A program made the position numbers and the translations under genes. A stretch of 64,000 bases of DNA from Paracoccus gahaiensis (lineage in GTDB: Bacteria > Pseudomonadota > Alphaproteobacteria > Rhodobacterales > Rhodobacteraceae): positions 1 to 64,000 of the forward strand of contig NZ_SUNI01000010.1 in NCBI RefSeq assembly GCF_005048225.1. The letters run 5' to 3'. Below are positions 1-64,000 of this stretch, piece after piece (within the stretch, counting starts at the first letter, position 1; the number at the start of each line of letters is the position of its first letter). The notes under the pieces are model-generated. The model was given only the letters and a program-made list of their open reading frames with translations. It did no database searches and was not told the origin of the DNA.

Positions 1-130
1 CCCGTCCGGATCGGCTTTGAGGCCACAGGCAACTATCACCGTGTGCTGATGTATCACCTCGGCGTAGCTGGGTTCGATCTGAAGCTGGTGTCTTCGGTCG
101 CTTTGGCCCGGACGCGGGAGGCGCTGCGGA
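1..130 (+). pseudogene. IS110-family transposase, internal fragment
   Basis: The frame starting at base 1 reads as the N-terminal catalytic region of an IS110/IS1111-type (DEDD) transposase. It contains the block GFEATGNYHRVL, whose Glu is one of the DEDD acidic residues, followed by LVSSVALARTREALRN, which normally runs into a KNDPKDA motif. That continuation is missing: the similarity stops at about base 130. The 5' part lies outside the window, so its extent is unknown. The same frame runs open into the downstream aldehyde dehydrogenase, but this looks accidental. What remains is too short to encode a working transposase. Confidence 0.72.
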
Positions 131-199
131 ATGAGCTTCGACCGCAAGCGCGCCTCGCTGGAACGGTTCATCCGCGACGTCATGCCGGCCTTCGCGTGA
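131..199 (+). pseudogene. C-terminal scrap of an unknown upstream gene
   Basis: Directly after the IS110 fragment, another frame reads MSFDRKRASLERFIRDVMPAF plus one Ala before TGA at 197-199. This TGA overlaps the ATG of the aldehyde dehydrogenase (ATGA), the usual translational-coupling arrangement in this window. I infer that it is the last 20 or so codons of a gene that once preceded the dehydrogenase and lost its body to an IS-mediated event. The parent family cannot be recognised from so short a piece. Confidence 0.4.
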
Positions 200-1662
200 T
201 GGAGCGGTTCCAGCAGTACATCGACGGACAGTTTTCGGACGGGGCGGGCCGCTTCGACAGCCTCGACCCCGCGACCGGGCAGGCATGGGCGTCGATGCCC
301 GATGCGAACGCGGGCGATGTGGACCGCGCCGTGCGTGCCGCCGACCGGGCCTTTCGCGACCCCGCATGGGCCGGGCTGACCGCCACCGCGCGCGGCAGGC
401 TGCTGTTCCGGCTGGCCGATCTGGTGGCGGAGGCCGCGCCCCGGCTGGCCGCGCTGGAGACCCGCGACACCGGCAAGATCATCCGCGAGACCGGCGCCCA
501 GATCGCCTATGTCGCGGACTACTACCGCTATTATGCCGGGCTGGCGGACAAGATCGAGGGCGCGCATCTGCCCATCGACAAGCCCGACATGGAGGTCTGG
601 TTGCGCCGCGAACCCGTGGGCGTGGTCGCGGCCATCGTGCCGTGGAACAGCCAGCTGTTCCTGTCCGCCGTCAAGCTGGGGCCAGCGCTGGCGGCGGGCT
701 GCACCGTGGTGCTGAAAGCCAGCGAGGATGGGCCCGCGCCGCTGCTGAAGTTTGCCCGGCTGGTCGATCGGGCGGGCTTTCCGCCCGGTGTGGTCAATAT
801 CCTGACCGGCGGACCTCAGGCCGGCCGCGCGCTGACCAGCCATCCGCTGGTCGCCCATATCGCCTTCACCGGCGGGCCGGACACCGCGCGACATATCCTG
901 CGCGCCTCGGCCGAGAACCTGTCGCGGACCTCGCTGGAACTGGGCGGCAAGTCGCCCTTCGTCGTCTTCGACGACGCCGATCTGGACAGCGCCGCCAATG
1001 CCCAGGTGGCGGGGATCTTTGCCGCGACCGGGCAAAGCTGCGTCGCCGGTTCGCGGCTGATCGTGCAGGCAAGCGTGCACGAGGCGCTGCTGGCGCGTCT
1101 GGTCGCCAAGGCGAACGCCGCCGCCATCGGCGTCCCCGACCGGATGGAGACTGAGATCGGGCCGCTGTGCACGGCCCGCCAGCGCGACCGGATCGACCGC
1201 ATCGTGCAGGACAGCATCGCGGCGGGCGCGGTGCTGCGCGCCGGGGGCGTGGTGCCCGAAGGGCCGGGTTTTTTCTATCCGCCCACGATCCTCGACTGCT
1301 CTGATGCGCCCGACGCGCCCTGCGTGACGCAGGAACTGTTCGGCCCGGTCCTGTCGGTGCTGTCCTTCGACACCGAGGAACAGGCGCTGCATCTGGCCAA
1401 CGACACGCCCTTCGGCCTGGCCTCGGGCGTCTTCACCCGCAGCCTGACGCGGGCGCACCGGATGATCCGGGGGCTGCGCGCAGGCGTGGTCTGGGTGAAC
1501 ACCTACCGCGCCGTCTCGCCCATGGCGCCCTTCGGCGGGCACGGGCTGTCAGGCCAGGGCCGCGAAGGCGGGCTGGCCGCCGCGCTGGATTACACGACGG
1601 TCAAGACCGTCTGGCTGCGGGTCTCGGACGATCCGATCCCCGATCCCTTCATCATGCGATAA
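199..1662 (+). CDS. NAD(P)-dependent aldehyde dehydrogenase
   Basis: This 487-residue protein has the standard ALDH superfamily length and should oxidise an aldehyde to its acid in the cytoplasm. The catalytic Cys lies in GQSCVAGSR (about residue 281) and the general-base Glu in LELGGKSP (about residue 247). The oxyanion/nicotinamide Asn is in VPWNSQ, and the C-terminal part has the usual ELFGPVLSV and FGG motifs. The ATG at 199 gives the family N-terminus (MERFQQYIDGQ) and overlaps an upstream stop codon. A polyamine-type ABC transporter follows 55 bases downstream, so an aminoaldehyde or betaine-aldehyde-like substrate is plausible, but that is inference from context. Its upstream partner gene appears to have been destroyed. 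Confidence 0.88.
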   Translation: MERFQQYIDGQFSDGAGRFDSLDPATGQAWASMPDANAGDVDRAVRAADRAFRDPAWAGLTATARGRLLFRLADLVAEAAPRLAALETRDTGKIIRETGAQIAYVADYYRYYAGLADKIEGAHLPIDKPDMEVWLRREPVGVVAAIVPWNSQLFLSAVKLGPALAAGCTVVLKASEDGPAPLLKFARLVDRAGFPPGVVNILTGGPQAGRALTSHPLVAHIAFTGGPDTARHILRASAENLSRTSLELGGKSPFVVFDDADLDSAANAQVAGIFAATGQSCVAGSRLIVQASVHEALLARLVAKANAAAIGVPDRMETEIGPLCTARQRDRIDRIVQDSIAAGAVLRAGGVVPEGPGFFYPPTILDCSDAPDAPCVTQELFGPVLSVLSFDTEEQALHLANDTPFGLASGVFTRSLTRAHRMIRGLRAGVVWVNTYRAVSPMAPFGGHGLSGQGREGGLAAALDYTTVKTVWLRVSDDPIPDPFIMR

Positions 1663-1717
1663 CGACCGTGGCCCATCGCAGGCCGCGGCGGCACCCCTCA
1701 ACAGCGGAGTTCCTATC

Positions 1718-2728
1718 ATGACACTCAAGGCTTTGGCCGCATTGACCCTGATCTCGGCGCTGGCCGTTCCGGCCCATGCGCAGCAGATGGTCTTCACCTC
1801 GTGGGGCGGCACCACGCAGGACGCCCAGACCGAACACTGGGCCGCGCCCTTTTCCGAGGCGACCGGCACGACCGTCGTGCAGGACGGCCCCACCGATTAC
1901 GGAAAGATTCGCGCCATGGTCGAAGCCGGTGCCACGAACTGGGACGTGGTCGATGTCGAATATGACTGGGCCCTGCAGGCGGGCGAAGCCGGCCTGCTGG
2001 AACCGCTGGATTTCGACATCATCGACCGCGACGTGCTGGACCCGCGCTTCGTGTCCGATCATGCGGTGGGCTCGTTCTATTATTCCTTCGTGCTGGGCTG
2101 GAACCCGGCGCAGTTCCCGGACGCGCAGCCCGCGACGCTGGCCGACCTGTTCGACACCGAGGCCTTCCCCGGCAACCGCACCTTCTACAAATGGTCGGCG
2201 CCGGGCGTGATCGAGGCCGCGCTGCTGGCCGATGGCGTGGCCGCCGGGGATCTGTATCCGCTGGATCTGGACCGGGCCTTCGCGAAACTGGACATGATCA
2301 AGGGCGACATCATCTGGTGGGAAGGCGGCGCGCAAAGCCAGCAGCTGCTGGCCTCGGGCGAGGCGCCGGTCGGGCTGTTCTGGAACGGCCGCCTGGCCGC
2401 GCTGGAGGCCGAGGGCATGCCGGTGGGCATCAGCTGGGACCAGAACATCACCGCAGCCGACGCGCTGGTCGTGCCCAAGGGCGCCCCCAACCGCGACGCC
2501 GCGATGGCCTTCATCGCCGCCGCGACAGGTGCACAGCCGCAGGCCGATTTTGCCGCAGCCACCGGCTATGCGCCGATCAACACCGGCTCGGCCGATCTGA
2601 TGGAGGCGGACCTGCGCGCCACCCTGCCCGACGCGCAGACGGCGGTTCAGGTGAATGCCGACATGGCCTATTGGGCCGCCAACCGCGATGAGATCGGCAA
2701 CCGCTGGTATGCCTGGCAGGCCGAGTGA
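1718..2728 (+). CDS. Polyamine-type ABC transporter, periplasmic substrate-binding protein
   Basis: A 336-residue extracellular solute-binding protein of the PotD/PotF type. It begins with a clear Sec signal peptide (MTLKALAALTLISALAVPAHA) and continues with FTSWGGTTQDAQ, typical of polyamine and related amine binders. Aromatic and acidic residues such as DVEYDW and IIWWEGG match the type of pocket that binds cationic amines. It is the first gene of a binding protein-permease-permease-ATPase operon and is followed by a strong 12-bp hairpin before the permease genes. Spermidine/putrescine is the default guess. Because methylated-amine genes follow, another small amine is also possible. Confidence 0.85.
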   Translation: MTLKALAALTLISALAVPAHAQQMVFTSWGGTTQDAQTEHWAAPFSEATGTTVVQDGPTDYGKIRAMVEAGATNWDVVDVEYDWALQAGEAGLLEPLDFDIIDRDVLDPRFVSDHAVGSFYYSFVLGWNPAQFPDAQPATLADLFDTEAFPGNRTFYKWSAPGVIEAALLADGVAAGDLYPLDLDRAFAKLDMIKGDIIWWEGGAQSQQLLASGEAPVGLFWNGRLAALEAEGMPVGISWDQNITAADALVVPKGAPNRDAAMAFIAAATGAQPQADFAAATGYAPINTGSADLMEADLRATLPDAQTAVQVNADMAYWAANRDEIGNRWYAWQAE

Positions 2729-2732
2729 CCCT

Positions 2733-2760
2733 GACCGGGGCGCGTGCCCGCGCCCCGGTC
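2733..2760 (+). promoter_or_regulatory. Intercistronic hairpin after the binding-protein gene
   Basis: A perfect 12-bp stem (GACCGGGGCGCG paired with CGCGCCCCGGTC, 4-base loop) sits five bases after the stop codon of the binding-protein gene and before the first permease gene. It has no T-run. The position suggests mRNA stabilisation or partial termination that would give more binding protein than permease. The structure is read directly from the sequence; the role is inferred. Confidence 0.6.
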
Positions 2761-2779
2761 CTGGCGAAAAGGTGATCCG

Positions 2780-3616
2780 ATGCTGTCCTTCCTGATGCCC
2801 GCCCGTCGCGGGTCGGGCCTGGGCATGGCGCTGCCCGCGCTGGTGCTGCTCTTGGCCTTCTTCGTCGTGCCGGTCACGCTGCTGCTGACCCGCTCGGTCA
2901 CCGAGCCGCAGCCGGGGTTGCAGAATTACGAGACACTTTTGGGATCGGCCACCTATCTGCGGGTCTTCGGGAACACCTTTCTGGTGTCGGGCACGGTGAC
3001 GCTGGTCACCGCGCTGATCGCGTTCCCGGTGGCCTGGCTGCTGGCCATCACCACGCCGCGTCTGGCGGGCATCCTCTTCGGCATCATCCTGCTGTCGATG
3101 TGGACCAACCTTCTGGCGCGCACCTATGCCTGGATGGTGCTGCTGCAGCAGACGGGCCTGATCAACCGGATGCTGATGGCGGTGGGCGTGATCGACCAGC
3201 CGCTGCAGCTGACCAACAACCTGATCGGCGTGACCATCGGCATGGTCTATATCATGCTGCCCTTCATGATCCTGCCGCTGTACGGGGTCATCCGCAAGAT
3301 CGACCCCGCCATCCTGCAGGCGGCGGCCCTGTGCGGCGCCAGCAAGGGGCAGGCGCTGCGCCGGGTGCTGCTGCCACTGGCCGCGCCCGGCATCGCCTCG
3401 GGCGCGCTGATGGTCTTCGTCATGTCGCTTGGCTATTTCGTGACGCCCGCGCTGCTGGGCGGCACCTCGAACATGATGCTGGCCGAGCTGATCGTCCAGC
3501 AGGTCCAGAGCCTCGTGAACTGGGGCATGGGGGCGGCGGCCGCCTTCATCCTGCTGGTGGTGACGCTGATCCTGTATGCGCTGCAGCTGCGCCTGTTCGC
3601 GGGAAGGGGCGTCTGA
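2780..3616 (+). CDS. ABC transporter permease, PotB/PotH type
   Basis: A 278-residue inner-membrane permease with about six hydrophobic segments, the first at LPALVLLLAFFVVPVTLLL. The EAA loop that contacts the ATPase is seen in the region QAAALCGASKGQALRRVLLPL. The chosen ATG at 2780 follows an AAAAGGTG ribosome-binding site and gives the normal short cytoplasmic N-terminus; a start at 2744 would add an unlikely arginine-rich leader. The stop codon overlaps the start of the second permease, so the two should be translated as a coupled pair. Confidence 0.88.
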   Translation: MLSFLMPARRGSGLGMALPALVLLLAFFVVPVTLLLTRSVTEPQPGLQNYETLLGSATYLRVFGNTFLVSGTVTLVTALIAFPVAWLLAITTPRLAGILFGIILLSMWTNLLARTYAWMVLLQQTGLINRMLMAVGVIDQPLQLTNNLIGVTIGMVYIMLPFMILPLYGVIRKIDPAILQAAALCGASKGQALRRVLLPLAAPGIASGALMVFVMSLGYFVTPALLGGTSNMMLAELIVQQVQSLVNWGMGAAAAFILLVVTLILYALQLRLFAGRGV

Positions 3617-4416
3617 TGCTGATGAACTTCGACAAGCTGGGGACGTGGCGGTGGGTGCTGGCGGGCATTGCGGTCCTGATGGCTCTGTTCCTGCTGCTGC
3701 CGATCGTGTTCATCGTGGCGCTGTCCTTCGGCGACAGCCGCTGGCTGATCTTTCCGCCGCCCGGCTGGACGATGCGCTGGTATCACGAGCTGTTCGCCGA
3801 TCCGCGCTGGCTGCAATCGGCCTGGACCTCGGCGCGGATCGCGGTCGTGGTCATGGTGCTGTCGGTGATCCTGGGGCTGCTGGCCTCATTCGCGCTGGTG
3901 CGCGGACAGTTCCGGGGGCGCGCGGTGCTGCGGGCCTTCTTCCTGACGCCGATGATCCTGCCCGTCGTCATCATCGCCGTCGCGCTCTATGCGTTCTTCC
4001 TGCGCATCGGGCTGAACGGCACCTTCACGGGCTTCGTCGCAGCCCACCTGATCGTCGCCCTGCCCTTTTCCATCATCGCCATCACCGGCGCGCTGAAGAC
4101 CTTCGACCCCGCGATCGAGGATGCCGCCATCCTCTGCGGCGCCCATCCGTGGGAGGCGCGGGCCCGCGTCACCCTGCCTGCGATCAGCCACGGCGTGTTC
4201 TCGGCCGCGATCTTTTCGTTCCTGATCTCGTGGGACGAGGTCGTGCTGGCGATCTTCATGGCCTCGCCCACCCTGCAGACGCTGCCGGTGCGCGTCTGGA
4301 CCACGCTGCGGCAGGACTTGACACCGGTGATCGCCGCCGCCTCGACCCTTCTCGTGTTGCTGACCGTGGTCCTGATGATCGTGGCTGCCCTGATCCGCAA
4401 AGGCAAATCCAGATGA
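3616..4416 (+). CDS. ABC transporter permease, PotC/PotI type
   Basis: A 266-residue membrane protein and the second half of the permease pair. The N-terminus carries a strong membrane segment (VLAGIAVLMALFLLLPIVFIVAL cut here by length). The EAA-type loop is in DAAILCGAHPWEARARVTLPA. The ATG at 3616 overlaps the TGA of the preceding gene, and its own TGA overlaps the ATPase start, so the three genes form one tightly coupled unit. Expected to pair with the upstream permease to form the channel for the amine carried by the binding protein. Confidence 0.88.
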   Translation: MLMNFDKLGTWRWVLAGIAVLMALFLLLPIVFIVALSFGDSRWLIFPPPGWTMRWYHELFADPRWLQSAWTSARIAVVVMVLSVILGLLASFALVRGQFRGRAVLRAFFLTPMILPVVIIAVALYAFFLRIGLNGTFTGFVAAHLIVALPFSIIAITGALKTFDPAIEDAAILCGAHPWEARARVTLPAISHGVFSAAIFSFLISWDEVVLAIFMASPTLQTLPVRVWTTLRQDLTPVIAAASTLLVLLTVVLMIVAALIRKGKSR

Positions 4417-5495
4417 GCTATCTGCATATCAACGGCATCCGCAAGGTGTTCGGCGATGTCGTCGCCACCGATCATGTCGAGCTTGAGATCGCGCAGGGCG
4501 AGTTCATGACATTTCTCGGCCCATCCGGGTCGGGCAAGTCGACGACGCTGTACATCGTGGCCGGGTTTCAGGACCCGACGGCGGGCGACATCCGGCTGCG
4601 CGGCCAGTCGATCCTGAACATCCCCTCGCACAAGCGCAACATCGGCATGGTGTTCCAGCGCTATACCCTGTTCCCGCATCTGAGCGTGGCCGAGAACGTG
4701 GCCTTTCCGCTGCGCGTGCGCCGCATGAACCGCGCGGAGATCGACGACAAGGTGCGGCGCGCGCTGGCTCTGGTGCGGCTGGACGGGCTGGGCGAGCGGA
4801 TGCCGGCCAAGATGTCGGGCGGCCAGCAGCAGCGCGTCGCCCTGGCCCGCGCGCTGGTCTATGACCCGCCGGTCCTGCTGATGGACGAGCCGCTGTCGGC
4901 GCTGGACAAGAAGCTGCGCGAGGAGATCCAGCACGAGATCCGCCGCATCCATCAGGAAACCGGGGTCACCATCCTCTATGTCACCCATGATCAGGAAGAG
5001 GCCCTGCGCCTGTCCGACCGCATTGCCGTCTTCAATCAGGGCAAGATCGAGCAGGTCGGCACCGGCCCGCAACTGTATGCCAGCCCCGCCACGCGTTTCG
5101 TCGCCGATTTCGTGGGCGACAGCGCCTTTCTCAGCGGGCAGGTGCAGGACATGACCGGCACGGGGGCCACGCTGCGCTTTGCCGATGGCACGATGCTGAG
5201 GGACCTGCCCCTGCACGGTGCGGGGCGCCCGGGCGGGGCCGCCGACCTAATGCTGCGCCCCGAACGGATCGATCTGACGCCGGGGCGGGGGCGCGAGGGC
5301 GCGTCGCTGCCCGTCACGGTCGAGGACGTGACCTTCCTCGGCAACAGCAGCACCATCAGCGCTCGCACCCCTTGGGGCGAGGTGCTGGCCGTGCGTCTGA
5401 CCTTCGGCCATCCCCTGCTGGGACAGGTGCGGCGCGGCGACCGGCTGACCGTGCAATGGCAGGCGCAGGACGCCCATGCCTTCGCGCGCGACTGA
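4413..5495 (+). CDS. ABC transporter ATP-binding protein, PotA/PotG type
   Basis: A 360-residue ATPase that energises the preceding transporter. Walker A is GPSGSGKST (about residues 36-44), the signature is MSGGQQQRVALARAL, Walker B is VLLMDEPLSALD and the switch His is in YVTHDQEEAL. After the ATPase core (about residues 1-240) there is a C-terminal TOBE-like regulatory domain with MLRPERIDL, as in PotA and related importers. The ATG overlaps the permease stop codon (ATGA). It is the last gene of the transporter operon; a 148-base AT-richer gap separates it from mgsA. Confidence 0.9.
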   Translation: MSYLHINGIRKVFGDVVATDHVELEIAQGEFMTFLGPSGSGKSTTLYIVAGFQDPTAGDIRLRGQSILNIPSHKRNIGMVFQRYTLFPHLSVAENVAFPLRVRRMNRAEIDDKVRRALALVRLDGLGERMPAKMSGGQQQRVALARALVYDPPVLLMDEPLSALDKKLREEIQHEIRRIHQETGVTILYVTHDQEEALRLSDRIAVFNQGKIEQVGTGPQLYASPATRFVADFVGDSAFLSGQVQDMTGTGATLRFADGTMLRDLPLHGAGRPGGAADLMLRPERIDLTPGRGREGASLPVTVEDVTFLGNSSTISARTPWGEVLAVRLTFGHPLLGQVRRGDRLTVQWQAQDAHAFARD

Positions 5496-5643
5496 CGGAT
5501 CCCGTCGCGCGGGAGGTCTGCCCAGAAGTCAGGCAAAACCGTCGTTCAGTACGAAAAAGCCGATGCTCGAATAATTTATTCATAGGAAATAAGTATTCGT
5601 AAGGATAAATTCGACAGGACACCACCGATGTAAGGATAGAGCC

Positions 5644-6528
5644 ATGTGCGGCATCGTCGGCCTGTTTCTGAAGAACGACTCAATGCGTCCCCGTTTGGGC
5701 GAGATGCTGACGGACATGCTGATCACCATGACCGATCGCGGCCCCGACAGCGCGGGCATCGCCATCTATGGCGAAGGCGACCAGCTGAAGATCACCGTGC
5801 AATCCGACAGCCCGCAGACCGGCTTTGCAGGTCTGGATGCGGATCTGGCTGCGGCGCTGGACGGCCCGGTCACGATGCGGGTGATCGACACCCATGCCGT
5901 GCTGACCCTGCCCGACGGGACCGAGGCGCAGGCCCGCGCCTTTCTGCTGGACCGGGGCCTGCGGGTCATGGGCACGGGACATTCCATGGAGATCTTCAAG
6001 GAGGTCGGCCTGCCCCGCGATGTCGCCCGCCGCTTTGGCCTGCGCGCCATGTCGGGCAGCCACGGGATCGGGCACACCCGCATGGCCACCGAAAGTGCGG
6101 TGACCACGCTTGGCGCGCATCCCTTCTCGACCGGGACCGACCAGTGCCTCGTCCATAACGGCTCGCTGTCCAACCACAACCGGATGCGGCGGGTGCTGGC
6201 CGACAAGGGCTTTGCCCCCCTGACCGCCAACGATACCGAGGTGGCGGCCTGCTATCTGTCGTCCCGCCTGGCCGAGGGCGCCGATCTGGGCCAGGCGCTG
6301 GAGGGCACGCTGCAGGATCTGGACGGGTTCTTCACCTTCGTCGTGGGCACCCGCACCGGCTTTGGCGTGGTCCGCGACCCCATTGCCTGCAAGCCCGCCA
6401 CCATGGCCGAAACCGACGATTACGTGGCCTTCGGGTCTGAATACCGGGCACTGGCCGATCTGCCCGGCATCGAGGCCGCCCGCGTGTGGGAGCCCGAACC
6501 CGCCACCGTCTATTTCTGGGAGCGTTAG
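5644..6528 (+). CDS. mgsA: N-methylglutamate synthase subunit A (class II glutamine amidotransferase)
   Basis: A 294-residue Ntn-type amidotransferase (GlxB family). Cys2 in MCGIVGLFLK becomes the N-terminal nucleophile after Met removal. The glutaminase core includes DRGPDSAGI, GIGHTRMATES and LVHNGSLSNHN, matching the domain at the start of glutamate synthase. With MgsB and MgsC, which follow directly, it corresponds to a glutamate synthase split into three proteins. In the methylamine pathway the complex converts gamma-glutamylmethylamide to N-methylglutamate. Adjacency to gmaS supports this over a generic amidotransferase. The 148-base upstream gap has an AT-rich stretch near 5570-5610 that probably holds the operon promoter. 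Confidence 0.9.
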   Translation: MCGIVGLFLKNDSMRPRLGEMLTDMLITMTDRGPDSAGIAIYGEGDQLKITVQSDSPQTGFAGLDADLAAALDGPVTMRVIDTHAVLTLPDGTEAQARAFLLDRGLRVMGTGHSMEIFKEVGLPRDVARRFGLRAMSGSHGIGHTRMATESAVTTLGAHPFSTGTDQCLVHNGSLSNHNRMRRVLADKGFAPLTANDTEVAACYLSSRLAEGADLGQALEGTLQDLDGFFTFVVGTRTGFGVVRDPIACKPATMAETDDYVAFGSEYRALADLPGIEAARVWEPEPATVYFWER

Positions 6529-6529
6529 G

Positions 6530-7213
6530 ATGCAGACCATCGACCTTGCCACCACCCCGCTGCGCGAGCTGAACACCGCCCTGCAGGCGCAGGCGGCGCA
6601 GACGAACCAGACCGAATGGCAGATCCTGAACCCCAAGGGCGCCCATGCCATCGCCGTGGGTCTGGACGCGCCCATCGAGGTCACCGTCAGGGGCCATACC
6701 GGATACTATTGCGGGGGCATGAACAAGCAGGCGACGATCCGCGTCGCGGGATCGGCCGGACCAGGCGTGGCCGAGAACATGATGTCGGGCACCGTCGTGA
6801 TCGAGGGCGATGCCAGCCAATATGCGGGCGCCACCGGCAATGGCGGGCTGCTGGTCATCAAGGGCAATGCCAGTTCGCGCTGCGGCATCTCGATGAAGGG
6901 CATCGACATCGTGGTGCATGGCAATATCGGCCACATGTCCGCCTTCATGGCGCAGTCGGGCAACCTGGTCGTGCTGGGCGATGCGGGCGACGCGCTTGGC
7001 GACAGTCTGTACGAGGCGCGGCTGTTCGTGCGCGGCACGGTCAAGTCGCTCGGCTCGGACTGCGTCGAGAAGGAGATGCGCCCCGAACATCTGGACCTGC
7101 TGCGCGACCTGCTGGACCGCGCCGGCGCCGATGCCCGCCCCGAGGAGTTCCGCCGCTATGGCTCGGCGCGCAAGCTGTATCATTTCAACGTCGATCACGC
7201 CGCCGCGTATTGA
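6530..7213 (+). CDS. mgsB: N-methylglutamate synthase subunit B (glutamate synthase beta-helix domain)
   Basis: A 227-residue GlxC-family protein. Residues from about 45 to 175 carry the repeated glycine-rich rungs of the glutamate synthase C-terminal beta helix (GHTGYYCGGMNKQATIRV, ATGNGGLLVIKGNASSRCG, NIGHMSAFMAQSGNLVVLG). It has no catalytic centre of its own; in the fused enzyme this domain braces the amidotransferase and FMN domains. The ATG at 6530 lies one base past the mgsA stop codon, and mgsC starts 10 bases downstream behind a GAGGAGAG site. Confidence 0.88.
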   Translation: MQTIDLATTPLRELNTALQAQAAQTNQTEWQILNPKGAHAIAVGLDAPIEVTVRGHTGYYCGGMNKQATIRVAGSAGPGVAENMMSGTVVIEGDASQYAGATGNGGLLVIKGNASSRCGISMKGIDIVVHGNIGHMSAFMAQSGNLVVLGDAGDALGDSLYEARLFVRGTVKSLGSDCVEKEMRPEHLDLLRDLLDRAGADARPEEFRRYGSARKLYHFNVDHAAAY

Positions 7214-7223
7214 GGAGAGACCG

Positions 7224-8564
7224 ATGGACCGACCCACCCCCCCCTCGACCGCGCAGACGCTGCCCCGCAACAGCCACACCTGGAGCCCCGAGACAAACGC
7301 CGAGATCCGCCGCGCCGCCGAGACGGGCATCTACGACATCCGCGGGGGCGGCGCCAAGCGCAAGCTGCCGCATTTCGACGACCTGCTGTTCCTGGGCGCC
7401 TCGATGAGCCGCTATCCGCTGGAGGGCTATCGCGAGACCTGCGACACCTCGGTCCTGCTGGGCACGCGCTTCGCGAAGAAACCGATCCGGCTGAAGATCC
7501 CGGTGACCATCGCGGGCATGTCCTTCGGCGCGCTGTCCGGCCCCGCCAAGGAGGCCTTGGGACGCGGCGCGACGCTGGCGGGGACCTCGACCACCACCGG
7601 CGACGGCGGCATGACCGACGAGGAGCGCGGCCATTCCGACCAGCTGGTCTATCAGTACCTGCCAAGCCGTTACGGCATGAACCCCGACGACCTGCGCCGC
7701 GCGGATGCGATCGAGATCGTGGTGGGTCAGGGCGCCAAGCCCGGCGGCGGCGGCATGCTGCTGGGCCAGAAGATCACCGAACGCGTGGCCCGCATGCGCA
7801 ACCTGCCGCAGGGGATCGACCAGCGCTCCGCCTGCCGCCATCCCGACTGGACCGGTCCCGACGATCTGGAGATCAAGATCCTGGAACTGCGCGAGATCAC
7901 CGGGTGGGAAAAGCCCATCTACATCAAGATCGGCGGCGCGCGGCCCTATTACGACACCGCGCTGGCGGTCAAGGCGGGCGCGGATGTGGTCGTGCTGGAC
8001 GGGATGCAGGGCGGCACGGCGGCCACGCAGGACGTGTTCATCGAGAATGTCGGGCAGCCGACGCTGGCCTGCATCCGCCCCGCCGTGCAGGCGCTGCAGG
8101 ATCTGGGCATGCACCGCAAGGTCCAGCTGGTCGTCTCGGGCGGCATCCGGAACGGCGCCGACGTGGCCAAGGCGCTGGCGCTCGGCGCCGATGCGGTGGC
8201 CATCGGCACCGCCGCGCTGATCGCCCTGGGCGAGAACGACCCGAAATGGGGCGCGGAATACGCGGCGATGGGCACCACGGCGGACGCCTATGACGACTGG
8301 CACGAGGGGCGCGATCCGGCGGGCATCACCACGCAGGACCCCGTCTTGATGGCGCGGTTCGATCCCCTCGAGGGCGCCCGGCGGCTGCGCAACTATCTGG
8401 CCGTGCTGACACTGGAATGCCAGACCATTGCACGGGCCTGCGGCAAGAGCCACGTCCACAACCTGGAGCCCGAGGATCTGTGCGCGCTGACCATCGAGGC
8501 CGCCGCCATGGCGGGCGTGCCGCTGGCGGGCACCGACTGGATCCCGGGCCGCACCGGTCTGTGA
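7224..8564 (+). CDS. mgsC: N-methylglutamate synthase subunit C (FMN-binding glutamate synthase domain)
   Basis: A 446-residue GlxD-family protein corresponding to the central and FMN (synthase) domains of glutamate synthase. It shows the TIM-barrel features IKIGGARPYYDTALAVKAGAD, VVLDGMQGGTAAT and VVSGGIRNGADVAKALALGAD, with the phosphate-binding glycines for FMN. It should form N-methylglutamate from methylamine released from gamma-glutamylmethylamide and 2-oxoglutarate in complex with MgsA and MgsB. The ATG at 7224 is preceded by GAGGAGAG. A 101-base spacer with short GC hairpins separates it from gmaS. Confidence 0.9.
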   Translation: MDRPTPPSTAQTLPRNSHTWSPETNAEIRRAAETGIYDIRGGGAKRKLPHFDDLLFLGASMSRYPLEGYRETCDTSVLLGTRFAKKPIRLKIPVTIAGMSFGALSGPAKEALGRGATLAGTSTTTGDGGMTDEERGHSDQLVYQYLPSRYGMNPDDLRRADAIEIVVGQGAKPGGGGMLLGQKITERVARMRNLPQGIDQRSACRHPDWTGPDDLEIKILELREITGWEKPIYIKIGGARPYYDTALAVKAGADVVVLDGMQGGTAATQDVFIENVGQPTLACIRPAVQALQDLGMHRKVQLVVSGGIRNGADVAKALALGADAVAIGTAALIALGENDPKWGAEYAAMGTTADAYDDWHEGRDPAGITTQDPVLMARFDPLEGARRLRNYLAVLTLECQTIARACGKSHVHNLEPEDLCALTIEAAAMAGVPLAGTDWIPGRTGL

Positions 8565-8665
8565 CTTCGGGCCCGTGATCGCGGGCCTGCGACCGACCAG
8601 CGCCAGACGGGCGGGGCACCGTATCCCGCCCCGGCCCCTTTCCTCATCAACAGGGACATATCGCC

Positions 8666-9970
8666 ATGACCGATCTGGCAGCCTTTGCCGCCGACAGGGG
8701 CATCAAGTACTTCATGATCTCCTATACCGACCTCTTCGGCGCGCAGCGCGCCAAGCTGGTGCCCGCGCAGGCCATTGCCGACATGCAGCGGGACGGCGCG
8801 GGCTTCGCGGGCTTTGCCACCTGGCTGGACCTGACGCCCGCCCATCCCGACATGATGGCCCTGCCCGATGCGGCCTCGGTCTTTCAGCTGCCGTGGAAGC
8901 GCGACGTGGCCTGGGTCGCCTCGAACTGCGTGATGGCGGGGGGCGGGCCGCTGGATCAGGCGCCGCGCAACGTGCTGAACCGGCTGGTGGCCGAGGCCGC
9001 CGATCTGGGCCTGACCGTCAAGACCGGGGTCGAGCCGGAATTCTTCCTGCTGACGCCAGAAGGCACGCAGATCTCGGACCCGGCCGACACGGCGGTCAAG
9101 CCCTGCTATGACCAGCAGGCCGTCATGCGCCGCTATGACGTGATCGCCGAGATCTGCGACGCCATGCTGGAGCTGGGTTGGCAGCCCTATCAGAACGACC
9201 ACGAGGATGCGAACGGCCAGTTCGAGATGAACTGGATGTACGACAACGCGCTGGCCACCGCCGACAAGCACAGCTTCTTCAAGTTCATGACCCGGTCCAT
9301 CGCGGAAAAGCACGGGCTGCGCGCGACCTTCATGCCCAAGCCGATCATGGGGCTGACGGGGAACGGCTGCCACGCGCATATCTCGGTCTGGACCGATGAC
9401 GGGCGGAATGCCTTCGCCGATGACAGCAAGGATCTGTCGCTGTCCGACCCGGGGCGGCACTTCCTGGGCGGCATCATGAAACATGCCTCGGCCTTGGCGG
9501 CGATCACCAATCCCACGGTCAACAGCTACAAGCGGATCAACGCGCCGCGTACGGTGTCGGGGGCGACATGGGCGCCCAATTCGGTGACATGGACCGGCAA
9601 CAACCGCACCCATATGGTGCGCGTCCCCGGCCCGGGCCGGTTCGAGCTGCGCCTGCCGGACGGAGCCGTGAACCCCTATCTGCTGCAGGCGGTGATCATC
9701 GCGGCCGGCCTGTCGGGGCTGAAGTCCAAGGCCGATCCCGGCAAGCGGTGGGATATCGACATGTATGCCGAGGGCCACACCGTCACCGGCGCGCCCAAGC
9801 TGCCGCTGAACCTTCTGGATGCATTGCGGGCTTATGATGCGGATGGCGAGTTGAAGGCGGCGATGGGCTCCGAATTCTCGGCGGCCTATATCAAGATGAA
9901 GACCCAGGAATGGAACGCCTACACCGCCCATTTGACGCAATGGGAACGCGACACCACGCTGGACATCTGA
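8666..9970 (+). CDS. gmaS: Gamma-glutamylmethylamide synthetase (glutamine synthetase-like)
   Basis: A 434-residue glutamine synthetase-fold enzyme of the GlnT/GMAS subgroup. Visible active-site motifs are GVEPEFFLL (metal-binding Glu), NDHEDANGQFEMNW, GNGCHAHIS (glutamate/metal), the arginine-rich NNRTHMVRVPGPGRFELRLPD (split here) and an N-terminal domain beginning with DRGIKYFMISYTDLFG. It ligates methylamine to glutamate with ATP and is the entry step of the indirect methylamine pathway. Placement immediately after mgsABC distinguishes it from an ordinary assimilatory glutamine synthetase. Start ATG 8666 follows the sequence CAGGGACATATCGCC. Confidence 0.92.
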   Translation: MTDLAAFAADRGIKYFMISYTDLFGAQRAKLVPAQAIADMQRDGAGFAGFATWLDLTPAHPDMMALPDAASVFQLPWKRDVAWVASNCVMAGGGPLDQAPRNVLNRLVAEAADLGLTVKTGVEPEFFLLTPEGTQISDPADTAVKPCYDQQAVMRRYDVIAEICDAMLELGWQPYQNDHEDANGQFEMNWMYDNALATADKHSFFKFMTRSIAEKHGLRATFMPKPIMGLTGNGCHAHISVWTDDGRNAFADDSKDLSLSDPGRHFLGGIMKHASALAAITNPTVNSYKRINAPRTVSGATWAPNSVTWTGNNRTHMVRVPGPGRFELRLPDGAVNPYLLQAVIIAAGLSGLKSKADPGKRWDIDMYAEGHTVTGAPKLPLNLLDALRAYDADGELKAAMGSEFSAAYIKMKTQEWNAYTAHLTQWERDTTLDI

Positions 9971-9984
9971 GGCGCAGAACCGGT

Positions 9985-9995
9985 CCAATTGGTTC
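9985..9995. promoter_or_regulatory. Candidate GntR operator half, CCAATTGGTTC copy 1
   Basis: The 11-mer CCAATTGGTTC, containing the 8-bp palindrome CCAATTGG, lies 46 bases upstream of the GntR-family gene. An identical 11-mer occurs at 12096-12106 in front of tmm. AATTGG-containing palindromes are typical for FadR-subfamily GntR regulators such as PdhR. Binding is an inference. Confidence 0.4.
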
Positions 9996-10040
9996 CCTTT
10001 CGCTCTGGCAGCGGGGCGCAGCCGGCGCTAGTCTGGCGGC

Positions 10041-10748
10041 ATGCACGATCCGGTATCCAACCTGCCCGCGGCGGCGGGTTCCCATGTTCCCGCGACCGGC
10101 CCGACGGTCCGCCGGGTGGTGGAGCAACTGGTCGCGCACATCCGGCAGGGGGATCTTGCCCCGGGCAGCCGTCTGCCGGCCGAGCGGCTGCTGGCGCGCG
10201 ATCTGGGCGTCGCCCGCAACACCCTGCGCGAGGCGTTGGATCAGTTGGAACGGCAGGGGCTGATCGACCGCCGCCTTGGCGCGGGCACCTTCGTCACCGG
10301 CGCGCCGGAACCCGGCCTGGCCCGCCGGACCGGCCCCCTGCACCTGCATGTCATGCGCGGCATCCTGGAACCCGAGATCGCCCGTCTGGCCATCATGCAC
10401 ATGCCGCAGGCGGGGCTGGACCAATTGGCCGCGCAGCTGGACCTGATGTCGGACCGCGCCAGCCCGGCCGATTTCGCGCAGGCCGAACAGGATTTCCTGT
10501 CGATCCTGGCCGAGTCCAGCGCCAACCCGTTGCTGCTGGCCTGCTATCGGCTGGTCCTGCAGGCGCGGCGCGAGGCTGCAAGCGGTGTCATGCTGGACCG
10601 CCACCTGACGTCCGAGCGGCGCGACCGGATCCGTGCGGGCCATGGCGCGCTGCTGCAGGCCATCGAGCTTCGCGACATGGCCGAGGCGCAGGCGGTGGTC
10701 CAGCAGATGCTGCTGGACGAACAGGCCCTGTTCACCCAGGGCGACTGA
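10041..10748 (+). CDS. GntR-family (FadR subfamily) transcriptional regulator
   Basis: A 235-residue regulator. Residues about 20-90 form the winged helix (RRVVEQLVAHIRQGDLAPG, LPAERLLARDLGVARNTLREAL, LIDRRLGAGTFV). The C-terminal half is an all-helical FCD-type ligand domain with EPEIARLA and DFLSILAESSANPLL. It sits between gmaS and the tmm-tdm-dmm block and is convergent with the binding-protein gene downstream, overlapping it by 17 bases. The shared motif CCAATTGGTTC upstream of this gene and of tmm suggests it controls itself and the trimethylamine genes. The ligand is unknown; an amine-pathway intermediate is the likely guess. Confidence 0.85.
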   Translation: MHDPVSNLPAAAGSHVPATGPTVRRVVEQLVAHIRQGDLAPGSRLPAERLLARDLGVARNTLREALDQLERQGLIDRRLGAGTFVTGAPEPGLARRTGPLHLHVMRGILEPEIARLAIMHMPQAGLDQLAAQLDLMSDRASPADFAQAEQDFLSILAESSANPLLLACYRLVLQARREAASGVMLDRHLTSERRDRIRAGHGALLQAIELRDMAEAQAVVQQMLLDEQALFTQGD

Positions 10749-11988
10749 CGGCGCGCTGCTGCCAGCGTAGCCCCAGATCCTGCAAGTGGTCCAGCAGCAG
10801 GCCCTCGTGCCGCGACAACCAGTCCAGCACTGATCCGAACGCCTGGATCCGCGCCCGCCCGTCCTGGATGCGCACCACTGGCCAGTCGCCGATCAGCGCG
10901 TTGTCGATGCCGAACAGCGCCTCGCCCTGCCAGCGGGCGGGGCCAAAGGCGTTCATCATCCGCCCGCCCCGCTTCATGGCATCCAGCACCCGGTCGGCCC
11001 GGGCCGAGCCCGCGATCTCGACCGCGCTCTGCCACTGGTCCAGGATCGCGGCATATTCCCAGCTGACCGCCGACCAGTGCCCCGGATAGCGGGCTTGAAA
11101 GCTGGCATGGAACCCCGAGGGCTGGCGAAAGAAGAACGCCCGCCCGACCAGCGCCGGATCGTCGAAATCGGGAAAGTGAAAGATGAAATCCTGCATGAAG
11201 TCGACCGAGGTCCGTTCCACGAGGCGCGGATAGTAATCGCCGGTACAGGACAGGATCGGGCCGCGGAAGCCCGCGTGAAACGCGGCCTCGGTCAGGGCAT
11301 GGACCATCTGCGGCTCGGACGAGCACCAGCACAGGATCTGCGGACCCTCCTGCAGCATCGCGGCCAGGATCGCCGCGGGATCGGCGCCCTGCGGCGAATA
11401 GCGCACCTCGCGCACCCGCGTGATCCCGGCGGCATCGAAGGCCGCGCGATAGGTCGCCAGCGAGGGCAGGCCCATCAGATCCTCCTGACTGCACAGGGAC
11501 ACGCGGCGCAGATCGGGCCGCCGCGCCGCCAGCCACGCGACCGAGGTGACGACGAACAGCGGATGGATCTCGGCCGGGGCGATCAGACTGGGGGTCGCGG
11601 GCGACAGATCGAAGGGCAGCAGGGTGGACACCAGCGCGCCCCGATCCATCAGCCATGGCAGCGCCGGGGCCAGACTGTCGCCGCCAAGCGACAGGATGAT
11701 CCGCGCGCCCTGCGCCACCATCGTCCGCGCCCCCTGCCGCGTCGCCTCGAGACCCCTTGCCGTGTCGCAGTCGAGGATCCGCACGGGATGGCGTGCCGCC
11801 CCGATGGTCAGGCCACCCTGCCCGTTCAGCCAGTCGGCCCATAACCGGCATCCTTCCAGCCCCGGCAGGCCCCACGGGGCCAGCGGCCCGGTCAGCGGGG
11901 CCAGAAATCCGATTCGCACCGCGGGCGGGCCGGGGCGCAGAGTGCGCGGCAGGGCCCCGCCCAAGGCAAGACGCTGCGCCAGCGACAT
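10732..11988 (-). CDS. Type I periplasmic-binding-fold protein without signal peptide (AmiC/LivJ-like)
   Basis: A 418-residue protein of the branched-chain amino acid/amide binding family; VRIGFLAPLTGPLAPWG is the classic first strand and loop of that fold. The chosen ATG at 11988 follows an ACGGAGTGCAG site. The first 25 residues (MSLAQRLALGGALPRTLRPG and on) have no hydrophobic core, so no Sec signal is evident. No permease or ATPase gene lies next to it. It is divergent from tmm across a 169-base spacer and convergent with the GntR gene. I infer a cytoplasmic ligand sensor like AmiC, or a binding protein exported by an unseen route. The ligand could be an amide or methylated amine. Confidence 0.72.
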   Translation of the reverse strand: MSLAQRLALGGALPRTLRPGPPAVRIGFLAPLTGPLAPWGLPGLEGCRLWADWLNGQGGLTIGAARHPVRILDCDTARGLEATRQGARTMVAQGARIILSLGGDSLAPALPWLMDRGALVSTLLPFDLSPATPSLIAPAEIHPLFVVTSVAWLAARRPDLRRVSLCSQEDLMGLPSLATYRAAFDAAGITRVREVRYSPQGADPAAILAAMLQEGPQILCWCSSEPQMVHALTEAAFHAGFRGPILSCTGDYYPRLVERTSVDFMQDFIFHFPDFDDPALVGRAFFFRQPSGFHASFQARYPGHWSAVSWEYAAILDQWQSAVEIAGSARADRVLDAMKRGGRMMNAFGPARWQGEALFGIDNALIGDWPVVRIQDGRARIQAFGSVLDWLSRHEGLLLDHLQDLGLRWQQRAVSRPG

Positions 11989-12095
11989 CTGCACTCCGTG
12001 AGTGGGTTTGAGGCATCCTGACCCATCAACGACCAAATTCAAGGCAATTTTCTTGACGCGCAAGAAATAAACTTGACCGGCAGTCACAGGCGGCG

Positions 12096-12106
12096 CCAAT
12101 TGGTTC
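12096..12106. promoter_or_regulatory. Candidate GntR operator half, CCAATTGGTTC copy 2
   Basis: The second exact copy of CCAATTGGTTC is in the divergent spacer between the binding-protein gene and tmm, 52 bases before the tmm ATG. It overlaps a TTGG-TTCAAG-CCAA inverted repeat (12101-12114). Two TTGAC boxes lie just upstream (about 12053 and 12073), so the site could overlap or flank the tmm promoter. Assignment as operator is inferred. Confidence 0.42.
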
Positions 12107-12157
12107 AAGCCAATCATGCCAAAATTACTGTTTCGGTTCATGCCAATGGAGCACAGA

Positions 12158-13498
12158 ATGACACAGAGAGTCGCCGTCATCGGTGCGGGGCCATCGGGAC
12201 TGGCCCAGCTGCGGGCCTTTCAGTCCGCCGGCGAGGCGACCCCGATCCCCGAGGTGGTCTGTTTCGAGAAGCAGACGAACTGGGGCGGGCTGTGGAATTA
12301 CAGCTGGCGCACCGGCACCGATGAATATGGCGAACCGGTCCACGGCTCGATGTATCGCTATCTGTGGACCAACGGCCCGAAGGAGGGGCTGGAATTCGCC
12401 GACTATTCCTTCGAGGAGCATTTCGGCAAGCAGATCGCGTCCTATCCGCCGCGTGCGGTGATGTTCGACTATATCGAGGGGCGGGTGAAGAAGGCGGGCA
12501 TCCGCGACTGGATCCGGTTCTCGACCGTGGTGCGTTCCGTCACCCATGATCCGGCGACCGACCAGTTCACCGTCACCGTGCACGACCTGCAGGCCGACCG
12601 CGTCTATTCCGAGGTCTTCGATTGGGTCGTCGTGGCCTCGGGTCATTTCTCGACGCCCAACGCGCCGGAGTTTCCGGGCTTCGACCGCTTTGCCGGGCGG
12701 ATCGTGCATGCCCATGATTTCCGCGACGCCTGCGAGTTCACCGGCAAGGACGTGCTGATCGTCGGCACCTCCTATTCTGCCGAGGATATCGGCTCGCAAT
12801 GCTGGAAATACGGCTGCAAATCGGTCACGGTCAGCTATCGCACCGCGCCGATGGGCTTTGCCTGGCCCGACAACTGGGCCGAGGTGCCGCTGCTGACCCA
12901 TGTCGATGGCCGGACCGCGCATTTCCGCGACGGCACCTCGCGCGATGTGGACGCGATCATCCTGTGCACCGGCTACAGGCATTATTTCCCGTTCCTGCCC
13001 GACGGGTTGCGGCTCAAGACCGCGAACCGCCTGGCGGCGGCGGATCTCTACAAGGGGGTGGTCTATGTCCACAACCCGCGGCTGATCTATCTGGGCATGC
13101 AGGACCAGTGGTTCACCTTCAACATGTTCGACGCCCAGGCCTGGTATGCCCGCGACATCATCCTGGGGCGGATCGCGGTGCCCGCCGACACGCAGGCGCT
13201 GTTGGCCGACGTGGCCGAACGCGAGGCCCGCGAGGACGCCGGCAACGACACGAAATATGCGATCAAATATCAGGGCGACTACGTCAAGGAGCTGATCGCC
13301 GAGACCGATTACCCCAGCTTCGACGTCGATGGCGCCTGCGCGGCCTTCTATGAATGGAAGCATCACAAGGCGCACGACATCATGGGCTTCCGCGACCAGT
13401 CCTATCGTTCGGTCATGACCGGAACGATGGCACCTGCGCATCACACGCCCTGGCGCGAGGCGCTGGACGACAGCATGGAGACCTATCTGCGCAACTGA
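12158..13498 (+). CDS. tmm: Trimethylamine monooxygenase
   Basis: A 446-residue flavin-containing monooxygenase that should oxidise trimethylamine to trimethylamine N-oxide with NADPH and O2. Seen motifs: FAD-binding GAGPSG near the N-terminus, the FMO signature [11 protein letters not shown], the NADPH site GTSYSAEDI and the later [11 protein letters not shown]. Length matches bacterial Tmm (about 445-455). The ATG at 12158 was chosen because GGAG lies 6-7 bases ahead and it puts the Rossmann motif at the usual position; an earlier ATG at 12116 would add 14 residues. The next gene is tdm, the enzyme that consumes its product. Confidence 0.92.
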
Positions 13499-13528
13499 CC
13501 CCCCAAGGCCTGCCCGAAGGTGCCCGCC

Positions 13529-15874
13529 ATGACCCCGACCCTGCCCCGCCTGTTCCGACCCGGCCCGCCCGTCTCGTCGCGCCCCCCGCGCGCGGTCGCG
13601 GAACGGCATGGCGTGCCGGGCGGCGGGGCGGTGATGCTGCGCCTTTCGGCGGGCGACCGGATCACGCTGCTGAATGACGAGGGCGGGCAGAGGGCCGAAC
13701 TGGCCACCGCAACGCCGGACGGGCGCCCCGCCGACCTGCTGGACCGGGCCGCGGACCGCCCCGCGCTCGGGCTGCAGGCGGCGCTGTCCTCGGGCGAGGC
13801 CAGCCTGCGCCGTCTGGCGGCGGGCATCGCCCGGCGCGGCATCGACCCCGGAGCCCTGCGCGCGGTGACGCTGTTCGGCGCAGCCAGCCCGGCGGGCGAC
13901 CGCGCCGACCTGACCGCGACCGCGCCGGGCTGGCTGATCGTCTGCGCCCCCGCCGCCCCCATGACGCCCGAGGGGCACGACACCGCCTCGCCCCTCACAG
14001 TGCACATCCTGCGCGCCGATCCGGCCCATGCGCTGCGCCATGATCTGCCCGATCCGCTGGCCGATCCGGTGCTGGACCTGCGCGTCGCCTCGGCCACGGC
14101 CCAGGCCTATCTGATCCGCGCGGGGGAATATCTGCAGGTGATCGACGTGGACGGGCGCCAATGCACTGATTTCCAATGCTTCGACGCGCGCAAGCTGGAC
14201 CGGGGCCTGCAGCACCCGCTGGACGTGACCACGACCCGCACGATCCTGGGCCACAGCTATGCCAGCCCCGGCCTGCATGCGAAATATTACGATCAGGACA
14301 TGGTGCCGCTGGTCGAGGTCGTCCAAGACAGCTGCGGGCGCCACGATGCCTTCGCCCTGGCCTGTTCGGCCAAGTATTACGACGATATCGGCTATCCGGG
14401 CCATGCGAACTGTTCGGACAATTTCAACGCCGCGCTGGCCCCGCACGGGGTCGATCCACGCAAGGGCTGGATGGCGGCGAATTTCTTCTTCAACACCGCG
14501 ATCGACCATGCGGGCGTCCTGATCGCGGACGAGCCGTGGTCGCGGCCCGGCGATTACGTCCTGATGCGGGCGCTGACCGATATCGTCTGCGTGTCCTCGG
14601 CCTGCCCCGACGATACCAGCCCCGCGAATGGCTGGGCGCCAAGCGACATCCACATCCGCAGCTATGCCGCGACCCAGAGTTTTCAGCGCGCCTCTGCCTG
14701 GCGCCCGATGCCGGACAGCCCCCCGATCATGACCCGACAGACCGCCTTTCACGACGATTTCGCCGCGCTGACCCGGGATTTTGTGGACTACAAGGGGTTC
14801 TGGCTGCCCGCCACCTTCCCCAACTCCTCGCCCGAAGAGGAATACCGCGCCTGCCGCACGGGCGTCGCCTTCATGGACCTCTCGGCCCTGCGCAAGTTCG
14901 AGGTGACCGGCCCCGATGCCGAGGCCTTGCTGCAATGGGTGCTGACCCGCGATGTCGGAAGGCTGGGCACGGGGCAGGTGGTCTATTCCGCGATGTGTCA
15001 TCCCCATGGCGGCATGATCGACGACGGCACGCTGTTCCGCATGGGGCCCGACCGGTTCCGCTGGATCGGCGGCAGCGATTTCGGCGGCGAATGGCTGCGC
15101 CAGCAGGCGGCCGAGCTGGGACTGCAGGCGATGGTGCGCGGCTCGACCGATCAGCTGCACAATCTGGCGATCCAAGGACCCAAAAGCCGCGACCTGATGG
15201 CCGGGCTGGTCTGGACGGCGCCGCAACAGACCGCGATCCCTGAACTGGGCTGGTTCCGCTGGACCCCAGGCCGGATCGGCGGGCCCGACGGCGTGCCGGT
15301 CGTCGTCTCGCGCACCGGCTATACGGGCGAGCTGGGATACGAGCTGTTCTGCCATCCCCGCGACGGACGGGCGGTCTTTGCCGCCCTGACCGAGGCCGGG
15401 CGCGATTTCGGGCTGGTGCCGATGGGGCTTGCCGCGCTGGACCTGTTGCGGATCGAGGCGGGGCTGATCTTTGCCGATCACGAATTCACCGACCAGACCG
15501 ATCCGTTCGAGGCCGGCATCGGCTTCACCGTGCCGCTGAAGACCAAGCCTGACGATTTCATGGGCCGCGAGGCGCTGATCCGCCGCAAGGCCCATCCGCG
15601 CATCAAGCTGACGGGTCTGGTCATCGACAGCCGCATCCCGGCGGTGCACGGCGACCCCCTGTATCTGGGCCGCGCCCGGGTGGGGCAGATCACATCCGCG
15701 ATGTGGTCGCCCCTGCTCGGCCAGCAGATCGCGCTGGCGCAGGTCGACGTGACCCATTCCGACCCCGACACGCGGCTGGAGGTGGGGCAGCTGGACGGCC
15801 TTCAGCGCCGCCTGCCCGCCCGCGTCACTGCCTTTCCGCATTACGACCCCACCAAGGAACGCGCCCGCGCGTGA
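13529..15874 (+). CDS. tdm: Trimethylamine N-oxide demethylase
   Basis: A 781-residue two-domain protein. Residues about 20-390 form a DUF1989 (urea carboxylase-associated) domain with the cysteine-containing blocks DSCGRHDAFALACSAKYY and HANCSDNFN, which in Tdm carry the zinc-dependent demethylase activity. The rest is a GcvT-type aminomethyltransferase domain (SRTGYTGELGYELF, ALDLLRIEAGLIF) that binds tetrahydrofolate and can capture the released formaldehyde. The reaction is TMAO to dimethylamine plus formaldehyde. The ATG at 13529 has GAAGG 8 bases upstream; a GTG at 13520 is an alternative. It lies 30 bases after tmm. Confidence 0.92.
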   Translation: MTPTLPRLFRPGPPVSSRPPRAVAERHGVPGGGAVMLRLSAGDRITLLNDEGGQRAELATATPDGRPADLLDRAADRPALGLQAALSSGEASLRRLAAGIARRGIDPGALRAVTLFGAASPAGDRADLTATAPGWLIVCAPAAPMTPEGHDTASPLTVHILRADPAHALRHDLPDPLADPVLDLRVASATAQAYLIRAGEYLQVIDVDGRQCTDFQCFDARKLDRGLQHPLDVTTTRTILGHSYASPGLHAKYYDQDMVPLVEVVQDSCGRHDAFALACSAKYYDDIGYPGHANCSDNFNAALAPHGVDPRKGWMAANFFFNTAIDHAGVLIADEPWSRPGDYVLMRALTDIVCVSSACPDDTSPANGWAPSDIHIRSYAATQSFQRASAWRPMPDSPPIMTRQTAFHDDFAALTRDFVDYKGFWLPATFPNSSPEEEYRACRTGVAFMDLSALRKFEVTGPDAEALLQWVLTRDVGRLGTGQVVYSAMCHPHGGMIDDGTLFRMGPDRFRWIGGSDFGGEWLRQQAAELGLQAMVRGSTDQLHNLAIQGPKSRDLMAGLVWTAPQQTAIPELGWFRWTPGRIGGPDGVPVVVSRTGYTGELGYELFCHPRDGRAVFAALTEAGRDFGLVPMGLAALDLLRIEAGLIFADHEFTDQTDPFEAGIGFTVPLKTKPDDFMGREALIRRKAHPRIKLTGLVIDSRIPAVHGDPLYLGRARVGQITSAMWSPLLGQQIALAQVDVTHSDPDTRLEVGQLDGLQRRLPARVTAFPHYDPTKERARA

Positions 15875-15904
15875 CCCCGCCCCCCTGATGAACGGAGCAT
15901 CCCG

Positions 15905-17041
15905 ATGACCAATTCCTGGCGCTTTTCGACCCTGGCCGACCGGCACCGCACGCTTGGCTCGGCGCTGGAGGACTGGAGCGGGATGGGTACCGCATGGTCC
16001 TATGACGGCGATCCGATGGCCGAATATGCGGCGATCCGCACCAAGGCCGGGCTGATGGATGTGTCGGGGCTGAAGAAGGTGCATGTCACCGGCCCCGCCG
16101 CCAGCCATGTGATCGACCGCGCGACGACCCGGAACGTCGAAAAGCTGATGCCGGGCCGCGCGGTCTATGCCTGCATGCTGAACGATGGCGGCAAATTCAT
16201 CGACGATTGCGTGATCTATCGCACCGCGCCCAACGCCTACATGGTCGTCCATGGCGCCGGTCAGGGGCACGAGCAGCTGACCATGGCGGCCTCGGGGCGC
16301 GACGTGTCGGTGCGGTTCGACGACAACCTTCACGACCTGTCGCTGCAAGGCCCCCTGGCCGTCGACTTCCTGGACCGCCATGTACCGGGCATCCGCGCCC
16401 TGCCCTATTTCAGCCACATGGCCACGTCGATCTTCGGCAGGCCCGCGCTGATCTCGCGCACCGGCTATACCGGCGAGCGGGGATACGAGCTGTTCGTGCG
16501 CGGGCAGGACGCGCCGCTGATCTGGGACCGCATCCTGGAGGATGGCGCCGATCTAGGCATCATCCCCTGCCGCTTTACCACGCTGGACCTGCTGCGGACC
16601 GAAAGCTACCTGCTGTTCTTCCCCTATGACAATTCCGAGATGTATCCCTTCGACGACCAGCCCTGCGGAGATACCCTGTGGGAGCTGGGGCTGGATTTCA
16701 CCGTCTCGCCCGGCAAGACCGGCTTTCGCGGCGCCGAGGAACACTATCGCCTGAAGGGCAAGGAACGCTTCCGGATCTGGGGCCTGCGGCTGGAGGGCGA
16801 CAGGGTGCCCGGCAACGGCGCCCCGGTCCTGCGCAACGGGGTGCAGGTGGGCGTCGTGACGCAGGCGATGCACTCGGCCCTGAACGGCTGGACCGTGGCC
16901 ATCGCGCGCCTGCCGGTCGATTGCGCGAATGACGGCACGCCGCTGGTCGTGGCCTGCCCCGAACATGGTCGGATTGCGGCCACGACCGCGCCGATGCCCT
17001 TCCTCGATCCCGGCAAGACGCGCCGGACGGCCAAGGGCTGA
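15905..17041 (+). CDS. dmmD: Dimethylamine monooxygenase operon, GcvT-like tetrahydrofolate-binding subunit
   Basis: A 378-residue aminomethyltransferase (GcvT) family protein (MDVSGLKKVHVTGPAA, SRTGYTGERGYELFV, LDLLRTESYLLFF). It is the first of four genes that match the dmmDABC arrangement, in which the N-demethylating monooxygenase is paired with a folate-binding partner that can trap formaldehyde as methylene-THF. The letter D is assigned from gene order; in the HODM nomenclature this would be the delta subunit. It resembles the C-terminal half of Tdm just upstream, as expected for proteins that take over the same leaving group. It starts 30 bases after tdm. Confidence 0.85.
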   Translation: MTNSWRFSTLADRHRTLGSALEDWSGMGTAWSYDGDPMAEYAAIRTKAGLMDVSGLKKVHVTGPAASHVIDRATTRNVEKLMPGRAVYACMLNDGGKFIDDCVIYRTAPNAYMVVHGAGQGHEQLTMAASGRDVSVRFDDNLHDLSLQGPLAVDFLDRHVPGIRALPYFSHMATSIFGRPALISRTGYTGERGYELFVRGQDAPLIWDRILEDGADLGIIPCRFTTLDLLRTESYLLFFPYDNSEMYPFDDQPCGDTLWELGLDFTVSPGKTGFRGAEEHYRLKGKERFRIWGLRLEGDRVPGNGAPVLRNGVQVGVVTQAMHSALNGWTVAIARLPVDCANDGTPLVVACPEHGRIAATTAPMPFLDPGKTRRTAKG

Positions 17042-17046
17042 ACCTG

Positions 17047-17625
17047 ATGACCCCCGCCCCGGCCAACCGCATCCCCAGCCATCCGACCTATGCCCCCCTG
17101 CAGCCCCGGCCCGGGCACGCGGCCCTGATGATTGCCGATGCGGGGGGGGCCGTGGCGCTGGCGCAGCTGCTGGCGCAGGCCCCCGATCTGAGGGCCACGG
17201 CGCGCATCCTGCTGGTGGCGGCGGATGTCCCGCCCGATCTGCCCGCCGTCACGCCGGTCCCGGGGACAGAGGCGCTGGAGGCGGCCATCGCCGGGGCGCT
17301 GCAGGGCGCCCGGATGGGCCTGCAGGCCTATCTGGCCGGATCGCAGGGGCTGATCGGGCAGGCTCAGGCGCTGCTGCTGGCGCAGGGCATGGCGCCGGGC
17401 GCGATCCAGATGCAGCAATGCGGCGGCCCGGCGCGGCGCATGCAATGCGTGCATTGCAAGACGATCGCCCCGGATGTCGTCATCGATCCCTATCGCTGCC
17501 CCGGCTGCGGGCGGTGGCTTTATGTGCGCGACCATTTCTCGCGCCGCTTGGGGGCCTTCCAAGGCGTCTGCATCGACGCCGAGACGCCCGGCCTTGTCCC
17601 GGAACCCACGGAGATCGCGCCATGA
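17047..17625 (+). CDS. dmmA: Dimethylamine monooxygenase subunit DmmA-like (zinc-ribbon protein)
   Basis: A 192-residue protein of the DmmA-like family. The N-terminal two thirds is alanine/glutamine-rich, and the C-terminal part carries paired cysteines (CVHCKTIAPD, YRCPGCGRWLYVRDHF), a rubredoxin- or zinc-ribbon-like knuckle, plus a later Cys in GVCIDAE. It starts 5 bases after dmmD and overlaps dmmB by 4 bases. The function is inferred from operon position; in characterised systems this small subunit belongs to the heme-dependent oxidative N-demethylase complex. The subunit letter rests on order and recalled family naming. Confidence 0.8.
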   Translation: MTPAPANRIPSHPTYAPLQPRPGHAALMIADAGGAVALAQLLAQAPDLRATARILLVAADVPPDLPAVTPVPGTEALEAAIAGALQGARMGLQAYLAGSQGLIGQAQALLLAQGMAPGAIQMQQCGGPARRMQCVHCKTIAPDVVIDPYRCPGCGRWLYVRDHFSRRLGAFQGVCIDAETPGLVPEPTEIAP

Positions 17626-18551
17626 TGCAGCCGCTGAAACTGGTCCTGAAGCAGCCCCTGTCGCCCCGCGTGACCCGCTTTCGGCTGGAACATCCGGAGG
17701 GCGCCCCCCTGCCGGTCTTTTCCGGCGGCGCGCATGTCATGGTCCAGATGCAGGACGGCCCGGTTCTGCGCCGCAACGCCTATTCACTGATCTCGGACCC
17801 GCAGGACCGCAGCGGCTACGAGATCGCCGTGCAGCGCGAGGATGCGGGCCGGGGCGGGTCCCTCTGGATGCACCGGCAGGCGCAGCCGGGGATGATCCTG
17901 GACGTGGGCGCGCCGGTGAACCTCTTCGCGCTGGACCGGACGGCGCGCAAGCATCTGATGATCGCGGGCGGGATCGGCATCACCCCGTTTCTGGCGCATC
18001 TGCACGAGCTGGTGCGGGGCGATGCGGCCTGGGATCTGCATCTGGCCTGGCGCAGCCGGGCCGATCTGCCCGACATGGCCCTGCCGGCGCGCGCCCATCT
18101 GCATCTGGGCGACGAGGGGACACGGATGGATGTGCCGAAGGTCCTGTCCGGCCAGCCGCTTGGCACGCATCTCTATGTCTGCGGCTCGGCCCGGATGATC
18201 GCCGCTGTGCTGGACACGGCCCAAGGTCTGGGCTGGCCCCCCGAGACCCTGCATGCCGAGGAATTCCTGGCCCCCGCCCCCGGCGCGCCGTTCCAGGTGC
18301 ATTGCGCCACAAGCGACCGCCATGTCCATGTCGGCGCGCAGGAAAGCCTGCTGGAGGCGCTGGAACGCGAGGGCATCGACGCCCCCTGGCTGTGTCGCGG
18401 CGGCGCCTGCGGGCAGTGCGAGACGCGGGTGCTGGCCTGCGACGGCACGGTGGACCACCGCGACCACTTCCTGGCACCCGATGAGCGTGCGGACCGCATC
18501 ATGCCCTGCGTCTCGCGGTTTCGCGGCACGCTGCTGACCCTCGACCGATAG
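17622..18551 (+). CDS. dmmB: Dimethylamine monooxygenase reductase subunit (flavin, 2Fe-2S)
   Basis: A 309-residue phthalate-dioxygenase-reductase-like protein. The flavin domain has RRNAYSLISDP, the NAD(P) domain has MIAGGIGITPFLAHL and YVCGSARMI, and the C-terminal plant-type 2Fe-2S domain has CRGGACGQCETRVLAC, giving the four cysteine ligands with the later Cys. It would pass electrons from NAD(P)H to the heme subunit encoded next. The ATG at 17622 overlaps the dmmA stop codon. The dmmC gene follows 10 bases later behind AGGAGG. Confidence 0.88.
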   Translation: MMQPLKLVLKQPLSPRVTRFRLEHPEGAPLPVFSGGAHVMVQMQDGPVLRRNAYSLISDPQDRSGYEIAVQREDAGRGGSLWMHRQAQPGMILDVGAPVNLFALDRTARKHLMIAGGIGITPFLAHLHELVRGDAAWDLHLAWRSRADLPDMALPARAHLHLGDEGTRMDVPKVLSGQPLGTHLYVCGSARMIAAVLDTAQGLGWPPETLHAEEFLAPAPGAPFQVHCATSDRHVHVGAQESLLEALEREGIDAPWLCRGGACGQCETRVLACDGTVDHRDHFLAPDERADRIMPCVSRFRGTLLTLDR

Positions 18552-18561
18552 GAGGCCGCCC

Positions 18562-19605
18562 GTGACCCTCAGCTTCAGCCAATCCCGGTTCCGCGACGAT
18601 TACAGCTTTGCGAATTCGGACGCCGCGATCCGCCGCTTTCCCTTCCCCTTCGACCGCGACAGCTACATGTATTCCGTCAACATGGAGCCCCATCGCGCCG
18701 CCGGTCCCGAAGACAGCGTGTTCCAGCGCCGCTTCGACGTGGACGAACATTACCTGTCGGAAATGGCGGACCGCGCGATCACGCTGCAGCGCGACCCGAT
18801 GCGCTGCCAGTCGCTGCCCCATATGCGGCTGGCGGGCTGGGATCTGCTGGAGCTGATCATGACGGCCAAGGCCGAGGATTATCCCGACCTCTTCGCCCTA
18901 CAGCGCGACGGCGCGTGCTGGCGCTGGATCAACCGGCCCATGGGGATCGACGACCGCTTCACCTTCCTGGACGACGCGACCCTGCCCTGCGGGCCGATGG
19001 AGTACATCACCCGCCAGACGCAGGGCGACTTCGCGCTGCTGGACCAGCGGCAGGGCAATCTTTGGATGGATGCCGGCATGATCACCAGTCAGGCGGACTG
19101 GAGCCTGGATTTCGACATCGGCATGAATTTCTTCGAATGGCACGCCCCGGTGCCCCGCGCCGCCCAGATGGGCATCTTTCAGCGGGCGCTGAAATTCCTG
19201 CTGAACGTGCAGCAGGGCGCCCCCTCGCGGCGGCTGAACTGGACGATGACGGTGAACCCGCGGCTGGACACCAGCCCCGAGACCTATCCCGAATGGGGCC
19301 CGGAAAAGCGCAGCCTGACCCCCGAAAATGTGGGGCAACGCCAATTCCTGCGGGTCGAGCTGCAAAGCTTCTGGCGGTTGCCGCGATCGAACGGGCTGGC
19401 CTTTCCGATCCGCTGCTATCTCTGCGCGCTGGAGGATCTGGTGACGGTTCCCAAATGGGGCCGCCGCCTGCACCGGGTGCTGCGCGACCTGCCCGAGGAT
19501 CTGGCGACCTACAAGGGCTTTGCGGTCAACCGTCCGTTGATCGTGGACTATCTGTCGCGGTTCGACGACGGGGCGCCGACCTCGCCCGGGATCTTTCCCG
19601 ACTGA
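18562..19605 (+). CDS. dmmC: Heme-dependent oxidative N-demethylase, catalytic subunit (DUF3445)
   Basis: A 347-residue member of the DUF3445/HODM alpha family, the catalytic heme protein that oxidatively demethylates dimethylamine to monomethylamine and formaldehyde. Family-like segments include HMRLAGWDLLELIM, RQTQGDFALLDQRQ and NVGQRQFLRVELQSFWRLP. The start is GTG 18562, supported by an AGGAGG 7 bases upstream. It is the last gene of the tmm-tdm-dmm run. Its 3' end overlaps by 58 bases the end of the convergent GlxA-type regulator gene. The letter C follows from gene order. Confidence 0.86.
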   Translation: MTLSFSQSRFRDDYSFANSDAAIRRFPFPFDRDSYMYSVNMEPHRAAGPEDSVFQRRFDVDEHYLSEMADRAITLQRDPMRCQSLPHMRLAGWDLLELIMTAKAEDYPDLFALQRDGACWRWINRPMGIDDRFTFLDDATLPCGPMEYITRQTQGDFALLDQRQGNLWMDAGMITSQADWSLDFDIGMNFFEWHAPVPRAAQMGIFQRALKFLLNVQQGAPSRRLNWTMTVNPRLDTSPETYPEWGPEKRSLTPENVGQRQFLRVELQSFWRLPRSNGLAFPIRCYLCALEDLVTVPKWGRRLHRVLRDLPEDLATYKGFAVNRPLIVDYLSRFDDGAPTSPGIFPD

Positions 19606-20546
19606 GAGCGCAGGGCCTGCCGCCGCCGCGCCGGGGGCAGGCCGAACCGCGCCGCATAGAGGCGCGAGAAATGCGCCGCCCCCGCAAAGCCGGTGATCTG
19701 CGCGATGTCCAGCATCGACAACCCGCTTTGCACGACCAGCTCGTCCGCCTTGGTCAGGCGCATCTCTCGGTAATGATCGCCGGGGGTCCGCCCCAGCTCG
19801 GACCGGAACAGGCGCTGCAGCTGGCGGGGGCTGCAGCCCACCTGCGCGGCGATCCGGGTGGGCGGCAGCGGATCGGCCAGATGGGCGAACATCAGTTCGA
19901 CCGCGCGCGACAGGCGCGGATCGCGCAGGGACAGACGTTCGGGCAAGGGCGACAGCTGCGGCTCGTCGGCCAGACGCGGGCGGGTGTGGATGAACCAGTC
20001 GGCCACCTGTCGCGCGAAATCCGCGCCGTGATCGCGGGCGATGATCGCGCACATCATGTCCAGCGCGGCGATCCCCCCCGCACAGGTCTGCCGGTCGCGG
20101 TCGATGACGTAGAGCGCGCGCTCGATCAGCAGGTCGGGCATCAGCTCGGCCAGCGCGTCGACATGCGCCCAGTGCAGCGTGAAGCGCCGCCCCGCCATCA
20201 GTCCCAACTGCGCCAGGATCGCCGCCCCGCCCGAGATCCCGCCAAGCGCCATCCGCCGCGCCGCCAGCGCCCGCAAGCCCCGCGCCAGACCCGCGTCGTG
20301 ATAGTGCAGCGGATTGCCCCCCGCCACGACCAGCGCCAGATCCAAGGGCCCCGCCTGCGCCAAGGGCCGGCTGTCGAACCCCCCGCCCGAGGTCGAGGCC
20401 GCGAACCCCCCGCCAGGCGTCAGATACTCCATCCGGTAGAGCGCCCGTCCTGCCAGAAAATTGGCCGCCCGCAACGGCTCGACCGCCGCCGCCAGCGACA
20501 TCAGCGAATAATCGGGCACCAGCACGAAGCCGATCGTCAGGGCCAT
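19548..20546 (-). CDS. GlxA-family transcriptional regulator (DJ-1/PfpI plus AraC HTH)
   Basis: A 332-residue regulator. Residues about 1-190 form a DJ-1/PfpI-like domain (IGFVLVPDYSLMSLAAAVEPLRAAN, cut short; GGISGGAAILAQLG; CAGGIAALDMM), and residues about 215-320 form an AraC helix-turn-helix pair with LSMLDIAQITGFAGAAHFSRLY. GlxA proteins often sit with N-methylglutamate synthase or sarcosine oxidase-like genes and respond to quaternary or methylated amines. Here it is divergent from mgdA across 137 bases, so it is the leading candidate activator of the mgd operon. Its end overlaps dmmC on the opposite strand. Confidence 0.87.
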   Translation of the reverse strand: MALTIGFVLVPDYSLMSLAAAVEPLRAANFLAGRALYRMEYLTPGGGFAASTSGGGFDSRPLAQAGPLDLALVVAGGNPLHYHDAGLARGLRALAARRMALGGISGGAAILAQLGLMAGRRFTLHWAHVDALAELMPDLLIERALYVIDRDRQTCAGGIAALDMMCAIIARDHGADFARQVADWFIHTRPRLADEPQLSPLPERLSLRDPRLSRAVELMFAHLADPLPPTRIAAQVGCSPRQLQRLFRSELGRTPGDHYREMRLTKADELVVQSGLSMLDIAQITGFAGAAHFSRLYAARFGLPPARRRQALRSQSGKIPGEVGAPSSNRDR

Positions 20547-20683
20547 GCGGAAACGTTCCTTCTGTCGGGACTATCCTTAGCATCATGTCCGTACCGCACA
20601 AGCATCTGTCCGCCACAGGCAAACATCCCCGCCCGGGATCCTCTAACTTGACCTGAAGGCATGGGAATCAAGGCGGGCGGCGG

Positions 20684-21934
20684 GTGCGATATTCAGGCTT
20701 CAAGGTCCTCAGGGAGGCGCTGACCGGCCACAAGGGCTGGCAACCGATCTGGCGCAATCCCGATCCGCAGCCCGCCTATGATTACATCATCGTCGGCGGC
20801 GGCGGGCACGGACTGGCCACCGCCTATTACCTGGCGCGGACCTTCCGCCAGGCCCGCATCGCAGTGCTGGAGAAAAGCTGGCTGGGATCCGGAAATATCG
20901 GGCGCAACACGACGATCATCCGATCGAACTACGGGCTGCCGGGCAACCAGCCGTTCTACGAATTCTCGATGAAGCTGTGGGAGGGGCTGGAGCAGGAGTT
21001 GAACTTCAACGCCATGATCAGCCAGCGCGGCATCCTGAACCTGATCCATTCCGACGGCCAGCGCGACGCCTATCGCCGGCGGGGCAATGCGGTGATGCTG
21101 TCGGGCGCCGATGCGGAGCTGCTGGACCAGGCGCAGGTCCGCCGCATGTATCCGTGGCTGAATTACGACAATGCCCGCTTTCCGATCAAGGGCGGGCTGC
21201 TGCAGCGCCGTGCCGGGACCGCGCGCCATGACGGGGTGGCCTGGGGCTATGCGCGCGGCGCCGATCTGGCGGGGGTGGACCTGATCCAGAACTGCGAGGT
21301 CACCGGCTTTCGCATCGATGGCGGCACCCTGCGCGGGGTCGAGACCTCGCGCGGATACATCGCGGCGGGCAAGGTCGGCGTGGCGGTCGCGGGATCGACC
21401 AGCCGGGTGATGGCGCAGGCCGGGATGCGCCTGCCGATCGAAAGCCATGTCCTGCAGGCCTTCGTGACCGAGGGGCTGAAGCCGGTGATCGACGGCGTGA
21501 TCACCTTCGGCGCCGGGCATTTCTATGTCAGCCAGTCCGACAAGGGCGGGCTGGTCTTCGGCGGCGATATCGACGGCTACAACTCCTATGCCCAACGCGG
21601 CAACCTGGGCGTGATCGAGGATGTGGCGCAGGGCGGCATGGCCCTGATGCCGATGATCGGGCGGGCGCGGCTGCTGCGGGTCTGGGGCGGCATCATGGAC
21701 ATGTCGATGGACGGCAGCCCGATCATCGACCGCACGCCGGTCCGGGGCCTCTATCTGAACGCGGGCTGGTGCTATGGCGGGTTCAAGGCGACGCCCGCCA
21801 GCGGCTATGCCTTCGCGCATCTGCTGGCCACCGACACCCCGCACCCGACCGCCCGCGCGATGCGTCTGGACCGGTTCGAGCGCGGCCGTCCCATCGACGA
21901 AAAAGGCATGGGCGCCACGCCCAATCTGCATTGA
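20684..21934 (+). CDS. mgdA: N-methylglutamate dehydrogenase subunit A (sarcosine oxidase beta-like)
   Basis: A 416-residue FAD-dependent DAO-type oxidoreductase. The dinucleotide motif is IIVGGGGHGLATAYYLA near residue 30, and the block GTARHDGVAWGYARGAD contains a His (about residue 182) at the position of the covalent-FMN histidine of sarcosine oxidase beta. Sarcosine oxidase SoxB is the close relative. The linkage to mgs/gmaS genes, folD and purU favours N-methylglutamate as substrate. The start is a GTG at 20684, giving the family N-terminus RYSGFKVLREALTGHKGW. It is the first gene of mgdABCD. Confidence 0.86.
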   Translation: MRYSGFKVLREALTGHKGWQPIWRNPDPQPAYDYIIVGGGGHGLATAYYLARTFRQARIAVLEKSWLGSGNIGRNTTIIRSNYGLPGNQPFYEFSMKLWEGLEQELNFNAMISQRGILNLIHSDGQRDAYRRRGNAVMLSGADAELLDQAQVRRMYPWLNYDNARFPIKGGLLQRRAGTARHDGVAWGYARGADLAGVDLIQNCEVTGFRIDGGTLRGVETSRGYIAAGKVGVAVAGSTSRVMAQAGMRLPIESHVLQAFVTEGLKPVIDGVITFGAGHFYVSQSDKGGLVFGGDIDGYNSYAQRGNLGVIEDVAQGGMALMPMIGRARLLRVWGGIMDMSMDGSPIIDRTPVRGLYLNAGWCYGGFKATPASGYAFAHLLATDTPHPTARAMRLDRFERGRPIDEKGMGATPNLH

Positions 21935-21944
21935 GGGCCATGAC

Positions 21945-22226
21945 ATGCTGATCCCCCACCCCCTTCTGGGCCTGCGTGATGCCTCGGAATTCACGTATCT
22001 GGGCGATGCCGCGCTGCTGGACCGCCCCGACGGCATGGCGCCCGATGCGGCAGCACGGTTCCACGACTATGTCCACCTGCGCGACAACCCGGCAGGGCTG
22101 CATCGAGAGCTGTGGTTTCACGAACAGGGCGACCGCAGCTGGCTGGTCGTCACCCGCAACACCCTGACGCACGAGATCCTGGGCGCCGAACTGGCCCGCG
22201 ACGTCAAGACCGGCGGTGCCGCATGA
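21945..22226 (+). CDS. mgdB: N-methylglutamate dehydrogenase subunit B (sarcosine oxidase delta-like)
   Basis: A 93-residue SoxD-related protein. Fold-specific blocks remain (DYVHLRDNPAGLHRELWFHEQG, cut by length, and TRNTLTHEILG). The N-terminal CPxCG zinc motif of sarcosine oxidase delta is replaced by PHPLLGLRD, and the whole protein has no cysteine, so it cannot form the SoxD zinc site. This supports assignment to the methylglutamate branch instead of sarcosine oxidase. It lies 10 bases after mgdA, and its stop codon overlaps the mgdC start. Confidence 0.82.
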   Translation: MLIPHPLLGLRDASEFTYLGDAALLDRPDGMAPDAAARFHDYVHLRDNPAGLHRELWFHEQGDRSWLVVTRNTLTHEILGAELARDVKTGGAA

Positions 22227-25147
22227 GCCGTCTGACCGGCGGCCTGATCGACCGCAGCGCTGCGCTATCCTTCACCTTCGACGGGCGGACCTATCAGGGC
22301 CATCCGGGCGACACGCTGGCCTCGGCCCTGCTGGCCAACGATGTGCGGCTGATGGGCCGCAGCTTCAAGTATCACCGCCCGCGCGGGGTCTTCTCGGCGG
22401 GGTCCGAGGAGCCCAACGCGCTGGTCCAGCTGCGTCGGGGCGCGCGGCAGGAACCCAACACCCGCGCCACCGTGGCGGAACTGTTCGACGGGCTTCACGC
22501 CACCAGCCAGAACCGCGTGGGCACGCTGGCCTTCGATCTGATGGCGGTGAACGATCTGGTGGCGCCGGTCCTTGCGGCGGGGTTCTACTACAAGACCTTC
22601 ATGTGGCCGCGTGCCTTCTGGGAAAAGCTCTACGAGCCGGTGATCCGCCGTGCCGCCGGTCTGGGGCGCCTGTCGCAGCTGCCCGATCCCGATGCCTATG
22701 ACACGGGCTTTCTGCATGCCGACCTGCTGGTGATCGGCGGCGGGGCGGCGGGTCTGGCCGCCGCACTGACCGCCGCGCGGTCGGGCGCACGCGTCATCCT
22801 GGCGGATGAGGATTTCCGCCTTGGAGGGCGCCTGCTGGCAGAACGCGACCCGCTGGAGATGCCCGTCCCCGACTGGATCGCGGCGCTGGAGGCCGAATTC
22901 GCCAGCCTGCCCAACCTGCGCGTGATGCGCCGCACCACCATCTGGGGGACCTTCGATCACGGTGTCCATGGCGCGGTGGAGCGCGTCTCGGATCATCTGG
23001 CCGATCCGGGGGGACGCGTTCGCCAGACCTTGTGGCGGATCACCGCGAAGCGCACCATTCTGGCCTCGGGGGCGACGGAACGGCATATTCCCTTCGCCGA
23101 CAACGATCGCCCCGGCATCATGCTGTCGGGGGCGCTGCGGGCCTATGCCAACCGGTGGGCAGTCACGCCTGCAGCCCATGTGGCGATCTTCACCAACAGC
23201 GAGGAGGGCCATCGCACCGCCCGCGATCTGGCCGCCAAGGGCGTCGGGATCGCCGCCGTCATCGACGCCCGGCCCGATGTGCCGAAGACCGAGTATCGCA
23301 CCCTCCACGGCCATGTCACCGGCTCGCGCGGGCGCCTTGGGCTGCGGTCCGTTCAGGTGACGGCAGCGGGTCGCCACGAATGGGTCGACTGCGGCGCGCT
23401 TGGCGTGGCGGGGGGCTGGAACCCCAATATCCAGATCGCGTCGCATCATCGGGGGCGCCCGGTCTGGGACGAGGCTGCGCAGACCTTCCTCGCCGGTCCG
23501 GGCGGGCCGGTGGGGCTGACCGTCGCGGGGGCTGCGGCGGGACAGGGCAGCACGGCGCAGGCCCTGGCCTCGGGCGCGCGGGCGGCGGTGGCGGCGCTGG
23601 CCGATCTGGGGATCGCGGCGCAGCTGCCCGCTCTGCCCGTGGCCGAGGATCAGGCCCCGGACGCCACCCCCCTGTGGCATGTGCCGGGCAAGGGCCGGGC
23701 CTGGGTCGATTTCCAGAACGACGTCACCGTCAAGGACATCGCGCTGGCCCATCAGGAAAACATGCGCCCGGTCGAGCATCTGAAACGCTGGACCACGCTT
23801 GGCATGGCGACCGATCAGGGCAAGACCGCCAATGTCACCGCCATCGCCGTCATGTCCGAACTGACCGGACAGCCCATCGCCGCCACCGGCACCACGGTCT
23901 TTCGCCCGCCCTATACCCCCGTCGCGCTGTCGGTGCTGGGCGGCGGCGACACGGGACCTCAGTTCCGCCCCCGCCGCCTGACCCCGACCCATTCCTGGGC
24001 CGAGGCGCAGGGCGCCGCCTTCACCGAGGTCGGGCCATGGATGCGCGCGCAGTATTTCCCCCGCCCCGGCGAGGCGACATGGCGCGACAGCGTGGACCGC
24101 GAGGTTCTGGCCGTCCGCGCGGGCGTGGGCGTCTGCGACGTGACGACGCTTGGCAAGATCGACGTGCAGGGCGCGGATGCGGGCGCGTTCCTGGACCGGG
24201 TCTATGCCAATGCCATGGCCTCGCTAAAGGTCGGCATGGTCCGCTATGGGCTGATGCTGCGCGAGGACGGGTTTGTCTGGGACGACGGCACCTGCGCCCG
24301 GCTGGCCGAGACGCAGTATGTCGTCACCACCACCACCGCGAATGCAGGCACCATCTATCGCCACATGGAATTCTGCCGCCAGTGCCTGTGGCCGGATCTG
24401 GACGTGCAGCTGATCTCGACCACCGATGCCTGGGCGCAGCTGGCGGTGGCCGGCCCGCGGGCGCGGGATCTGATGAGCCGCATCGTGGACGGGGTCGATC
24501 TGTCGAACGCGGGTTTCCCCTTCATGGCCTGTGCGTCCCTGACGGTCTGCGGCGGGCTGCGGGCGCGGCTGTTCCGCATCAGCTTCTCGGGCGAGCTGGC
24601 CTATGAGATCGCCGTGCCCGCCCGCCATGGGGCAGCGCTGATGGCGCGGCTGGTCGAGGCGGGCGCCGATCTGGGCGCCACGCCCTACGGGACCGAGGCG
24701 CTTGGCGTCCTACGCATCGAAAAGGGCCATGCGGCGGGCAACGAGCTGAACGGCCAGACCACCGCGCAGATGCTGGGCCTGGGCCGCATGGTCAACCCGA
24801 AGAAGGACAGCATCGGCGCGGTGATGTCGCGGCGCGCGGGGATGGTCGCCGACCGCCGCGTTCTGGTCGGTCTGGTGCCGGTGGATCCCGCTCACTCGGT
24901 CGTCGCGGGGTCGCATCTGTTCGCCGAAGGCGCGGTGCAGGACACGGATCACGATCAGGGCTGGATCACCTCGGCCTGCCATTCCCCGCATCTGGGATCG
25001 GCCATCGGACTGGGCTTTCTGGAGGATGGCGCCGCCCGCATGGGCGAGGTGATCATCGCCGCCAATCCGCTGCAGGGCCAGCAGACGGCCCTGCGCGTCA
25101 CCTCGCCCCATTTCATCGACCCCGACGGAGGACGCCTTCGTGACTGA
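22223..25147 (+). CDS. mgdC: N-methylglutamate dehydrogenase subunit C (sarcosine oxidase alpha-like)
   Basis: A 974-residue large subunit. The N-terminus is a ferredoxin-like domain (FTFDGRTYQGHPGDTLASAL). It is followed by an FAD/NAD Rossmann motif at about residue 170 (LLVIGGGAAGLAAALTAARSG), a second dinucleotide region, and a C-terminal GcvT-like folate-binding domain from about residue 600 (GVGVCDVTTLGKIDVQG, RISFSGELAYEIAVP). It oxidises N-methylglutamate, and the folate domain takes the methylene group as 5,10-methylene-THF. ATG 22223 overlaps the mgdB stop codon, and mgdD starts 8 bases before its end. Confidence 0.88.
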   Translation: MSRLTGGLIDRSAALSFTFDGRTYQGHPGDTLASALLANDVRLMGRSFKYHRPRGVFSAGSEEPNALVQLRRGARQEPNTRATVAELFDGLHATSQNRVGTLAFDLMAVNDLVAPVLAAGFYYKTFMWPRAFWEKLYEPVIRRAAGLGRLSQLPDPDAYDTGFLHADLLVIGGGAAGLAAALTAARSGARVILADEDFRLGGRLLAERDPLEMPVPDWIAALEAEFASLPNLRVMRRTTIWGTFDHGVHGAVERVSDHLADPGGRVRQTLWRITAKRTILASGATERHIPFADNDRPGIMLSGALRAYANRWAVTPAAHVAIFTNSEEGHRTARDLAAKGVGIAAVIDARPDVPKTEYRTLHGHVTGSRGRLGLRSVQVTAAGRHEWVDCGALGVAGGWNPNIQIASHHRGRPVWDEAAQTFLAGPGGPVGLTVAGAAAGQGSTAQALASGARAAVAALADLGIAAQLPALPVAEDQAPDATPLWHVPGKGRAWVDFQNDVTVKDIALAHQENMRPVEHLKRWTTLGMATDQGKTANVTAIAVMSELTGQPIAATGTTVFRPPYTPVALSVLGGGDTGPQFRPRRLTPTHSWAEAQGAAFTEVGPWMRAQYFPRPGEATWRDSVDREVLAVRAGVGVCDVTTLGKIDVQGADAGAFLDRVYANAMASLKVGMVRYGLMLREDGFVWDDGTCARLAETQYVVTTTTANAGTIYRHMEFCRQCLWPDLDVQLISTTDAWAQLAVAGPRARDLMSRIVDGVDLSNAGFPFMACASLTVCGGLRARLFRISFSGELAYEIAVPARHGAALMARLVEAGADLGATPYGTEALGVLRIEKGHAAGNELNGQTTAQMLGLGRMVNPKKDSIGAVMSRRAGMVADRRVLVGLVPVDPAHSVVAGSHLFAEGAVQDTDHDQGWITSACHSPHLGSAIGLGFLEDGAARMGEVIIAANPLQGQQTALRVTSPHFIDPDGGRLRD

Positions 25148-25688
25148 CCTGACCCCCACCTGCGCATTTGGCGAGCCCACCCCCCGGACCCACCGGATCG
25201 GCGCCCTGACCCTGACCGAGGATGCCGGGCTGGGGCTGGCCTCGCTGGCGCTGCGCCGGGATGCGCCCGCGCCCGACCTGACGCTGCCCGGACCCGGCGA
25301 ATGGGCCGCGACCGGCGATGTCGCGGTCTTCTGGACCGGCCCCGGCCAGTGGATGGTCGAATATCCCGGCGGCGCAGATCGCGATGTCGCGGCCGATCTG
25401 GCCCTGCGCGCGCCGGGCTGCGCCGTCACCGAACAGACCGACGGCTTCGTCTGCATCCGGATCACCGGCGCCCCCCCCGCGCTGGAGGCGCTGCTGGAGC
25501 GGCTGGTCAATCTGGACCCCCGCCGCTGCGGCCCCGGCACCGCCACCCGCACCGGGGTCCACCATCTGAGCGTCTTCGTCGTCCGCCCCGCAGGGGACCA
25601 GCTGGCGATCCTCGGGCCACGCTCGGCCGCACAGACGATCTGGCACGGGCTGGACCTTGCCGCCACCCGACAGGCACGTGTGGCATGA
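25140..25688 (+). CDS. mgdD: N-methylglutamate dehydrogenase subunit D (sarcosine oxidase gamma-like)
   Basis: A 182-residue SoxG-related small subunit with GcvT-like fold elements ([43 protein letters not shown]). No catalytic residues are expected; it completes the heterotetramer. The start is GTG 25140, overlapping the end of mgdC. Its own stop codon overlaps the folD ATG (ATGA), which ties production of methylene-THF to the enzyme that uses it. Confidence 0.83.
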
Positions 25689-26569
25689 GCGGGCACATCA
25701 TCGACGGCAGGGCGCAGGCCGGCCTGCTGCGCGCCCGCATCGCCGCGCAGGTGGTGGACCTGGCCACCCGCGGCATCGTGCCGGGGCTGGCCGTGGTGCT
25801 GGTGGGCGACGATCCCGCCAGCCATGTCTATGTCCGCAACAAGGGTGTCCAGACGCAAGAGGCCGGGATGGCCAGCTTTGAACACCGCCTGTCCGCCGCG
25901 ACCGCGCAGCCGGATCTGCTGGCGCTGATCGGACGGCTGAACGCCGATCCGGCCATCCACGGCATTCTGGTGCAGCTGCCCCTGCCGCCGCACCTGGATG
26001 CGGGGGCCGTTCTCGGCGCCATCGATCCGGCCAAGGATGTGGACGGGTTCCACGTTCTGAACGTGGGCCTGCTGGGCACGGGGCAGCCGGCGATGGTGCC
26101 CTGCACGCCCCTGGGATGCCTGATGCTGCTGCAGGACCGCTTGGGCGATCTGTCCGGTCTGCATGCCGTGGTGGTCGGGCGCAGCAATATCGTCGGCAAG
26201 CCGATGGCGCAGCTTCTGCTGGCGCAGAACTGCACCGTGACCATCGCCCACAGCCGCAGCCGCGACCTGCCCGCCCTGTGCCGGCAGGCTGACATTCTGG
26301 TGGCGGCGGTGGGCCGGCCCAGGATGATCCAAGGCGACTGGATCAAGCCGGGCGCCACCGTGATCGACGTCGGCATCAACCGCATCACCGAGGGGGACCG
26401 CACCCGCCTTGTCGGCGATGTCGATTTCGACGCCGCAGCCCGGGTCGCGGGTGCCATCACGCCGGTGCCGGGCGGGGTCGGGCCGATGACCATCGCCTGC
26501 CTGCTGGCCAACACCCTGACCGCCTGCTGCCGCGCCCATGGCCTGCCCGAACCCGCGCCGACCCCCTGA
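25685..26569 (+). CDS. folD: Methylene-THF dehydrogenase/methenyl-THF cyclohydrolase
   Basis: A 294-residue bifunctional FolD. The catalytic Lys is in [17 protein letters not shown], the family block is [10 protein letters not shown], the Rossmann motif is [17 protein letters not shown] and the C-terminal signature is [10 protein letters not shown]. It converts 5,10-methylene-THF made by MgdABCD or the GcvT-like proteins to 10-formyl-THF with NADP. Being coupled to mgdD by a 4-base overlap, it is probably a dedicated copy for C1 dissimilation, with the housekeeping folD elsewhere. Confidence 0.93.
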
Positions 26570-26632
26570 CGCGCCCGCAGGCCGCACCCTTCCGAACACC
26601 CCCGACATTCCCATCCGACAGCGGAGATTCCG

Positions 26633-27517
26633 ATGCGCACATATTGCCTGACCGTCACCTGCCCCTCGCGGCGCGGGATCGTCGCCGCCATCTCGACCAG
26701 CCTTGCGGAACAGGGCTGCAACATCACCGATTCCAGCCAGTTCGACGACACCGAGACGGGCCGCTTCTTCATGCGCGTCAGCGTGGTGCCCGAAACCGGC
26801 ACCGATCTGGACCAGCTGCACCAAAGCCTGCAACCGGCGGCGGCAGAATTCGACATGGACTATGCCTTCCATGACGAGGCCGTGCGGATGAAGGTCGTGA
26901 TCATGGTCAGCCGCTTCGGCCATTGCCTGAACGACCTTTTGTATCGATGGCGCATCGGGGCGTTGCCCATCGACATCGTCGCGGTCGTCTCGAACCACAT
27001 GGACTATCAGAAGGTCGTCGTGAACCACGACATCCCGTTCCACTGCATCAAGGTCACCAAAGTGAACAAGCCCGAGGCTGAGGCCCGGATCATGGCCGTG
27101 GTGACCGAGACGGGGGCCGAGCTGATCGTGCTGGCGCGCTACATGCAGGTGCTGTCGGATGCGATGTGCCGGCAGATGTCCGGGCGGATCATCAACATCC
27201 ATCACAGCTTCCTGCCCAGCTTCAAGGGGGCCAACCCCTACAGGCAGGCCTATCAGCGCGGGGTCAAGCTGATCGGCGCGACCAGCCACTATGTCACCGC
27301 CGATCTGGACGAGGGGCCGATCATCGAACAGGACACGATCCGCGTCACCCATGCCCAATCGCCCGAGGATTACGTCAGCCTTGGCCGCGACGTGGAAAGC
27401 CAGGTGCTGGCCCGAGCGATCCATGCGCATATCCATCGCCGGGTCTTTCTGAACGGCAACCGGACGGTCGTCTTCCCCGCCTCGCCCGGCAGCTATGCCT
27501 CGGAACGGATGGGCTGA
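26633..27517 (+). CDS. purU: Formyltetrahydrofolate deformylase
   Basis: A 294-residue hydrolase that splits 10-formyl-THF into formate and THF. An N-terminal ACT domain (TCPSRRGIVAAISTSLAEQG) is followed by the formyltransferase fold with catalytic Asn-His-Asp: INIHHSFLPSFKGANPY, GATSHYVTADLDEGPIIEQD. It is the last C1 step encoded here and recycles THF for the demethylases. It lies 63 bases after folD; a 241-base spacer separates it from amt. Confidence 0.93.
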   Translation: MRTYCLTVTCPSRRGIVAAISTSLAEQGCNITDSSQFDDTETGRFFMRVSVVPETGTDLDQLHQSLQPAAAEFDMDYAFHDEAVRMKVVIMVSRFGHCLNDLLYRWRIGALPIDIVAVVSNHMDYQKVVVNHDIPFHCIKVTKVNKPEAEARIMAVVTETGAELIVLARYMQVLSDAMCRQMSGRIINIHHSFLPSFKGANPYRQAYQRGVKLIGATSHYVTADLDEGPIIEQDTIRVTHAQSPEDYVSLGRDVESQVLARAIHAHIHRRVFLNGNRTVVFPASPGSYASERMG

Positions 27518-27758
27518 CATCCGATGGCGGTTGCGGCCGGGCCCGGTGATGCAGGCCACGCGAGCCGGGAACGGCCCGTCCCGGCCCGACGGCGTTTCAG
27601 AACTGCAAACCGAATGAAAGTTCACCGCCCCCGTCTGGCGAAAATTCCGGCAAACCCATCCCAAGCCACAGAAATATTCACTGCCGAGAAATTTAGGTGA
27701 CCGTCGTTTCGCGGCTCTGCGCCATCCTTCGGACGATTCCCCGACATGAGGTGATGTC

Positions 27759-29150
27759 ATGACCTTCAAGATCGCCTGCCGGACGGTGCTGCTTGCCGCC
27801 TGTCCGACCCTTGCCTCTGCACAGGATGCTGCCCCTGCGCTGAATGCCGGCGACACCGCCTTCGTGGCGGTCTGCGCCATGATCGTGATGCTGATGATGA
27901 TGCCCGGGCTGGGCCTGTTCTATGCAGGCATGGCGCGCAGCAAGAACGTGCTGTCGGTCCTCAGCCAGATCCTGGCCTCGATCGCGCTGATCTGCGTGCT
28001 GTGGATCGCCTTCGGCTATTCGCTGACCTTCGCCGAGGGCTCGCCCCTGAACACGATCATCGGCGGGACATCCAAGCTGTTTCTGGCGGGCGTGACGCAG
28101 GACAGCATGGTCGGCACGATCCCCGAATACCTGTACATCATGTTCATGATGATGTTCGCGGCCATCACGCCGCCCATCATCCTGGGCGCCTGCGCCGAGC
28201 GGATGAAGTTCTCGGCCGTGCTGATCTTCATGGGCGTCTGGCTGACCATCAACTACATCCCCATGGCGCACATGGCCTGGGGCGGAGGCTGGGTCTTCGG
28301 CGTCGGCGTGCTGGATTTCGCGGGCGGCAACGTGGTGCACCTGAACGCGGGCGTCGCGGCGCTGGTCTGCGCCTTGGTGCTGGGCCCGCGCAAGGGCTAT
28401 GGCAGCCAAATGATGGCGCCCCACAACATGACGATGACCTATACCGGCGGCGCGATGCTGTGGGTGGGCTGGCTGGCCTTCTGCGGCGGCTGCGCGCTGG
28501 CGGCGAACGGCTTCGGCATGATGATCATGCTGAACACGCTGCTGGGCGGCGCGGGCGGGGCGCTTGGCTGGATGGCCGTCGAATGGACGCATCGCAAGAA
28601 GCCCAGCACCTTCGGCCTGTTGTCGGGCGTCATCTCCGGTCTGGTGGCGATCACCCCGGCCTGCGGCTTCGTCAGCCCGGCGGCGGCCATCGTGATCGGA
28701 TTCGTCACCGCGCCGGTCTGCGTGTTCTTCGTCGAGGTGGTCAAGCGCCGCTTCGGCTATGACGACAGCTTCGACGTCTTCGGCATCCACGGCGTCGCGG
28801 CCTTTGCGGGAGGCATCCTGACGGTGATCTTCGCAGCCCCCTCGCTTGGTGGAACGGGCTTTCCCGAGGGCCGGACGATGATGACGCAGATGGTGCCTCA
28901 GGTGCTGATCATGGGTTTCTCGATCCTGATGTCGCTGGTCACGACCTTCGTGGCGCTGAAGATCGCCGGGGCGCTGGTCGGCCTGCGCGTCGATGACGAG
29001 ACCGAGACCGAGGGGCTGGATACCGCCGAACATGGCGAGGCCGGTTACCGCCTTGACGATGCGTCCTATGGCGGCACGCCGGTGGCGCCGCACGCGTCCG
29101 GGGCACCGCCCGTCATGGCAAGCGGATTGGTGGCCAAGCAGGCCCATTAG
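27759..29150 (+). CDS. amt: Ammonium transporter (Amt family)
   Basis: A 463-residue membrane protein with a cleavable signal (TVLLAACPTLASA) and about 11 membrane segments, the Amt/MEP norm. The conserved pore histidines lie in GGNVVHLNAGVAAL and FDVFGIHGVAAFAGGI, and the signature DFAGGNVVHLNAG is intact. The C-terminal cytoplasmic tail is long and acidic (DDETETEGLDTAEHGEAG). No glnK gene precedes it. Its place at the end of the methylated-amine cluster suggests recapture of ammonium leaking from, or small amines entering, the pathway. A clear terminator follows 25 bases later. Confidence 0.92.
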   Translation: MTFKIACRTVLLAACPTLASAQDAAPALNAGDTAFVAVCAMIVMLMMMPGLGLFYAGMARSKNVLSVLSQILASIALICVLWIAFGYSLTFAEGSPLNTIIGGTSKLFLAGVTQDSMVGTIPEYLYIMFMMMFAAITPPIILGACAERMKFSAVLIFMGVWLTINYIPMAHMAWGGGWVFGVGVLDFAGGNVVHLNAGVAALVCALVLGPRKGYGSQMMAPHNMTMTYTGGAMLWVGWLAFCGGCALAANGFGMMIMLNTLLGGAGGALGWMAVEWTHRKKPSTFGLLSGVISGLVAITPACGFVSPAAAIVIGFVTAPVCVFFVEVVKRRFGYDDSFDVFGIHGVAAFAGGILTVIFAAPSLGGTGFPEGRTMMTQMVPQVLIMGFSILMSLVTTFVALKIAGALVGLRVDDETETEGLDTAEHGEAGYRLDDASYGGTPVAPHASGAPPVMASGLVAKQAH

Positions 29151-29174
29151 GGTCGCGAAGCCGTCACGAGATTG

Positions 29175-29205
29175 GGGCCGGGCATCGTATGCCCGGCCCT
29201 TTTTT
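29175..29205 (+). terminator. Rho-independent terminator after amt
   Basis: An 11-bp perfect stem (GGGCCGGGCAT with ATGCCCGGCCC, loop CGT) is followed directly by TTTTTT. It ends the mgd-folD-purU-amt direction of transcription before the convergent XRE-type regulator. Confidence 0.9.
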
Positions 29206-29209
29206 GCCG

Positions 29210-29854
29210 TCAGCTGGGCTGGCGGCTTTGCGGATAGGTGATGATCGACAGATAGCGCGCCGGCAGATCGATCAGATCGACCGGGCCATGCGGCGCATCG
29301 GCATCAAACAGCAGCGTGTCGCCGGGTTCGAGGTGATAGATCTGTTCGCCATGGCGATAGCCAAGCCTGCCCTCCAGCATGTACAGCATCTCGATCCCCT
29401 CGTGCTGGAAGGTGGGAAAGCGGTCGCTTTCGGTGGTCAGGACGATCATGTAGGGCTCGACCACAACCCCGGAAGCGTTCGACCCGATATGGCCCAGCAG
29501 GTGATACTGATGCCCGGCGCGGGTACCGGCGCGCTCGATCTCGACCCCGTCGCCGGATTTCACATGCATGGCGCCACGCGGCTCGGCATAGCCCGCGAAC
29601 AGCTGGACCAGCGGCACCCGCAGCGCATTGGCCAGCGCCTGGATCGTCGCCAGCGAGGGCGAGATCACGCCGTTCTCGATCTTGGACAGCATGCCGACCG
29701 AGATCCCCGTCTGCGCCGACAGATCCGCCCCCGTCAGACGCTGCCGCTTGCGCAGGTCGCGCACCGCGCGTCCGATGGCCACCTCGAGGTTGCGTTCGGG
29801 CGTCTCGCGCAGGGCATGGGGATTCTGGGTCAGCGGTTTGGCGGTCTGGTTCAT
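29210..29854 (-). CDS. XRE-family regulator with cupin sensor domain
   Basis: A 214-residue regulator: an N-terminal helix-turn-helix at about residues 22-75 (LRKRQRLTGADLSAQTGISV, LSKIENGVISPSLATIQALA) and a C-terminal cupin at about 110-205 (EGIEMLYMLEGRLGYRHGEQ, LEPGDTLLFDADAPHGP). Such proteins often control amine or polyamine catabolism. ATG 29854 follows GAGGAAAG. It is convergent with amt across the terminator. The ligand and target are not evident. Confidence 0.85.
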   Translation of the reverse strand: MNQTAKPLTQNPHALRETPERNLEVAIGRAVRDLRKRQRLTGADLSAQTGISVGMLSKIENGVISPSLATIQALANALRVPLVQLFAGYAEPRGAMHVKSGDGVEIERAGTRAGHQYHLLGHIGSNASGVVVEPYMIVLTTESDRFPTFQHEGIEMLYMLEGRLGYRHGEQIYHLEPGDTLLFDADAPHGPVDLIDLPARYLSIITYPQSRQPS

Positions 29855-29984
29855 GGCGCTCTTTCCTCTCAGGAAAGTTATTTTGCGCCCTGTGCCCGGG
29901 GTTCGCAATGGGCCAATCCGGCGGGACCGGGTAGTGGCTGTTTTGCGTTCGAAGCGCCGACTTCGGCAGACTTCAGGGAGCCGG

Positions 29985-30773
29985 TCAGGCCGTCAGGCTG
30001 ACCCGATCTTGGGGCGTGGCGACCGGGTGGCGAGGATCACGCTGATGATCGGCTTTTTCAGACCGCAGAAGGTTGCCGCTGATCCCGGCGACATCGCACG
30101 CGGCCCAGCTTCTCATTTCCGAGACCTCGATCAGCGTCGTCGAGGCGCGCCTGCCGGAACGCTGAAGGAGATCCTCGATCGTGTCGGCCGTCGCCAGATC
30201 CGTAACGCCTGCAAACAAAAGCGTGGTGTCCGAGGTCAGATGCGCCAGCCGGTCGGACAGATGGCAGGTCCCGAAGCCTGCGCCGGCCTGAAGCCCCGAC
30301 GCCGCCTCGATTGCCGATATCAACACGTTGCGCGTCGTTCCGGGCAGGACGGACGCTTGCTGAACAACGACGTGGTAGTCGGCCTTGTGCGCAAGAGCCG
30401 TGCCGATGGTGCGGCCAAGGACCGACAGAACGTAATCGTCGGCCTCTCCTGTGAAGCTTTCGCTGGCGCCCTGACAGATCAGGGTGATGGTGCTTTCCAG
30501 GACGGCGGCGAACGGATCATCGGTCAGGCACAGCATGTTGTCATCCAGATGGGCCCGCCAGGCAGCCTGGCCTGCCGCACCGCTGCGGACCATGTCACCC
30601 AATGTGTCCACCATGGTTGGATTGGCATCGGCGCAGATGACGCGGAACCCCCCGCGCAGCAATTGGGCAATGCTGGCAATGGTGTGCTCGTCAATCCCGA
30701 TGAGGGAGACGGTCGTTCCTGCCGGTGCGCCCTGCGCCGGCTGAGGATTGGCTTTGATGACATGACGCAACAT
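29985..30773 (-). CDS. Degenerate UDP-glucose/GDP-mannose dehydrogenase-like protein
   Basis: A 262-residue protein related to the NAD-binding N-terminal domain of nucleotide-sugar dehydrogenases (AlgD/UGD). Recognisable blocks are RVICADANPTMVDTLGD, SVLPGTTRNVLISAIEAASG and TLLFAGVTDLATADTIEDLL. The nucleotide motif that should read GLGYVG is GIDEHT, the NPEFLREG block is replaced by CHLSDRLAH, and the central and C-terminal domains with the catalytic Cys are absent (full enzymes are about 430 residues). The start has a good AGGAGAG site, so it may be expressed. Dehydrogenase activity is unlikely; it may be a repurposed or decaying paralogue. Its tail is rich in charged residues. Confidence 0.7.
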   Translation of the reverse strand: MLRHVIKANPQPAQGAPAGTTVSLIGIDEHTIASIAQLLRGGFRVICADANPTMVDTLGDMVRSGAAGQAAWRAHLDDNMLCLTDDPFAAVLESTITLICQGASESFTGEADDYVLSVLGRTIGTALAHKADYHVVVQQASVLPGTTRNVLISAIEAASGLQAGAGFGTCHLSDRLAHLTSDTTLLFAGVTDLATADTIEDLLQRSGRRASTTLIEVSEMRSWAACDVAGISGNLLRSEKADHQRDPRHPVATPQDRVSLTA

Positions 30774-31024
30774 TTATTCACTCTCCTGCTTTGTGTCCCG
30801 GTCATGCCACAAGCGGCCGTGAGAGTCCGGGTTTCGGAAGGTCACCAGGCGGGCGCAAAAGGTGCATCGGACCTATACGTTTCCAGCCAGCCCTATCCGA
30901 AAGCATAGCCAGGCGAAGCCCGGGTGGGTGCAGGACAGTTTTAAGTAGTTTGTGCGATTGTTTCAGCCTGACCTGTGGCAGACGAGGCTTGGAACGGCCT
31001 CTTGCCGTCATCATCAACAGGAGA

Positions 31025-31507
31025 ATGGCCTTGTTCAAGCAGATCCCGGCCGCAGCCTTCGTCATCACCGCAGCGCTGAGTGCAGTTGGCTTCGCGGAAC
31101 CACAGGCGCCGCTTCTGACGGTCACGAGCGCCGAGGGTATCAGAACCTACACGCTTCCAGATCTCGAGGCGCTGCCCCAGGCAGGGTTCACCACCTCGAC
31201 GATCTGGACAGACAGGGCAGCCGCCTTCGAGGGCGTGCCGCTCCGGGCCATTCTGGATGCCAACGAAATCGCTGCGGGAACGGTCCTGGCGACGGCGATC
31301 AATGACTATGCCATCGAGATCCCCGTATCCGACGTCACCGACAGCTGGCCGATCGTCGCCTATCGAATGGACAGCAAGGAAATGTCGCGGCGGGACAAGG
31401 GGCCGCTCTGGGTCATGTATCCGTTCGATGCCGAGCCAAGCCTGAGCACCGAAGTGAACTTTTCCCGCAGCATCTGGCAGCTTGATAGGCTCAGCGCAGT
31501 CGAATGA
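31025..31507 (+). CDS. Secreted molybdopterin-fold protein, probable sensory partner
   Basis: A 160-residue protein with a signal peptide (AAAFVITAALSAVGFA) and a small sulfite-oxidase-like (Oxidored_molyb) fold: VTSAEGIRTYTLPDLEALP, FEGVPLRAILDANEI, GPLWVMYPFDAEPSL. It contains no cysteine, so it lacks the usual Mo-ligating residue. Its TGA overlaps the ATG of the hybrid kinase. I infer a periplasmic ligand-binding helper for that kinase and not an enzyme. ATG 31025 follows AGGAG with unusually short spacing. Confidence 0.68.
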   Translation: MALFKQIPAAAFVITAALSAVGFAEPQAPLLTVTSAEGIRTYTLPDLEALPQAGFTTSTIWTDRAAAFEGVPLRAILDANEIAAGTVLATAINDYAIEIPVSDVTDSWPIVAYRMDSKEMSRRDKGPLWVMYPFDAEPSLSTEVNFSRSIWQLDRLSAVE

Positions 31508-33972
31508 CACGCGCTTGCCGGGGTTGCGGACTGGTTTCAAGCCTGTTGCCGGCGCTGTTCGCGCTGGCAGTGGCCGTGCTCTCGGTTGTGGTCTGGAATC
31601 ATCATCGCGACATCCACCTGCAGATCGACAGGCTGGCCATCGCGAACTCGGACAGCACGCAGTGGTTCCTCGCGCAGCTGGAGGTCGAGGCGATGGCCGC
31701 CGAGCGGGCTGTCTTGGCGTTCCGCGACAGCGAAACCACCGACACGCAGCTGGCCGATATCCGAAAGCGGTTCGACATCCTCTACTCGCGCGTCCACACG
31801 CTGCGGACGGGCCGGACCTTTGCCGCGCTGCGCAATCAATCCTCTGTTCATGATGCATTGGAGGATCTGCAGGCGAGGCTCGACGCGGTCGTCCCGGTGA
31901 TCGATGGCAGTTCGGCGCATCTGTCGGCCGCGCGAGACGCCCTGTCGCATGAGCTGGAGGCAGCGCTGCCGTTGGTCCGTCAGATCTCGCTGGCAGGGGT
32001 CAGACAATTCGCGAAGCAGTCGGACGAACAGCGTCAGGCCGTCGTGCGCACGTTGTTCCAGCTGTCGCTCCTTCTCGTTCCGCTGATTTTCATACTCATT
32101 GCGACGACCGCTGTCCTGTTCGTGATGTTCCGGGCAGCGGGCGTCCAGACCGCGCAGATTTCAGCCGCCGGCGAGCAGATGCGGTCCCTGTTCGATGCCT
32201 CGACCGATGCAATCCTGTTCGCGCGCCCCGACGGGCGTGTCCGCGGCTACAACAAGGCCGCCGAACGTCTCTTCGGCTATGAACCCGAAGAGGCCATCGA
32301 TGCCGATCTCGTCGAGCTGTTGATGCCATTCCCGCAGCGCGAGGCGGTGCGTGCCCTGCTGGCTGAGGTGCAGCTTGGACGGCCGCGCGGCGATGCGTCC
32401 GCTTCCGCGGCGGTGACGGCCACCGCGCAGCACAAGTCGGGACGCATCATTCCGGTCGAGATGTCCTGGTCGATCGCCAGCGACAGCCAGGGCCGCCTGC
32501 TGGTGGCCTATGTCCGTGACGTCTCGCAGCGCGCGCAGGAAGAGGCAGAGTTGATCGAGGCGCGCGATCGCGCGGTCTCGGGCGAAACCGCCAAGTCGCG
32601 CCTGATCGCCGTCATGAGCCATGAGATGCGCACGCCCCTGAACGGACTGCTGGGCACACTCGATCTGTTGAAGCTCACAGAGCTGGACATGCGGCAGCAC
32701 CGCTATCTGAACGCGATGGAGAAGTCGGGAAGAATGCTTCTGCGCCACGTCAACGACGTTCTGGACGCGTCGCGCGCTGGCGGCAGCAGCCTTACCGAGA
32801 CGCTTGACCTGGCTGCGCTGGTTCAGAGCACGGTGGAAGGGCTGAAAGCGCATGCCGAACAGCGTGGCAACCAGCTTGAGGTCGCCGTCATCGGTGATCA
32901 CGACGAGCTTCTGATCGGCAGCCCGCTGCAGATCGAACAGATCTTGATCAACCTCGTCGGCAACGCGATCAAGTTCACGCGGGACGGCGTCATCCGCATC
33001 GAGCTGGACCGAAGCGCCGGCGCCGAAGAGATCGAGCTGAGGGTATCGGATACCGGCATCGGCATCGCGCCGGATGATCTGGACCGGATCTTCGATGATT
33101 TCATCACACTCGACACGACGTTCGACCGCGCCGAAGGGACTGGGCTGGGCCTGTCCATCGTCCGGACCCTCGTCGGAACGCTGAACGGGCAGGTCGATGT
33201 CGAGAGTGTGCTGGGCGAAGGGACGATCTTCTCGGTCAACTTCTGCCTGCCTCTGGCCGATCCGCTCGAGCGGCCCGTCGCCCCCGTCAAGGGGGTGCCA
33301 TCCGCGTACCGGCTTCGGGTGCTTGTCGTGGATGACAACGAGATCAACCGGTTCGTGGTGTCGGACATGCTGCGCCATCTCGACTGCGACGTGGTCGAAG
33401 CCCCCGATGGGCTGGCCGCCTGCGAGATCGCCGAAACGCTGCCGATGGACCTGATCCTGATGGATATCAGCATGCCGCGGCTGAACGGTGTCGGTGCTGC
33501 ACGGCGCATCAGAACCGCAGGTGCGAACCGACAGACCCGGATCGTCGCGGTGACGGCCCATGCCCTTCCCGAAGATATCGCAGGCTTTCGCGCCGCCGGA
33601 ATGGAGCATGTTCTTGTCAAGCCGCTGCAGCTGCGCGATCTGTCGGACCTTCTCGAGGCGATGACCGGGGCGCCGCGTCAGGATGCGGCGCAGCGTCCGC
33701 CACTTCCCTCGCAGATCCTGCGGCGGATCGACGAGGAGTTGCAGATCGAACTGCTCGACCTGGACCTTCATCAGGCCGACCTTGCCGCACGCGTGCATCG
33801 TGTCGCAGGAACCGCCGCACTCGGAGGCTACAGCACGCTGCACGGCACGCTCAGTCAACTCGAGGTCGCACTGCGCCAGGACGCTGCTGCTGCAGACCTG
33901 TCACAGCTTCTTCAGGAGGTCGGCACCCTTGTGAAGGGTCTGCAGACCGCATCGCAATATTCTGCCGCCTGA
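31504..33972 (+). CDS. Hybrid sensor histidine kinase (PAS, HisKA, HATPase, REC, Hpt)
   Basis: An 822-residue membrane kinase. TM1 is at about residues 11-31 and TM2 at 183-207, enclosing a periplasmic helical domain of about 150 residues. Then come a PAS domain (about 225-345), HisKA with phospho-acceptor His373 in MSHEMRTPLNG, the HATPase with NLVGNAIKFT, DTGIGIAPDDL and GTGLGLSIV, and a receiver with DD610-611 and Asp654 in LILMDISMP. A C-terminal Hpt-like segment has His765 in RVHRVAGTAALGG. The whole phosphorelay is in one chain. It is translationally coupled to the secreted protein upstream, and the LuxR-type regulator follows 61 bases later. Confidence 0.9.
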   Translation: MTRACRGCGLVSSLLPALFALAVAVLSVVVWNHHRDIHLQIDRLAIANSDSTQWFLAQLEVEAMAAERAVLAFRDSETTDTQLADIRKRFDILYSRVHTLRTGRTFAALRNQSSVHDALEDLQARLDAVVPVIDGSSAHLSAARDALSHELEAALPLVRQISLAGVRQFAKQSDEQRQAVVRTLFQLSLLLVPLIFILIATTAVLFVMFRAAGVQTAQISAAGEQMRSLFDASTDAILFARPDGRVRGYNKAAERLFGYEPEEAIDADLVELLMPFPQREAVRALLAEVQLGRPRGDASASAAVTATAQHKSGRIIPVEMSWSIASDSQGRLLVAYVRDVSQRAQEEAELIEARDRAVSGETAKSRLIAVMSHEMRTPLNGLLGTLDLLKLTELDMRQHRYLNAMEKSGRMLLRHVNDVLDASRAGGSSLTETLDLAALVQSTVEGLKAHAEQRGNQLEVAVIGDHDELLIGSPLQIEQILINLVGNAIKFTRDGVIRIELDRSAGAEEIELRVSDTGIGIAPDDLDRIFDDFITLDTTFDRAEGTGLGLSIVRTLVGTLNGQVDVESVLGEGTIFSVNFCLPLADPLERPVAPVKGVPSAYRLRVLVVDDNEINRFVVSDMLRHLDCDVVEAPDGLAACEIAETLPMDLILMDISMPRLNGVGAARRIRTAGANRQTRIVAVTAHALPEDIAGFRAAGMEHVLVKPLQLRDLSDLLEAMTGAPRQDAAQRPPLPSQILRRIDEELQIELLDLDLHQADLAARVHRVAGTAALGGYSTLHGTLSQLEVALRQDAAAADLSQLLQEVGTLVKGLQTASQYSAA

Positions 33973-34033
33973 ACATGCCCTTAAACAAACGCGCGTAACC
34001 TGAAGCAACAAATTCGACGTGAGGGCCGAGCAC

Positions 34034-34636
34034 ATGAACATATTGCTTGCAGACGACCACGCCCTCGTGCGCGAGGCGCTGGCAAGTCTGCTGCGGATCG
34101 ACGGGGCTTACGAGATCAGCGAGGTGGAAACCCTCGGCGGGGCTTTGACGACACTGGAAGCCGAGCCTGACAAGTTCGACCTTGTGCTGCTGGACTACGA
34201 CATGCCGGGCATGAATGGGCTCGAGGGGCTGGTCAGGATGCGCACCGCCTTTCCGCATGTCCCTGTGGCGATGCTGACGGGGTCTGTCTCTGCAACGCTT
34301 GCAAAGCAGGCGCTTTCGGCCGGCGCAGCGGGCTTTCTTCCCAAAACCTTCAGTGCGCGCGGCCTTGCGGCGGCAATCGCCTTTATCCGGACCGGCAGCG
34401 TGTTTGCACCTTGCGACCTGATGATGGAAAACACCGCGCCTTCGGCAAGCAAGCTGACCAAGCGCGAGGCGGATGTGCTGACGGGTTTGCGCCAAGGCAA
34501 GTCGAACAAGGAAATCGCCCGCGATCTGGATCTGCAGGAGGTGACGATCAAGCTGCACGTCAAGACCCTGTGTCGAAAGCTGGGTGCAAAAAACCGCACG
34601 CAGGCAGTTCTGCTGGCGGGGGAAGATCTAGGTTAG
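34034..34636 (+). CDS. NarL/LuxR-family response regulator
   Basis: A 200-residue regulator: a receiver domain with ADDHALVREAL and phospho-acceptor Asp54 in LLDYDMPGMNG, then a LuxR HTH at about residues 138-196 (LTKREADVLTGLRQGKSNKE, DLQEVTIKLHVKTLCRKLGA). It is the probable output of the hybrid kinase upstream. The trio as a whole looks like a complete signal pathway for an unknown periplasmic cue. The 3' flank turns into insertion-sequence debris within about 20 bases. Confidence 0.9.
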   Translation: MNILLADDHALVREALASLLRIDGAYEISEVETLGGALTTLEAEPDKFDLVLLDYDMPGMNGLEGLVRMRTAFPHVPVAMLTGSVSATLAKQALSAGAAGFLPKTFSARGLAAAIAFIRTGSVFAPCDLMMENTAPSASKLTKREADVLTGLRQGKSNKEIARDLDLQEVTIKLHVKTLCRKLGAKNRTQAVLLAGEDLG

Positions 34637-34657
34637 GGAGGGTAGCAATTGTGTCTA

Positions 34658-34734
34658 TCAGCCGGCCAGAGGTCGCCATGTCTTGCTGGTTTTGAGGATC
34701 GCGTTTGCGATGGTTGCTCTGCCCCCTGAGAACT
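34658..34734 (-). pseudogene. Possible IS110-like transposase C-terminal fragment
   Basis: On the minus strand, the 25 or so codons ending at 34658 read SGGRATIANAILKTSKTWRP followed by LAG and a stop. This resembles the C-terminal NA.L....WRP end seen in some IS110-type transposases. The match is short and made from memory. It abuts the IS3-type left repeat at 34735, which would suggest nested insertions. Confidence 0.3.
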
Positions 34735-34923
34735 TGACCGTTTGAAACTGGAGTTTTCGGCTAACCTTCCCTAGCTGGGAGAGGAGTTGGGAACGATGAA
34801 GGCACCGAGGTTCACGGAAGCGCAAAAGGCGTTTGTCCTGAAGCAGGGCGAGGAAGGGACACCAGTCGCGGAGGTCTGCCGCAAGGCGGGGATCAGCCGG
34901 GCGACCTCCTTCAACTGGAGTAA

Positions 34924-34967
34924 GGAGGCTCAGTGGACAGTCCGGTGGACTGTTCACCCGACGAACG
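34924..34967. repeat. Mini-palindrome family 1, copy 1
   Basis: An insert of about 44 bp in orfA between codons for NW and RYGG. The core is ACAGTCC-GGT-GGACTGT (34937-34953), extended by GTGG/TTCAC to an 11-bp stem with one mismatch, followed by CCCGACGAA. It shares core and right flank with the copy at 35546-35590. Confidence 0.75.
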
Positions 34968-35015
34968 CGCTATGGCGGTTTGCTGCCGGACGAGATGCGC
35001 CGGCTGAAGGCGCTG

Positions 35016-35058
35016 GATCGAGCCATTGTCCGCCACCGGTTCGAGGACAATGGCGAGG
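35016..35058. repeat. Mini-palindrome family 2, copy 1
   Basis: An insert of about 42 bp in orfA between KAL and ENSKLKK codons. The arms are GCCATTGTCC and GGACAATGGC (35022-35054) around the loop GCCACCGGTTCGA. Copy 2 is at 35917-35951 in the opposite orientation. Confidence 0.72.
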
Positions 35059-35545
35059 GAGAACAGCAAGCTCAAGAAGATCGTCGCCGACCTGACCCTC
35101 GACCGGGAGACGTCGCGAGGCACGTCATCCGCTGAAAGCTCGTTCGCCAGCCGGCTTGAACCGGTGGCGCCTGCTGTCTCACCCTGCCCGGACACGGGAA
35201 CTGGTCGACGGGATGTTGGCGGGCGGGGGCATATCGATCCGCCGGGCATGTGAGGCCCTGCGCTTCGACCCGTCGAGCTACCACTACAAGTCCCGCCGAA
35301 CCGGGCAGGCCGCATTGGAACTGAGGATCCGGGAGATTTGCGAAGCACGGGTGCGCTACGGATATCGGCGTGTCCATGTCTTGCTGCGACGGGAGGGCTG
35401 GCAGGTGAACATCAAGAAGACGCGCAGGATTTACAATGAGTTGGGTCTGCAGCTCAGGAACAAGAACCCGAAACGTCGGGTGAAGGCCAAGCTGCGAGAC
35501 GATCGCCAGGAGGCTGTCGGGCCGAACGATGTCTGGGCCATGGAC

Positions 35546-35590
35546 TGAGCCGGGGCAGAAAACAGTCCGGGGGACTGTTTTCCCGGCGAA
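35546..35590. repeat. Mini-palindrome family 1, copy 2
   Basis: An insert of about 45 bp that interrupts orfB between AMD and the Val-His-Asp codons. It contains GAAAACAGTCC-GGG-GGACTGTTTTC, a perfect 11-bp stem, followed by CCGGCGAA. It matches the element at 34924-34967 over the core and right flank. Confidence 0.78.
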
Positions 35591-35916
35591 TGTTCATGAC
35601 CAACTCGCCCTCGGCAACAAGCTGCGGATCCTGACGATCGTGGATACGCATTCCCGTTTCTGTCCAGCAGCCGACCCGCGCTTCGCTTACCGCGGTGAGG
35701 ATGTACTCCGGACACTGGAACGGGTCTGTGCCAAGGTCGGCTATCCCAGGACGATCCGGGTCGACAATGGCAGCGAATTTATCTCTCGCGATCTCGACCT
35801 GTGGGCCTACGCCAACGACGTCACCCTGGACTTCTCACGCCCTGGAAAGCCCACCGACAATGGCTTTATCGAGGCGTTCAACAGCAAGCTCCGGTCCGAA
35901 TGCCTGAATGCGCGTC

Positions 35917-35951
35917 TCCATTGCCGCTCGGACCGGTGGCGCACCAATGGC
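35917..35951. repeat. Mini-palindrome family 2, copy 2 (inverted)
   Basis: Read on the minus strand it is GCCATTGGTGC, GCCACCGGTCCGA, GCGGCAATGGA, which aligns with the copy at 35022-35054 over the arms and over 12 of 13 loop bases. It extends the orfB frame by about 12 codons without a shift, inside the region between the second D and the C-terminus. Confidence 0.7.
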
Positions 35952-36128
35952 AACTTCATGAGCCTTGCGGACGCGCAGGAAAAACTGGAGACTTGGCGTA
36001 GGCACTAAAACGAGGACCGACCTCATAGTGCGATCGGATATAACGTCCCGATCGCCCTGCATTATCCCGGCGGCGCAGCCAGCCCGTCGCCATGACCGAG
36101 CCGGAAAACTCCAGCATCCGGCGGTCCA

Positions 36129-36544
36129 AGCTTGGGGAGCAGCGCATGCCCAATCACGGCCCGTCATTCCCCTCGGCCGCTGCGCATCCTTACTCAGGAC
36201 GGTGCTGAAACTGCGCCTTTTTATCAGCAGGCCCAAGCTTTGGCCAGGCTACCGTCGGATGCAGACCTGCGGTCAGAAATTCATGAGGAAGCTGGCCGGA
36301 AACATTCATCAATTATTCATGATCTGTCAGATCCGGAACGTTCCTTGGGGCGCAGGGTGGCGGATAGGATCGCCAGATCGCCGTTCAATTGCACGCTGCT
36401 GCTATTTCTAACCTCGCTCCGCTGAAGCGGACACGAGCGAACGGCTCTGAAAAGTTCAACCGCAGCCCGTCTGCACGTTGACCGGCGACCGCCAAGTTAC
36501 TCGTATTTTTCCAGGGATCGTGAGTCAGGCATCGCTGATGCACA
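36129..36544. other. Gene-free interval between IS3 remnant and fucU
   Basis: About 416 bases between the IS3 right repeat and the fucU stop codon. A plus-strand open frame of 97 codons (36132-36425) contains SDADLRSEIHEEAGRKHSSI, but I do not recognise it, and its ends look arbitrary. It may be the decayed 3' part of a gene cut by the insertion. No promoter, RNA gene or terminator was recognised. Confidence 0.4.
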
Positions 36545-36976
36545 TCAAGTCTTCGAGACCCTCAGCACACCCTTTTTCAGGATGATATTCGCATAAAGCC
36601 TGCGTTCGCCCGTGGCGATGACGGCATAGGCGGCGCGGGTGCGCTCGTAGAAGGCGAAACGCTCGACGGGCTCCAGCGTCAGCGGGCGGCCTTCGGCGCG
36701 GACCAGCGCGGCCTCGAACTCGGGATAGATCGGGGGCGTCTCGCCCGGCGCGTCCATGGCGGCGGCGGGGTGATCGACGAAATCGTCCAGGGGCAGCAGG
36801 GACAGCACCGCGTCCAGCGCATCGGTCGCGCTGATGCCGGGAAGGCGTACCAGCCGTTGCGCCATGCTGTCAGCGGGAAAGTTGGCATCGGTGATGGCGA
36901 TCTCGTCGCCATGGCCCATATTGGCCAGGATCGCCAGCAGCTCGCCGGACAGCAGGGGGTTCAGGGTCTTCAGCAT
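36545..36976 (-). CDS. fucU: L-fucose mutarotase (RbsD/FucU family)
   Basis: A 143-residue RbsD/FucU-family protein, the normal length, interconverting sugar anomers in the cytoplasm. LKTLNPLLSGELLAILANMG followed by HGDEIAITDANFP includes the catalytic His, and the C-terminal AYAVIATGERRLYANIILKK matches FucU. The start follows GAAAGGACCATGTC. It is transcribed leftward, downstream of the lactonase gene, with a gene remnant between them. It fits an L-fucose pathway. Confidence 0.85.
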   Translation of the reverse strand: MLKTLNPLLSGELLAILANMGHGDEIAITDANFPADSMAQRLVRLPGISATDALDAVLSLLPLDDFVDHPAAAMDAPGETPPIYPEFEAALVRAEGRPLTLEPVERFAFYERTRAAYAVIATGERRLYANIILKKGVLRVSKT

Positions 36977-36994
36977 GACATGGTCCTTTCAGGG

Positions 36995-37101
36995 GCGTCG
37001 TCAGATCCGGGGCGTGTCGAACCAGTCGGCATTCCGACGCAGGCGGGCGGCGGAACGGATGGCAAGAACAGGCAATCCACCGTCTCACGCATCATTATTT
37101 T
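36995..37101 (-). pseudogene. Deleted-gene remnant between the lactonase and fucU
   Basis: Reading leftward, a good ribosome-binding site (GGGAGGAAAAATA) precedes an ATG at about 37098. After some 30 codons another frame reads AARLRRNADWFDTPRI and stops just before the fucU ribosome-binding site. This looks like the start and the end of one gene joined by an internal deletion. The parent family is unknown. It is a low-certainty interpretation of a 192-base gap. Confidence 0.3.
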
Positions 37102-37168
37102 TCCTCCCACGGCTTTGATCGGGTCGCGGTTCCACTGCGCGAATGAGGTCCTACTTTCCCCCAAGCGC

Positions 37169-37993
37169 TCAGTCCAAACCATAGAAACGCAGTGCGGTCC
37201 GACCGAAGATGAGGGCACGATCGGCCTCCGGCAGCGTATCGGTCAGATCCTGGGCGACGGTCAGCCAGTCGGGATAGGACCCGGCCAGCTCCAGCACGGG
37301 CCAATCGCTGCCCCAGATCAGTCGGGCGGGCCCGAAGGCCGCCAGCACATGATCGAAGACCGGGCGCAGAGTGTCGACGGACCAGCCGGGGCCGTATTCG
37401 GTGGCCAGCCCCGACAGCTTGCAGAAGACCTGCGCATGGGCGGCCAATGCGGTCATGCCATGGCGCCATTCCTGGCCAGGGTCGCCCCCGTCGAAGACCG
37501 GCTTGGCGCAATGATCGATGGCGATGGGCAATTCCGGCAGCCGGCGGGCCAGCCTGTCGATCAGGGGCAGGTGGCGGGGGGTGATCAGCGCATCCAGGCG
37601 CAGCCCGGCATCGGCCACCTGGCGCAGCCCGTCGATCACGCCATCCTGCAGGATCCAGTCGGTGTCATCGATGTCCTGCAACATCGGTCGGATGCCCCGC
37701 AGGGCAGGATGGGTGATCCGCGACAGTTGCGCCCTGACATCGCCGGTCAGGTCGATCCACCCGACGACACCGCGCACCAGCGGCGAGCTGTCGGCCAGAT
37801 CCAGCAGGAACAGCGTCTCGTCGACCGTGGGGGCGGCCTGCACCAGGACCGTGCCGGTCACGCCCGCGGCACGCGCCAGCGGCTCCAGCTCCGCGGGCAG
37901 GAGGTCGCGCCGGAGGGCCGCGACCTCATCCGTCATCCAATCATAGTCGCCCCGCGCGATCTGCCAGAAATGCTGATGAGCATCGATGATCAC
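37169..37993 (-). CDS. L-fuconolactonase-type amidohydrolase
   Basis: A 274-residue amidohydrolase-2 (COG3618) protein. Metal and active-site motifs: IIDAHQHFW at the N-terminus, PIAIDHCAKP in the middle, and RLIWGSDWPV, whose Asp is conserved, near the end. Members hydrolyse sugar lactones such as L-fucono-1,5-lactone to L-fuconate. It is divergent from the aldo-keto reductase that would make the lactone. A putative operator (38018-38033) lies between them. L-rhamnonolactone or L-galactonolactone are alternatives. Confidence 0.84.
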   Translation of the reverse strand: MIIDAHQHFWQIARGDYDWMTDEVAALRRDLLPAELEPLARAAGVTGTVLVQAAPTVDETLFLLDLADSSPLVRGVVGWIDLTGDVRAQLSRITHPALRGIRPMLQDIDDTDWILQDGVIDGLRQVADAGLRLDALITPRHLPLIDRLARRLPELPIAIDHCAKPVFDGGDPGQEWRHGMTALAAHAQVFCKLSGLATEYGPGWSVDTLRPVFDHVLAAFGPARLIWGSDWPVLELAGSYPDWLTVAQDLTDTLPEADRALIFGRTALRFYGLD

Positions 37994-38017
37994 AAGAATG
38001 TCCTTGCCGGTCGTGTA

Positions 38018-38033
38018 CTAAATCATAATAAAC
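38018..38033. promoter_or_regulatory. Candidate fucose-regulator box, copy 1
   Basis: CTAAATCATAATAAAC lies in the 95-base divergent spacer between the lactonase and the aldo-keto reductase. It matches CTAAATTATTAAAAAC at 39945-39960, beside the regulator, in 13 of 16 bases. Both are AT-rich islands in GC-rich DNA at divergent promoters. Operator function is inferred. Confidence 0.42.
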
Positions 38034-38088
38034 CGTATGAAGGAGGTCGCCGGGTGTCAACGCATCACGTGAGGGAACAGGAGGGGGC

Positions 38089-39015
38089 ATGAAGACCAAC
38101 AGGATCGGCCAGACCAAGGTACAGGTCACCGAAATTGCCTTTGGCTGCGCAAGCATCGGCAATCTGTATCGGGAGGTTGCGGATGACGATGCCCGGCAGG
38201 TGCTGCAGGCGGCATGGGATGCCGGTATCCGCTATTTCGATACGGCGCCCCATTACGGGCGCGGCCTGTCGGAACAGCGCTTGGGCCGCTTCCTGGCCGG
38301 GCGGCAGGGCTTTGCGCTGTCCACCAAGGTGGGCCGCGTGCTGTCCCCCGCCATCGCCCCCATCCAGGAAGCCGACAGCTATGTCCGTCCGGCTCAAAAC
38401 GATGTGCGCTACGATTATTCCGGTGACGGGATCGAGGAGAGCTTCGAGCAGAGCCTCGAGCGGCTAGGGGTGCGGCATGTCGATATCGTCTATGTCCACG
38501 ACCTGGGGCCCTATACTCATGGCGCGGACAACGACCGGCATCTGCAGGATTTTCTGGGATCCGGTTATGAACGGTTGGTCCGGCTGAAGGAAGCCGGGCG
38601 CATCGGCGCCTTCGGCCTTGGCGTCAACGAATTCGAAATCTGCCTGCAGGTGATGGATCACGGCCCCCTGGACGCGATCCTTCTGGCGGGTCGGCTGACC
38701 CTGCTGGACCGTTCGGCCGAGGACGCGCTGGTGCCGCGCTGCCGCGCGGCGGGGACCAGTCTGGTGCTGGGCGGGATCTTCAACTCCGGCATTCTGGCGA
38801 CCGGCCCGGTGCCGGGCGCGACCTATGACTATGGCCCGGCCCCGCAGAACGTGCTGGACCGCGTTGCCGAGTTGCAGGACGAAGCTGCAGCACAGGGCAT
38901 GCCGCTTGCCACTGCGGCGCTACGGTTCGCGCGCGATCATCCGGCCGCCACGGCCGTGCTGCTGGGGACGGCCAATCCGGCGACCCTGCGCCGCAATCTG
39001 GAGGCGCTTCGCTAA
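38089..39015 (+). CDS. L-fucose dehydrogenase (aldo-keto reductase)
   Basis: A 308-residue aldo-keto reductase. The catalytic tetrad is visible as D50 and Y55 in YFDTAPHYGRGLSE, Lys in STKVGRV and His in DIVYVHDLG. The subgroup is D-threo-aldose 1-dehydrogenase/L-fucose dehydrogenase, which oxidises L-fucose or L-galactose at C1 to the lactone with NAD(P). Pyridoxal 4-dehydrogenase is a close relative but the surrounding fucose genes argue against it. Its end overlaps by 4 bases the end of the convergent GntR gene. Confidence 0.86.
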   Translation: MKTNRIGQTKVQVTEIAFGCASIGNLYREVADDDARQVLQAAWDAGIRYFDTAPHYGRGLSEQRLGRFLAGRQGFALSTKVGRVLSPAIAPIQEADSYVRPAQNDVRYDYSGDGIEESFEQSLERLGVRHVDIVYVHDLGPYTHGADNDRHLQDFLGSGYERLVRLKEAGRIGAFGLGVNEFEICLQVMDHGPLDAILLAGRLTLLDRSAEDALVPRCRAAGTSLVLGGIFNSGILATGPVPGATYDYGPAPQNVLDRVAELQDEAAAQGMPLATAALRFARDHPAATAVLLGTANPATLRRNLEALR

Positions 39016-39914
39016 CCCAGATCGTGATGGCGCAGCGATGACAGCAAGGTCGACCTGGAGGTCCGCAGATGCCGTCGCGCCGCCTCGGCCGCGCGGTTGG
39101 CATCGCGGGCCTCGAGCGCGTCGATCACCGCCAGGTGTTCCTGGATCGCGGCGGCGTTGCGCTGTTTCTCCTCGGTCTTGTCCCACATGTAATGATAGTG
39201 GAAGATCAGGGAGATGACCTTCTGGAACTCGGCCACGAAACGGTTGCGGACGATATCGTTGATGGCCTCGTGGAAGGCCTCGTCCAGCTTCGAAAACGCG
39301 TGGAAATGCGTGTCGATCTGGCTGGCCAGGATCAGATGGCGTTCGCGCAGGTCGGCCAGCCGCTGCCAGACGGGATGATCGACTGGCGCCTCGACCAGCT
39401 TGGCGATCGCATCCAGCTCGAGCACGAGGCGGAAATCCGACAGCTCGATCGCGAAATCCTTCGTGAAGCCCCGCAGCATCCAGCCGCCCCTTGGCCGGCG
39501 GGCCACCAGCCCGAACCGGCTGAGACCGGCCAGGAACTCGTTCAGCTGATGCTGCGTCACCCCGAAGGTGCGGGCCAGCTCGGCCACCGACAGCGGCGTT
39601 TCGGCAGGCACGTCGAAGCGCAGGATCCAATCGAGGAATCGCTGCTCCAGATCCTCCCGCCCGTCAGGGCTTCGGGTCACGTCGATGCGATCCTCCGGTC
39701 CCGGGACGCGCAGCAGATACTTGGCACGACCGTCCAGCGCGATCACCCCGAGGTCCGACAGCCGCGCCAGGCAGCGGCGCACCACCGTGCGGCTGACACC
39801 CGCGATCTCGCTCAGCACGGTCTCGGCGGGCAGAGGCGTCCCGGCGGACAGGGCCGCGCAGTGATCCAGAAGGCGGTTATACGCCTCACGATAGCGCGTG
39901 TCGCTGCGGGCCAC
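39012..39914 (-). CDS. GntR/FCD-family regulator with an additional winged helix
   Basis: A 300-residue regulator, longer than the usual 220-250. Residues about 10-70 form a GntR winged helix (TPLPAETVLSEIAGVSRTVV, RCLARLSDLGVIALDG). Residues about 95-145 form a second helix-turn-helix/wing (LSVAELARTFGVTQHQLNEF, LSRFGLVARRPRGGWML). The FCD ligand domain follows (LDEAFHEAINDIVRNRFVAE, AIQEHLAVIDALEARDANRA). It is divergent from the sugar transporter operon and is the likely fucose-pathway repressor acting at the CTAAAT boxes. Confidence 0.8.
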   Translation of the reverse strand: MARSDTRYREAYNRLLDHCAALSAGTPLPAETVLSEIAGVSRTVVRRCLARLSDLGVIALDGRAKYLLRVPGPEDRIDVTRSPDGREDLEQRFLDWILRFDVPAETPLSVAELARTFGVTQHQLNEFLAGLSRFGLVARRPRGGWMLRGFTKDFAIELSDFRLVLELDAIAKLVEAPVDHPVWQRLADLRERHLILASQIDTHFHAFSKLDEAFHEAINDIVRNRFVAEFQKVISLIFHYHYMWDKTEEKQRNAAAIQEHLAVIDALEARDANRAAEAARRHLRTSRSTLLSSLRHHDLG

Positions 39915-39944
39915 GAGCGTTTCCTTTCCCTAACGGTTCTTGTC

Positions 39945-39960
39945 CTAAATTATTAAAAAC
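39945..39960. promoter_or_regulatory. Candidate fucose-regulator box, copy 2
   Basis: CTAAATTATTAAAAAC sits in the 114-base divergent spacer between the GntR/FCD regulator and the transporter operon. A TTGACA hexamer (39963-39968) lies directly beside it, so binding here could block the transporter promoter. It is the partner of the box at 38018-38033. Confidence 0.42.
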
Positions 39961-40028
39961 AATTGACAGGTGCAAGGCGCGTGCACATCCTTGGCCCATA
40001 TTCGGACGCGATCGGTCGGGGAGGAACG

Positions 40029-41054
40029 ATGACGGACGCAAGCAAGCCCTGGGCGAACGGGAAAGAGCGCAGGCTGAGCATGGCCCGCGACCAGCTGCAC
40101 CGTGCGTCTGCCCTGCTGACGCTGCTGCTGCTGATCATCGGGTTCGCACTGGCCAGCCCGTCCTTCCTGTCGGTCAACAACGGGCTGACGGTGCTGCTGC
40201 AGACATCGGTGATCGGGCTTCTGGGGATCGGGCTGACGATGGTGATCATCACCGGCGGCATCGATCTGTCGGTCGGGTCGGTGCTGGCCCTGTCGGGCGT
40301 GGTCTCGGCGATGGCCGTCAAGGCGGGTCTGCCGGTCATTCCCGCGATGTGCGTGGGCGTCCTGGCGGGGGCCGCCTGCGGGGCGTTCAACGGCTTCGTC
40401 ATCACGCGACTGCGCATCCCGCCCTTCGTGGCCACTCTTGGCATGATGCTGATCGCGCGCGGCATGGCGCTGCAGCTGACCGGGGCCACCCCCATCTCGC
40501 AACTGGGCGCGGGCTTCGGGCGGCTTGGCAACGGCGCGCTGTTTCGCGTGGTCGAGATGCAGCCGAACGGCTTTCCCCGCGTGATCTTTCCCGGCATCCC
40601 CTATCCGGCGATCCTGCTGCTGATCATGGCGATCGCCGCGACCTATCTGCTGCGCCGCCGCCAGATCGGGCGCCATATCTATGCCACCGGCTCGAACGAG
40701 GAGGCCGCGCGGCTGTCGGGCGTCAATGTCGACTGGACCAAGATGTATGCCTACACGATGTCCGGCGCGCTGGCGGGGCTGGCGGGCAACGTGCTGATGT
40801 CGCGTCTGGTCACCGCCCAGCCAAGCGAGGGCGTGATGTACGAGCTGGACGCGATCGCGGCGGCGGTGATCGGGGGCGCCTCGCTGTCGGGCGGCGTGGG
40901 CACGATCGCGGGCACGATGATCGGGGCCTTCATCATCGGCATCCTCAGGAACGGTCTGAACATGTCCGGCGTGTCGGCCTTCATCCAGCAGATCGTCATC
41001 GGGCTGGTCGTCATCGGTGCCGTCTGGATCGACCAGGTCCGCAACCGGCGCTGA
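40029..41054 (+). CDS. Sugar ABC transporter permease (RbsC type)
   Basis: A 341-residue permease of the ribose/xylose/fucose family with about nine hydrophobic segments (TLLLLIIGFALASPSFLS, IGLLGIGLTMVIITGGIDLS). It includes the family signatures GGIDLSVGSVLALSG and AAAVIGGASLSGGVGTIAGT. ATG 40029 was chosen because GGGGAGGAAC precedes it; the frame is open further upstream. It is first in the order permease, binding protein, ATPase. The putative cargo is L-fucose or a similar 6-deoxy or L-hexose sugar. Confidence 0.88.
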   Translation: MTDASKPWANGKERRLSMARDQLHRASALLTLLLLIIGFALASPSFLSVNNGLTVLLQTSVIGLLGIGLTMVIITGGIDLSVGSVLALSGVVSAMAVKAGLPVIPAMCVGVLAGAACGAFNGFVITRLRIPPFVATLGMMLIARGMALQLTGATPISQLGAGFGRLGNGALFRVVEMQPNGFPRVIFPGIPYPAILLLIMAIAATYLLRRRQIGRHIYATGSNEEAARLSGVNVDWTKMYAYTMSGALAGLAGNVLMSRLVTAQPSEGVMYELDAIAAAVIGGASLSGGVGTIAGTMIGAFIIGILRNGLNMSGVSAFIQQIVIGLVVIGAVWIDQVRNRR

Positions 41055-41089
41055 GCCGCAACACCATCATCATCGGAGGAGGAACCAAG

Positions 41090-42028
41090 ATGACATTGCT
41101 GAAGACCTGTCTTGCCGTATCGGCCTTGGCACTTACCGCGGCTGCGGCGCAGGCCGGAGAGATCGCGGTCATCGTCAAGACGACCAACTCGAACTTCTGG
41201 CAGAACGTGAACCTGGGCGCACAGGCCGCGATCGAGGGTCAGTCGGAACATACCCTCAGCTTCGACGGTCCGACGGCCGAAAGCGCGGTGGCCGACCAGG
41301 TCAACCTGGTCGAGAACGCCATCAACCGCGGCGTGGCCGGACTGGTGCTGGCCCCGTCCGATCCCGAGGCCCTGATCCCCGTGGTGCAGCGCGCCTACGA
41401 ATCCGGCATTCCGGTCGTCATCATCGACAGCACCCTGGGTGAGGGGGCCGAGGGCAGCTTTCAGGCCTTCCTGTCCACCGACAACTGTGCCGCCGGCGAA
41501 CAGGTCGCGCAGCGCATGATCGACGAGGCCGGGACGACCGGCAAGGTCGGCATCATGTCCTATGTCGCGGGCGTGGGGTCGGAGATCGGCCGCGTGGGCT
41601 GTTTCACCGAGTACTTGGAAGCCAATTCCGAGCTGGAGATCGTCGGCCCGCTCTATTCGCAGAGCCAGATGGCCAATGCGCTGAACCAGACCACCGACAT
41701 GCTGGCCTCGAACCCGGATCTGGTCGGCATCTTCGGCGCGAACGAGCCGACCGCCGTCGGCATGGGCCGCGCCATCACCCAGGCCGGGAGGGCGGGCCAG
41801 TTGACGGCCCTGGGCTTCGACGGCAACGAGGACCTGCAGCAGTTCGTGCGCGACCGCGTGCTGACGGCGACGGCCGTGCAAGGGTCCTTCGCCATGGGCG
41901 AATTGGGCGTACAGGCTGTCATGGATATCATCGCGGGCGAGACGGTCGAGCCGTTCATCAACACGGGCGTCGTGATGGTCGATCAGGACAACATCGAGTC
42001 CGACGAGGCGCAGAACGTCCTCTATTGA
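41090..42028 (+). CDS. Sugar ABC transporter substrate-binding protein (RbsB type)
   Basis: A 312-residue type I periplasmic binding protein with a signal peptide (LAVSALALTAAAAQA). The family pattern is visible: EIAVIVKTTNSNFWQNVNLG, GVAGLVLAPSDPEALIPVVQ, SGIPVVIIDSTL, GFDGNEDLQQFV. The start has a GGAGGAGG site. It is followed by a GC hairpin before the ATPase gene. Specificity for L-fucose is inferred from the enzymes on both sides. Confidence 0.88.
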   Translation: MTLLKTCLAVSALALTAAAAQAGEIAVIVKTTNSNFWQNVNLGAQAAIEGQSEHTLSFDGPTAESAVADQVNLVENAINRGVAGLVLAPSDPEALIPVVQRAYESGIPVVIIDSTLGEGAEGSFQAFLSTDNCAAGEQVAQRMIDEAGTTGKVGIMSYVAGVGSEIGRVGCFTEYLEANSELEIVGPLYSQSQMANALNQTTDMLASNPDLVGIFGANEPTAVGMGRAITQAGRAGQLTALGFDGNEDLQQFVRDRVLTATAVQGSFAMGELGVQAVMDIIAGETVEPFINTGVVMVDQDNIESDEAQNVLY

Positions 42029-42032
42029 TCCT

Positions 42033-42057
42033 GCCGGGGGCCGCTACCCCGGCCCCC
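42033..42057 (+). promoter_or_regulatory. Intercistronic GC hairpin after the sugar-binding-protein gene
   Basis: Two alternative 7-bp stems are possible, GCCGGGG with CCCCGGC or GGGGGCC with GGCCCCC. They lie four to seven bases after the binding-protein stop codon and before the ATPase gene, with no T-run. This is the same placement as the hairpin after the amine-binding protein gene. Confidence 0.5.
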
Positions 42058-42086
42058 CATTGACGACACGTTGCAAAGGGCAGGCC

Positions 42087-42863
42087 ATGTCACTCCAGCC
42101 GCTGGTCCAGATGACCGACATCGAAAAGAACTTCGGCGGCGTCCGGGCCGTCGACCATGTCTCCGTCAGCCTCTATCCGGGCGAGGTCGTGGGCCTGCTG
42201 GGGCATAACGGCGCGGGAAAGTCCTGCCTGATGCGCATCCTGTCGGGCGCGATGACGCCCAGCAGCGGCGAGATCCGCGTCAACGGCGAGGCGGTGACCT
42301 TCGCCGAGCCCAACGATGCCCGCGCGAGGGGGATCGAGACGATCTATCAGACGCTGGCGCTGGCCGACCATCTGGATGCGCCCAGCAACCTGTTCCTGGG
42401 CCGCGAGCTGAAGACCCGGTTCGGCAACCTGGACGACGCCGCCATGCTGCGCGCCGCCCGCGAGGTGCTGGCCCGGCTAAACCCGAACTTCACGAACTTG
42501 CGCGATCCCGTGTCCAGCCTGTCGGGGGGGCAGCGGCAGGTCATCGCGATCGCGCGCGCGATCTATTTCGACACCCGCATCCTGATCATGGACGAGCCGA
42601 CGGCGGCCCTCGGGCCGTCGGAGACCGCGATGGTCGCCGATCTGATCCGCAAGCTGCAGGCCGATGGCATCGGCATCTTTCTGGTCAGCCACGACATCCA
42701 TGACGTCTTCGACCTGTGCGACCGGGTCGTGGTGATGAACAAGGGCCGTGTCGTCGGGGCCCATGCCATCACCGAGGTGAGCAAGGACGACGTCCTCAGC
42801 CTGATCGTGAAGGGCGAACTGCCCGGCGGCTGGACCGCGCGCCCGATCGAGGCCGCGCAATGA
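42087..42863 (+). CDS. Sugar ABC transporter ATP-binding protein (single domain)
   Basis: A 258-residue ATPase. Walker A is GHNGAGKSC, with Cys where Thr or Ser is usual; the signature is SSLSGGQRQVIAIARAI, Walker B is ILIMDEPTAALG and the switch His is in LVSHDIHDVFDL. It is half the length of RbsA-type double ATPases, so it belongs to the FrcA-like single-domain group. ATG 42087 follows AAAGGGCAGG. It overlaps the next gene by 4 bases. Confidence 0.87.
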   Translation: MSLQPLVQMTDIEKNFGGVRAVDHVSVSLYPGEVVGLLGHNGAGKSCLMRILSGAMTPSSGEIRVNGEAVTFAEPNDARARGIETIYQTLALADHLDAPSNLFLGRELKTRFGNLDDAAMLRAAREVLARLNPNFTNLRDPVSSLSGGQRQVIAIARAIYFDTRILIMDEPTAALGPSETAMVADLIRKLQADGIGIFLVSHDIHDVFDLCDRVVVMNKGRVVGAHAITEVSKDDVLSLIVKGELPGGWTARPIEAAQ

Positions 42864-43870
42864 AGGACGACACGACCGCCATGATGGACTGTGGCATCTG
42901 CCTGAAGCCGGGCCAGTTCGACGTCGTCTCTCGCCCCCGCCCGACCGAGGCCCCCGAGGGCTGGGTGCTGGTGGACATCGCCGCGATCGGGATCTGCGGC
43001 ACCGATTATCATATCTTCGAAGGCAAGCACCCCTATCTGGATTACCCCCGGGTGATCGGGCACGAGCTGTCGGGCCATGTCGTCAGCGGACCCGAGACCG
43101 GTCGGCTGGTCGTCGTGAACCCCTATCTGTCCTGTGGGACATGTCGCGCCTGCAGACGCGGCAAGCCCAACTGCTGCGCCTCGATCGCGGTCCTGGGGGT
43201 GCATCGCGATGGCGGCATGTGCGCGCGCATCGCGGTGCCAGTGAGCAACCTCTACCCTGCCGACGGCCTGAGCGTGCGGCAGGCCGCGATGGTCGAGTTC
43301 CTGGCCATCGGCGCGCATGCCGTCGCCCGGTCGGGCGTGGGCAAGGGTGATCTGGCATTGGTGACTGGCGCGGGGCCTATCGGGCTTGGCACCGCCCTGT
43401 TCGCCCGGCTGGCCGGGGCCGAGGTGCACCTGATGGACCTCAGCGACGAACGGCTGGCCCTGGCCAAGCGCCTGTGCGGGTTCGACCGCCTTCACCGCCC
43501 CGGCGATGACATCCTCAGCGGCGATCTGGCCGAGGGGTTCGACGCGGTTTTCGACGCCACGGGCAGCGCCAGGGCGATCGAGGCGGGCTTTCCCCTGCTC
43601 GCCCATGGCGGGACCACGGTTCTGGTCAGCGTGGTGAAAGGCGACATCGGCTTTTCGGACGCCGAATTCCACAAGCGCGAAGCGCGCATCCTCGGCAGCC
43701 GCAATGCGCTGCAGTCCGATTTCGACCGCGTCATCGCGGCCATCCGCGATGGGCTGATCCCCACCGACGCGCTCGTGTCGGATGTCGTGCCTCTGGCCGA
43801 TCTGCCCACCCGGTTCCCCGCGCTGGTTCATGACCGCAACGACATCGTCAAGATCCTGGTGACCCCGTGA
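42860..43870 (+). CDS. Zinc-dependent alcohol dehydrogenase (sugar-acid dehydrogenase type)
   Basis: A 336-residue MDR dehydrogenase. Catalytic Zn ligands are in GICGTDYH and GHELSGHV, structural Zn cysteines in CGTCRACRRGKPNCC, and the cofactor motif is TGAGPIGLGTALFA. The closest recalled group is RspB/LgoD-like L-gulonate or L-galactonate 5-dehydrogenase. In the fucose route it has no obvious step, so it may open a side branch for L-galactonate, which the AKR and lactonase could also produce. It is coupled to genes on both sides by ATGA and GTGA overlaps. Confidence 0.82.
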   Translation: MKDDTTAMMDCGICLKPGQFDVVSRPRPTEAPEGWVLVDIAAIGICGTDYHIFEGKHPYLDYPRVIGHELSGHVVSGPETGRLVVVNPYLSCGTCRACRRGKPNCCASIAVLGVHRDGGMCARIAVPVSNLYPADGLSVRQAAMVEFLAIGAHAVARSGVGKGDLALVTGAGPIGLGTALFARLAGAEVHLMDLSDERLALAKRLCGFDRLHRPGDDILSGDLAEGFDAVFDATGSARAIEAGFPLLAHGGTTVLVSVVKGDIGFSDAEFHKREARILGSRNALQSDFDRVIAAIRDGLIPTDALVSDVVPLADLPTRFPALVHDRNDIVKILVTP

Positions 43871-45384
43871 CACATCCCGTTCCGACCGCCATCCACCTGC
43901 ACGACCGCGACAACATCATGGTGGCCCTGACGCCTCTGGCCCCGGGGGCGCCCGTCGCGGGTGACACGGTCGCCGCCGAGGCAATCCCCGCGGGCCACAA
44001 GATCGCCCTCCGCCCTATCGCGGCGGGCGAGCCGGTGCTGAAATACGGCCAGGTCATCGGCACGGCCACGCAGGCCATCGCTGCGGGCGCGCATGTGCAT
44101 ACGCAAAATCTGGGCATGGGCGCGCATCGGCAGGATTACGGGTTCGGCAGCGCCGTGGAGCCGCTGCCCGGCCTCGACGACTTGGCCTCGTTCCAGGGGT
44201 TCCACCGCCCCTCGGGCCGGGTGGGGACGCGCAACTATATCGGCATCCTGACCTCGGTGAACTGCGCGGGGTCCGTCGCGCGCTTCATCGCGGAAGAGGC
44301 CGAGCGTCAGGGATGGCTGGCCGATTACCCCCATGTCGACGGCATCGTGCCCATCGTGCACGGCACCGGCTGCGGCATGTCCGGGAAGGGCGAGGGATAC
44401 GAGACGCTGTTCCGCACCATCGCTGGCTATGGCCACAACCCGAACTTCGGCGCGATCCTGATGGTGGGTCTGGGCTGCGAGGTCATGCAGATCCCCGACC
44501 TGATCGACCGGCAGGCGCTGAAGGACAGCGCACGCTTCCGCTACATGACCATCCAGCAGACCGGAGGCACGCGCGCCACCGTCGACAAGGGTGTGGCCGT
44601 GCTGCGCGACCTGGCCGCCGAGGCGAACCGCGCCACGCGCCAGACCGCACCGGCCTCGAAACTGGTGCTGGGCATGCAGTGCGGCGGATCGGACGGCTAT
44701 TCGGGCATCACCGCCAACCCCGCGCTCGGCATCGCGTCTGACCTGCTGGTCGCGCAGGGGGGCATCTCGATCCTGTCGGAAACCTCCGAGATCTACGGCG
44801 CCGAACATCTGCTGACGCGCCGGGCCGATGCGGACACCGGTCGCAAGCTGATCGACCTGATCAAGTGGTGGGAGGAGTACACCGCCCGCAATTTTGGCGA
44901 GATGGACAACAACCCCTCGCCCGGCAACAAGCGCGGCGGCCTGACCACGATCCTGGAGAAGAGCCTGGGCGCCGTGGCCAAGGGCGGCAGCGCGCCCCTC
45001 TCGGCGGTCTATCGCTATGGCGAACCCATCGACCGGCCGGGCTTTGTCTTCATGGACAGCCCCGGCTATGATCCCTGCTCGGTCACCGGGCAGGTGGCAT
45101 CGGGCGCCAACCTGATCGCCTTCACCACCGGGCGGGGCAGCGTGTCGGGATACCGCCCCGTGCCCTGCATCAAGATCGCCTCGAACCCCGACCTGTGGCG
45201 CCGGATGGAGCCGGACATGGATGTCGATTGCGGAACGATCCTGTCCGGGGTCACCTTGAAGGAGAAGGGCCGCGAGATCTTCGAGCTGATGCTGGCGACC
45301 GCGTCGGGCACCGAGACGAAAAGCGAGGCGCAGGGCTTCGGCGCGGTCGAGTTCGTGCCCTGGCAGATCGGCGCGGTGATGTAA
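43867..45384 (+). CDS. UxaA-family sugar-acid dehydratase (probable L-fuconate/altronate-type)
   Basis: A 505-residue protein with an N-terminal SAF domain (AIPAGHKIALRPIAAGEPVL, YGQVIGTATQAIAAGAHVHT) and the C-terminal altronate/galactarate dehydratase domain (YIGILTSVNCAGSVARFIAE, GTGCGMSGKGEGYETLFRTI, MQCGGSDGYSGITANPA). The start is GTG 43867, overlapping the previous stop codon. By pathway logic it should dehydrate L-fuconate to 2-keto-3-deoxy-L-fuconate. Most characterised fuconate dehydratases are enolase-superfamily proteins, so the substrate is inferred. Confidence 0.83.
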   Translation: MTHPVPTAIHLHDRDNIMVALTPLAPGAPVAGDTVAAEAIPAGHKIALRPIAAGEPVLKYGQVIGTATQAIAAGAHVHTQNLGMGAHRQDYGFGSAVEPLPGLDDLASFQGFHRPSGRVGTRNYIGILTSVNCAGSVARFIAEEAERQGWLADYPHVDGIVPIVHGTGCGMSGKGEGYETLFRTIAGYGHNPNFGAILMVGLGCEVMQIPDLIDRQALKDSARFRYMTIQQTGGTRATVDKGVAVLRDLAAEANRATRQTAPASKLVLGMQCGGSDGYSGITANPALGIASDLLVAQGGISILSETSEIYGAEHLLTRRADADTGRKLIDLIKWWEEYTARNFGEMDNNPSPGNKRGGLTTILEKSLGAVAKGGSAPLSAVYRYGEPIDRPGFVFMDSPGYDPCSVTGQVASGANLIAFTTGRGSVSGYRPVPCIKIASNPDLWRRMEPDMDVDCGTILSGVTLKEKGREIFELMLATASGTETKSEAQGFGAVEFVPWQIGAVM

Positions 45385-45399
45385 GTGAAAGGAAGACCC

Positions 45400-46128
45400 A
45401 TGACAGCTACAGGCCTTGCCGGACAGCGCGTCCTGATCACCGCCGCCGCCCAGGGGATCGGCCGTGCCAGTGCAGAGGCCTTCCTCCGCGCGGGCGCCCA
45501 GGTCACCGCGACCGACATCAACGGGGACGGCCTGTCCGGGCTGGAGGGCTGCCGGACGGCGCGCCTCGACGTTCTGGACAGCGCGGCGGTGACGGAATTC
45601 TGCGCCGCTCTGGGACCGGTGGACGTGCTCTTCAACTGCGCGGGCGTGGTCCATGCGGGCAGCATCCTGGACATGCCCGATGCCGATCTGGACTTTGCCT
45701 TCGATCTGAACGTGCGCGCGATGGTGCGGATGATCCGGGCCGTGCTGCCGGGCATGATCGACCGGGGAGCGGGGGCGATCATCAACATGTCCTCGGTCGC
45801 GTCCTCGGTGAAGGGGGTGCCCAACCGCTTGGCCTATTCGACGACCAAGGCCGCCGTGCTGGGGCTGACCAAGTCGGTCGCGGCGGATTATGTCGGCCAG
45901 GGCATCCGCTGCAATGCGATCTGCCCCGGCACCGTGCAGTCGCCCTCGCTGGAGCAGCGCCTCGCCGCGACCGGCGACGCCGAGGCCGCCCGCGCCGCCT
46001 TCGTCGCCCGCCAGCCCATGGGGCGCATCGCCCGGGCCGAGGAAATCGCCGATCTGGCCGTGTATCTGGCCGGCGCAACCTATACCACGGGCCAGGCCGT
46101 CTGCATCGACGGCGGCTGGACCATCTGA
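45400..46128 (+). CDS. Short-chain dehydrogenase (probable 2-keto-3-deoxy-L-fuconate dehydrogenase)
   Basis: A 242-residue classical SDR. The cofactor motif is TAAAQGIGRAS, then NCAGVVHAG, catalytic Ser in INMSSVASS and the YxxxK pair in YSTTKAAVLG. It has the length and tail (TGQAVCIDGGWTI) typical of KDF dehydrogenases, which make 2,4-diketo-3-deoxy-L-fuconate with NAD. ATG 45400 follows AAAGGAAG; a GTG at 45385 is less likely. The FAH-family hydrolase next in line would use the product. Confidence 0.86.
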   Translation: MTATGLAGQRVLITAAAQGIGRASAEAFLRAGAQVTATDINGDGLSGLEGCRTARLDVLDSAAVTEFCAALGPVDVLFNCAGVVHAGSILDMPDADLDFAFDLNVRAMVRMIRAVLPGMIDRGAGAIINMSSVASSVKGVPNRLAYSTTKAAVLGLTKSVAADYVGQGIRCNAICPGTVQSPSLEQRLAATGDAEAARAAFVARQPMGRIARAEEIADLAVYLAGATYTTGQAVCIDGGWTI

Positions 46129-46143
46129 TCCGAGGGAGACGAC

Positions 46144-46986
46144 ATGAAACTTGTTCGCTTTGGGGCCAAGGGTGCCGAGACACCCGGCCTGATCGATGCC
46201 GAGGGCCGGATCCGCGACCTCTCCGCACATGTCCCCGACCTGTCGGGCGCGCATCTGCATGCCGACACGCTGGCCCGTCTGGCCGCCCTGGACCCGGCCT
46301 CGCTGCCGCTGGTCGAGGGGAACCCGCGCCTCGGCCCCCCGGTGGCGGGCACCGGCAAGTTCATCTGCATCGGCCTGAACTATGCCGACCATGCCGCCGA
46401 ATCCGGCATGGAGGTCCCGCCCGAGCCGGTGATCTTCATGAAGGCCACCAGCGCCATCTGCGGCCCCGACGATCCGATCGTCATCCCGCGCGGCAGCGAG
46501 AAGACCGATTGGGAGGTCGAGTTGGCCGTCATCATCGGCACGCCCGCCAAATATGTGACCGAGGCCGAGGCCATGTCCCATGTCGCGGGCTTCGCGGTGA
46601 CGAACGATGTGTCCGAGCGCGCCTTCCAGACCGAACGTGCGGGCCAGTGGACCAAGGGCAAGTCCTGCGACAATTTCGGCCAGCTGGGCCCCTGGCTCGT
46701 CACCCCCGACGAGGTCGCCGACCCGCAGGACCTGAGCATGTGGCTGAGCGTGAACGGCGCGAAAATGCAGGACGGCTCGACCCGGACGATGGTCTATCAG
46801 GTGCCCTTCCTGATCCATTACCTAAGCCAGTTCATGACGCTGCACCCGGGCGACGTGATCTCGACGGGGACACCGCCGGGCGTGGGCATGGGCATGCGCC
46901 CGCAGCGGTTCCTGAAGGCCGGAGACGTGGTCGAGCTGGGCATCGACGGCCTAGGCCAGCAGCGCCAGGACGTGATCGCCGACTGA
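46144..46986 (+). CDS. FAH-family hydrolase (probable 2,4-diketo-3-deoxy-L-fuconate hydrolase)
   Basis: A 280-residue fumarylacetoacetate hydrolase-like protein. IGLNYADHAAESG and EPVIFMKATSAICGPDDPI begin the catalytic fold, and metal ligands include the Glu residues in DWEVELAVIIG and the Asp in TNDVSERAFQ; GTPPGVGMG follows. It should cleave the diketo acid to pyruvate and lactate, finishing the pathway. It ends the operon; the next 439 bases contain no gene. Confidence 0.87.
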   Translation: MKLVRFGAKGAETPGLIDAEGRIRDLSAHVPDLSGAHLHADTLARLAALDPASLPLVEGNPRLGPPVAGTGKFICIGLNYADHAAESGMEVPPEPVIFMKATSAICGPDDPIVIPRGSEKTDWEVELAVIIGTPAKYVTEAEAMSHVAGFAVTNDVSERAFQTERAGQWTKGKSCDNFGQLGPWLVTPDEVADPQDLSMWLSVNGAKMQDGSTRTMVYQVPFLIHYLSQFMTLHPGDVISTGTPPGVGMGMRPQRFLKAGDVVELGIDGLGQQRQDVIAD

Positions 46987-47425
46987 ACGCGCTTCGGGTC
47001 AGTGGGCAGAGGCCCGCTGATCCAGGTCGCAGGTTATTGCCGCCAGTTGGGGGCGCGTGTCGCCGTGGTGATGAGCGGCCGGTTGCCGCACAAGCCGCCG
47101 AAGCACGGATTGGCGGTAACTATGGGATCAGGATTGGACCCAAAGCCTTCCGGTGTTGACCTGCTGCACACCCTGCCGCGTGGGAGCCGTTCCACGCGGC
47201 AGGGTGTGTATCATGTTGAACGGAAAGGCTCGGGCGAAGATGTTGGCGAGCGCTGGCTAAGATGCGTTTTGTCCGATCGTCAGCCGCTGCAATGGCGGTG
47301 GCAGGGCTGTCCTTGCCGACCTTAGGGCCGCGGCAGCGGGGCATGGCGATGGTCTGGTCCAATATCCCAAATTTGCCGATCGGCGCAGGGACGACAGCTG
47401 CCCTTCGGCACCGCAGGCCTGACCG
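46987..47425. other. Gene-free interval with a long hairpin
   Basis: 439 bases between two converging operons. No convincing coding sequence was found; open frames on both strands are short and unlike known families. A fragment KPPKHGLAVTMGSGLDPKP might be IS debris but is not identifiable. The main structure is the perfect hairpin at 47167-47208. Confidence 0.5.
47167..47208. repeat. Perfect 17-bp inverted repeat
   Basis: CACACCCTGCCGCGTGG and its exact complement flank an 8-base loop (GAGCCGTT). Neither side has a T-run, so it is not a canonical intrinsic terminator, although its place between converging genes would suit a bidirectional stop. It could also be a remnant of a mobile element end. 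Confidence 0.75.
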
Positions 47426-48817
47426 TCAGGTCGGCGTCCAGTCGGTGACGTTGTCCTGCTGGCGGCGCAACCGCAGCAAGTGGGACCCCTCGTCCAGATC
47501 GACATCGCCGCACAGGATGGGCCTGCCCGCCCGGACATCGCGCCGCAAGGCGCGGCCGGCGGCAAGATAATAGGGGATCGGCACGTCATCGCCCAAGGCC
47601 CGCGCGGGGGTCATCCGGCCCGAGACATGGGCGATGGTGTGGTGATGCCCCATGGCCGTCAGCACCGTGCCGGCGGACAGGTCCGCATCCGCGAAGGCCG
47701 TCAGGTCGATCACCGGCCGAGGCGCGACCGCACCCGAGGAGGTCGCCCTCAGCGCGGCCTCGAACACGGTCGTCGCGGCCTCCAGCCCCAGCAGATGGCG
47801 CGGCAGGCCGATCATCGCCGTGCGCCCGTCGGTCGAGACAACATGTCCCTTTTCGGCCAGCATCCCCCACGTCTCGGGATCGTCGCAGGCGACGGTGACG
47901 AACACGCCGCCCGCAAAGCTGGCCTCGCCGGGCAGGCGCAGGCAGTGGAACACGTCCAGACGCCCCTGCCCGGTTAGCAGGCCGCCGCGATCGGTCATCA
48001 GGTCCGCCACCTCGGCGATGCGGGCGATGGGCGCGTGCAGGTCGGCGCGGTCGGGCAGCAGCCCAAGCGCGTTGGCGACCAGCGTCAGTTCGCACAGATC
48101 CGGCACGGCGCGCTGCGGCAGGGCGGCGGCCAGATCCGCGCGAGCCTGCGCGATATCGGCCCAAGGGCGCTCGTCGGGCATCAGCCAGTCGGACAGGCCA
48201 GGCGCGTCAATCGAATGGCCGTTGCTGGTCAGCCCGCCCGTGGCGGGATCGAAGACGAAATCGTATTCGCTGGACTTGCCCGCCGCGATCACGTCCAGCC
48301 CGATCACCTGCGCCCAGGTTGCCAGCCCGATCAACAGGCTGGGTTGATCGCCATCCACCGGCGTCACCACCCTGCCCCGCGCGCGCGCCATGCGCGACAG
48401 GATCGGCCCCACGACGCTGTCGGTCTCCTTGGTGACCATGACCACGTGGCGGTCGGCCTCGATGGCCATCCGCGCATGGCGCGCGCCCGCCTCGGGGTCG
48501 CCGGTGGCCTCCAGCACGACATCGACGGGCAGACCCTCTGTTACCGCCAGATCGGCGGCGGCGATCCAGTGGCCCGCATCCCACGCGGCACGAGCCTGCG
48601 CCGCGTCCATGCAGGCGACGATCCGGCCTGGATCGACGCCGACCGAGGTCAGGGCCGACGCGGCGACAGATGCCTCGCGGTCGATGGCGATCCGGCAGGA
48701 CAGGCCCTGCACGCGCCGCGCCTGTGCCAGGAAGCTGCGGCCGAAGCCGCCGGTCCCGACGATGATGCAGTCGACCGTGCGGGTGCGGCGGGCGGCGAAA
48801 TGGTGATCCAGGTTCAT
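47426..48817 (-). CDS. Homoserine dehydrogenase-like NAD(P) protein with C-terminal SAF domain
   Basis: A 463-residue protein of the COG4091 type. The N-terminal Rossmann motif is CIIVGTGGFGRSFLAQA (about residues 18-34), and the middle has VDVVLEATGDPEAGARHA and VVMVTKETDSVVGP, as in homoserine dehydrogenase-like enzymes. The C-terminal SAF-like part includes ADLSAGTVLTAMGHHHTIAH. The substrate is unknown. It is the last gene in a leftward cassette with TctABC and PdxA- and DhaK-like enzymes, so it probably acts on a branched or four- to five-carbon sugar acid. ATG 48817 follows AAGGAGATC. Confidence 0.75.
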   Translation of the reverse strand: MNLDHHFAARRTRTVDCIIVGTGGFGRSFLAQARRVQGLSCRIAIDREASVAASALTSVGVDPGRIVACMDAAQARAAWDAGHWIAAADLAVTEGLPVDVVLEATGDPEAGARHARMAIEADRHVVMVTKETDSVVGPILSRMARARGRVVTPVDGDQPSLLIGLATWAQVIGLDVIAAGKSSEYDFVFDPATGGLTSNGHSIDAPGLSDWLMPDERPWADIAQARADLAAALPQRAVPDLCELTLVANALGLLPDRADLHAPIARIAEVADLMTDRGGLLTGQGRLDVFHCLRLPGEASFAGGVFVTVACDDPETWGMLAEKGHVVSTDGRTAMIGLPRHLLGLEAATTVFEAALRATSSGAVAPRPVIDLTAFADADLSAGTVLTAMGHHHTIAHVSGRMTPARALGDDVPIPYYLAAGRALRRDVRAGRPILCGDVDLDEGSHLLRLRRQQDNVTDWTPT

Positions 48818-50322
48818 GGCGCGATCTCCTTGCGGCGGCGCAGGCTCAGCGCCAGGCCAAGCGTCTTGGGCAGGATCAGCAGCGCCAGCGCCACCATCAT
48901 GATCCCCGTCACCAGCGGATTGGCAAAGAAGATCCCAAGCGAGCCGTCCGACAGCAGCATGGATTGATGGAACGAGTTCTCGGCCTTGTGGCCCAGAACC
49001 ATGGCCAGGATCAGCGGCGCCAGCGGATAATCCAGTTTGCTGAAGACATAGCCGACCAGACCAAAGGCCAGGACCAACCACAGATCGAACGTGGCGCTGC
49101 CGACGGTATAGGCGCCGACGAAGCAGATCACGACGATCATCGGCCCGATGATGGTGAACGGGATGCGCAGCAGGGCCGCGAACATCGGCACCGTCGCCAG
49201 CACCAGGATGACGCCCAGCAGGTTCGACACGTACATGCTGGCGATCAGGCCCCACACGAAATCGGGCTGGGTCGCGAACAGCATCGGACCCGGCGTCAGG
49301 CCCCAGATCATCAGACCACCCATCATCACCGCCGCCGTGGCCGACGAGGGCACGCCAAGCGCCAGCATCGGCAGCATGGCGCAGGTGCCCGCGCTGTGGT
49401 CGGCGGTCTCGGGCGCGACGATCCCCTCGGGGCGGCCGGTGCCGAAGGCCGCGCCCTTGCGGCTGGCCTGCCGCGCGACGCCATAGGACATGAAGCTGGC
49501 CGCCGTGGGCCCGCCCGGCGTGATGCCCATCCAGATGCCGATCAGGCCCGAGCGCAGGGTCGTGGCCCAGTATCGCGGCAGCTCGGCCAAGGTCTTCAGA
49601 ACATCGCGCAGGTCGATCTTGGAATTGACTCCGCGGAACCGCAGCCCCTCCTGCACGGTGGACAGCAGCTCTCCGATGCCGAAGAGGCCGATGACCACCA
49701 CCAGAAAGCTGACACCCCCCAGAAGGTCCGAGAAGCCATAGGTCAAGCGGATCGCGCCGGTCACCGTATCCATGCCCACCGAGGCCAGGATCAGTCCCGT
49801 GGTCAGCGACACCAGCGTCTTGGCGGGCGAGGCGCTGCCCATGCCGATGAAGGCGGCGAAGGCCAGGAAATAGACCGCGAAATATTCCGGCGCGCCGAAT
49901 TTCAGCGCGAATTGCGACGCCCATCCGGCCAGCAGGGTGATGACCATGATGCCCATCAGCGCCCCCACGCCGGACGACACGAAGGCCAGCGTCAGCGCGC
50001 GTGTGGACTCGCCGTTCCGGGCCATCGGATAGCCGTCGAAGGTGGTGGCGACGGAGGACGGCTCTCCGGGGATGTTGAAGAGGATCGAGGTGGTCGAGCC
50101 GCCGAACAGCGCCCCCCAATACATCGACGACAGCAGGATGATGGCCGAGGTCGGGTCCAGCGCGAAGGTCAGCGGGATCAGCAGCGAGACCCCGTTGGGC
50201 GCGCCCAGCCCCGGCAGCACGCCGACGACCAGTCCCATCAGCACCCCCGCCACCATCAGCATCAGATGCGTCGGCGTGATGGCGATGGAAAACCCGTGCA
50301 TCAGCAGATCGAAATTGCCCAT
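48814..50322 (-). CDS. tctA: Tripartite tricarboxylate transporter, large membrane subunit (TctA)
   Basis: A 502-residue membrane protein with about 11-12 hydrophobic segments. The TctA hallmarks are seen: GVLPGLGAPNGVSLLIPLTF, YWGALFGGSTTSILFNIPGE, GVPSSATAAVMMGGLMIWG. It is secondary active and works with the TctC receptor and TctB. It overlaps the SAF-domain dehydrogenase gene by 4 bases. The cargo is likely a carboxylate that feeds the enzymes of this cassette. Confidence 0.92.
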   Translation of the reverse strand: MGNFDLLMHGFSIAITPTHLMLMVAGVLMGLVVGVLPGLGAPNGVSLLIPLTFALDPTSAIILLSSMYWGALFGGSTTSILFNIPGEPSSVATTFDGYPMARNGESTRALTLAFVSSGVGALMGIMVITLLAGWASQFALKFGAPEYFAVYFLAFAAFIGMGSASPAKTLVSLTTGLILASVGMDTVTGAIRLTYGFSDLLGGVSFLVVVIGLFGIGELLSTVQEGLRFRGVNSKIDLRDVLKTLAELPRYWATTLRSGLIGIWMGITPGGPTAASFMSYGVARQASRKGAAFGTGRPEGIVAPETADHSAGTCAMLPMLALGVPSSATAAVMMGGLMIWGLTPGPMLFATQPDFVWGLIASMYVSNLLGVILVLATVPMFAALLRIPFTIIGPMIVVICFVGAYTVGSATFDLWLVLAFGLVGYVFSKLDYPLAPLILAMVLGHKAENSFHQSMLLSDGSLGIFFANPLVTGIMMVALALLILPKTLGLALSLRRRKEIAP

Positions 50323-50335
50323 TGGTCCCGGCTCC

Positions 50336-50851
50336 CTAGTAGATGCCCAGAAGCGGCTCCAGCGGCCCCTTCAGCAGCGGTATCTGAAAGGTCACCTCGA
50401 AGATGACATAGAGCGCCACGGCAAAGATCGCGCCAAGGCTCAGGCCGATCCACGGGCGGAACCCGCCCTGGCGCCACGCGCTCCACCCGATGTACAGCGT
50501 CGCCGCGACATAGAGGCCAAGCATCAGCGTGCCGATGACAAATGCGGTCATGGCGGCCAGGAACATCGCGACGCGGCCCAGATGGTCGCGGGGCAGGAAC
50601 GGATCCTCGGGGTCGTCCAGCGGGTCGGGGGGCGTGCGCAGCGCCTGGCGATGCGTGACGATGGCGCGGCCCAGATTCCACAGGCTTGCCCCGACCAGCA
50701 CGATCGCCACCCAGAAGGGGAAATACCCCGCCTGCGGGCCGTGATCGCCCCAACCGGTCCCCAGTTCGGCCGCGCCGATGATGGCAGCGACCCCCAGACC
50801 CCCGGTCACAAGTGCCGTGCCGATTTCGGCCTGATAGCGTTTGACGGTCAT
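50336..50851 (-). CDS. tctB: Tripartite tricarboxylate transporter, small membrane subunit (TctB)
   Basis: A 171-residue protein with four membrane spans (ALVTGGLGVAAIIGAAELG, FPFWVAIVLVGASLWNLG, VAMFLAAMTAFVIGTLMLG and a C-terminal LGAIFAVALYVIFEV), the DUF1468/TctB layout. ATG 50851 follows GGGGGGAGG; the frame is open further upstream but would run through the hairpin. It lies between tctC and tctA. Confidence 0.88.
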   Translation of the reverse strand: MTVKRYQAEIGTALVTGGLGVAAIIGAAELGTGWGDHGPQAGYFPFWVAIVLVGASLWNLGRAIVTHRQALRTPPDPLDDPEDPFLPRDHLGRVAMFLAAMTAFVIGTLMLGLYVAATLYIGWSAWRQGGFRPWIGLSLGAIFAVALYVIFEVTFQIPLLKGPLEPLLGIY

Positions 50852-50884
50852 GCGCCCCTCCCCCCTTGAGTTGTCGTGACAGGT

Positions 50885-50910
50885 GCCACCCGGGCTGCGG
50901 CCCGGGTGGC
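50885..50910 (-). promoter_or_regulatory. Intercistronic hairpin after tctC
   Basis: A perfect 11-bp stem (GCCACCCGGGC with GCCCGGGTGGC, loop TGCG) lies between the end of tctC and the start of tctB on the transcribed minus strand. There is no T-run. It is in the same position as the hairpins after the other two ABC binding-protein genes in the window. Confidence 0.6.
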
Positions 50911-50919
50911 CCCGTGGCA

Positions 50920-51918
50920 TCACTGCGCGGCGGCGGTGGTCCAGCCCTCGGCCTCGAACACCGTGACGGTCGCCGCCTCGTTTTCCGCGATGAAGGCGGT
51001 CAGCTCGTCCCCGGTCAGCGCGGCGGCGGTCTGCGAGGTCTTGGACAGGTAATCCTGCCATTCGGCGGTCGCCGCCACCTGGGTCAGGATGTCCTCATAA
51101 TACGCCACCACCTCGGGCTCGGTCCCGGCGGGCAGCCAGACCGTGCGCGGCATCTGATAGCGTTCGATGTCCAGCCCCTGCTCGACGCAGGTGGGGATGT
51201 CATGCCATCCCATGTCGCCGCTGACCGGCTCGGATTCCGCCATCCGCTCGGGCGAGAACACGCATAGCGGTCGGATCGCGCCGGCCTGCCACTGGCCGAT
51301 ATTCTCGTTGGGGTTGTTGACATTGGCCGCGACATGGCCCCCGGCCAGCTGCACGCCGACCTCTCCGCCGCCGTTGAAGGGGATGTATTTGAAATCCGCC
51401 CCGGTGGTCTGTTCGATCAGGGCGACCAGCGTCTCGTCGGTGTCCTTGGACTGGCTGCCGCCGAACACGATGCTGCCGGGTTCGGCCATCGCGGCCTCGA
51501 TCAGCTCCATCGGCGTCTGCCACGGCGCGTCGGCCTTGACCCAGATCAGGAATTCATCCAGCGCCAGCGCGGCGACCGGCTGCAGATCCTCGGCGGAATA
51601 GGCCAGCTGCGCCACATGCGGCAGCAGATAGACGTTATTGGTGCCGAAGATCAGCTTGTGCGGATCGGCGGCGTTCTGGCGGGCATAGAGAAACGCCTCG
51701 GCACCCGAACCGCCGCCCTTGTTCAGCACGACCATGTTGCGGTCCACGATCTCGTTGCGGGTCATCGCGGACTGGATGGTGCGGGCGAAGTTGTCGGTGC
51801 CGCCGCCCGCGCCGGATGCGACGACGAATTCGATCGGGCGCGTGGGCGCCCATTCGGCCAAAGCGGGGCCGGCGGTGCCGATGGCGGTGGCGGCGATCAG
51901 TGCGGATTTCAGGGTCAT
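50920..51918 (-). CDS. tctC: Tripartite tricarboxylate transporter substrate-binding protein (TctC/Bug)
   Basis: A 332-residue Bug-family receptor with a signal peptide (MTLKSALIAATAIGTAGPALA). Blocks such as RPIEFVVASGAGGGTDNFAR and VFGGSQSKDTDETLVALIEQ are typical. The ligand is normally a carboxylate held by water-bridged contacts, and no residue shows which one. It is the first transporter gene in transcription order, behind a PdxA homologue 64 bases away. Confidence 0.9.
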   Translation of the reverse strand: MTLKSALIAATAIGTAGPALAEWAPTRPIEFVVASGAGGGTDNFARTIQSAMTRNEIVDRNMVVLNKGGGSGAEAFLYARQNAADPHKLIFGTNNVYLLPHVAQLAYSAEDLQPVAALALDEFLIWVKADAPWQTPMELIEAAMAEPGSIVFGGSQSKDTDETLVALIEQTTGADFKYIPFNGGGEVGVQLAGGHVAANVNNPNENIGQWQAGAIRPLCVFSPERMAESEPVSGDMGWHDIPTCVEQGLDIERYQMPRTVWLPAGTEPEVVAYYEDILTQVAATAEWQDYLSKTSQTAAALTGDELTAFIAENEAATVTVFEAEGWTTAAAQ

Positions 51919-51982
51919 CTTGGGTCTCCTCCCTCAAGGTTGACCCGCGCCGCATGGCGCGGGGGTGTGCTATGGCGGCCCC

Positions 51983-53035
51983 TTACAGGGCAGCCATGGT
52001 GGCATGGGTATCCGCCCAGCCTGCGGGCAGCGCACGCGCCGGACCGCGATCGGGGTTCAGGCGGGCCAGATCAACACCAAGGCGCGCGGCCATCAGCGTG
52101 GCGCCCATATCGGCGCGTCCCTGCCCCGCGATGTCGAAGGCCGAGCCATGTGCCGGGGTCACGATCGGAAAGCCGTAGCCCGCGATCAGCGTGACGCCCC
52201 GGTCGAAGCCCATCAGCTTCATCGCGATCTGGCCCTGATCGTGATACATGGTCAGCACCGCGTCGAATTCGCCGCGCACCGCGCGCACGAAGACGGTGTC
52301 GGAGGGGATCGGGCCGGTGGCGTCGATCCCCTCGGCCCGGGCGGCGGCCACGGCGGGGGCCAGGATTTCGTCATCCTCGTGGCCGAAATTGCCGCCGTCG
52401 CCCGCATGGGGGTTCAGGGCCGCGACGCCGATCCGCGCGCCGGGCTTGCCCGCGCCGGCCATCACCTCGGCCGTCAGGCGCAGGCTGGCCAGGATGCGGT
52501 CGGTGTTCATTGCCGCCGCGACCTCGCGCAGCGGGATGTGGCTGGTGACGCGGGCGTTCCAGACCTCGTCCAGCACGTTGAATTCGCGGCCGCTCCGGGT
52601 GGTGTCCAGGATGGCGTTGATGAACCCGATCTCGTCGACATAAGCGGGACGGGCCAGGCGCATCGAATGCTTGTTGAAGGGTGTGAACATCGCCGCGTCC
52701 GCGATGCCCGCATGAGCCATCTGCAGCACGCAGGCAAAGTTCTGCAGGCTTGCCGCCCCGGTTGCCGGGTCGGACTGGCCCAGAACCACGCGGTCGGCGG
52801 GGCAATTGGCCAGATCCAGCAGCACATGGCCCCCCGCCATGCCGGGACCGACCTGGTCGGCGCGGATCACCGGCAGGTCCAGCCGGACCCCCGCATGGCG
52901 CGCGCCCATCGCCAGCGTCGTGGCGCAGCCCGCGACGATCACGTCATGGGCAGCCATCTCCGGATGGGTCAGCAATTTGGCGGCCAGTTCGGGGCCGACG
53001 CCCCCGGCATCCCCGATGGCGAGCGCGATGCGCAT
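51983..53035 (-). CDS. PdxA-family dehydrogenase (4-phospho-sugar-acid oxidative decarboxylase type)
   Basis: A 350-residue PdxA homologue. Metal-binding His residues lie in RVTSHIPLREVA, TMYHDQGQIAMK and VTPAHGSAFDIAGQGRAD, all present. Catabolic PdxA2 relatives oxidise and decarboxylate phosphorylated threonate or erythronate to dihydroxyacetone phosphate. Its company (carboxylate transporter, kinase, isomerase) supports a catabolic role; no pyridoxine genes are near. The initial motif MRIALAIGDAGGVGPELAAK is shifted from the canonical GDPAGIGPE, with Ala in place of Pro. Confidence 0.83.
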   Translation of the reverse strand: MRIALAIGDAGGVGPELAAKLLTHPEMAAHDVIVAGCATTLAMGARHAGVRLDLPVIRADQVGPGMAGGHVLLDLANCPADRVVLGQSDPATGAASLQNFACVLQMAHAGIADAAMFTPFNKHSMRLARPAYVDEIGFINAILDTTRSGREFNVLDEVWNARVTSHIPLREVAAAMNTDRILASLRLTAEVMAGAGKPGARIGVAALNPHAGDGGNFGHEDDEILAPAVAAARAEGIDATGPIPSDTVFVRAVRGEFDAVLTMYHDQGQIAMKLMGFDRGVTLIAGYGFPIVTPAHGSAFDIAGQGRADMGATLMAARLGVDLARLNPDRGPARALPAGWADTHATMAAL

Positions 53036-53095
53036 GGGCAGTCCTCCTGTCGAAACATGGGTCAGGCGGGGGCGCGACGGCGCCCGCGCGAAAAA

Positions 53096-54796
53096 TCAAT
53101 CGGCCAGCACTTCGGCCACGGTCCGGGCGCAGAGCGCCAGCGACACGGCCCCCGCATCGGGATGGCCGATGCTGCGTTCGGCCAAGGGCCGCGCGCGGCC
53201 AAGGCGCGGGGTCAGATGGGCGGTGGCATCTGCCGCGTCCGTCGCGGCCTGCGCCCCCCGGCTCCAGGCCTGCGCCAGGGGTGCGTCCGTGGTCTGCAGC
53301 GCCTCAACCAGCGGGACGAAGGCATCGACCAGGGTCTTGTCGCCCGGTTGTGCGCCACCCAAGCGCGTGACGGCCGTCAGCGCCGCCCGCGCGCCCTGCG
53401 CCACGCGAGCCGCATCGGGGGCCGCGTCGTCGCCCAGAACCTGACCCCAAGCCCGCAGGGCCACGCCCCACAGCGCGCCGGACGTGCCGCCCGCCCGATC
53501 CGCCCAGGCATCGCCGGCCAGCGCCAGGACGGTCCCCGGCCCTGCCCCTGCATCGACCGCCTGCCGCGCCGCATCGGCTGCGGCGGCGGAACCGCGCGCC
53601 ATGCCTTGGCCGTGATCGCCGTCGCCCGCGATGGCGTCGATGCGGCCCAGCTCGCCCTCGGCCCCGGCCAGCACGTCGGCCAGCCGCGCGATGACCCGGG
53701 CGATGCAGGGCGCCGCCGCCCGCCCCGCTGCCGAGGCTTGCGGGACGGCAGCAGCAGCATCGGCCACGCGCACGGCACCCCGATGCGGTGCGACCTGACC
53801 CGACGAGCCGCGCCGAAAGGCCGGCGTGTCGGCAGGAGCGGTCCACAGGGCCTCGAGTTCGTCATCCAGCCACAGGATCGACAGGGAGCATCCCTCCATG
53901 TCCAGGCTGGTCACGAACTCGCCGATCTCGGGGGCGACGGGGGTCAGGCCGTGATCCTTCAGCATCCCGGTCAGGTGATGCCACAGGACGAACAGTTCCT
54001 CGTATTTGGTGCGACCCAGACCGTTCAGCACCACCGCGACCCGGCCATCCTGGCCTGCCGGACGTTCCGCCAGCAACGGCTCCAGCAGCAACCGCGCCAG
54101 TTCGGCGGCGGGCACCAGAGGCTGGGTGCGGATGCCGGGCTCTCCGTGGATGCCCAGGCCCAGGGCCACCTGCCCCGCGGGCACGGTGAACAGCGGGGCT
54201 CCGTGGCCCGGCAGGGTGCAGCCGTCGAACGCCATCCCGAAGGACATCGTGCGGCTGTTGGCGCGCAGGGCGACATCCATCACCGCGTCCAGATCAAGAC
54301 CCGCCTCGGCGGCGGCACCGGCGATCTTGAAGACCAGCAGATCGCCCGCGACCCCCCGGCGGCGGGCCCGATCACCGGGACCGGCGCTGGCGATGTCATC
54401 GGTCACGGCCAGGATTCGCGCGTCGATCCCCTCGGCGCGCAGACGCTCGGCCGCCGCACCAAAGTTCAGCACGTCGCCCGCGTAATTCCCGAACCCCAGG
54501 ATCACGCCGCCCCCCGCCTCTGCCGCCCGTGCCACGCTGGCGATCGCGCTGGTCGAGGGCGAGGCGAAGACGTCGCCCGCCACCGCCGCATCCGCAAGAC
54601 CCGTGCCGACATAGCCCAGAAAGGCCGGGTAATGCCCGGACCCGCCGCCCACGACGACGGCGACCTTGCCCGGAGGCACCGCCCCGGCGCGCAGCGCGCC
54701 ATGGGGCACGGAAACCACATGACCGGGATAGGCCGCACAGAACCCGGACAGGGCGCTGGCCGCGAAATCCTCGGGACGGTCAAGGACGGATGTCAT
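53096..54796 (-). CDS. Dihydroxyacetone/erythrulose-type kinase, fused DhaK-DhaL
   Basis: A 566-residue ATP-dependent kinase. Residues about 1-330 are the DhaK domain (VAVVVGGGSGHYPAFLGYVG, GVILGFGNYAGDVLNFGAA, ALGLGIHGEPGI with the conserved His). Residues about 375-566 are the DhaL nucleotide domain (IDAIAGDGDHGQGMARGSAA, DRAGGTSGALWG). It phosphorylates a short ketose-like substrate; L-erythrulose kinases have this layout. ATG 54796 follows GGGAGGCC and overlaps the isomerase gene by 17 bases. The substrate here is unknown. Confidence 0.86.
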   Translation of the reverse strand: MTSVLDRPEDFAASALSGFCAAYPGHVVSVPHGALRAGAVPPGKVAVVVGGGSGHYPAFLGYVGTGLADAAVAGDVFASPSTSAIASVARAAEAGGGVILGFGNYAGDVLNFGAAAERLRAEGIDARILAVTDDIASAGPGDRARRRGVAGDLLVFKIAGAAAEAGLDLDAVMDVALRANSRTMSFGMAFDGCTLPGHGAPLFTVPAGQVALGLGIHGEPGIRTQPLVPAAELARLLLEPLLAERPAGQDGRVAVVLNGLGRTKYEELFVLWHHLTGMLKDHGLTPVAPEIGEFVTSLDMEGCSLSILWLDDELEALWTAPADTPAFRRGSSGQVAPHRGAVRVADAAAAVPQASAAGRAAAPCIARVIARLADVLAGAEGELGRIDAIAGDGDHGQGMARGSAAAADAARQAVDAGAGPGTVLALAGDAWADRAGGTSGALWGVALRAWGQVLGDDAAPDAARVAQGARAALTAVTRLGGAQPGDKTLVDAFVPLVEALQTTDAPLAQAWSRGAQAATDAADATAHLTPRLGRARPLAERSIGHPDAGAVSLALCARTVAEVLAD

Positions 54797-55733
54797 CGCG
54801 GGCCTCCCTCTGCGCCAAGATGCGGCGGATGTAATCACGGTTCTCGGCACAGACGGACAGGCCGTCCCCGCCATAATGCTCGACCAGGAATGGGCTGTCG
54901 AAGCCCAGGTCCAGCGCCTGGTCAATGGCGGCGCGCCAGTCGATGGTGCCGCCCAGCAGGGGCGCGGGATGGGTCATCACGGTGCCCCCCGCGCCCTCCA
55001 TCCGGTAGTAGTTCTTGACGTGCCAATATCCGGCATGAGGTGCGCACAGCGCGATCATCTCGGCCCAGGGCTCGACGGGGCGGTGCAGGCGGATCAGATT
55101 GCCGATATCGACATTCAGCTGCACGGACGGATGATCCACGTCGGTGACAAAGCGCACGGCCTCGCGCGCGGTGCCCAGATAGGTGTCCTCGTACATCTCC
55201 AGCGCGATCCGCACGCCGGCGGTCTGCGCATGGCGGCCCAGATCGCGGATGCGGGTGACGGCCAGCGCCCGGGTCTCGGGGTCGTCGGGGTTCTGCATGC
55301 CCGCCTCGGTCCAGAACCACAGGGCGGCGCGCTGCGCCGCCGTCAGCGGGCCGAACAGGCCGAAGCTGACATGCCCGATGCCCAGGTCCGCCGCGCAGTC
55401 GATGACCCGATGCGCGTAGTCGAGATACTCGGCCCCCCGCTCGGGATCGATGACGCTGCGCCGCGCGGTCGAGAGGGCTGGCACCGACAGGCCCAGATCC
55501 GCACAGATCGCCATGAACGCCGCCCGGCGGTCGGGCGTCAGGTCGGCGATCCGCAGCCAGCCATCCGTCGGATCGACCGCGTCGAAACCCGCCAATGCCA
55601 CGGCGCGCAAGTCGCGGGCCCAGACCTCGGGGGCGGCATCCTGCAGGATCGTGCCGTCGGGGCGCTGTCCCGGAAACGGGATCATCGCCGCCGCGATCGG
55701 CCAGTCCTGGGCGCTCCAGCGCATCGTGGTCAT
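54780..55733 (-). CDS. Sugar phosphate isomerase/epimerase (TIM barrel, AP-endonuclease-2 family)
   Basis: A 317-residue xylose isomerase-like TIM barrel. Metal-binding positions are suggested by IALEMYEDTYLG (Glu), NVDIGNLIRLH (Asp), YWHVKNYYRM (His) and FLVEHYGGDG (Glu). It is the first structural gene of the leftward cassette and overlaps the kinase gene. It probably isomerises the imported acid or its ketose derivative. It is divergent from the GntR gene with a palindromic operator in between. Confidence 0.82.
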   Translation of the reverse strand: MTTMRWSAQDWPIAAAMIPFPGQRPDGTILQDAAPEVWARDLRAVALAGFDAVDPTDGWLRIADLTPDRRAAFMAICADLGLSVPALSTARRSVIDPERGAEYLDYAHRVIDCAADLGIGHVSFGLFGPLTAAQRAALWFWTEAGMQNPDDPETRALAVTRIRDLGRHAQTAGVRIALEMYEDTYLGTAREAVRFVTDVDHPSVQLNVDIGNLIRLHRPVEPWAEMIALCAPHAGYWHVKNYYRMEGAGGTVMTHPAPLLGGTIDWRAAIDQALDLGFDSPFLVEHYGGDGLSVCAENRDYIRRILAQREARDDIRP

Positions 55734-55795
55734 CGATCCCTCCCCGAATCATCTCCCTGTCGATTGCTAGCATGGCCTCGCGACCGCATCAATAA

Positions 55796-55809
55796 TTCTG
55801 TATACAGAA
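55796..55809. promoter_or_regulatory. Candidate GntR operator, perfect 14-bp palindrome
   Basis: TTCTGTATACAGAA in the 147-base divergent spacer is a perfect palindrome of the GTnnAC type used by FCD-family GntR proteins. It lies 63 bases before the isomerase start codon and 72 before the regulator start codon, so one dimer could control both. Confidence 0.65.
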
Positions 55810-55880
55810 GACAATGAACAAGATTGACTTGTGGAGGGCGCGGCCTTAGCCGGAGGGAACGGCAGTCGGAGGCGGGACAC

Positions 55881-56576
55881 ATGGATCATCTTGATATGTC
55901 GGATCAGGGCGAACAGCGCATCGAGCGCCTGCCCCTGCACGAGGCCATCCTGAACCGGCTGCGCGACATGATCATCGAGGGGCACCTGCCTCCCGGCGCG
56001 CGCCTGAACGAAGGGCAGATCGGCCTGCAACTGGGCGTGTCGCGCACCCCCCTGCGCGAGGCAATTAAGTATCTGGCCAGCGAGGGTCTGGTCGAGTTGA
56101 TCCCAAGCCGCGGCGCCGTGGTCAAGACCTTCGGCGCCAAGGAGGTCCGCGACATGCTGGAGGTCGTGCGCATGCTGGAGCAGCAGGCGGGCGCGCTGGC
56201 CTGCCAGTTGGCCGACGACGCGGGTATCGCCCGCATCCGCAACCTGCATGACGACATGCTGGCCCATTACGCGCGGCGCGACCGGCTGGCCTATTACAAG
56301 GTCAACCAGGCGATCCATACCGGCATCGTGGCTCTGGCCCGGAACGAGGCGCTGTCGGACGTGCATGCGCGCCTGCAGACCCGCCTGAAGAGGGTCCGCT
56401 TCATCGGCCACGAGGGGGCCGAGAAATGGGCCAGTGCCGTCACCGAGCACGAGGAGATGATCGCCGCCCTCGAGGCGCGCGACGCCCCCCGCCTGACCGA
56501 GATCCTGGGTCGCCATCTGCGTCTGGCCTGGGACCGCGTGCGCCACGACATTCCCGGGGCGCCCGAGGTCGACTGA
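55881..56576 (+). CDS. GntR-family (FCD) transcriptional regulator
   Basis: A 231-residue regulator. The winged helix spans about residues 15-80 (PLHEAILNRLRDMIIEGHLP, LNEGQIGLQLGVSRTPLREA, LIPSRGAVV), followed by an FCD domain with metal-binding His residues in NQAIHTGIVALARN, TEHEEMIAALEARD and LGRHLRLAWDRVRH. ATG 55881 was preferred over upstream starts because of the GGAGGCGGG site. It is the likely regulator of the divergent Tct/PdxA/DhaKL cassette through the TTCTGTATACAGAA site. Confidence 0.87.
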   Translation: MDHLDMSDQGEQRIERLPLHEAILNRLRDMIIEGHLPPGARLNEGQIGLQLGVSRTPLREAIKYLASEGLVELIPSRGAVVKTFGAKEVRDMLEVVRMLEQQAGALACQLADDAGIARIRNLHDDMLAHYARRDRLAYYKVNQAIHTGIVALARNEALSDVHARLQTRLKRVRFIGHEGAEKWASAVTEHEEMIAALEARDAPRLTEILGRHLRLAWDRVRHDIPGAPEVD

Positions 56577-56690
56577 CGGGCGATGAAGCTCGCCGCGGGT
56601 GCACCGAGCTTCCGTTTCGTCATAGCGATCAGTGCCTCATCAATCGCCAGAGTTTAGCGACAAGTCCGACCTCCTGCGCCCAACTCTCGT

Positions 56691-57722
56691 TTAGAAGGCG
56701 ATCTGCACCTTCATGGCACGGCTCCGATCCGAGGCCAAAGCGAACCCCTCGGCCGCGCGGTCCAGTGGCAGGGTGTGGCTGATCAGCGGGGACACGTCGA
56801 TCAGGCCTTGCCGCATCAGGGCGACCCCGGTGGCCAACTCTTCGTGGAAGCGGAAGCTGCCACGCAGATCCAGTTCCTTCGCAGTCAGCATCATCATCGG
56901 CAGACTCATGTCGCCGCCCAGCCCCAGTTGCAGCACGATACCGCGGGGGCGCATCGCAGCGATCCCCGCCACCAGCGCGGGCTGCGCCCCGGTGCATTCG
57001 TAAAGTACGTCGAAATGGCCCTTGTCGGCGGCAAAGCCCGCCAGACCGTCGGGATCGGTCTTGAGGTTCACAACCTGAGCCGCACCGACTCGGCGGGCGA
57101 GATCCAGCGTGTAGTCCGACAGCTCTGCGGCCAAGACCTCAGCCGCCCCCGCGCGCTGCGCCGACAGGATTGACAGCAGGCCGATCGGTCCGCAGCCTGT
57201 CACCAGCACCCGCGCGCCCAGCATGTCGCCCGCGCGCTTGGTAGCATGCAGGGTGACCGCCAGTGGTTCGGCCATGGCCGCCTGTCCCGGCGTCAGCCCG
57301 GTCGCGTCCACGCATTGCGCGGCATCCGCCACCAGCAATTCCCTAAATGCGCCCTGCACATGCGGGAACGGCATCGCCGAGCCATAGAACCGCATGTTCA
57401 AGCAATGGTTCGGCAGTCCTTTATGGCAGAACCGGCAATCCCCGCAGGGCCGCGACGGCGACACGGCGACCAGCTGGCCGGGCGCGAACCCGGTCACGCC
57501 TTCACCCAAAGCCTTTACATGGGCAGAGACTTCGTGGCCCAGGATCATCGGTTCCTTCAGTCGGATCGCGCCGAAGCCGCCATGGTTGACGTAATGCAGG
57601 TCGGACCCGCAGATCCCCCCCACGGCCAGGCGCAGCAGCAGCTGGCCCGGGCCGGGGGTCGGGTCGGGTCGATCCTCAATGCGCAGATCGTGGGCGGCGT
57701 GAATGACAAGTGCGCGCATCAC
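56691..57722 (-). CDS. idnD: L-idonate 5-dehydrogenase-like zinc alcohol dehydrogenase
   Basis: A 343-residue MDR dehydrogenase. Catalytic Zn motifs are GGICGSDLHYVNHGGFG and GHEVSAHV, structural cysteines are in CGDCRFCHKGLPNHC, and the cofactor motif is TGCGPIGLLSILSA. The HYVNHGGFG block is typical for IdnD. It would oxidise L-idonate to 5-ketogluconate. The ATG overlaps the end of the truncated 2-hydroxyacid dehydrogenase gene, so its original upstream operon and promoter appear to be lost. Confidence 0.87.
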   Translation of the reverse strand: MMRALVIHAAHDLRIEDRPDPTPGPGQLLLRLAVGGICGSDLHYVNHGGFGAIRLKEPMILGHEVSAHVKALGEGVTGFAPGQLVAVSPSRPCGDCRFCHKGLPNHCLNMRFYGSAMPFPHVQGAFRELLVADAAQCVDATGLTPGQAAMAEPLAVTLHATKRAGDMLGARVLVTGCGPIGLLSILSAQRAGAAEVLAAELSDYTLDLARRVGAAQVVNLKTDPDGLAGFAADKGHFDVLYECTGAQPALVAGIAAMRPRGIVLQLGLGGDMSLPMMMLTAKELDLRGSFRFHEELATGVALMRQGLIDVSPLISHTLPLDRAAEGFALASDRSRAMKVQIAF

Positions 57723-58420
57723 AGCACCGCCGTGGGCAGCGGTTGGCCCGCGAAATGCGCCGTCAGATTGTCGCGCAGCAGCTGGCCCATGGCCTGCCGT
57801 GTCTCATACGTGCCCGAGGCGTGGTGCGGCTGCAGCAGCACGTTCTTCAGCGCCAGAAAGCGGGGGTTCAGCGCCGGTTCGCCCTCGAACACATCCAGCG
57901 CAGCAGAGCCAAGGCGGCCCGCCTCCAGCGCATCCAGCAAGGCAGTTTCGTCAATGTTCGATGCGCGCGAGATGTTGACCAACATACCTTCGGGGCCAAG
58001 CGCCTCGATCACCTCGCGGCGCACGATATGGCGCGTAGCGGCGGATGCGGCCAGCGTTACGAAGAGCACGTCGGACTGCGCGGCCAAGGCCACCGGGTTG
58101 GCCACAAACTGCCAGTCGGGATGAGCGTGATCGCGGGGCGAGACCTCGCCATAGCTGATCTGCATGTCGAAGCCCTGCAAGCGCTTGGCGACCTCGAACC
58201 CGATCCGGCCGAGGCCTAGAATGCCCGCGCGCTTGCCCCAGATCCGGCGCTGTAGCGGGTACAGACCCTTTTCCGCCCAGGACCCGTCGCGGACCCACCG
58301 CTCGGCCCCGATCATGCCGCGTGATTGCACGAGCATCATCGCCACCCCCAGGTCGGCAACATCCGCGGTCAGCACGTCAGGCGTGTTCGTCACCCGGATG
58401 CCGCGCGCCCGACACGCCGA
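57719..58420 (-). pseudogene. D-2-hydroxyacid dehydrogenase, 5'-truncated
   Basis: About 234 codons of a GhrB/SerA-type dehydrogenase survive. The NAD motif GILGLGRIGFEVAKRLQGF, the catalytic Arg in NISRASNIDETALLDAL, the Glu in DVFEGEPALNPRF and the His in QPHHASGTYETR are intact. The first roughly 75 residues (N-terminal half of the catalytic domain) are missing: recognisable sequence starts at CRARGIRVTNTPDVLTADVA. Further upstream the frame is antisense to a truncated SDR gene. No proper start codon or promoter is evident. The complete gene would be about 310 residues. Confidence 0.82.
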
Positions 58421-58979
58421 CCATGCGGGCGTGCGCGCGGCCGTGGACGGCTTCGAGGCGGAGCACGGCGCCATCGACATCCTGGTGAACAACGCCGGCA
58501 TGCAGTTCCGCGCGCCGCTGGAGGAGTTTCCGGCGGACGCCTTCCAGCAGCTGCTGCAGACCAACGTGGCCTCGGTCTTCAATGTCGGTCAGGCGGTGGC
58601 GCGGCACATGATCGGGCGCGGCGCGGGGCGGATCATCAACATCGCCAGCGTGCAGACGGCCCTCGCGCGGCCCTCGATCGCGCCCTACACGGCGACCAAG
58701 GGCGCGGTGGGCAACCTGACCAAGGGCATGGCCACCGATTGGGCGCGCCACGGATTGACCTGCAACGCCATCGCGCCGGGCTATTTCGACACGCCGCTGA
58801 ACGCCGCGCTGGTGGCCGATCCCGAATTCACCACCTGGCTGGAAAGGCGCACCCCCGCCGGCCGGTGGGGCCGGGTCGAGGAGCTGGTCGGCGCCTGCGT
58901 GTTCCTGGCCTCGGACGCGTCCAGCTTCGTGAACGGGCACGTGCTGTATGTCGACGGCGGCATCACGGCGTCGCTGTGA
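58420..58979 (+). pseudogene. SDR dehydrogenase (gluconate 5-dehydrogenase-like), 5'-truncated
   Basis: About 185 codons of an IdnO-type SDR remain. DILVNNAGMQFRAPLEEFP, catalytic Ser in INIASVQTALA and the YTATKGAVG pair are present, as is the tail VNGHVLYVDGGITASL. The N-terminal 65-70 residues, including the TGxxxGIG cofactor motif, are absent. An in-frame ATG at 58398 exists but falls inside the antisense dehydrogenase remnant. Without the Rossmann motif the protein should be inactive. It still overlaps the gntK start by GTGA. Confidence 0.82.
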
Positions 58980-59473
58980 CCCTGCGCGTCGTGATCATGG
59001 GGGTCAGCGGGACCGGCAAGACCAGCGTCGGACAAGCGCTGTCCGCGCGGTTGGGCATCCCCTATCTGGACGGCGACGGCCTGCATCCGGCGGCGAACGT
59101 GGCCAGGATGGCGGCGGGCATTCCCCTGACCGACGAGGACCGCTGGCCCTGGCTGGACCGGGTGGCTGCTATGCTGCAAGACCGCGCGCCGGTCATCATC
59201 GGCTGTTCCGCCCTGCGCTGCGCCTATCGGGACCGCCTGCGCGCCGGGGCGGGGGGTCCTGTCCGCTTCCTGCATCTGACCGGCCTGCGTGACGTCATCG
59301 CCGCCCGCATGGCGGGCCGCGCGGGGCATTACATGCCGTCTGCCCTGCTGGACAGCCAGCTGGCCACGCTGGAGGTCCCTTCCGCGGACGAAGCCATACC
59401 CCTCGACATCACTCAACCGCTGGAGACGCTGGTCGAGGCCGCCGCCGCAGCCCTGCAAGGAAAATCCACATGA
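58976..59473 (+). CDS. gntK: Gluconokinase (GntK type)
   Basis: A 165-residue P-loop kinase, the usual length for the family. GVSGTGKTSVG is the ATP motif, followed by DGDGLHPAANVARMAAGIPL and TDEDRWPWLD, which bind gluconate, and IGCSALRCAYRDRLR. It phosphorylates D-gluconate to 6-phosphogluconate. The GTG at 58976 overlaps the SDR stop codon; an ATG at 58997 would still leave the P-loop but shorten the first strand. Expression may have changed because the operon head is truncated. Confidence 0.9.
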   Translation: MTLRVVIMGVSGTGKTSVGQALSARLGIPYLDGDGLHPAANVARMAAGIPLTDEDRWPWLDRVAAMLQDRAPVIIGCSALRCAYRDRLRAGAGGPVRFLHLTGLRDVIAARMAGRAGHYMPSALLDSQLATLEVPSADEAIPLDITQPLETLVEAAAAALQGKST

Positions 59474-60360
59474 CCCTAACCATCGCTCTAATCGGCGCTG
59501 GCGCCATGGGCGGCGCCATTGGCGCACGGCTCGCGTCAACCGGCACTACCGTGCGCGTCTTCGACATGAACCCTGCGGCAATGGAGCCTCTGATCGCACT
59601 TGGCGCCATCGCGACCCGCAGTGCCGCCGAGGCCGCGCAGGGGGCTCAGGCCGTCATCCTGTCGCTGAACGCGCCCGGCATCGTACGCGCGGCAGTCTTC
59701 GGCCCCGGCGGCGTGGCCGAGGGAGCGGAGCCGGGCACGCTGATCATTGACATGTCCTCAATCGACCCCACGGCGACGCAAGCGCTCGCCCATGACGCGG
59801 CGGAGTTGGGGTTGCGATGGGTGGACAGCCCCTTGTCGGGCGGGGCGCCCAAGGCCGCGACCGGCCATCTGACCCTTATGCAGGGCGGCGCCGAGGCGGA
59901 TGTGGCCGAGGCGCAGCAGGTGCTGGCGCAAATTGCTTCGAACCAGACGCGGATGGGCGATGCCGGGGCGGGCCAGACGACCAAGCTGATCAATCAGGTC
60001 CTGTGCGGACTGAACTTCCTGGCTGTGGCCGAGGCGACCGCTTTGGCCGAAGCGGCCGGTGTCGATGCCGCCCGCATTCCCGGCGCGCTGGCGGGCGGTC
60101 GCGCTGACAGCGCGATCCTGCAGGAATACATGCCCCGCTTTGCCGCGCGCGATTACCGCCCCACGGGCCGGATCGACAACATGGTCAAGGATTTGAATGG
60201 CGCGCAGGATCTGGCACGCCTGTCCCACACTCCCATGCCCTTGACCGCGCTGTGCGCCGAGGTGCATCGCCTGCTGACCGCCCAAGGGTTGGGCGGTCAG
60301 GATCAGGCCGCGCTGATGGAGTTCTTTCCCAACCCGCTTGCCAAGGAGGCCAGCCGATGA
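59470..60360 (+). CDS. 3-hydroxyisobutyrate dehydrogenase-family reductase (GarR-like)
   Basis: A 296-residue beta-hydroxyacid dehydrogenase. The Rossmann motif is IALIGAGAMGGAIGARLAST, the substrate motif is VDSPLSGGAPKAATGHLTLM and the catalytic Lys is in GQTTKLINQVLCG. Tartronate semialdehyde reductase (GarR), 3-hydroxyisobutyrate dehydrogenase and related sugar-acid enzymes share this pattern. Placement between gntK and a LacI regulator suggests a sugar-acid role. ATGA overlaps join it to the genes on both sides. Confidence 0.82.
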   Translation: MTLTIALIGAGAMGGAIGARLASTGTTVRVFDMNPAAMEPLIALGAIATRSAAEAAQGAQAVILSLNAPGIVRAAVFGPGGVAEGAEPGTLIIDMSSIDPTATQALAHDAAELGLRWVDSPLSGGAPKAATGHLTLMQGGAEADVAEAQQVLAQIASNQTRMGDAGAGQTTKLINQVLCGLNFLAVAEATALAEAAGVDAARIPGALAGGRADSAILQEYMPRFAARDYRPTGRIDNMVKDLNGAQDLARLSHTPMPLTALCAEVHRLLTAQGLGGQDQAALMEFFPNPLAKEASR

Positions 60361-60695
60361 TCACCCGTTTCGCCCTGTTCGAGGGCCGTATCCATGATGG
60401 CCAGCAGGACGCCTTTCGTCAGGCGATCCTGTCTCACGTCCTGCCGGAATGGAACGCTTTCCCCGGCGCGCTGGCCGTGCGCGTCAACTTTGCTCAATCC
60501 CGCGACGAGGGCGCGCCAGAGATCCCGATGATCCTGGCGATCAGCTATCCCGATCTGGAGACGGTCGAGGCCGCCCTGGCCAGCCCCGTGCGCGCGCGTG
60601 CCAAAGCCGCTACCGAGGCGGTCCTGGCGCAGTATTTCGAGGGGCGCATACACCATCACGTCACGGCCGCGCATGATCACGATCTGACCGCTTGA
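60357..60695 (+). CDS. Small dimeric alpha/beta-barrel (ABM/Dabb-like) protein
   Basis: A 112-residue protein that resembles ferredoxin-fold ABM or stress-responsive barrel proteins: the first strand is FALFEGRIHDGQQDAFRQAI, the later part is PMILAISYPDLETVEAALA, and the C-terminus is His-rich (GRIHHHVTAAHDHD). No catalytic residues can be assigned. Its ATG overlaps the stop codon of the GarR-like gene, so it belongs to the gluconate-type operon. It may be a small mutarotase or isomerase helper, but that is a guess. Confidence 0.65.
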   Translation: MITRFALFEGRIHDGQQDAFRQAILSHVLPEWNAFPGALAVRVNFAQSRDEGAPEIPMILAISYPDLETVEAALASPVRARAKAATEAVLAQYFEGRIHHHVTAAHDHDLTA

Positions 60696-60715
60696 ATTGG
60701 CGGCTTGAATTGACC

Positions 60716-60749
60716 GTATCGATCCTGTCCTAGTGGACGGGATCGATAC
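60716..60749. promoter_or_regulatory. Long inverted repeat, candidate LacI-type operator
   Basis: The arms GTATCGATCCTGTCC and GGACGGGATCGATAC around TAGT differ at one pair only. It lies 21 bases before the GTG start of the LacI-family gene. Such a site could be the autoregulatory operator, and its hairpin could also stop read-through from the upstream operon. There is no T-run. Confidence 0.6.
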
Positions 60750-60770
60750 CATCCTCGGAAAGCCCCGCCC

Positions 60771-61787
60771 GTGTCCCGCCGCGCCCCCACCATGATCGAC
60801 ATCGCCCGGCTGGCCGGGGTGTCGCCGATGACCGTGAGCCGCGCCTTCAAGGCCGACGGCACGGTGAGCGAGGCAGCACAGGCGGCGGTGATGAAGGCGG
60901 CCGAGGATCTGGGTTATGTCTTCGACAGCACCGCATCCGCCCTGCGCTCGCAGCGGTCGGACTTCGTGGCGGTGACCATTCCCTCGATCAACAACGCCAA
61001 CTTTGCCGATACGGTGCGCGGGCTGTCGGATGGTCTGCGCGCGCGAGGGCTGCAAATCCTGCTAGGCTATACCGATTACGACGTGCAGGCCGAGGAAACG
61101 CTGATCGCGCAACTGCTGCGGCGTCGCCCTGAGGCGATGGTCGTCACCGGCGGTACCCATACCGACCGCAGCCGCGCGCTGCTGGACAAGGCCGCCATTC
61201 CGGTGATCGAGATCTGGGACCTGCCCGACAGGCCCATCGGCCATGTGGTGGGTTTCTCCAATGCCGCCGCCATGGGAACGCTGGTCGACCATCTGGTCGC
61301 CCAGGGGCGCAGGCGGATCGCCTTCATCGGGGGCGATGCCGCCCGCGACACACGCGGCACGGACCGGCGGCGAGGCTTCGTGGCTGCGATGCAACGGCAC
61401 GGGCTGGACACCACGCGCCTGATTGATGCAGGACCGCCGCCGATTTCCATGGCCGAGGGGGCGGCAGCGATGGCCGATCTGCTGGCCCGCCTGCCCGATA
61501 CGGATGCGGTCGTCTGCGTGTCCGACCTGTCGGCGTTCGGCGCGTTGACGGAATGTCAGCGACAGGGGGTCGATGTGCCGGGCCGGGTGGCCATCGCAGG
61601 CTTTGGCGATTACGAGATCGCGGCCATCTGCGTGCCGCCGCTGACCACGATCAATCCGTTTCCCCGCCGCATCGGGTCCGATGCCGCATCCCTGATCCTG
61701 CAGGCGCTGGACGGCACACTGTCCCAGCCCGCCACAATACACATCGCCCCCGAATTGCTGACGCGGGCCAGCAGTTCGGGGGCGTAG
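60771..61787 (+). CDS. LacI-family transcriptional regulator (gluconate GntR-like)
   Basis: A 338-residue regulator. The HTH is at residues about 8-27 (MIDIARLAGVSPMTVSRAFK), the hinge has STASALRSQRSDFVAV, and the periplasmic-binding-like effector domain includes DHLVAQGRRRIAFIGGD and VAIAGFGDYEIAAI. The GTG at 60771 is the only start that keeps a short N-terminus (MSRRAPTMIDIA). It resembles GntR/IdnR gluconate and idonate regulators. It is convergent with the TRAP receptor gene. Confidence 0.88.
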   Translation: MSRRAPTMIDIARLAGVSPMTVSRAFKADGTVSEAAQAAVMKAAEDLGYVFDSTASALRSQRSDFVAVTIPSINNANFADTVRGLSDGLRARGLQILLGYTDYDVQAEETLIAQLLRRRPEAMVVTGGTHTDRSRALLDKAAIPVIEIWDLPDRPIGHVVGFSNAAAMGTLVDHLVAQGRRRIAFIGGDAARDTRGTDRRRGFVAAMQRHGLDTTRLIDAGPPPISMAEGAAAMADLLARLPDTDAVVCVSDLSAFGALTECQRQGVDVPGRVAIAGFGDYEIAAICVPPLTTINPFPRRIGSDAASLILQALDGTLSQPATIHIAPELLTRASSSGA

Positions 61788-61805
61788 GGCAACCGGTCCT
61801 CCGGC

Positions 61806-62777
61806 TTATTCGCCGGTGATCGCGTTGACGACCTCGTCACCGTTCTCGGCGATGAAGCTGTCCCAGACCGGGCGCACGGCCTCTTGGAACGCAGCGGAGT
61901 TCACGTCCCGGTTGATCTGCATGCCCTTGGATTCCAGATCAGCCAGCATCTCCTCCTCACGCTCCTCCGCCAGGCCGCGCTGCATCTGGACGGCCTCGGC
62001 GGCGACCTCGGTGATCATCGCCTGCTGATCCTCGGGCAGGCCATCGAATTTGTTCAGGTTGATGGCGAGAGCGAGGGGCGAATAGGCGTGCTGGGTGAGG
62101 GACAGGTAGTCTTGCACCTCCTCAAACTTGAAGGACTGCACGATGCCCACCGGGTGGTCCTGCGCGTCGACCACGCCGGTTTCCAGCGCGGTGTACAGCT
62201 CGGCCACCGGGATCTGCTGGGGCGTCGCGCCCAGCAGCTGGAACATGTCCGACAATGCCTTCGAGTTGTTGACCCGCATCTGCAGCCCGGCCACGTCGCC
62301 TGGCTCCACGATCGGTCCGTTGTTGTTGGTCATGTTGCGATAGCCGTTCTCGGGATAACCCAGCATCTTCAAGCCGTGCCCCTCGAACTGGGTGCTGATC
62401 TGCTGACCCACCTCGCCGTCCAGGATGGCATAGGCGTCCGCGCGGGTTAGGAAGATGAACGGCAGTTCGAACGCGCCTGCATCGGGGACAAGGCCGGTCA
62501 GGTTGTTCAGACCGGTCATCACCATGTCAATGATGCCCGAGCGCGTGCCGTCCACCATCGCGGTGTCGTTGCCCAGCTGGCCCTGCGGAAAGATCGTGAC
62601 GGTGATCTCGCCACCGCTGCGTTCCTCCAGCTGTTCTTTCATGAACAGGGCCAGCGTCTGCTGCAGGTCGGTGTCGGGGGCGGCATGGGCCAAACGCAGG
62701 GTGGTCTGTGCCTGGGCGGCCATCGCGGCAATGGACAGGACGGCGGCCAGGCAGGTGGTGCGGAACAGTGTGGTCAT
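61806..62777 (-). CDS. TRAP transporter substrate-binding protein (DctP family)
   Basis: A 323-residue receptor with a signal peptide (LAAVLSIAAMAAQA). Family blocks are TTLRLAHAAPDTDLQQTLAL, EEITVTIFPQGQLGNDTAM-like (the sequence has GGEITVTIFPQ) and PVAELYTALETGVVDAQDHP, with the conserved Arg in GLQMRVNNSKAL that binds the carboxylate. ATG 62777 follows GGGAGGAT. It is transcribed after the large permease gene. Cargo: probably gluconate, idonate or a related sugar acid. Confidence 0.88.
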   Translation of the reverse strand: MTTLFRTTCLAAVLSIAAMAAQAQTTLRLAHAAPDTDLQQTLALFMKEQLEERSGGEITVTIFPQGQLGNDTAMVDGTRSGIIDMVMTGLNNLTGLVPDAGAFELPFIFLTRADAYAILDGEVGQQISTQFEGHGLKMLGYPENGYRNMTNNNGPIVEPGDVAGLQMRVNNSKALSDMFQLLGATPQQIPVAELYTALETGVVDAQDHPVGIVQSFKFEEVQDYLSLTQHAYSPLALAINLNKFDGLPEDQQAMITEVAAEAVQMQRGLAEEREEEMLADLESKGMQINRDVNSAAFQEAVRPVWDSFIAENGDEVVNAITGE

Positions 62778-62802
62778 AGAATCCTCCCTCAAGGATGTCA
62801 GG

Positions 62803-64000
62803 TCAGCCCGCCATGAAGGCTGCGGGCACGGTGATCAGTTGCGGAAACAGGATGAACAGCCCCAACAGCACGATATACCCCAGGATGAAGGGCCCGACCC
62901 CGCGCACGGCCTGGCTCATGGGGACACGCCCCACGCCGCAAACCACATTCAGGACGGTGCCCACCGGAGGCGTGATCAGTCCGATGGAGCAGTTCAGGAT
63001 GAACATGAGGCCGAAATAGACCTCGTCGATGCCCGCCATGCGCACGACCGGCATCAGCAGCGGCACCAGGATCAGAACCGTCGGCGACAAATCCATCACC
63101 ATGCCCACCGCCAGCACCAGAAGCATGATGACCAGCATCAGAAGGCGCGGGCTGTCGATCAGCGGCTGCAGGAGAGTGGCCAGCTGCTGGGGCAATTGCG
63201 CCACCGTGATCAGCCAGGCGGCGACCATCGCGGCACCAACAAGGAACATGACCATCGCGGTGGACCGGCCTGCCTGCATGAGCACCTCGACAAAGGTCTG
63301 GAACGTCAGCTCGCGATAGACAAGCGTCGAGATGACGATGGCATAGACGGCGGCGACCACCGCAGCCTCGGTGGGCGTGAACGCCCCGGACCGGATGCCG
63401 CCGATGATGATGACCGGCAGCAACAGGGCCCAGATGCCTTCGCGCAGCGCCGTCCACCGTTCGGCGCCACTGGCCTTGGGTAGGGTCTCGATTTCCTCGC
63501 CGCGCATGATGATGGTCCAGATGGTGACCAGCACGGCCGCCATCATGAGACCCGGCGCGATGCCCGCCAGAAACAGCTTGGCGATCGAGATGTTGCCGGC
63601 CACCCCTACCAGGATCAGCGGCAGCGACGGCGGAATGATCGGCGCGATGATCCCGCCCGAGGCGAGCAAGCCAAGGCTTCGCCCTTCGGGGTATCCAGCC
63701 TTGCGCATCATCGGGTACAGAATAGATACCAACGCTGCCGCATCGGCCACCGCTGATCCCGACAGCCCCGCCAGCACGATGGCGGTCAGGATCGCGACAT
63801 AGCCCAGACCGCCCCGCCGGTGCCCGACCAGCGCCATGGCCAGCGCCACGATGCGGGTGGACAACCCGCCGCGCGACATCACCTCTCCGGCGACCAGGAA
63901 GAACGGTACCGCCAGCAGGGGAAAGCTGTCCACGCCGTTGATCAGCGATTGCGCCAGGATATCGGCGCTGAACAGGTTCATGTGCACCATCAGCGCCATC
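62803..64000 (-). CDS. TRAP transporter large permease (DctM), 5' end outside window
   Basis: About 399 residues of a DctM-family protein, with roughly 25-30 N-terminal residues beyond the window edge (full length about 425). Typical blocks: FPLLAVPFFLVAGEVMSRGG, ILTAIVLAGLSGSAVADAAA, GGIIAPIIPPSLPLILVGVA and the C-terminal GLITPPVGTVLNVVCGVGR. It is the ion-coupled channel partner of the DctP receptor encoded 25 bases downstream. The small DctQ gene is presumably just outside. Confidence 0.9.
   Translation of the reverse strand, partial: MALMVHMNLFSADILAQSLINGVDSFPLLAVPFFLVAGEVMSRGGLSTRIVALAMALVGHRRGGLGYVAILTAIVLAGLSGSAVADAAALVSILYPMMRKAGYPEGRSLGLLASGGIIAPIIPPSLPLILVGVAGNISIAKLFLAGIAPGLMMAAVLVTIWTIIMRGEEIETLPKASGAERWTALREGIWALLLPVIIIGGIRSGAFTPTEAAVVAAVYAIVISTLVYRELTFQTFVEVLMQAGRSTAMVMFLVGAAMVAAWLITVAQLPQQLATLLQPLIDSPRLLMLVIMLLVLAVGMVMDLSPTVLILVPLLMPVVRMAGIDEVYFGLMFILNCSIGLITPPVGTVLNVVCGVGRVPMSQAVRGVGPFILGYIVLLGLFILFPQLITVPAAFMAG

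Follow-up and report, generated by a model that had tools for sequence, protein, structure and literature searches.

Eight genes in the analysed window, a stretch of 64,000 nucleotides from Paracoccus gahaiensis, form a cassette that may, under control of a GntR/FCD regulator, serve the conversion of a C5 aldonate (pentonate) via erythrulose to erythrose-4-phosphate, a reading for and against which we see about equal weight. From gene content and its conservation, residue changes and the co-occurrence with DerI and OtnK genes we infer the substrate, its carbon number, every reaction and the direction of the route. The TctABC transporter would import a sugar acid distinct from L-threonate and D-erythronate, with a five-carbon aldonate as the likeliest choice. 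The PdxA homologue would take the acid in unphosphorylated form, oxidise it at the C3 hydroxyl and decarboxylate the product to a tetrulose (erythrulose). A TIM-barrel protein would epimerise or isomerise this C4 ketose and a DhaK-DhaL kinase (DhaKL) would phosphorylate it. Two further isomerases, one TPI-like (EryH/LerI-type) and one RpiB-like (DerI), have their genes next to a transketolase on another contig and would lead on to erythrose-4-phosphate and into the pentose-phosphate pathway. A DRL/SAF oxidoreductase (DLO) may provide a second entry, delivering a 3-oxo acid to a 3-oxo-tetronate kinase and decarboxylase (OtnK/OtnC) encoded on another contig. If right, this would add a direct route from an acid to erythrose-4-phosphate in rhizobia, Paracoccus and relatives, and would assign a function to three orphan groups, namely these PdxA homologues, the DXR-II-like (DLO) subfamily and the TIM barrels of the M. 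smegmatis 5TNV type.

The regulator gene (55881-56576, plus strand; Pfam FCD 1.3e-20, GntR 2.7e-17) is transcribed divergently from a seven-gene operon on the minus strand. Its open reading frame opens at a TTG at 55824, and the ATG at 55881 is the likelier start. The operon encodes the xylose-isomerase-like TIM barrel (54780-55733; AP_endonuc_2 2.8e-32), the DhaK-DhaL fusion kinase (53096-54796; Dak1 2.3e-109, Dak2 4e-46), the PdxA homologue (51983-53035; PdxA 4.3e-73), the periplasmic receptor TctC (50920-51918; TctC 5.8e-25), the small membrane subunit TctB (50336-50851; TctB 8.1e-16), the large membrane subunit TctA (48814-50322; TctA 1.3e-140) and the DLO (47426-48817; DRL_cat 2.2e-17, SAF 8.5e-5). 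By Pfam, TctA, TctB and TctC make up a full tripartite tricarboxylate (TTT) transporter. The genes of DLO and TctA overlap by 4 bp, those of kinase and TIM barrel by 17 bp. Gene calls were based on tblastn panels, family scans, record annotation and, for some open reading frames, inspection by eye; the automatic gene caller erred or missed genes in GC-rich antisense frames. The sequence-only reading had described eight genes around one operator as a regulated unit of carboxylate import, isomerase, kinase and PdxA-type oxidative decarboxylase. All eight genes were confirmed by open reading frames and Pfam, and gene content and families bear out the unit.

The window contains a single copy of the perfect palindrome TTCTGTATACAGAA, located at 55796-55809 in the gap that separates the divergent transcripts, and it is presumed to be the operator. 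Its core TGTATACA was found in 22 of 72 gaps upstream of divergent GntR genes in related loci, versus 15 times in 1,147,052 bases elsewhere in those loci. The exact core is absent from the other 50 gaps, including most loci of the Ensifer/Brucella type, and thus the operator assignment holds mainly for Paracoccus.

P. liaowanqingii shares all eight genes, with their order unchanged. Furthermore, PdxA, TIM barrel, DhaKL and TctA occur together in 52 of the 80 loci retrieved with the TIM protein. According to these two observations the cassette is not a chance assembly. Among 292 genomes from the order to which the window belongs, 7 encode the TIM barrel. The gene set matched no described cluster in the openly licensed papers searched, in line with the earlier statement that no known route has exactly this set, and gene content likewise supports its distinction from the named threonate/erythronate, apionate and erythrulose routes.

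The earlier term TIM isomerase holds as far as the barrel is concerned, which is of the xylose-isomerase/ketose-3-epimerase type and not a triose-phosphate isomerase. Its closest solved relative is PDB 5TNV from M. smegmatis (7.9e-89; 46% identity), onto which the predicted model (pLDDT 84.5) superimposes with Z 38.7 and an rmsd of 3.1 over 301 residues; ketose 3-epimerases follow by profile. Among the 50 fold matches listed, 34 are ketose 3-epimerases or epimerase-like by name, many of them repeats of the same enzymes. They include 5H1W (Z 24.8, rmsd 2.7 over 255), the structure of an L-ketose 3-epimerase determined with L-erythrulose; IolE, AsbF and xylose isomerases also match the fold. E179, D209 and H238 are conserved in 94 of 94 alignment rows (88 distinct sequences) and E285 in 93, with one gap; we take this acidic/His tetrad to be the metal ligands. 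The protein shares fold and tetrad with the ketose 3-epimerases but reached neither curated epimerase model (36.5 bits vs 200 for PRK13210; 27.4 vs 300 for PsicseEpim). Based on the modelled fold, we propose it as a putative ketose 3-epimerase or isomerase acting on a C4 ketose. A DenD-like gene lies beside the TIM gene in 11 of the 80 loci, once (L109) together with DhaKL and a TPI-like gene, and these neighbours could instead point to a role as C4 oxo-acid isomerase.

The kinase belongs to the NCBIfam subfamily PRK14479 (737 bits, cut-off 492), a model whose substrate annotation goes no further than 'dihydroxyacetone kinase family'; we propose a candidate tetrulose (erythrulose) kinase. Erythritol and erythrulose routes to erythrose-4-phosphate use EryH/EryI and LerK, LerI and DerI. 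DerI and/or a TPI-like gene flank TIM-DhaKL in a minority of loci, 7 of 67 (L074, L075, L091, L100, L102, L106, L109), and also in the plasmid locus L116. The combination of DhaKL-type kinase with TPI-like and RpiB-like isomerases, which these routes share with the related cassette loci, is complete in L074, L091, L100, L102, L106 and L116. The known routes start from a polyol, whereas the cassette is predicted to start from an acid that is imported by TctABC and decarboxylated. All three neighbouring DerI proteins that were checked exceed the D-erythrulose-4-phosphate isomerase cut-off. The Arthrobacter homologue scores 160 against this cut-off of 240 and lies above that for actinobacterial ribose-5-phosphate isomerase; the Arthrobacter locus has no PdxA and contains a 3-hydroxyacyl-CoA-dehydrogenase-like gene. 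The TPI-like proteins of the related loci score above or just below the ordinary TPI cut-off, which does not distinguish EryH/LerI from TPI.

Across the 292 genomes, DerI above the cut-off was found in all 7 genomes with the TIM barrel versus 14 of 285 others (Fisher p 3.5e-9, relatedness ignored), and within the genus in 5 of 5 with versus 4 of 16 without it (p 0.006, relatedness ignored). DerI also occurs in two of four DLO genomes that lack the TIM barrel (G066, G159), and the co-occurrence could instead reflect erythritol use. The P. gahaiensis genome itself encodes DerI and a TPI-like protein, the two isomerase types of an L-erythrulose kinase/isomerase route. The genes next to its DerI (G000:C77:101182-101631) encode this TPI-like protein, a transketolase and a DeoR regulator. 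The DerI is at the edge of the cut-off (a somewhat short piece gave 237.4 bits, and a value of 239.8 was counted as passing 240), and the TPI-like protein reaches 412 bits versus 293 for the TPI model, which cannot separate EryH/LerI from TPI. DerI/TPI-like neighbours, DerI co-occurrence and the epimerase-like fold of the isomerase together favour a tetrulose as intermediate. The sequence-only reading had contained neither this likely four-carbon exit nor the OtnK/OtnC partners that the SAF protein has in relatives.

L-Threonate and D-erythronate are reportedly degraded via LtnD/DenD, OtnI, OtnK and OtnC (Zhang et al., 2016, are said to have described this route). It has acid import, NAD-dependent oxidation, a kinase and loss of CO2 in common with the cassette, and OtnK/OtnC lie beside DLO homologues, but none of the eight proteins matches its models; the NCBIfam models for LtnD, DenD and OtnI (ThreonDh, ErythonDh, OxoTetrIsom) gave no match among them. 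The genome carries the classical genes on contig C6, where LtnD, DenD, OtnI and OtnK, the latter its sole OtnK match, score above their cut-offs and an OtnC homologue is present. A GntP transporter is also encoded in the genome. Since this set exists elsewhere, the substrate of the cassette is probably another acid, and L-threonate or D-erythronate as main substrate was rejected as unlikely.

The same findings weigh on a route that runs on tetronates throughout, in which PdxA (or DLO together with the TIM barrel as 2-oxo-/3-oxo-tetronate isomerase) would yield dihydroxyacetone and CO2, and DhaKL would form dihydroxyacetone phosphate. Dihydroxyacetone is the classical substrate of DhaK-type kinases, in Paracoccus TOH the OtnK and OtnC neighbours of DLO score above the 3-oxo-tetronate cut-offs (557.6 vs 350; 289.7 vs 250) and a D-erythronate dehydrogenase is found among the TIM neighbours (L108, 453.9 vs cut-off 325). 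Nevertheless, we consider this route unlikely: besides duplicating the C6 genes and GntP, it leaves DerI beside the kinase and in 7 of 7 genomes unaccounted for, and formation of dihydroxyacetone by PdxA alone would leave the TIM barrel idle.

The DLO had been read as a homoserine dehydrogenase with a SAF domain. The SAF domain stood, whereas the homoserine dehydrogenase model gave 19.3 bits (cut-off 373) and the Pfam DRL catalytic domain is the better match. The combination of DRL catalytic and SAF domains is that of DXR type II, and the protein matches PDB 3UPL/3UPY (2.7e-28). Lys191, Lys193 and Thr229 anchor fosmidomycin in DXR type II (PMC3847144). Lys191 is retained in the DLO, and positions 193 and 229 carry Ser and Asp throughout the 36 distinct sequences compared (identity at least 39%, window included); position 229, itself missing from the displayed 3UPL stretch, was located via its neighbour 230. 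These two replacements argue against DXR-II activity. The DLO shares superfamily and domains with DXR type II and with the DLO1 and DLO2 families, both described as uncharacterised (PMC3847144). It is a DXR-II relative that probably forms a separate entry, as genes for 3-oxo-tetronate kinase are frequent neighbours of its homologues, and is proposed as a putative acid dehydrogenase or oxidoisomerase. A PdxA homologue that gives the ketose directly does not account for a DLO in the same operon.

DLO is present in 10 of the 292 genomes, all 10 of which contain a 3-oxo-tetronate kinase, versus 123 of 282 others (Fisher p 3e-4, relatedness ignored). OtnK is present in 15 of the 20 DLO-bearing TIM loci. 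The TIM scan gave 15 Paracoccaceae loci with DLO, and in each of them OtnK comes after DLO. In L005 OtnK/OtnC adjoin the DLO homologue; the DLO-homologue neighbourhoods cover 20 of 109 plasmid records. Behind the window's DLO (46501-47600, E up to 10) no convincing OtnK/OtnC remnant was detected, the best OtnK match being 25 aa with E 0.035. PdxA-linked and OtnK-linked DLOs are interleaved in a tree, which was used for this point solely, as several rows sit on long branches.

A more specific form of the pentonate route is doubtful: PdxA-type enzymes would convert unphosphorylated L-pentonates (L-xylonate, L-lyxonate) via L-erythrulose to erythrose-4-phosphate, and the DRL/SAF protein would be the first member of a novel enzyme class (sugar-acid dehydrogenases or oxidoisomerases) that takes the place of LtnD/DenD and OtnI. 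Both acids are C5 products of plant ascorbate breakdown (PMC11066805). D-Apionate or another branched acid is an improbable substrate, which the DLO as oxidoisomerase (in reverse DXR-II-like chemistry) would turn into a 3-oxo acid; decarboxylation of the latter would give L-erythrulose as the substrate of DhaKL. Alkyl migration is the chemistry of the DXR-II superfamily to which the DLO belongs, and a described apionate route passes through L-erythrulose; yet DLO is found in just 20 of the 80 loci, being absent from most core cassettes, and no OiaK-type (DUF1537) 3-oxo-isoapionate kinase was matched among the eight proteins.

The PdxA homologue belongs to the PdxA superfamily with all three metal-binding His residues, conserved in 78 of 78 alignment rows (reference rows excluded), and scores 222.9 bits against a cut-off of 290.35 for true PdxA. 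The D-threonate route consists of the kinase DtnK and PdxA2 and has PdxA-type oxidative decarboxylation in common with the cassette. However, the homologue is far below the PdxA2 cut-off (178.2 bits vs 583) and lacks residues kept in D-threonate-4-phosphate dehydrogenases, and family models for D-threonate kinase found no match among the eight proteins. Positions 274, 283 and 292 are read here by their roles in PdxA, the latter two being taken as substrate-site positions. Asn283 and Arg292, present in all three PdxA-type enzymes for phosphorylated substrates in the comparison, are replaced by Thr and Ile in the window and by Thr and Ile/Leu in 73 of 73 distinct sequences; alignment rows include copies (the window is duplicated in both the PdxA and the DLO set), and distinct sequences were counted instead. 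Of these, 67 share a locus with a TIM gene (window included), 5 come from DLO-Tct operons and 1 (L006) from a threonate-type operon, so the loss is not specific to the cassette. A dihydrodiol dehydrogenase likewise lacks the pair (Ala/Phe). This loss suggests that decarboxylation precedes phosphorylation: the homologue is proposed as a candidate enzyme for the NAD-dependent oxidative decarboxylation of an aldonate that carries no phosphate, and DhaKL probably phosphorylates the ketose afterwards.

The order of the sequence-only reading, in which the acid is imported, isomerised and phosphorylated by DhaKL before PdxA decarboxylates its phosphorylated form, is very improbable and was rejected for this loss, although D-threonate-4-phosphate dehydrogenases (6E85, 2HI1) are the closest solved relatives of the homologue. 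Also against it, six loci of about 25 kb each (L010, L011, L015, L016, L019, L020) combine PdxA, TctCBA and DLO with neither DhaKL nor OtnK, although L010 has an annotated sugar kinase on the opposite strand. In public records the cassette genes carry the misleading labels 'PdxA' (the vitamin B6 enzyme), 'homoserine dehydrogenase' and 'flagellar biosynthesis protein FlgA'.

All eight genes that the sequence-only reading had placed in a cassette at 47426-56576 were found in the window, which makes up the first 64,000 bases of a contig of 138,594 bases in a genome of 4.18 Mb. The genes for a DRL/SAF oxidoreductase (DLO), TctA, TctB, TctC, a PdxA homologue (51983-53035), a DhaK-DhaL fusion kinase (DhaKL) and a xylose-isomerase-like TIM barrel (54780-55733) are located on the minus strand, and a gene for a GntR/FCD regulator is divergent from this operon. 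One TTCTGTATACAGAA palindrome is present in the window, between the divergent units. Among related loci 72 GntR-divergent gaps were compared (certain genomes being represented twice), and 22 of them contain TGTATACA; as these gaps measure at most 0.85 kb each and only 15 copies occur in 1,147,052 bases outside them, less than one would be expected.

The same eight genes are present in Paracoccus liaowanqingii, where an IS630 transposase follows past DLO. An alignment of the TIM barrel protein was used as query for a wider search, and the best 80 of 499 loci were taken, a sample which leans to close relatives and one genus and in which contig ends clip some loci. Among these best 80 of 499 the most frequent neighbours are DhaKL (67), GntR (66), PdxA (61) and TctA (55), followed by DLO (20), the 3-oxo-tetronate kinase OtnK (16), the DenD of threonate/erythronate breakdown (11), the RpiB-like D-erythrulose-4-phosphate isomerase DerI (7) and a TPI-like protein (6). 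PdxA, TIM barrel, DhaKL and TctA occur together in 52 of the 80, in 19 together with DLO. Core-bearing loci of Ensifer, Brucella (ex-Ochrobactrum) and Sinorhizobium usually show the order PdxA-TctCBA-TIM-DhaKL and lack DLO; the order in Paracoccus is TIM-DhaKL-PdxA-TctCBA-DLO-OtnK. Within the same 80 loci OtnK stands behind DLO in all 15 DLO-bearing Paracoccaceae loci and in none of the remaining five DLO loci (L050, L057, L088, L106, L110). The decarboxylase gene otnC is visible behind OtnK/DLO in locus L005, while most other such loci stop inside OtnK. In the window, OtnK and OtnC were looked for behind DLO and are absent. On a Rhizobium ruizarguesonis plasmid (L017, 7752-17994) two PdxA homologues are located on facing operons, one with TctCBA-DLO and the other with TIM-DhaKL, the TIM frame appearing shortened.

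The PdxA homologue belongs to the PdxA family, yet scores under the curated cut-offs for PdxA and D-threonate-4-phosphate dehydrogenase. In an alignment of 78 rows from the window and related loci the metal His residues and a Lys are kept throughout. An Asn/Arg pair is present in all three enzymes for phosphorylated substrates that were compared, namely the two over-cut-off PdxAs of the own genome and one annotated D-threonate-4-phosphate dehydrogenase. A further 74 rows, corresponding to 73 distinct sequences (67 from TIM-bearing loci including the window, 5 from DLO-Tct operons and 1 from L006, a threonate-type operon whose PdxA homologue also lacks the pair), have Thr/Leu or Thr/Ile at these positions. 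Ala/Phe is seen in a dihydrodiol dehydrogenase, whose ring-hydroxylating dioxygenase neighbours point to an unphosphorylated substrate. In the numbering of E. coli PdxA the Lys is K274, and the pair, N283 and R292, belongs to the substrate site. From these residues we infer that the PdxA homologue probably takes an unphosphorylated acid, so that the kinase would act after decarboxylation.

The nearest solved relative of the TIM barrel is 5TNV, followed in profile searches by ketose 3-epimerases. Its AlphaFold model (pLDDT 84.5) matched 5TNV with Z 38.7 and an rmsd of 3.1 over 301 aligned residues; SCO6571, Art22 and many ketose 3-epimerases followed at Z 24-28. Since IolE, AsbF and xylose isomerases are also among the fold matches, the reaction is not fixed by the fold alone. 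The tetrad E179, D209, H238 and E285 is conserved in the alignment of homologues. In the 11 loci with DenD-like genes (best 80 of 499) the TIM barrel gene adjoins them, the DenD of L108 scoring above cut-off; eight of these loci are from Acetobacteraceae and lack both DhaKL and PdxA. The two settings would share a C4 2-keto compound: 2-oxo-tetronate with DenD, erythrulose with DhaKL. The eight Acetobacteraceae loci (L061, L068, L070, L078, L079, L084, L093, L096) also link the TIM barrel and DenD-like genes to two MFS-type transporter genes, and five of them hold 3-hydroxyacyl-CoA-dehydrogenase-like and FMN lactate-dehydrogenase-like genes.

If DhaKL acted on dihydroxyacetone, tetrose isomerases would not be needed. 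Of the best 80 of 499 loci, 67 pair TIM with DhaKL, and 7 of these have DerI and/or TPI-like genes next to the pair, five of them both; so does an Arthrobacter plasmid locus (L116) that has a 3-hydroxyacyl-CoA-dehydrogenase-like gene and lacks PdxA. DerI was checked in three of the seven loci and scored 247.9, 257.4 and 249.5, each time above the D-erythrulose-4-phosphate isomerase cut-off of 240; the Arthrobacter homologue scored 160, under it. The TPI-like genes were assessed with ordinary TPI models only, three being above cut-off and those of L091 and L116 under it. In a set of 292 genomes from the window's order, taken as Rhodobacterales, 7 encode TIM and 21 encode DerI above cut-off, including all 7 TIM-bearing ones (Fisher p 3.5e-9, relatedness ignored); within the genus DerI is found in 5/5 TIM-bearing genomes versus 4/16 others (p 0.006, relatedness ignored). 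In the own genome DerI, a TPI-like gene and a DeoR regulator adjoin transketolase on contig C77, a group which is possibly an erythrose-4-phosphate module; glycerol kinase and glycerol-3-phosphate dehydrogenase genes lie nearby (L113, 92000-111900). The DerI/TPI-like neighbours and the genome co-occurrence favour a route in which a tetrulose phosphate would end as erythrose-4-phosphate. PdxA enzymes oxidize C3, after which C1 is lost, and a tetrulose phosphate on the route would therefore imply a C5 acid as start.

DLO matches Pfam DRL_cat, and 3UPL/3UPY are the only solved relatives found. PMC3847144 describes DXR-II, in which it identifies Lys191, Lys193 and Thr229 as the residues that anchor fosmidomycin, together with two uncharacterised families, DLO1 and DLO2. 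Positions 191/193/229 are Lys, Ser and Asp in 36/36 distinct DLO sequences with at least 39% identity. Homologues of DLO are present in 109 plasmid records, and for 20 of these the neighbourhood was fetched. OtnK and OtnC adjoin DLO in Palleronia, Alloyangia, P. versutus, P. denitrificans, Comamonas, Klebsiella, Agrobacterium and Ancylobacter, PdxA and TctCBA in Rhizobium, Phyllobacterium and Roseomonas, and both sets in Paracoccus TOH; in A. leguminum a classical threonate set is close by, separate from DLO. The fetched neighbourhoods of two distant homologues (L022, L023; 29-32% identity) contain none of OtnK, OtnC, PdxA and TctCBA. DLO occurs in 10/292 genomes of the order, and 3-oxo-tetronate kinase in 10/10 of these versus 123/282 others (p 3e-4); by listed coordinates the kinase lies less than 5 kb from DLO in 6/10 and on a different contig in 4/10. 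PdxA-linked and OtnK-linked DLOs interleave in the tree. The simplest role for DLO would be to make the 3-oxo acid directly, in place of LtnD/DenD plus OtnI, either by plain dehydrogenation or with a carbon shift. In a DLO branch of 33-34% identity an Asp/Glu-racemase-like gene (L014, 13421-14095; L021, 11449-12105) joins the DLO-OtnK-OtnC-TctCBA cluster. A second DRL/SAF homologue of the own genome (L114 on contig C22, 1957-3468; 29% identity) lies beside TRAP-transporter-like genes and has GKGMN instead of GKSSEY.

Contig C6 of the own genome encodes DenD, OtnI, OtnK and LtnD above cut-off. It also carries genes for a GntP transporter and for an OtnC homologue with a class II aldolase domain (42.5% to TOH OtnC). 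With these classical threonate/erythronate genes elsewhere, the cassette probably serves another substrate. L-lyxonate and L-xylonate are C5 acids from plant ascorbate breakdown (PMC11066805), and 2-oxo-L-threo-pentonate is a related acid (PMC6225978). Both L-lyxonate and L-xylonate would fit chemically as candidate substrates, yielding L-erythrulose, and the relatives include plant-associated hosts, with which ascorbate-derived C5 acids are in keeping. The openly licensed literature searched yielded no description of this gene set, nor anything corresponding to the cassette among the listed work on apionate, tetronate and erythrulose enzymes; provisionally, the cassette has not been described previously.

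On one side of the cassette, the region 37169-46986 contains genes for a fuconolactonase-like amidohydrolase, a galactarate-dehydratase-like protein, an SDR and a 2,4-didehydro-3-deoxy-L-rhamnonate hydrolase homologue (428 bits versus a cut-off of 500), and, read by eye, an aldo-keto reductase, a GntR regulator and a sugar ABC transporter. This deoxysugar-acid region probably represents an oxidative L-fucose/L-rhamnose route. On the other side, 56691-60360 holds L-idonate 5-dehydrogenase-like, 2-hydroxyacid dehydrogenase and tartronate-semialdehyde-reductase-like genes with, by eye, an SDR and a gluconokinase-like frame in between; a similar set flanks the cassette of P. liaowanqingii.
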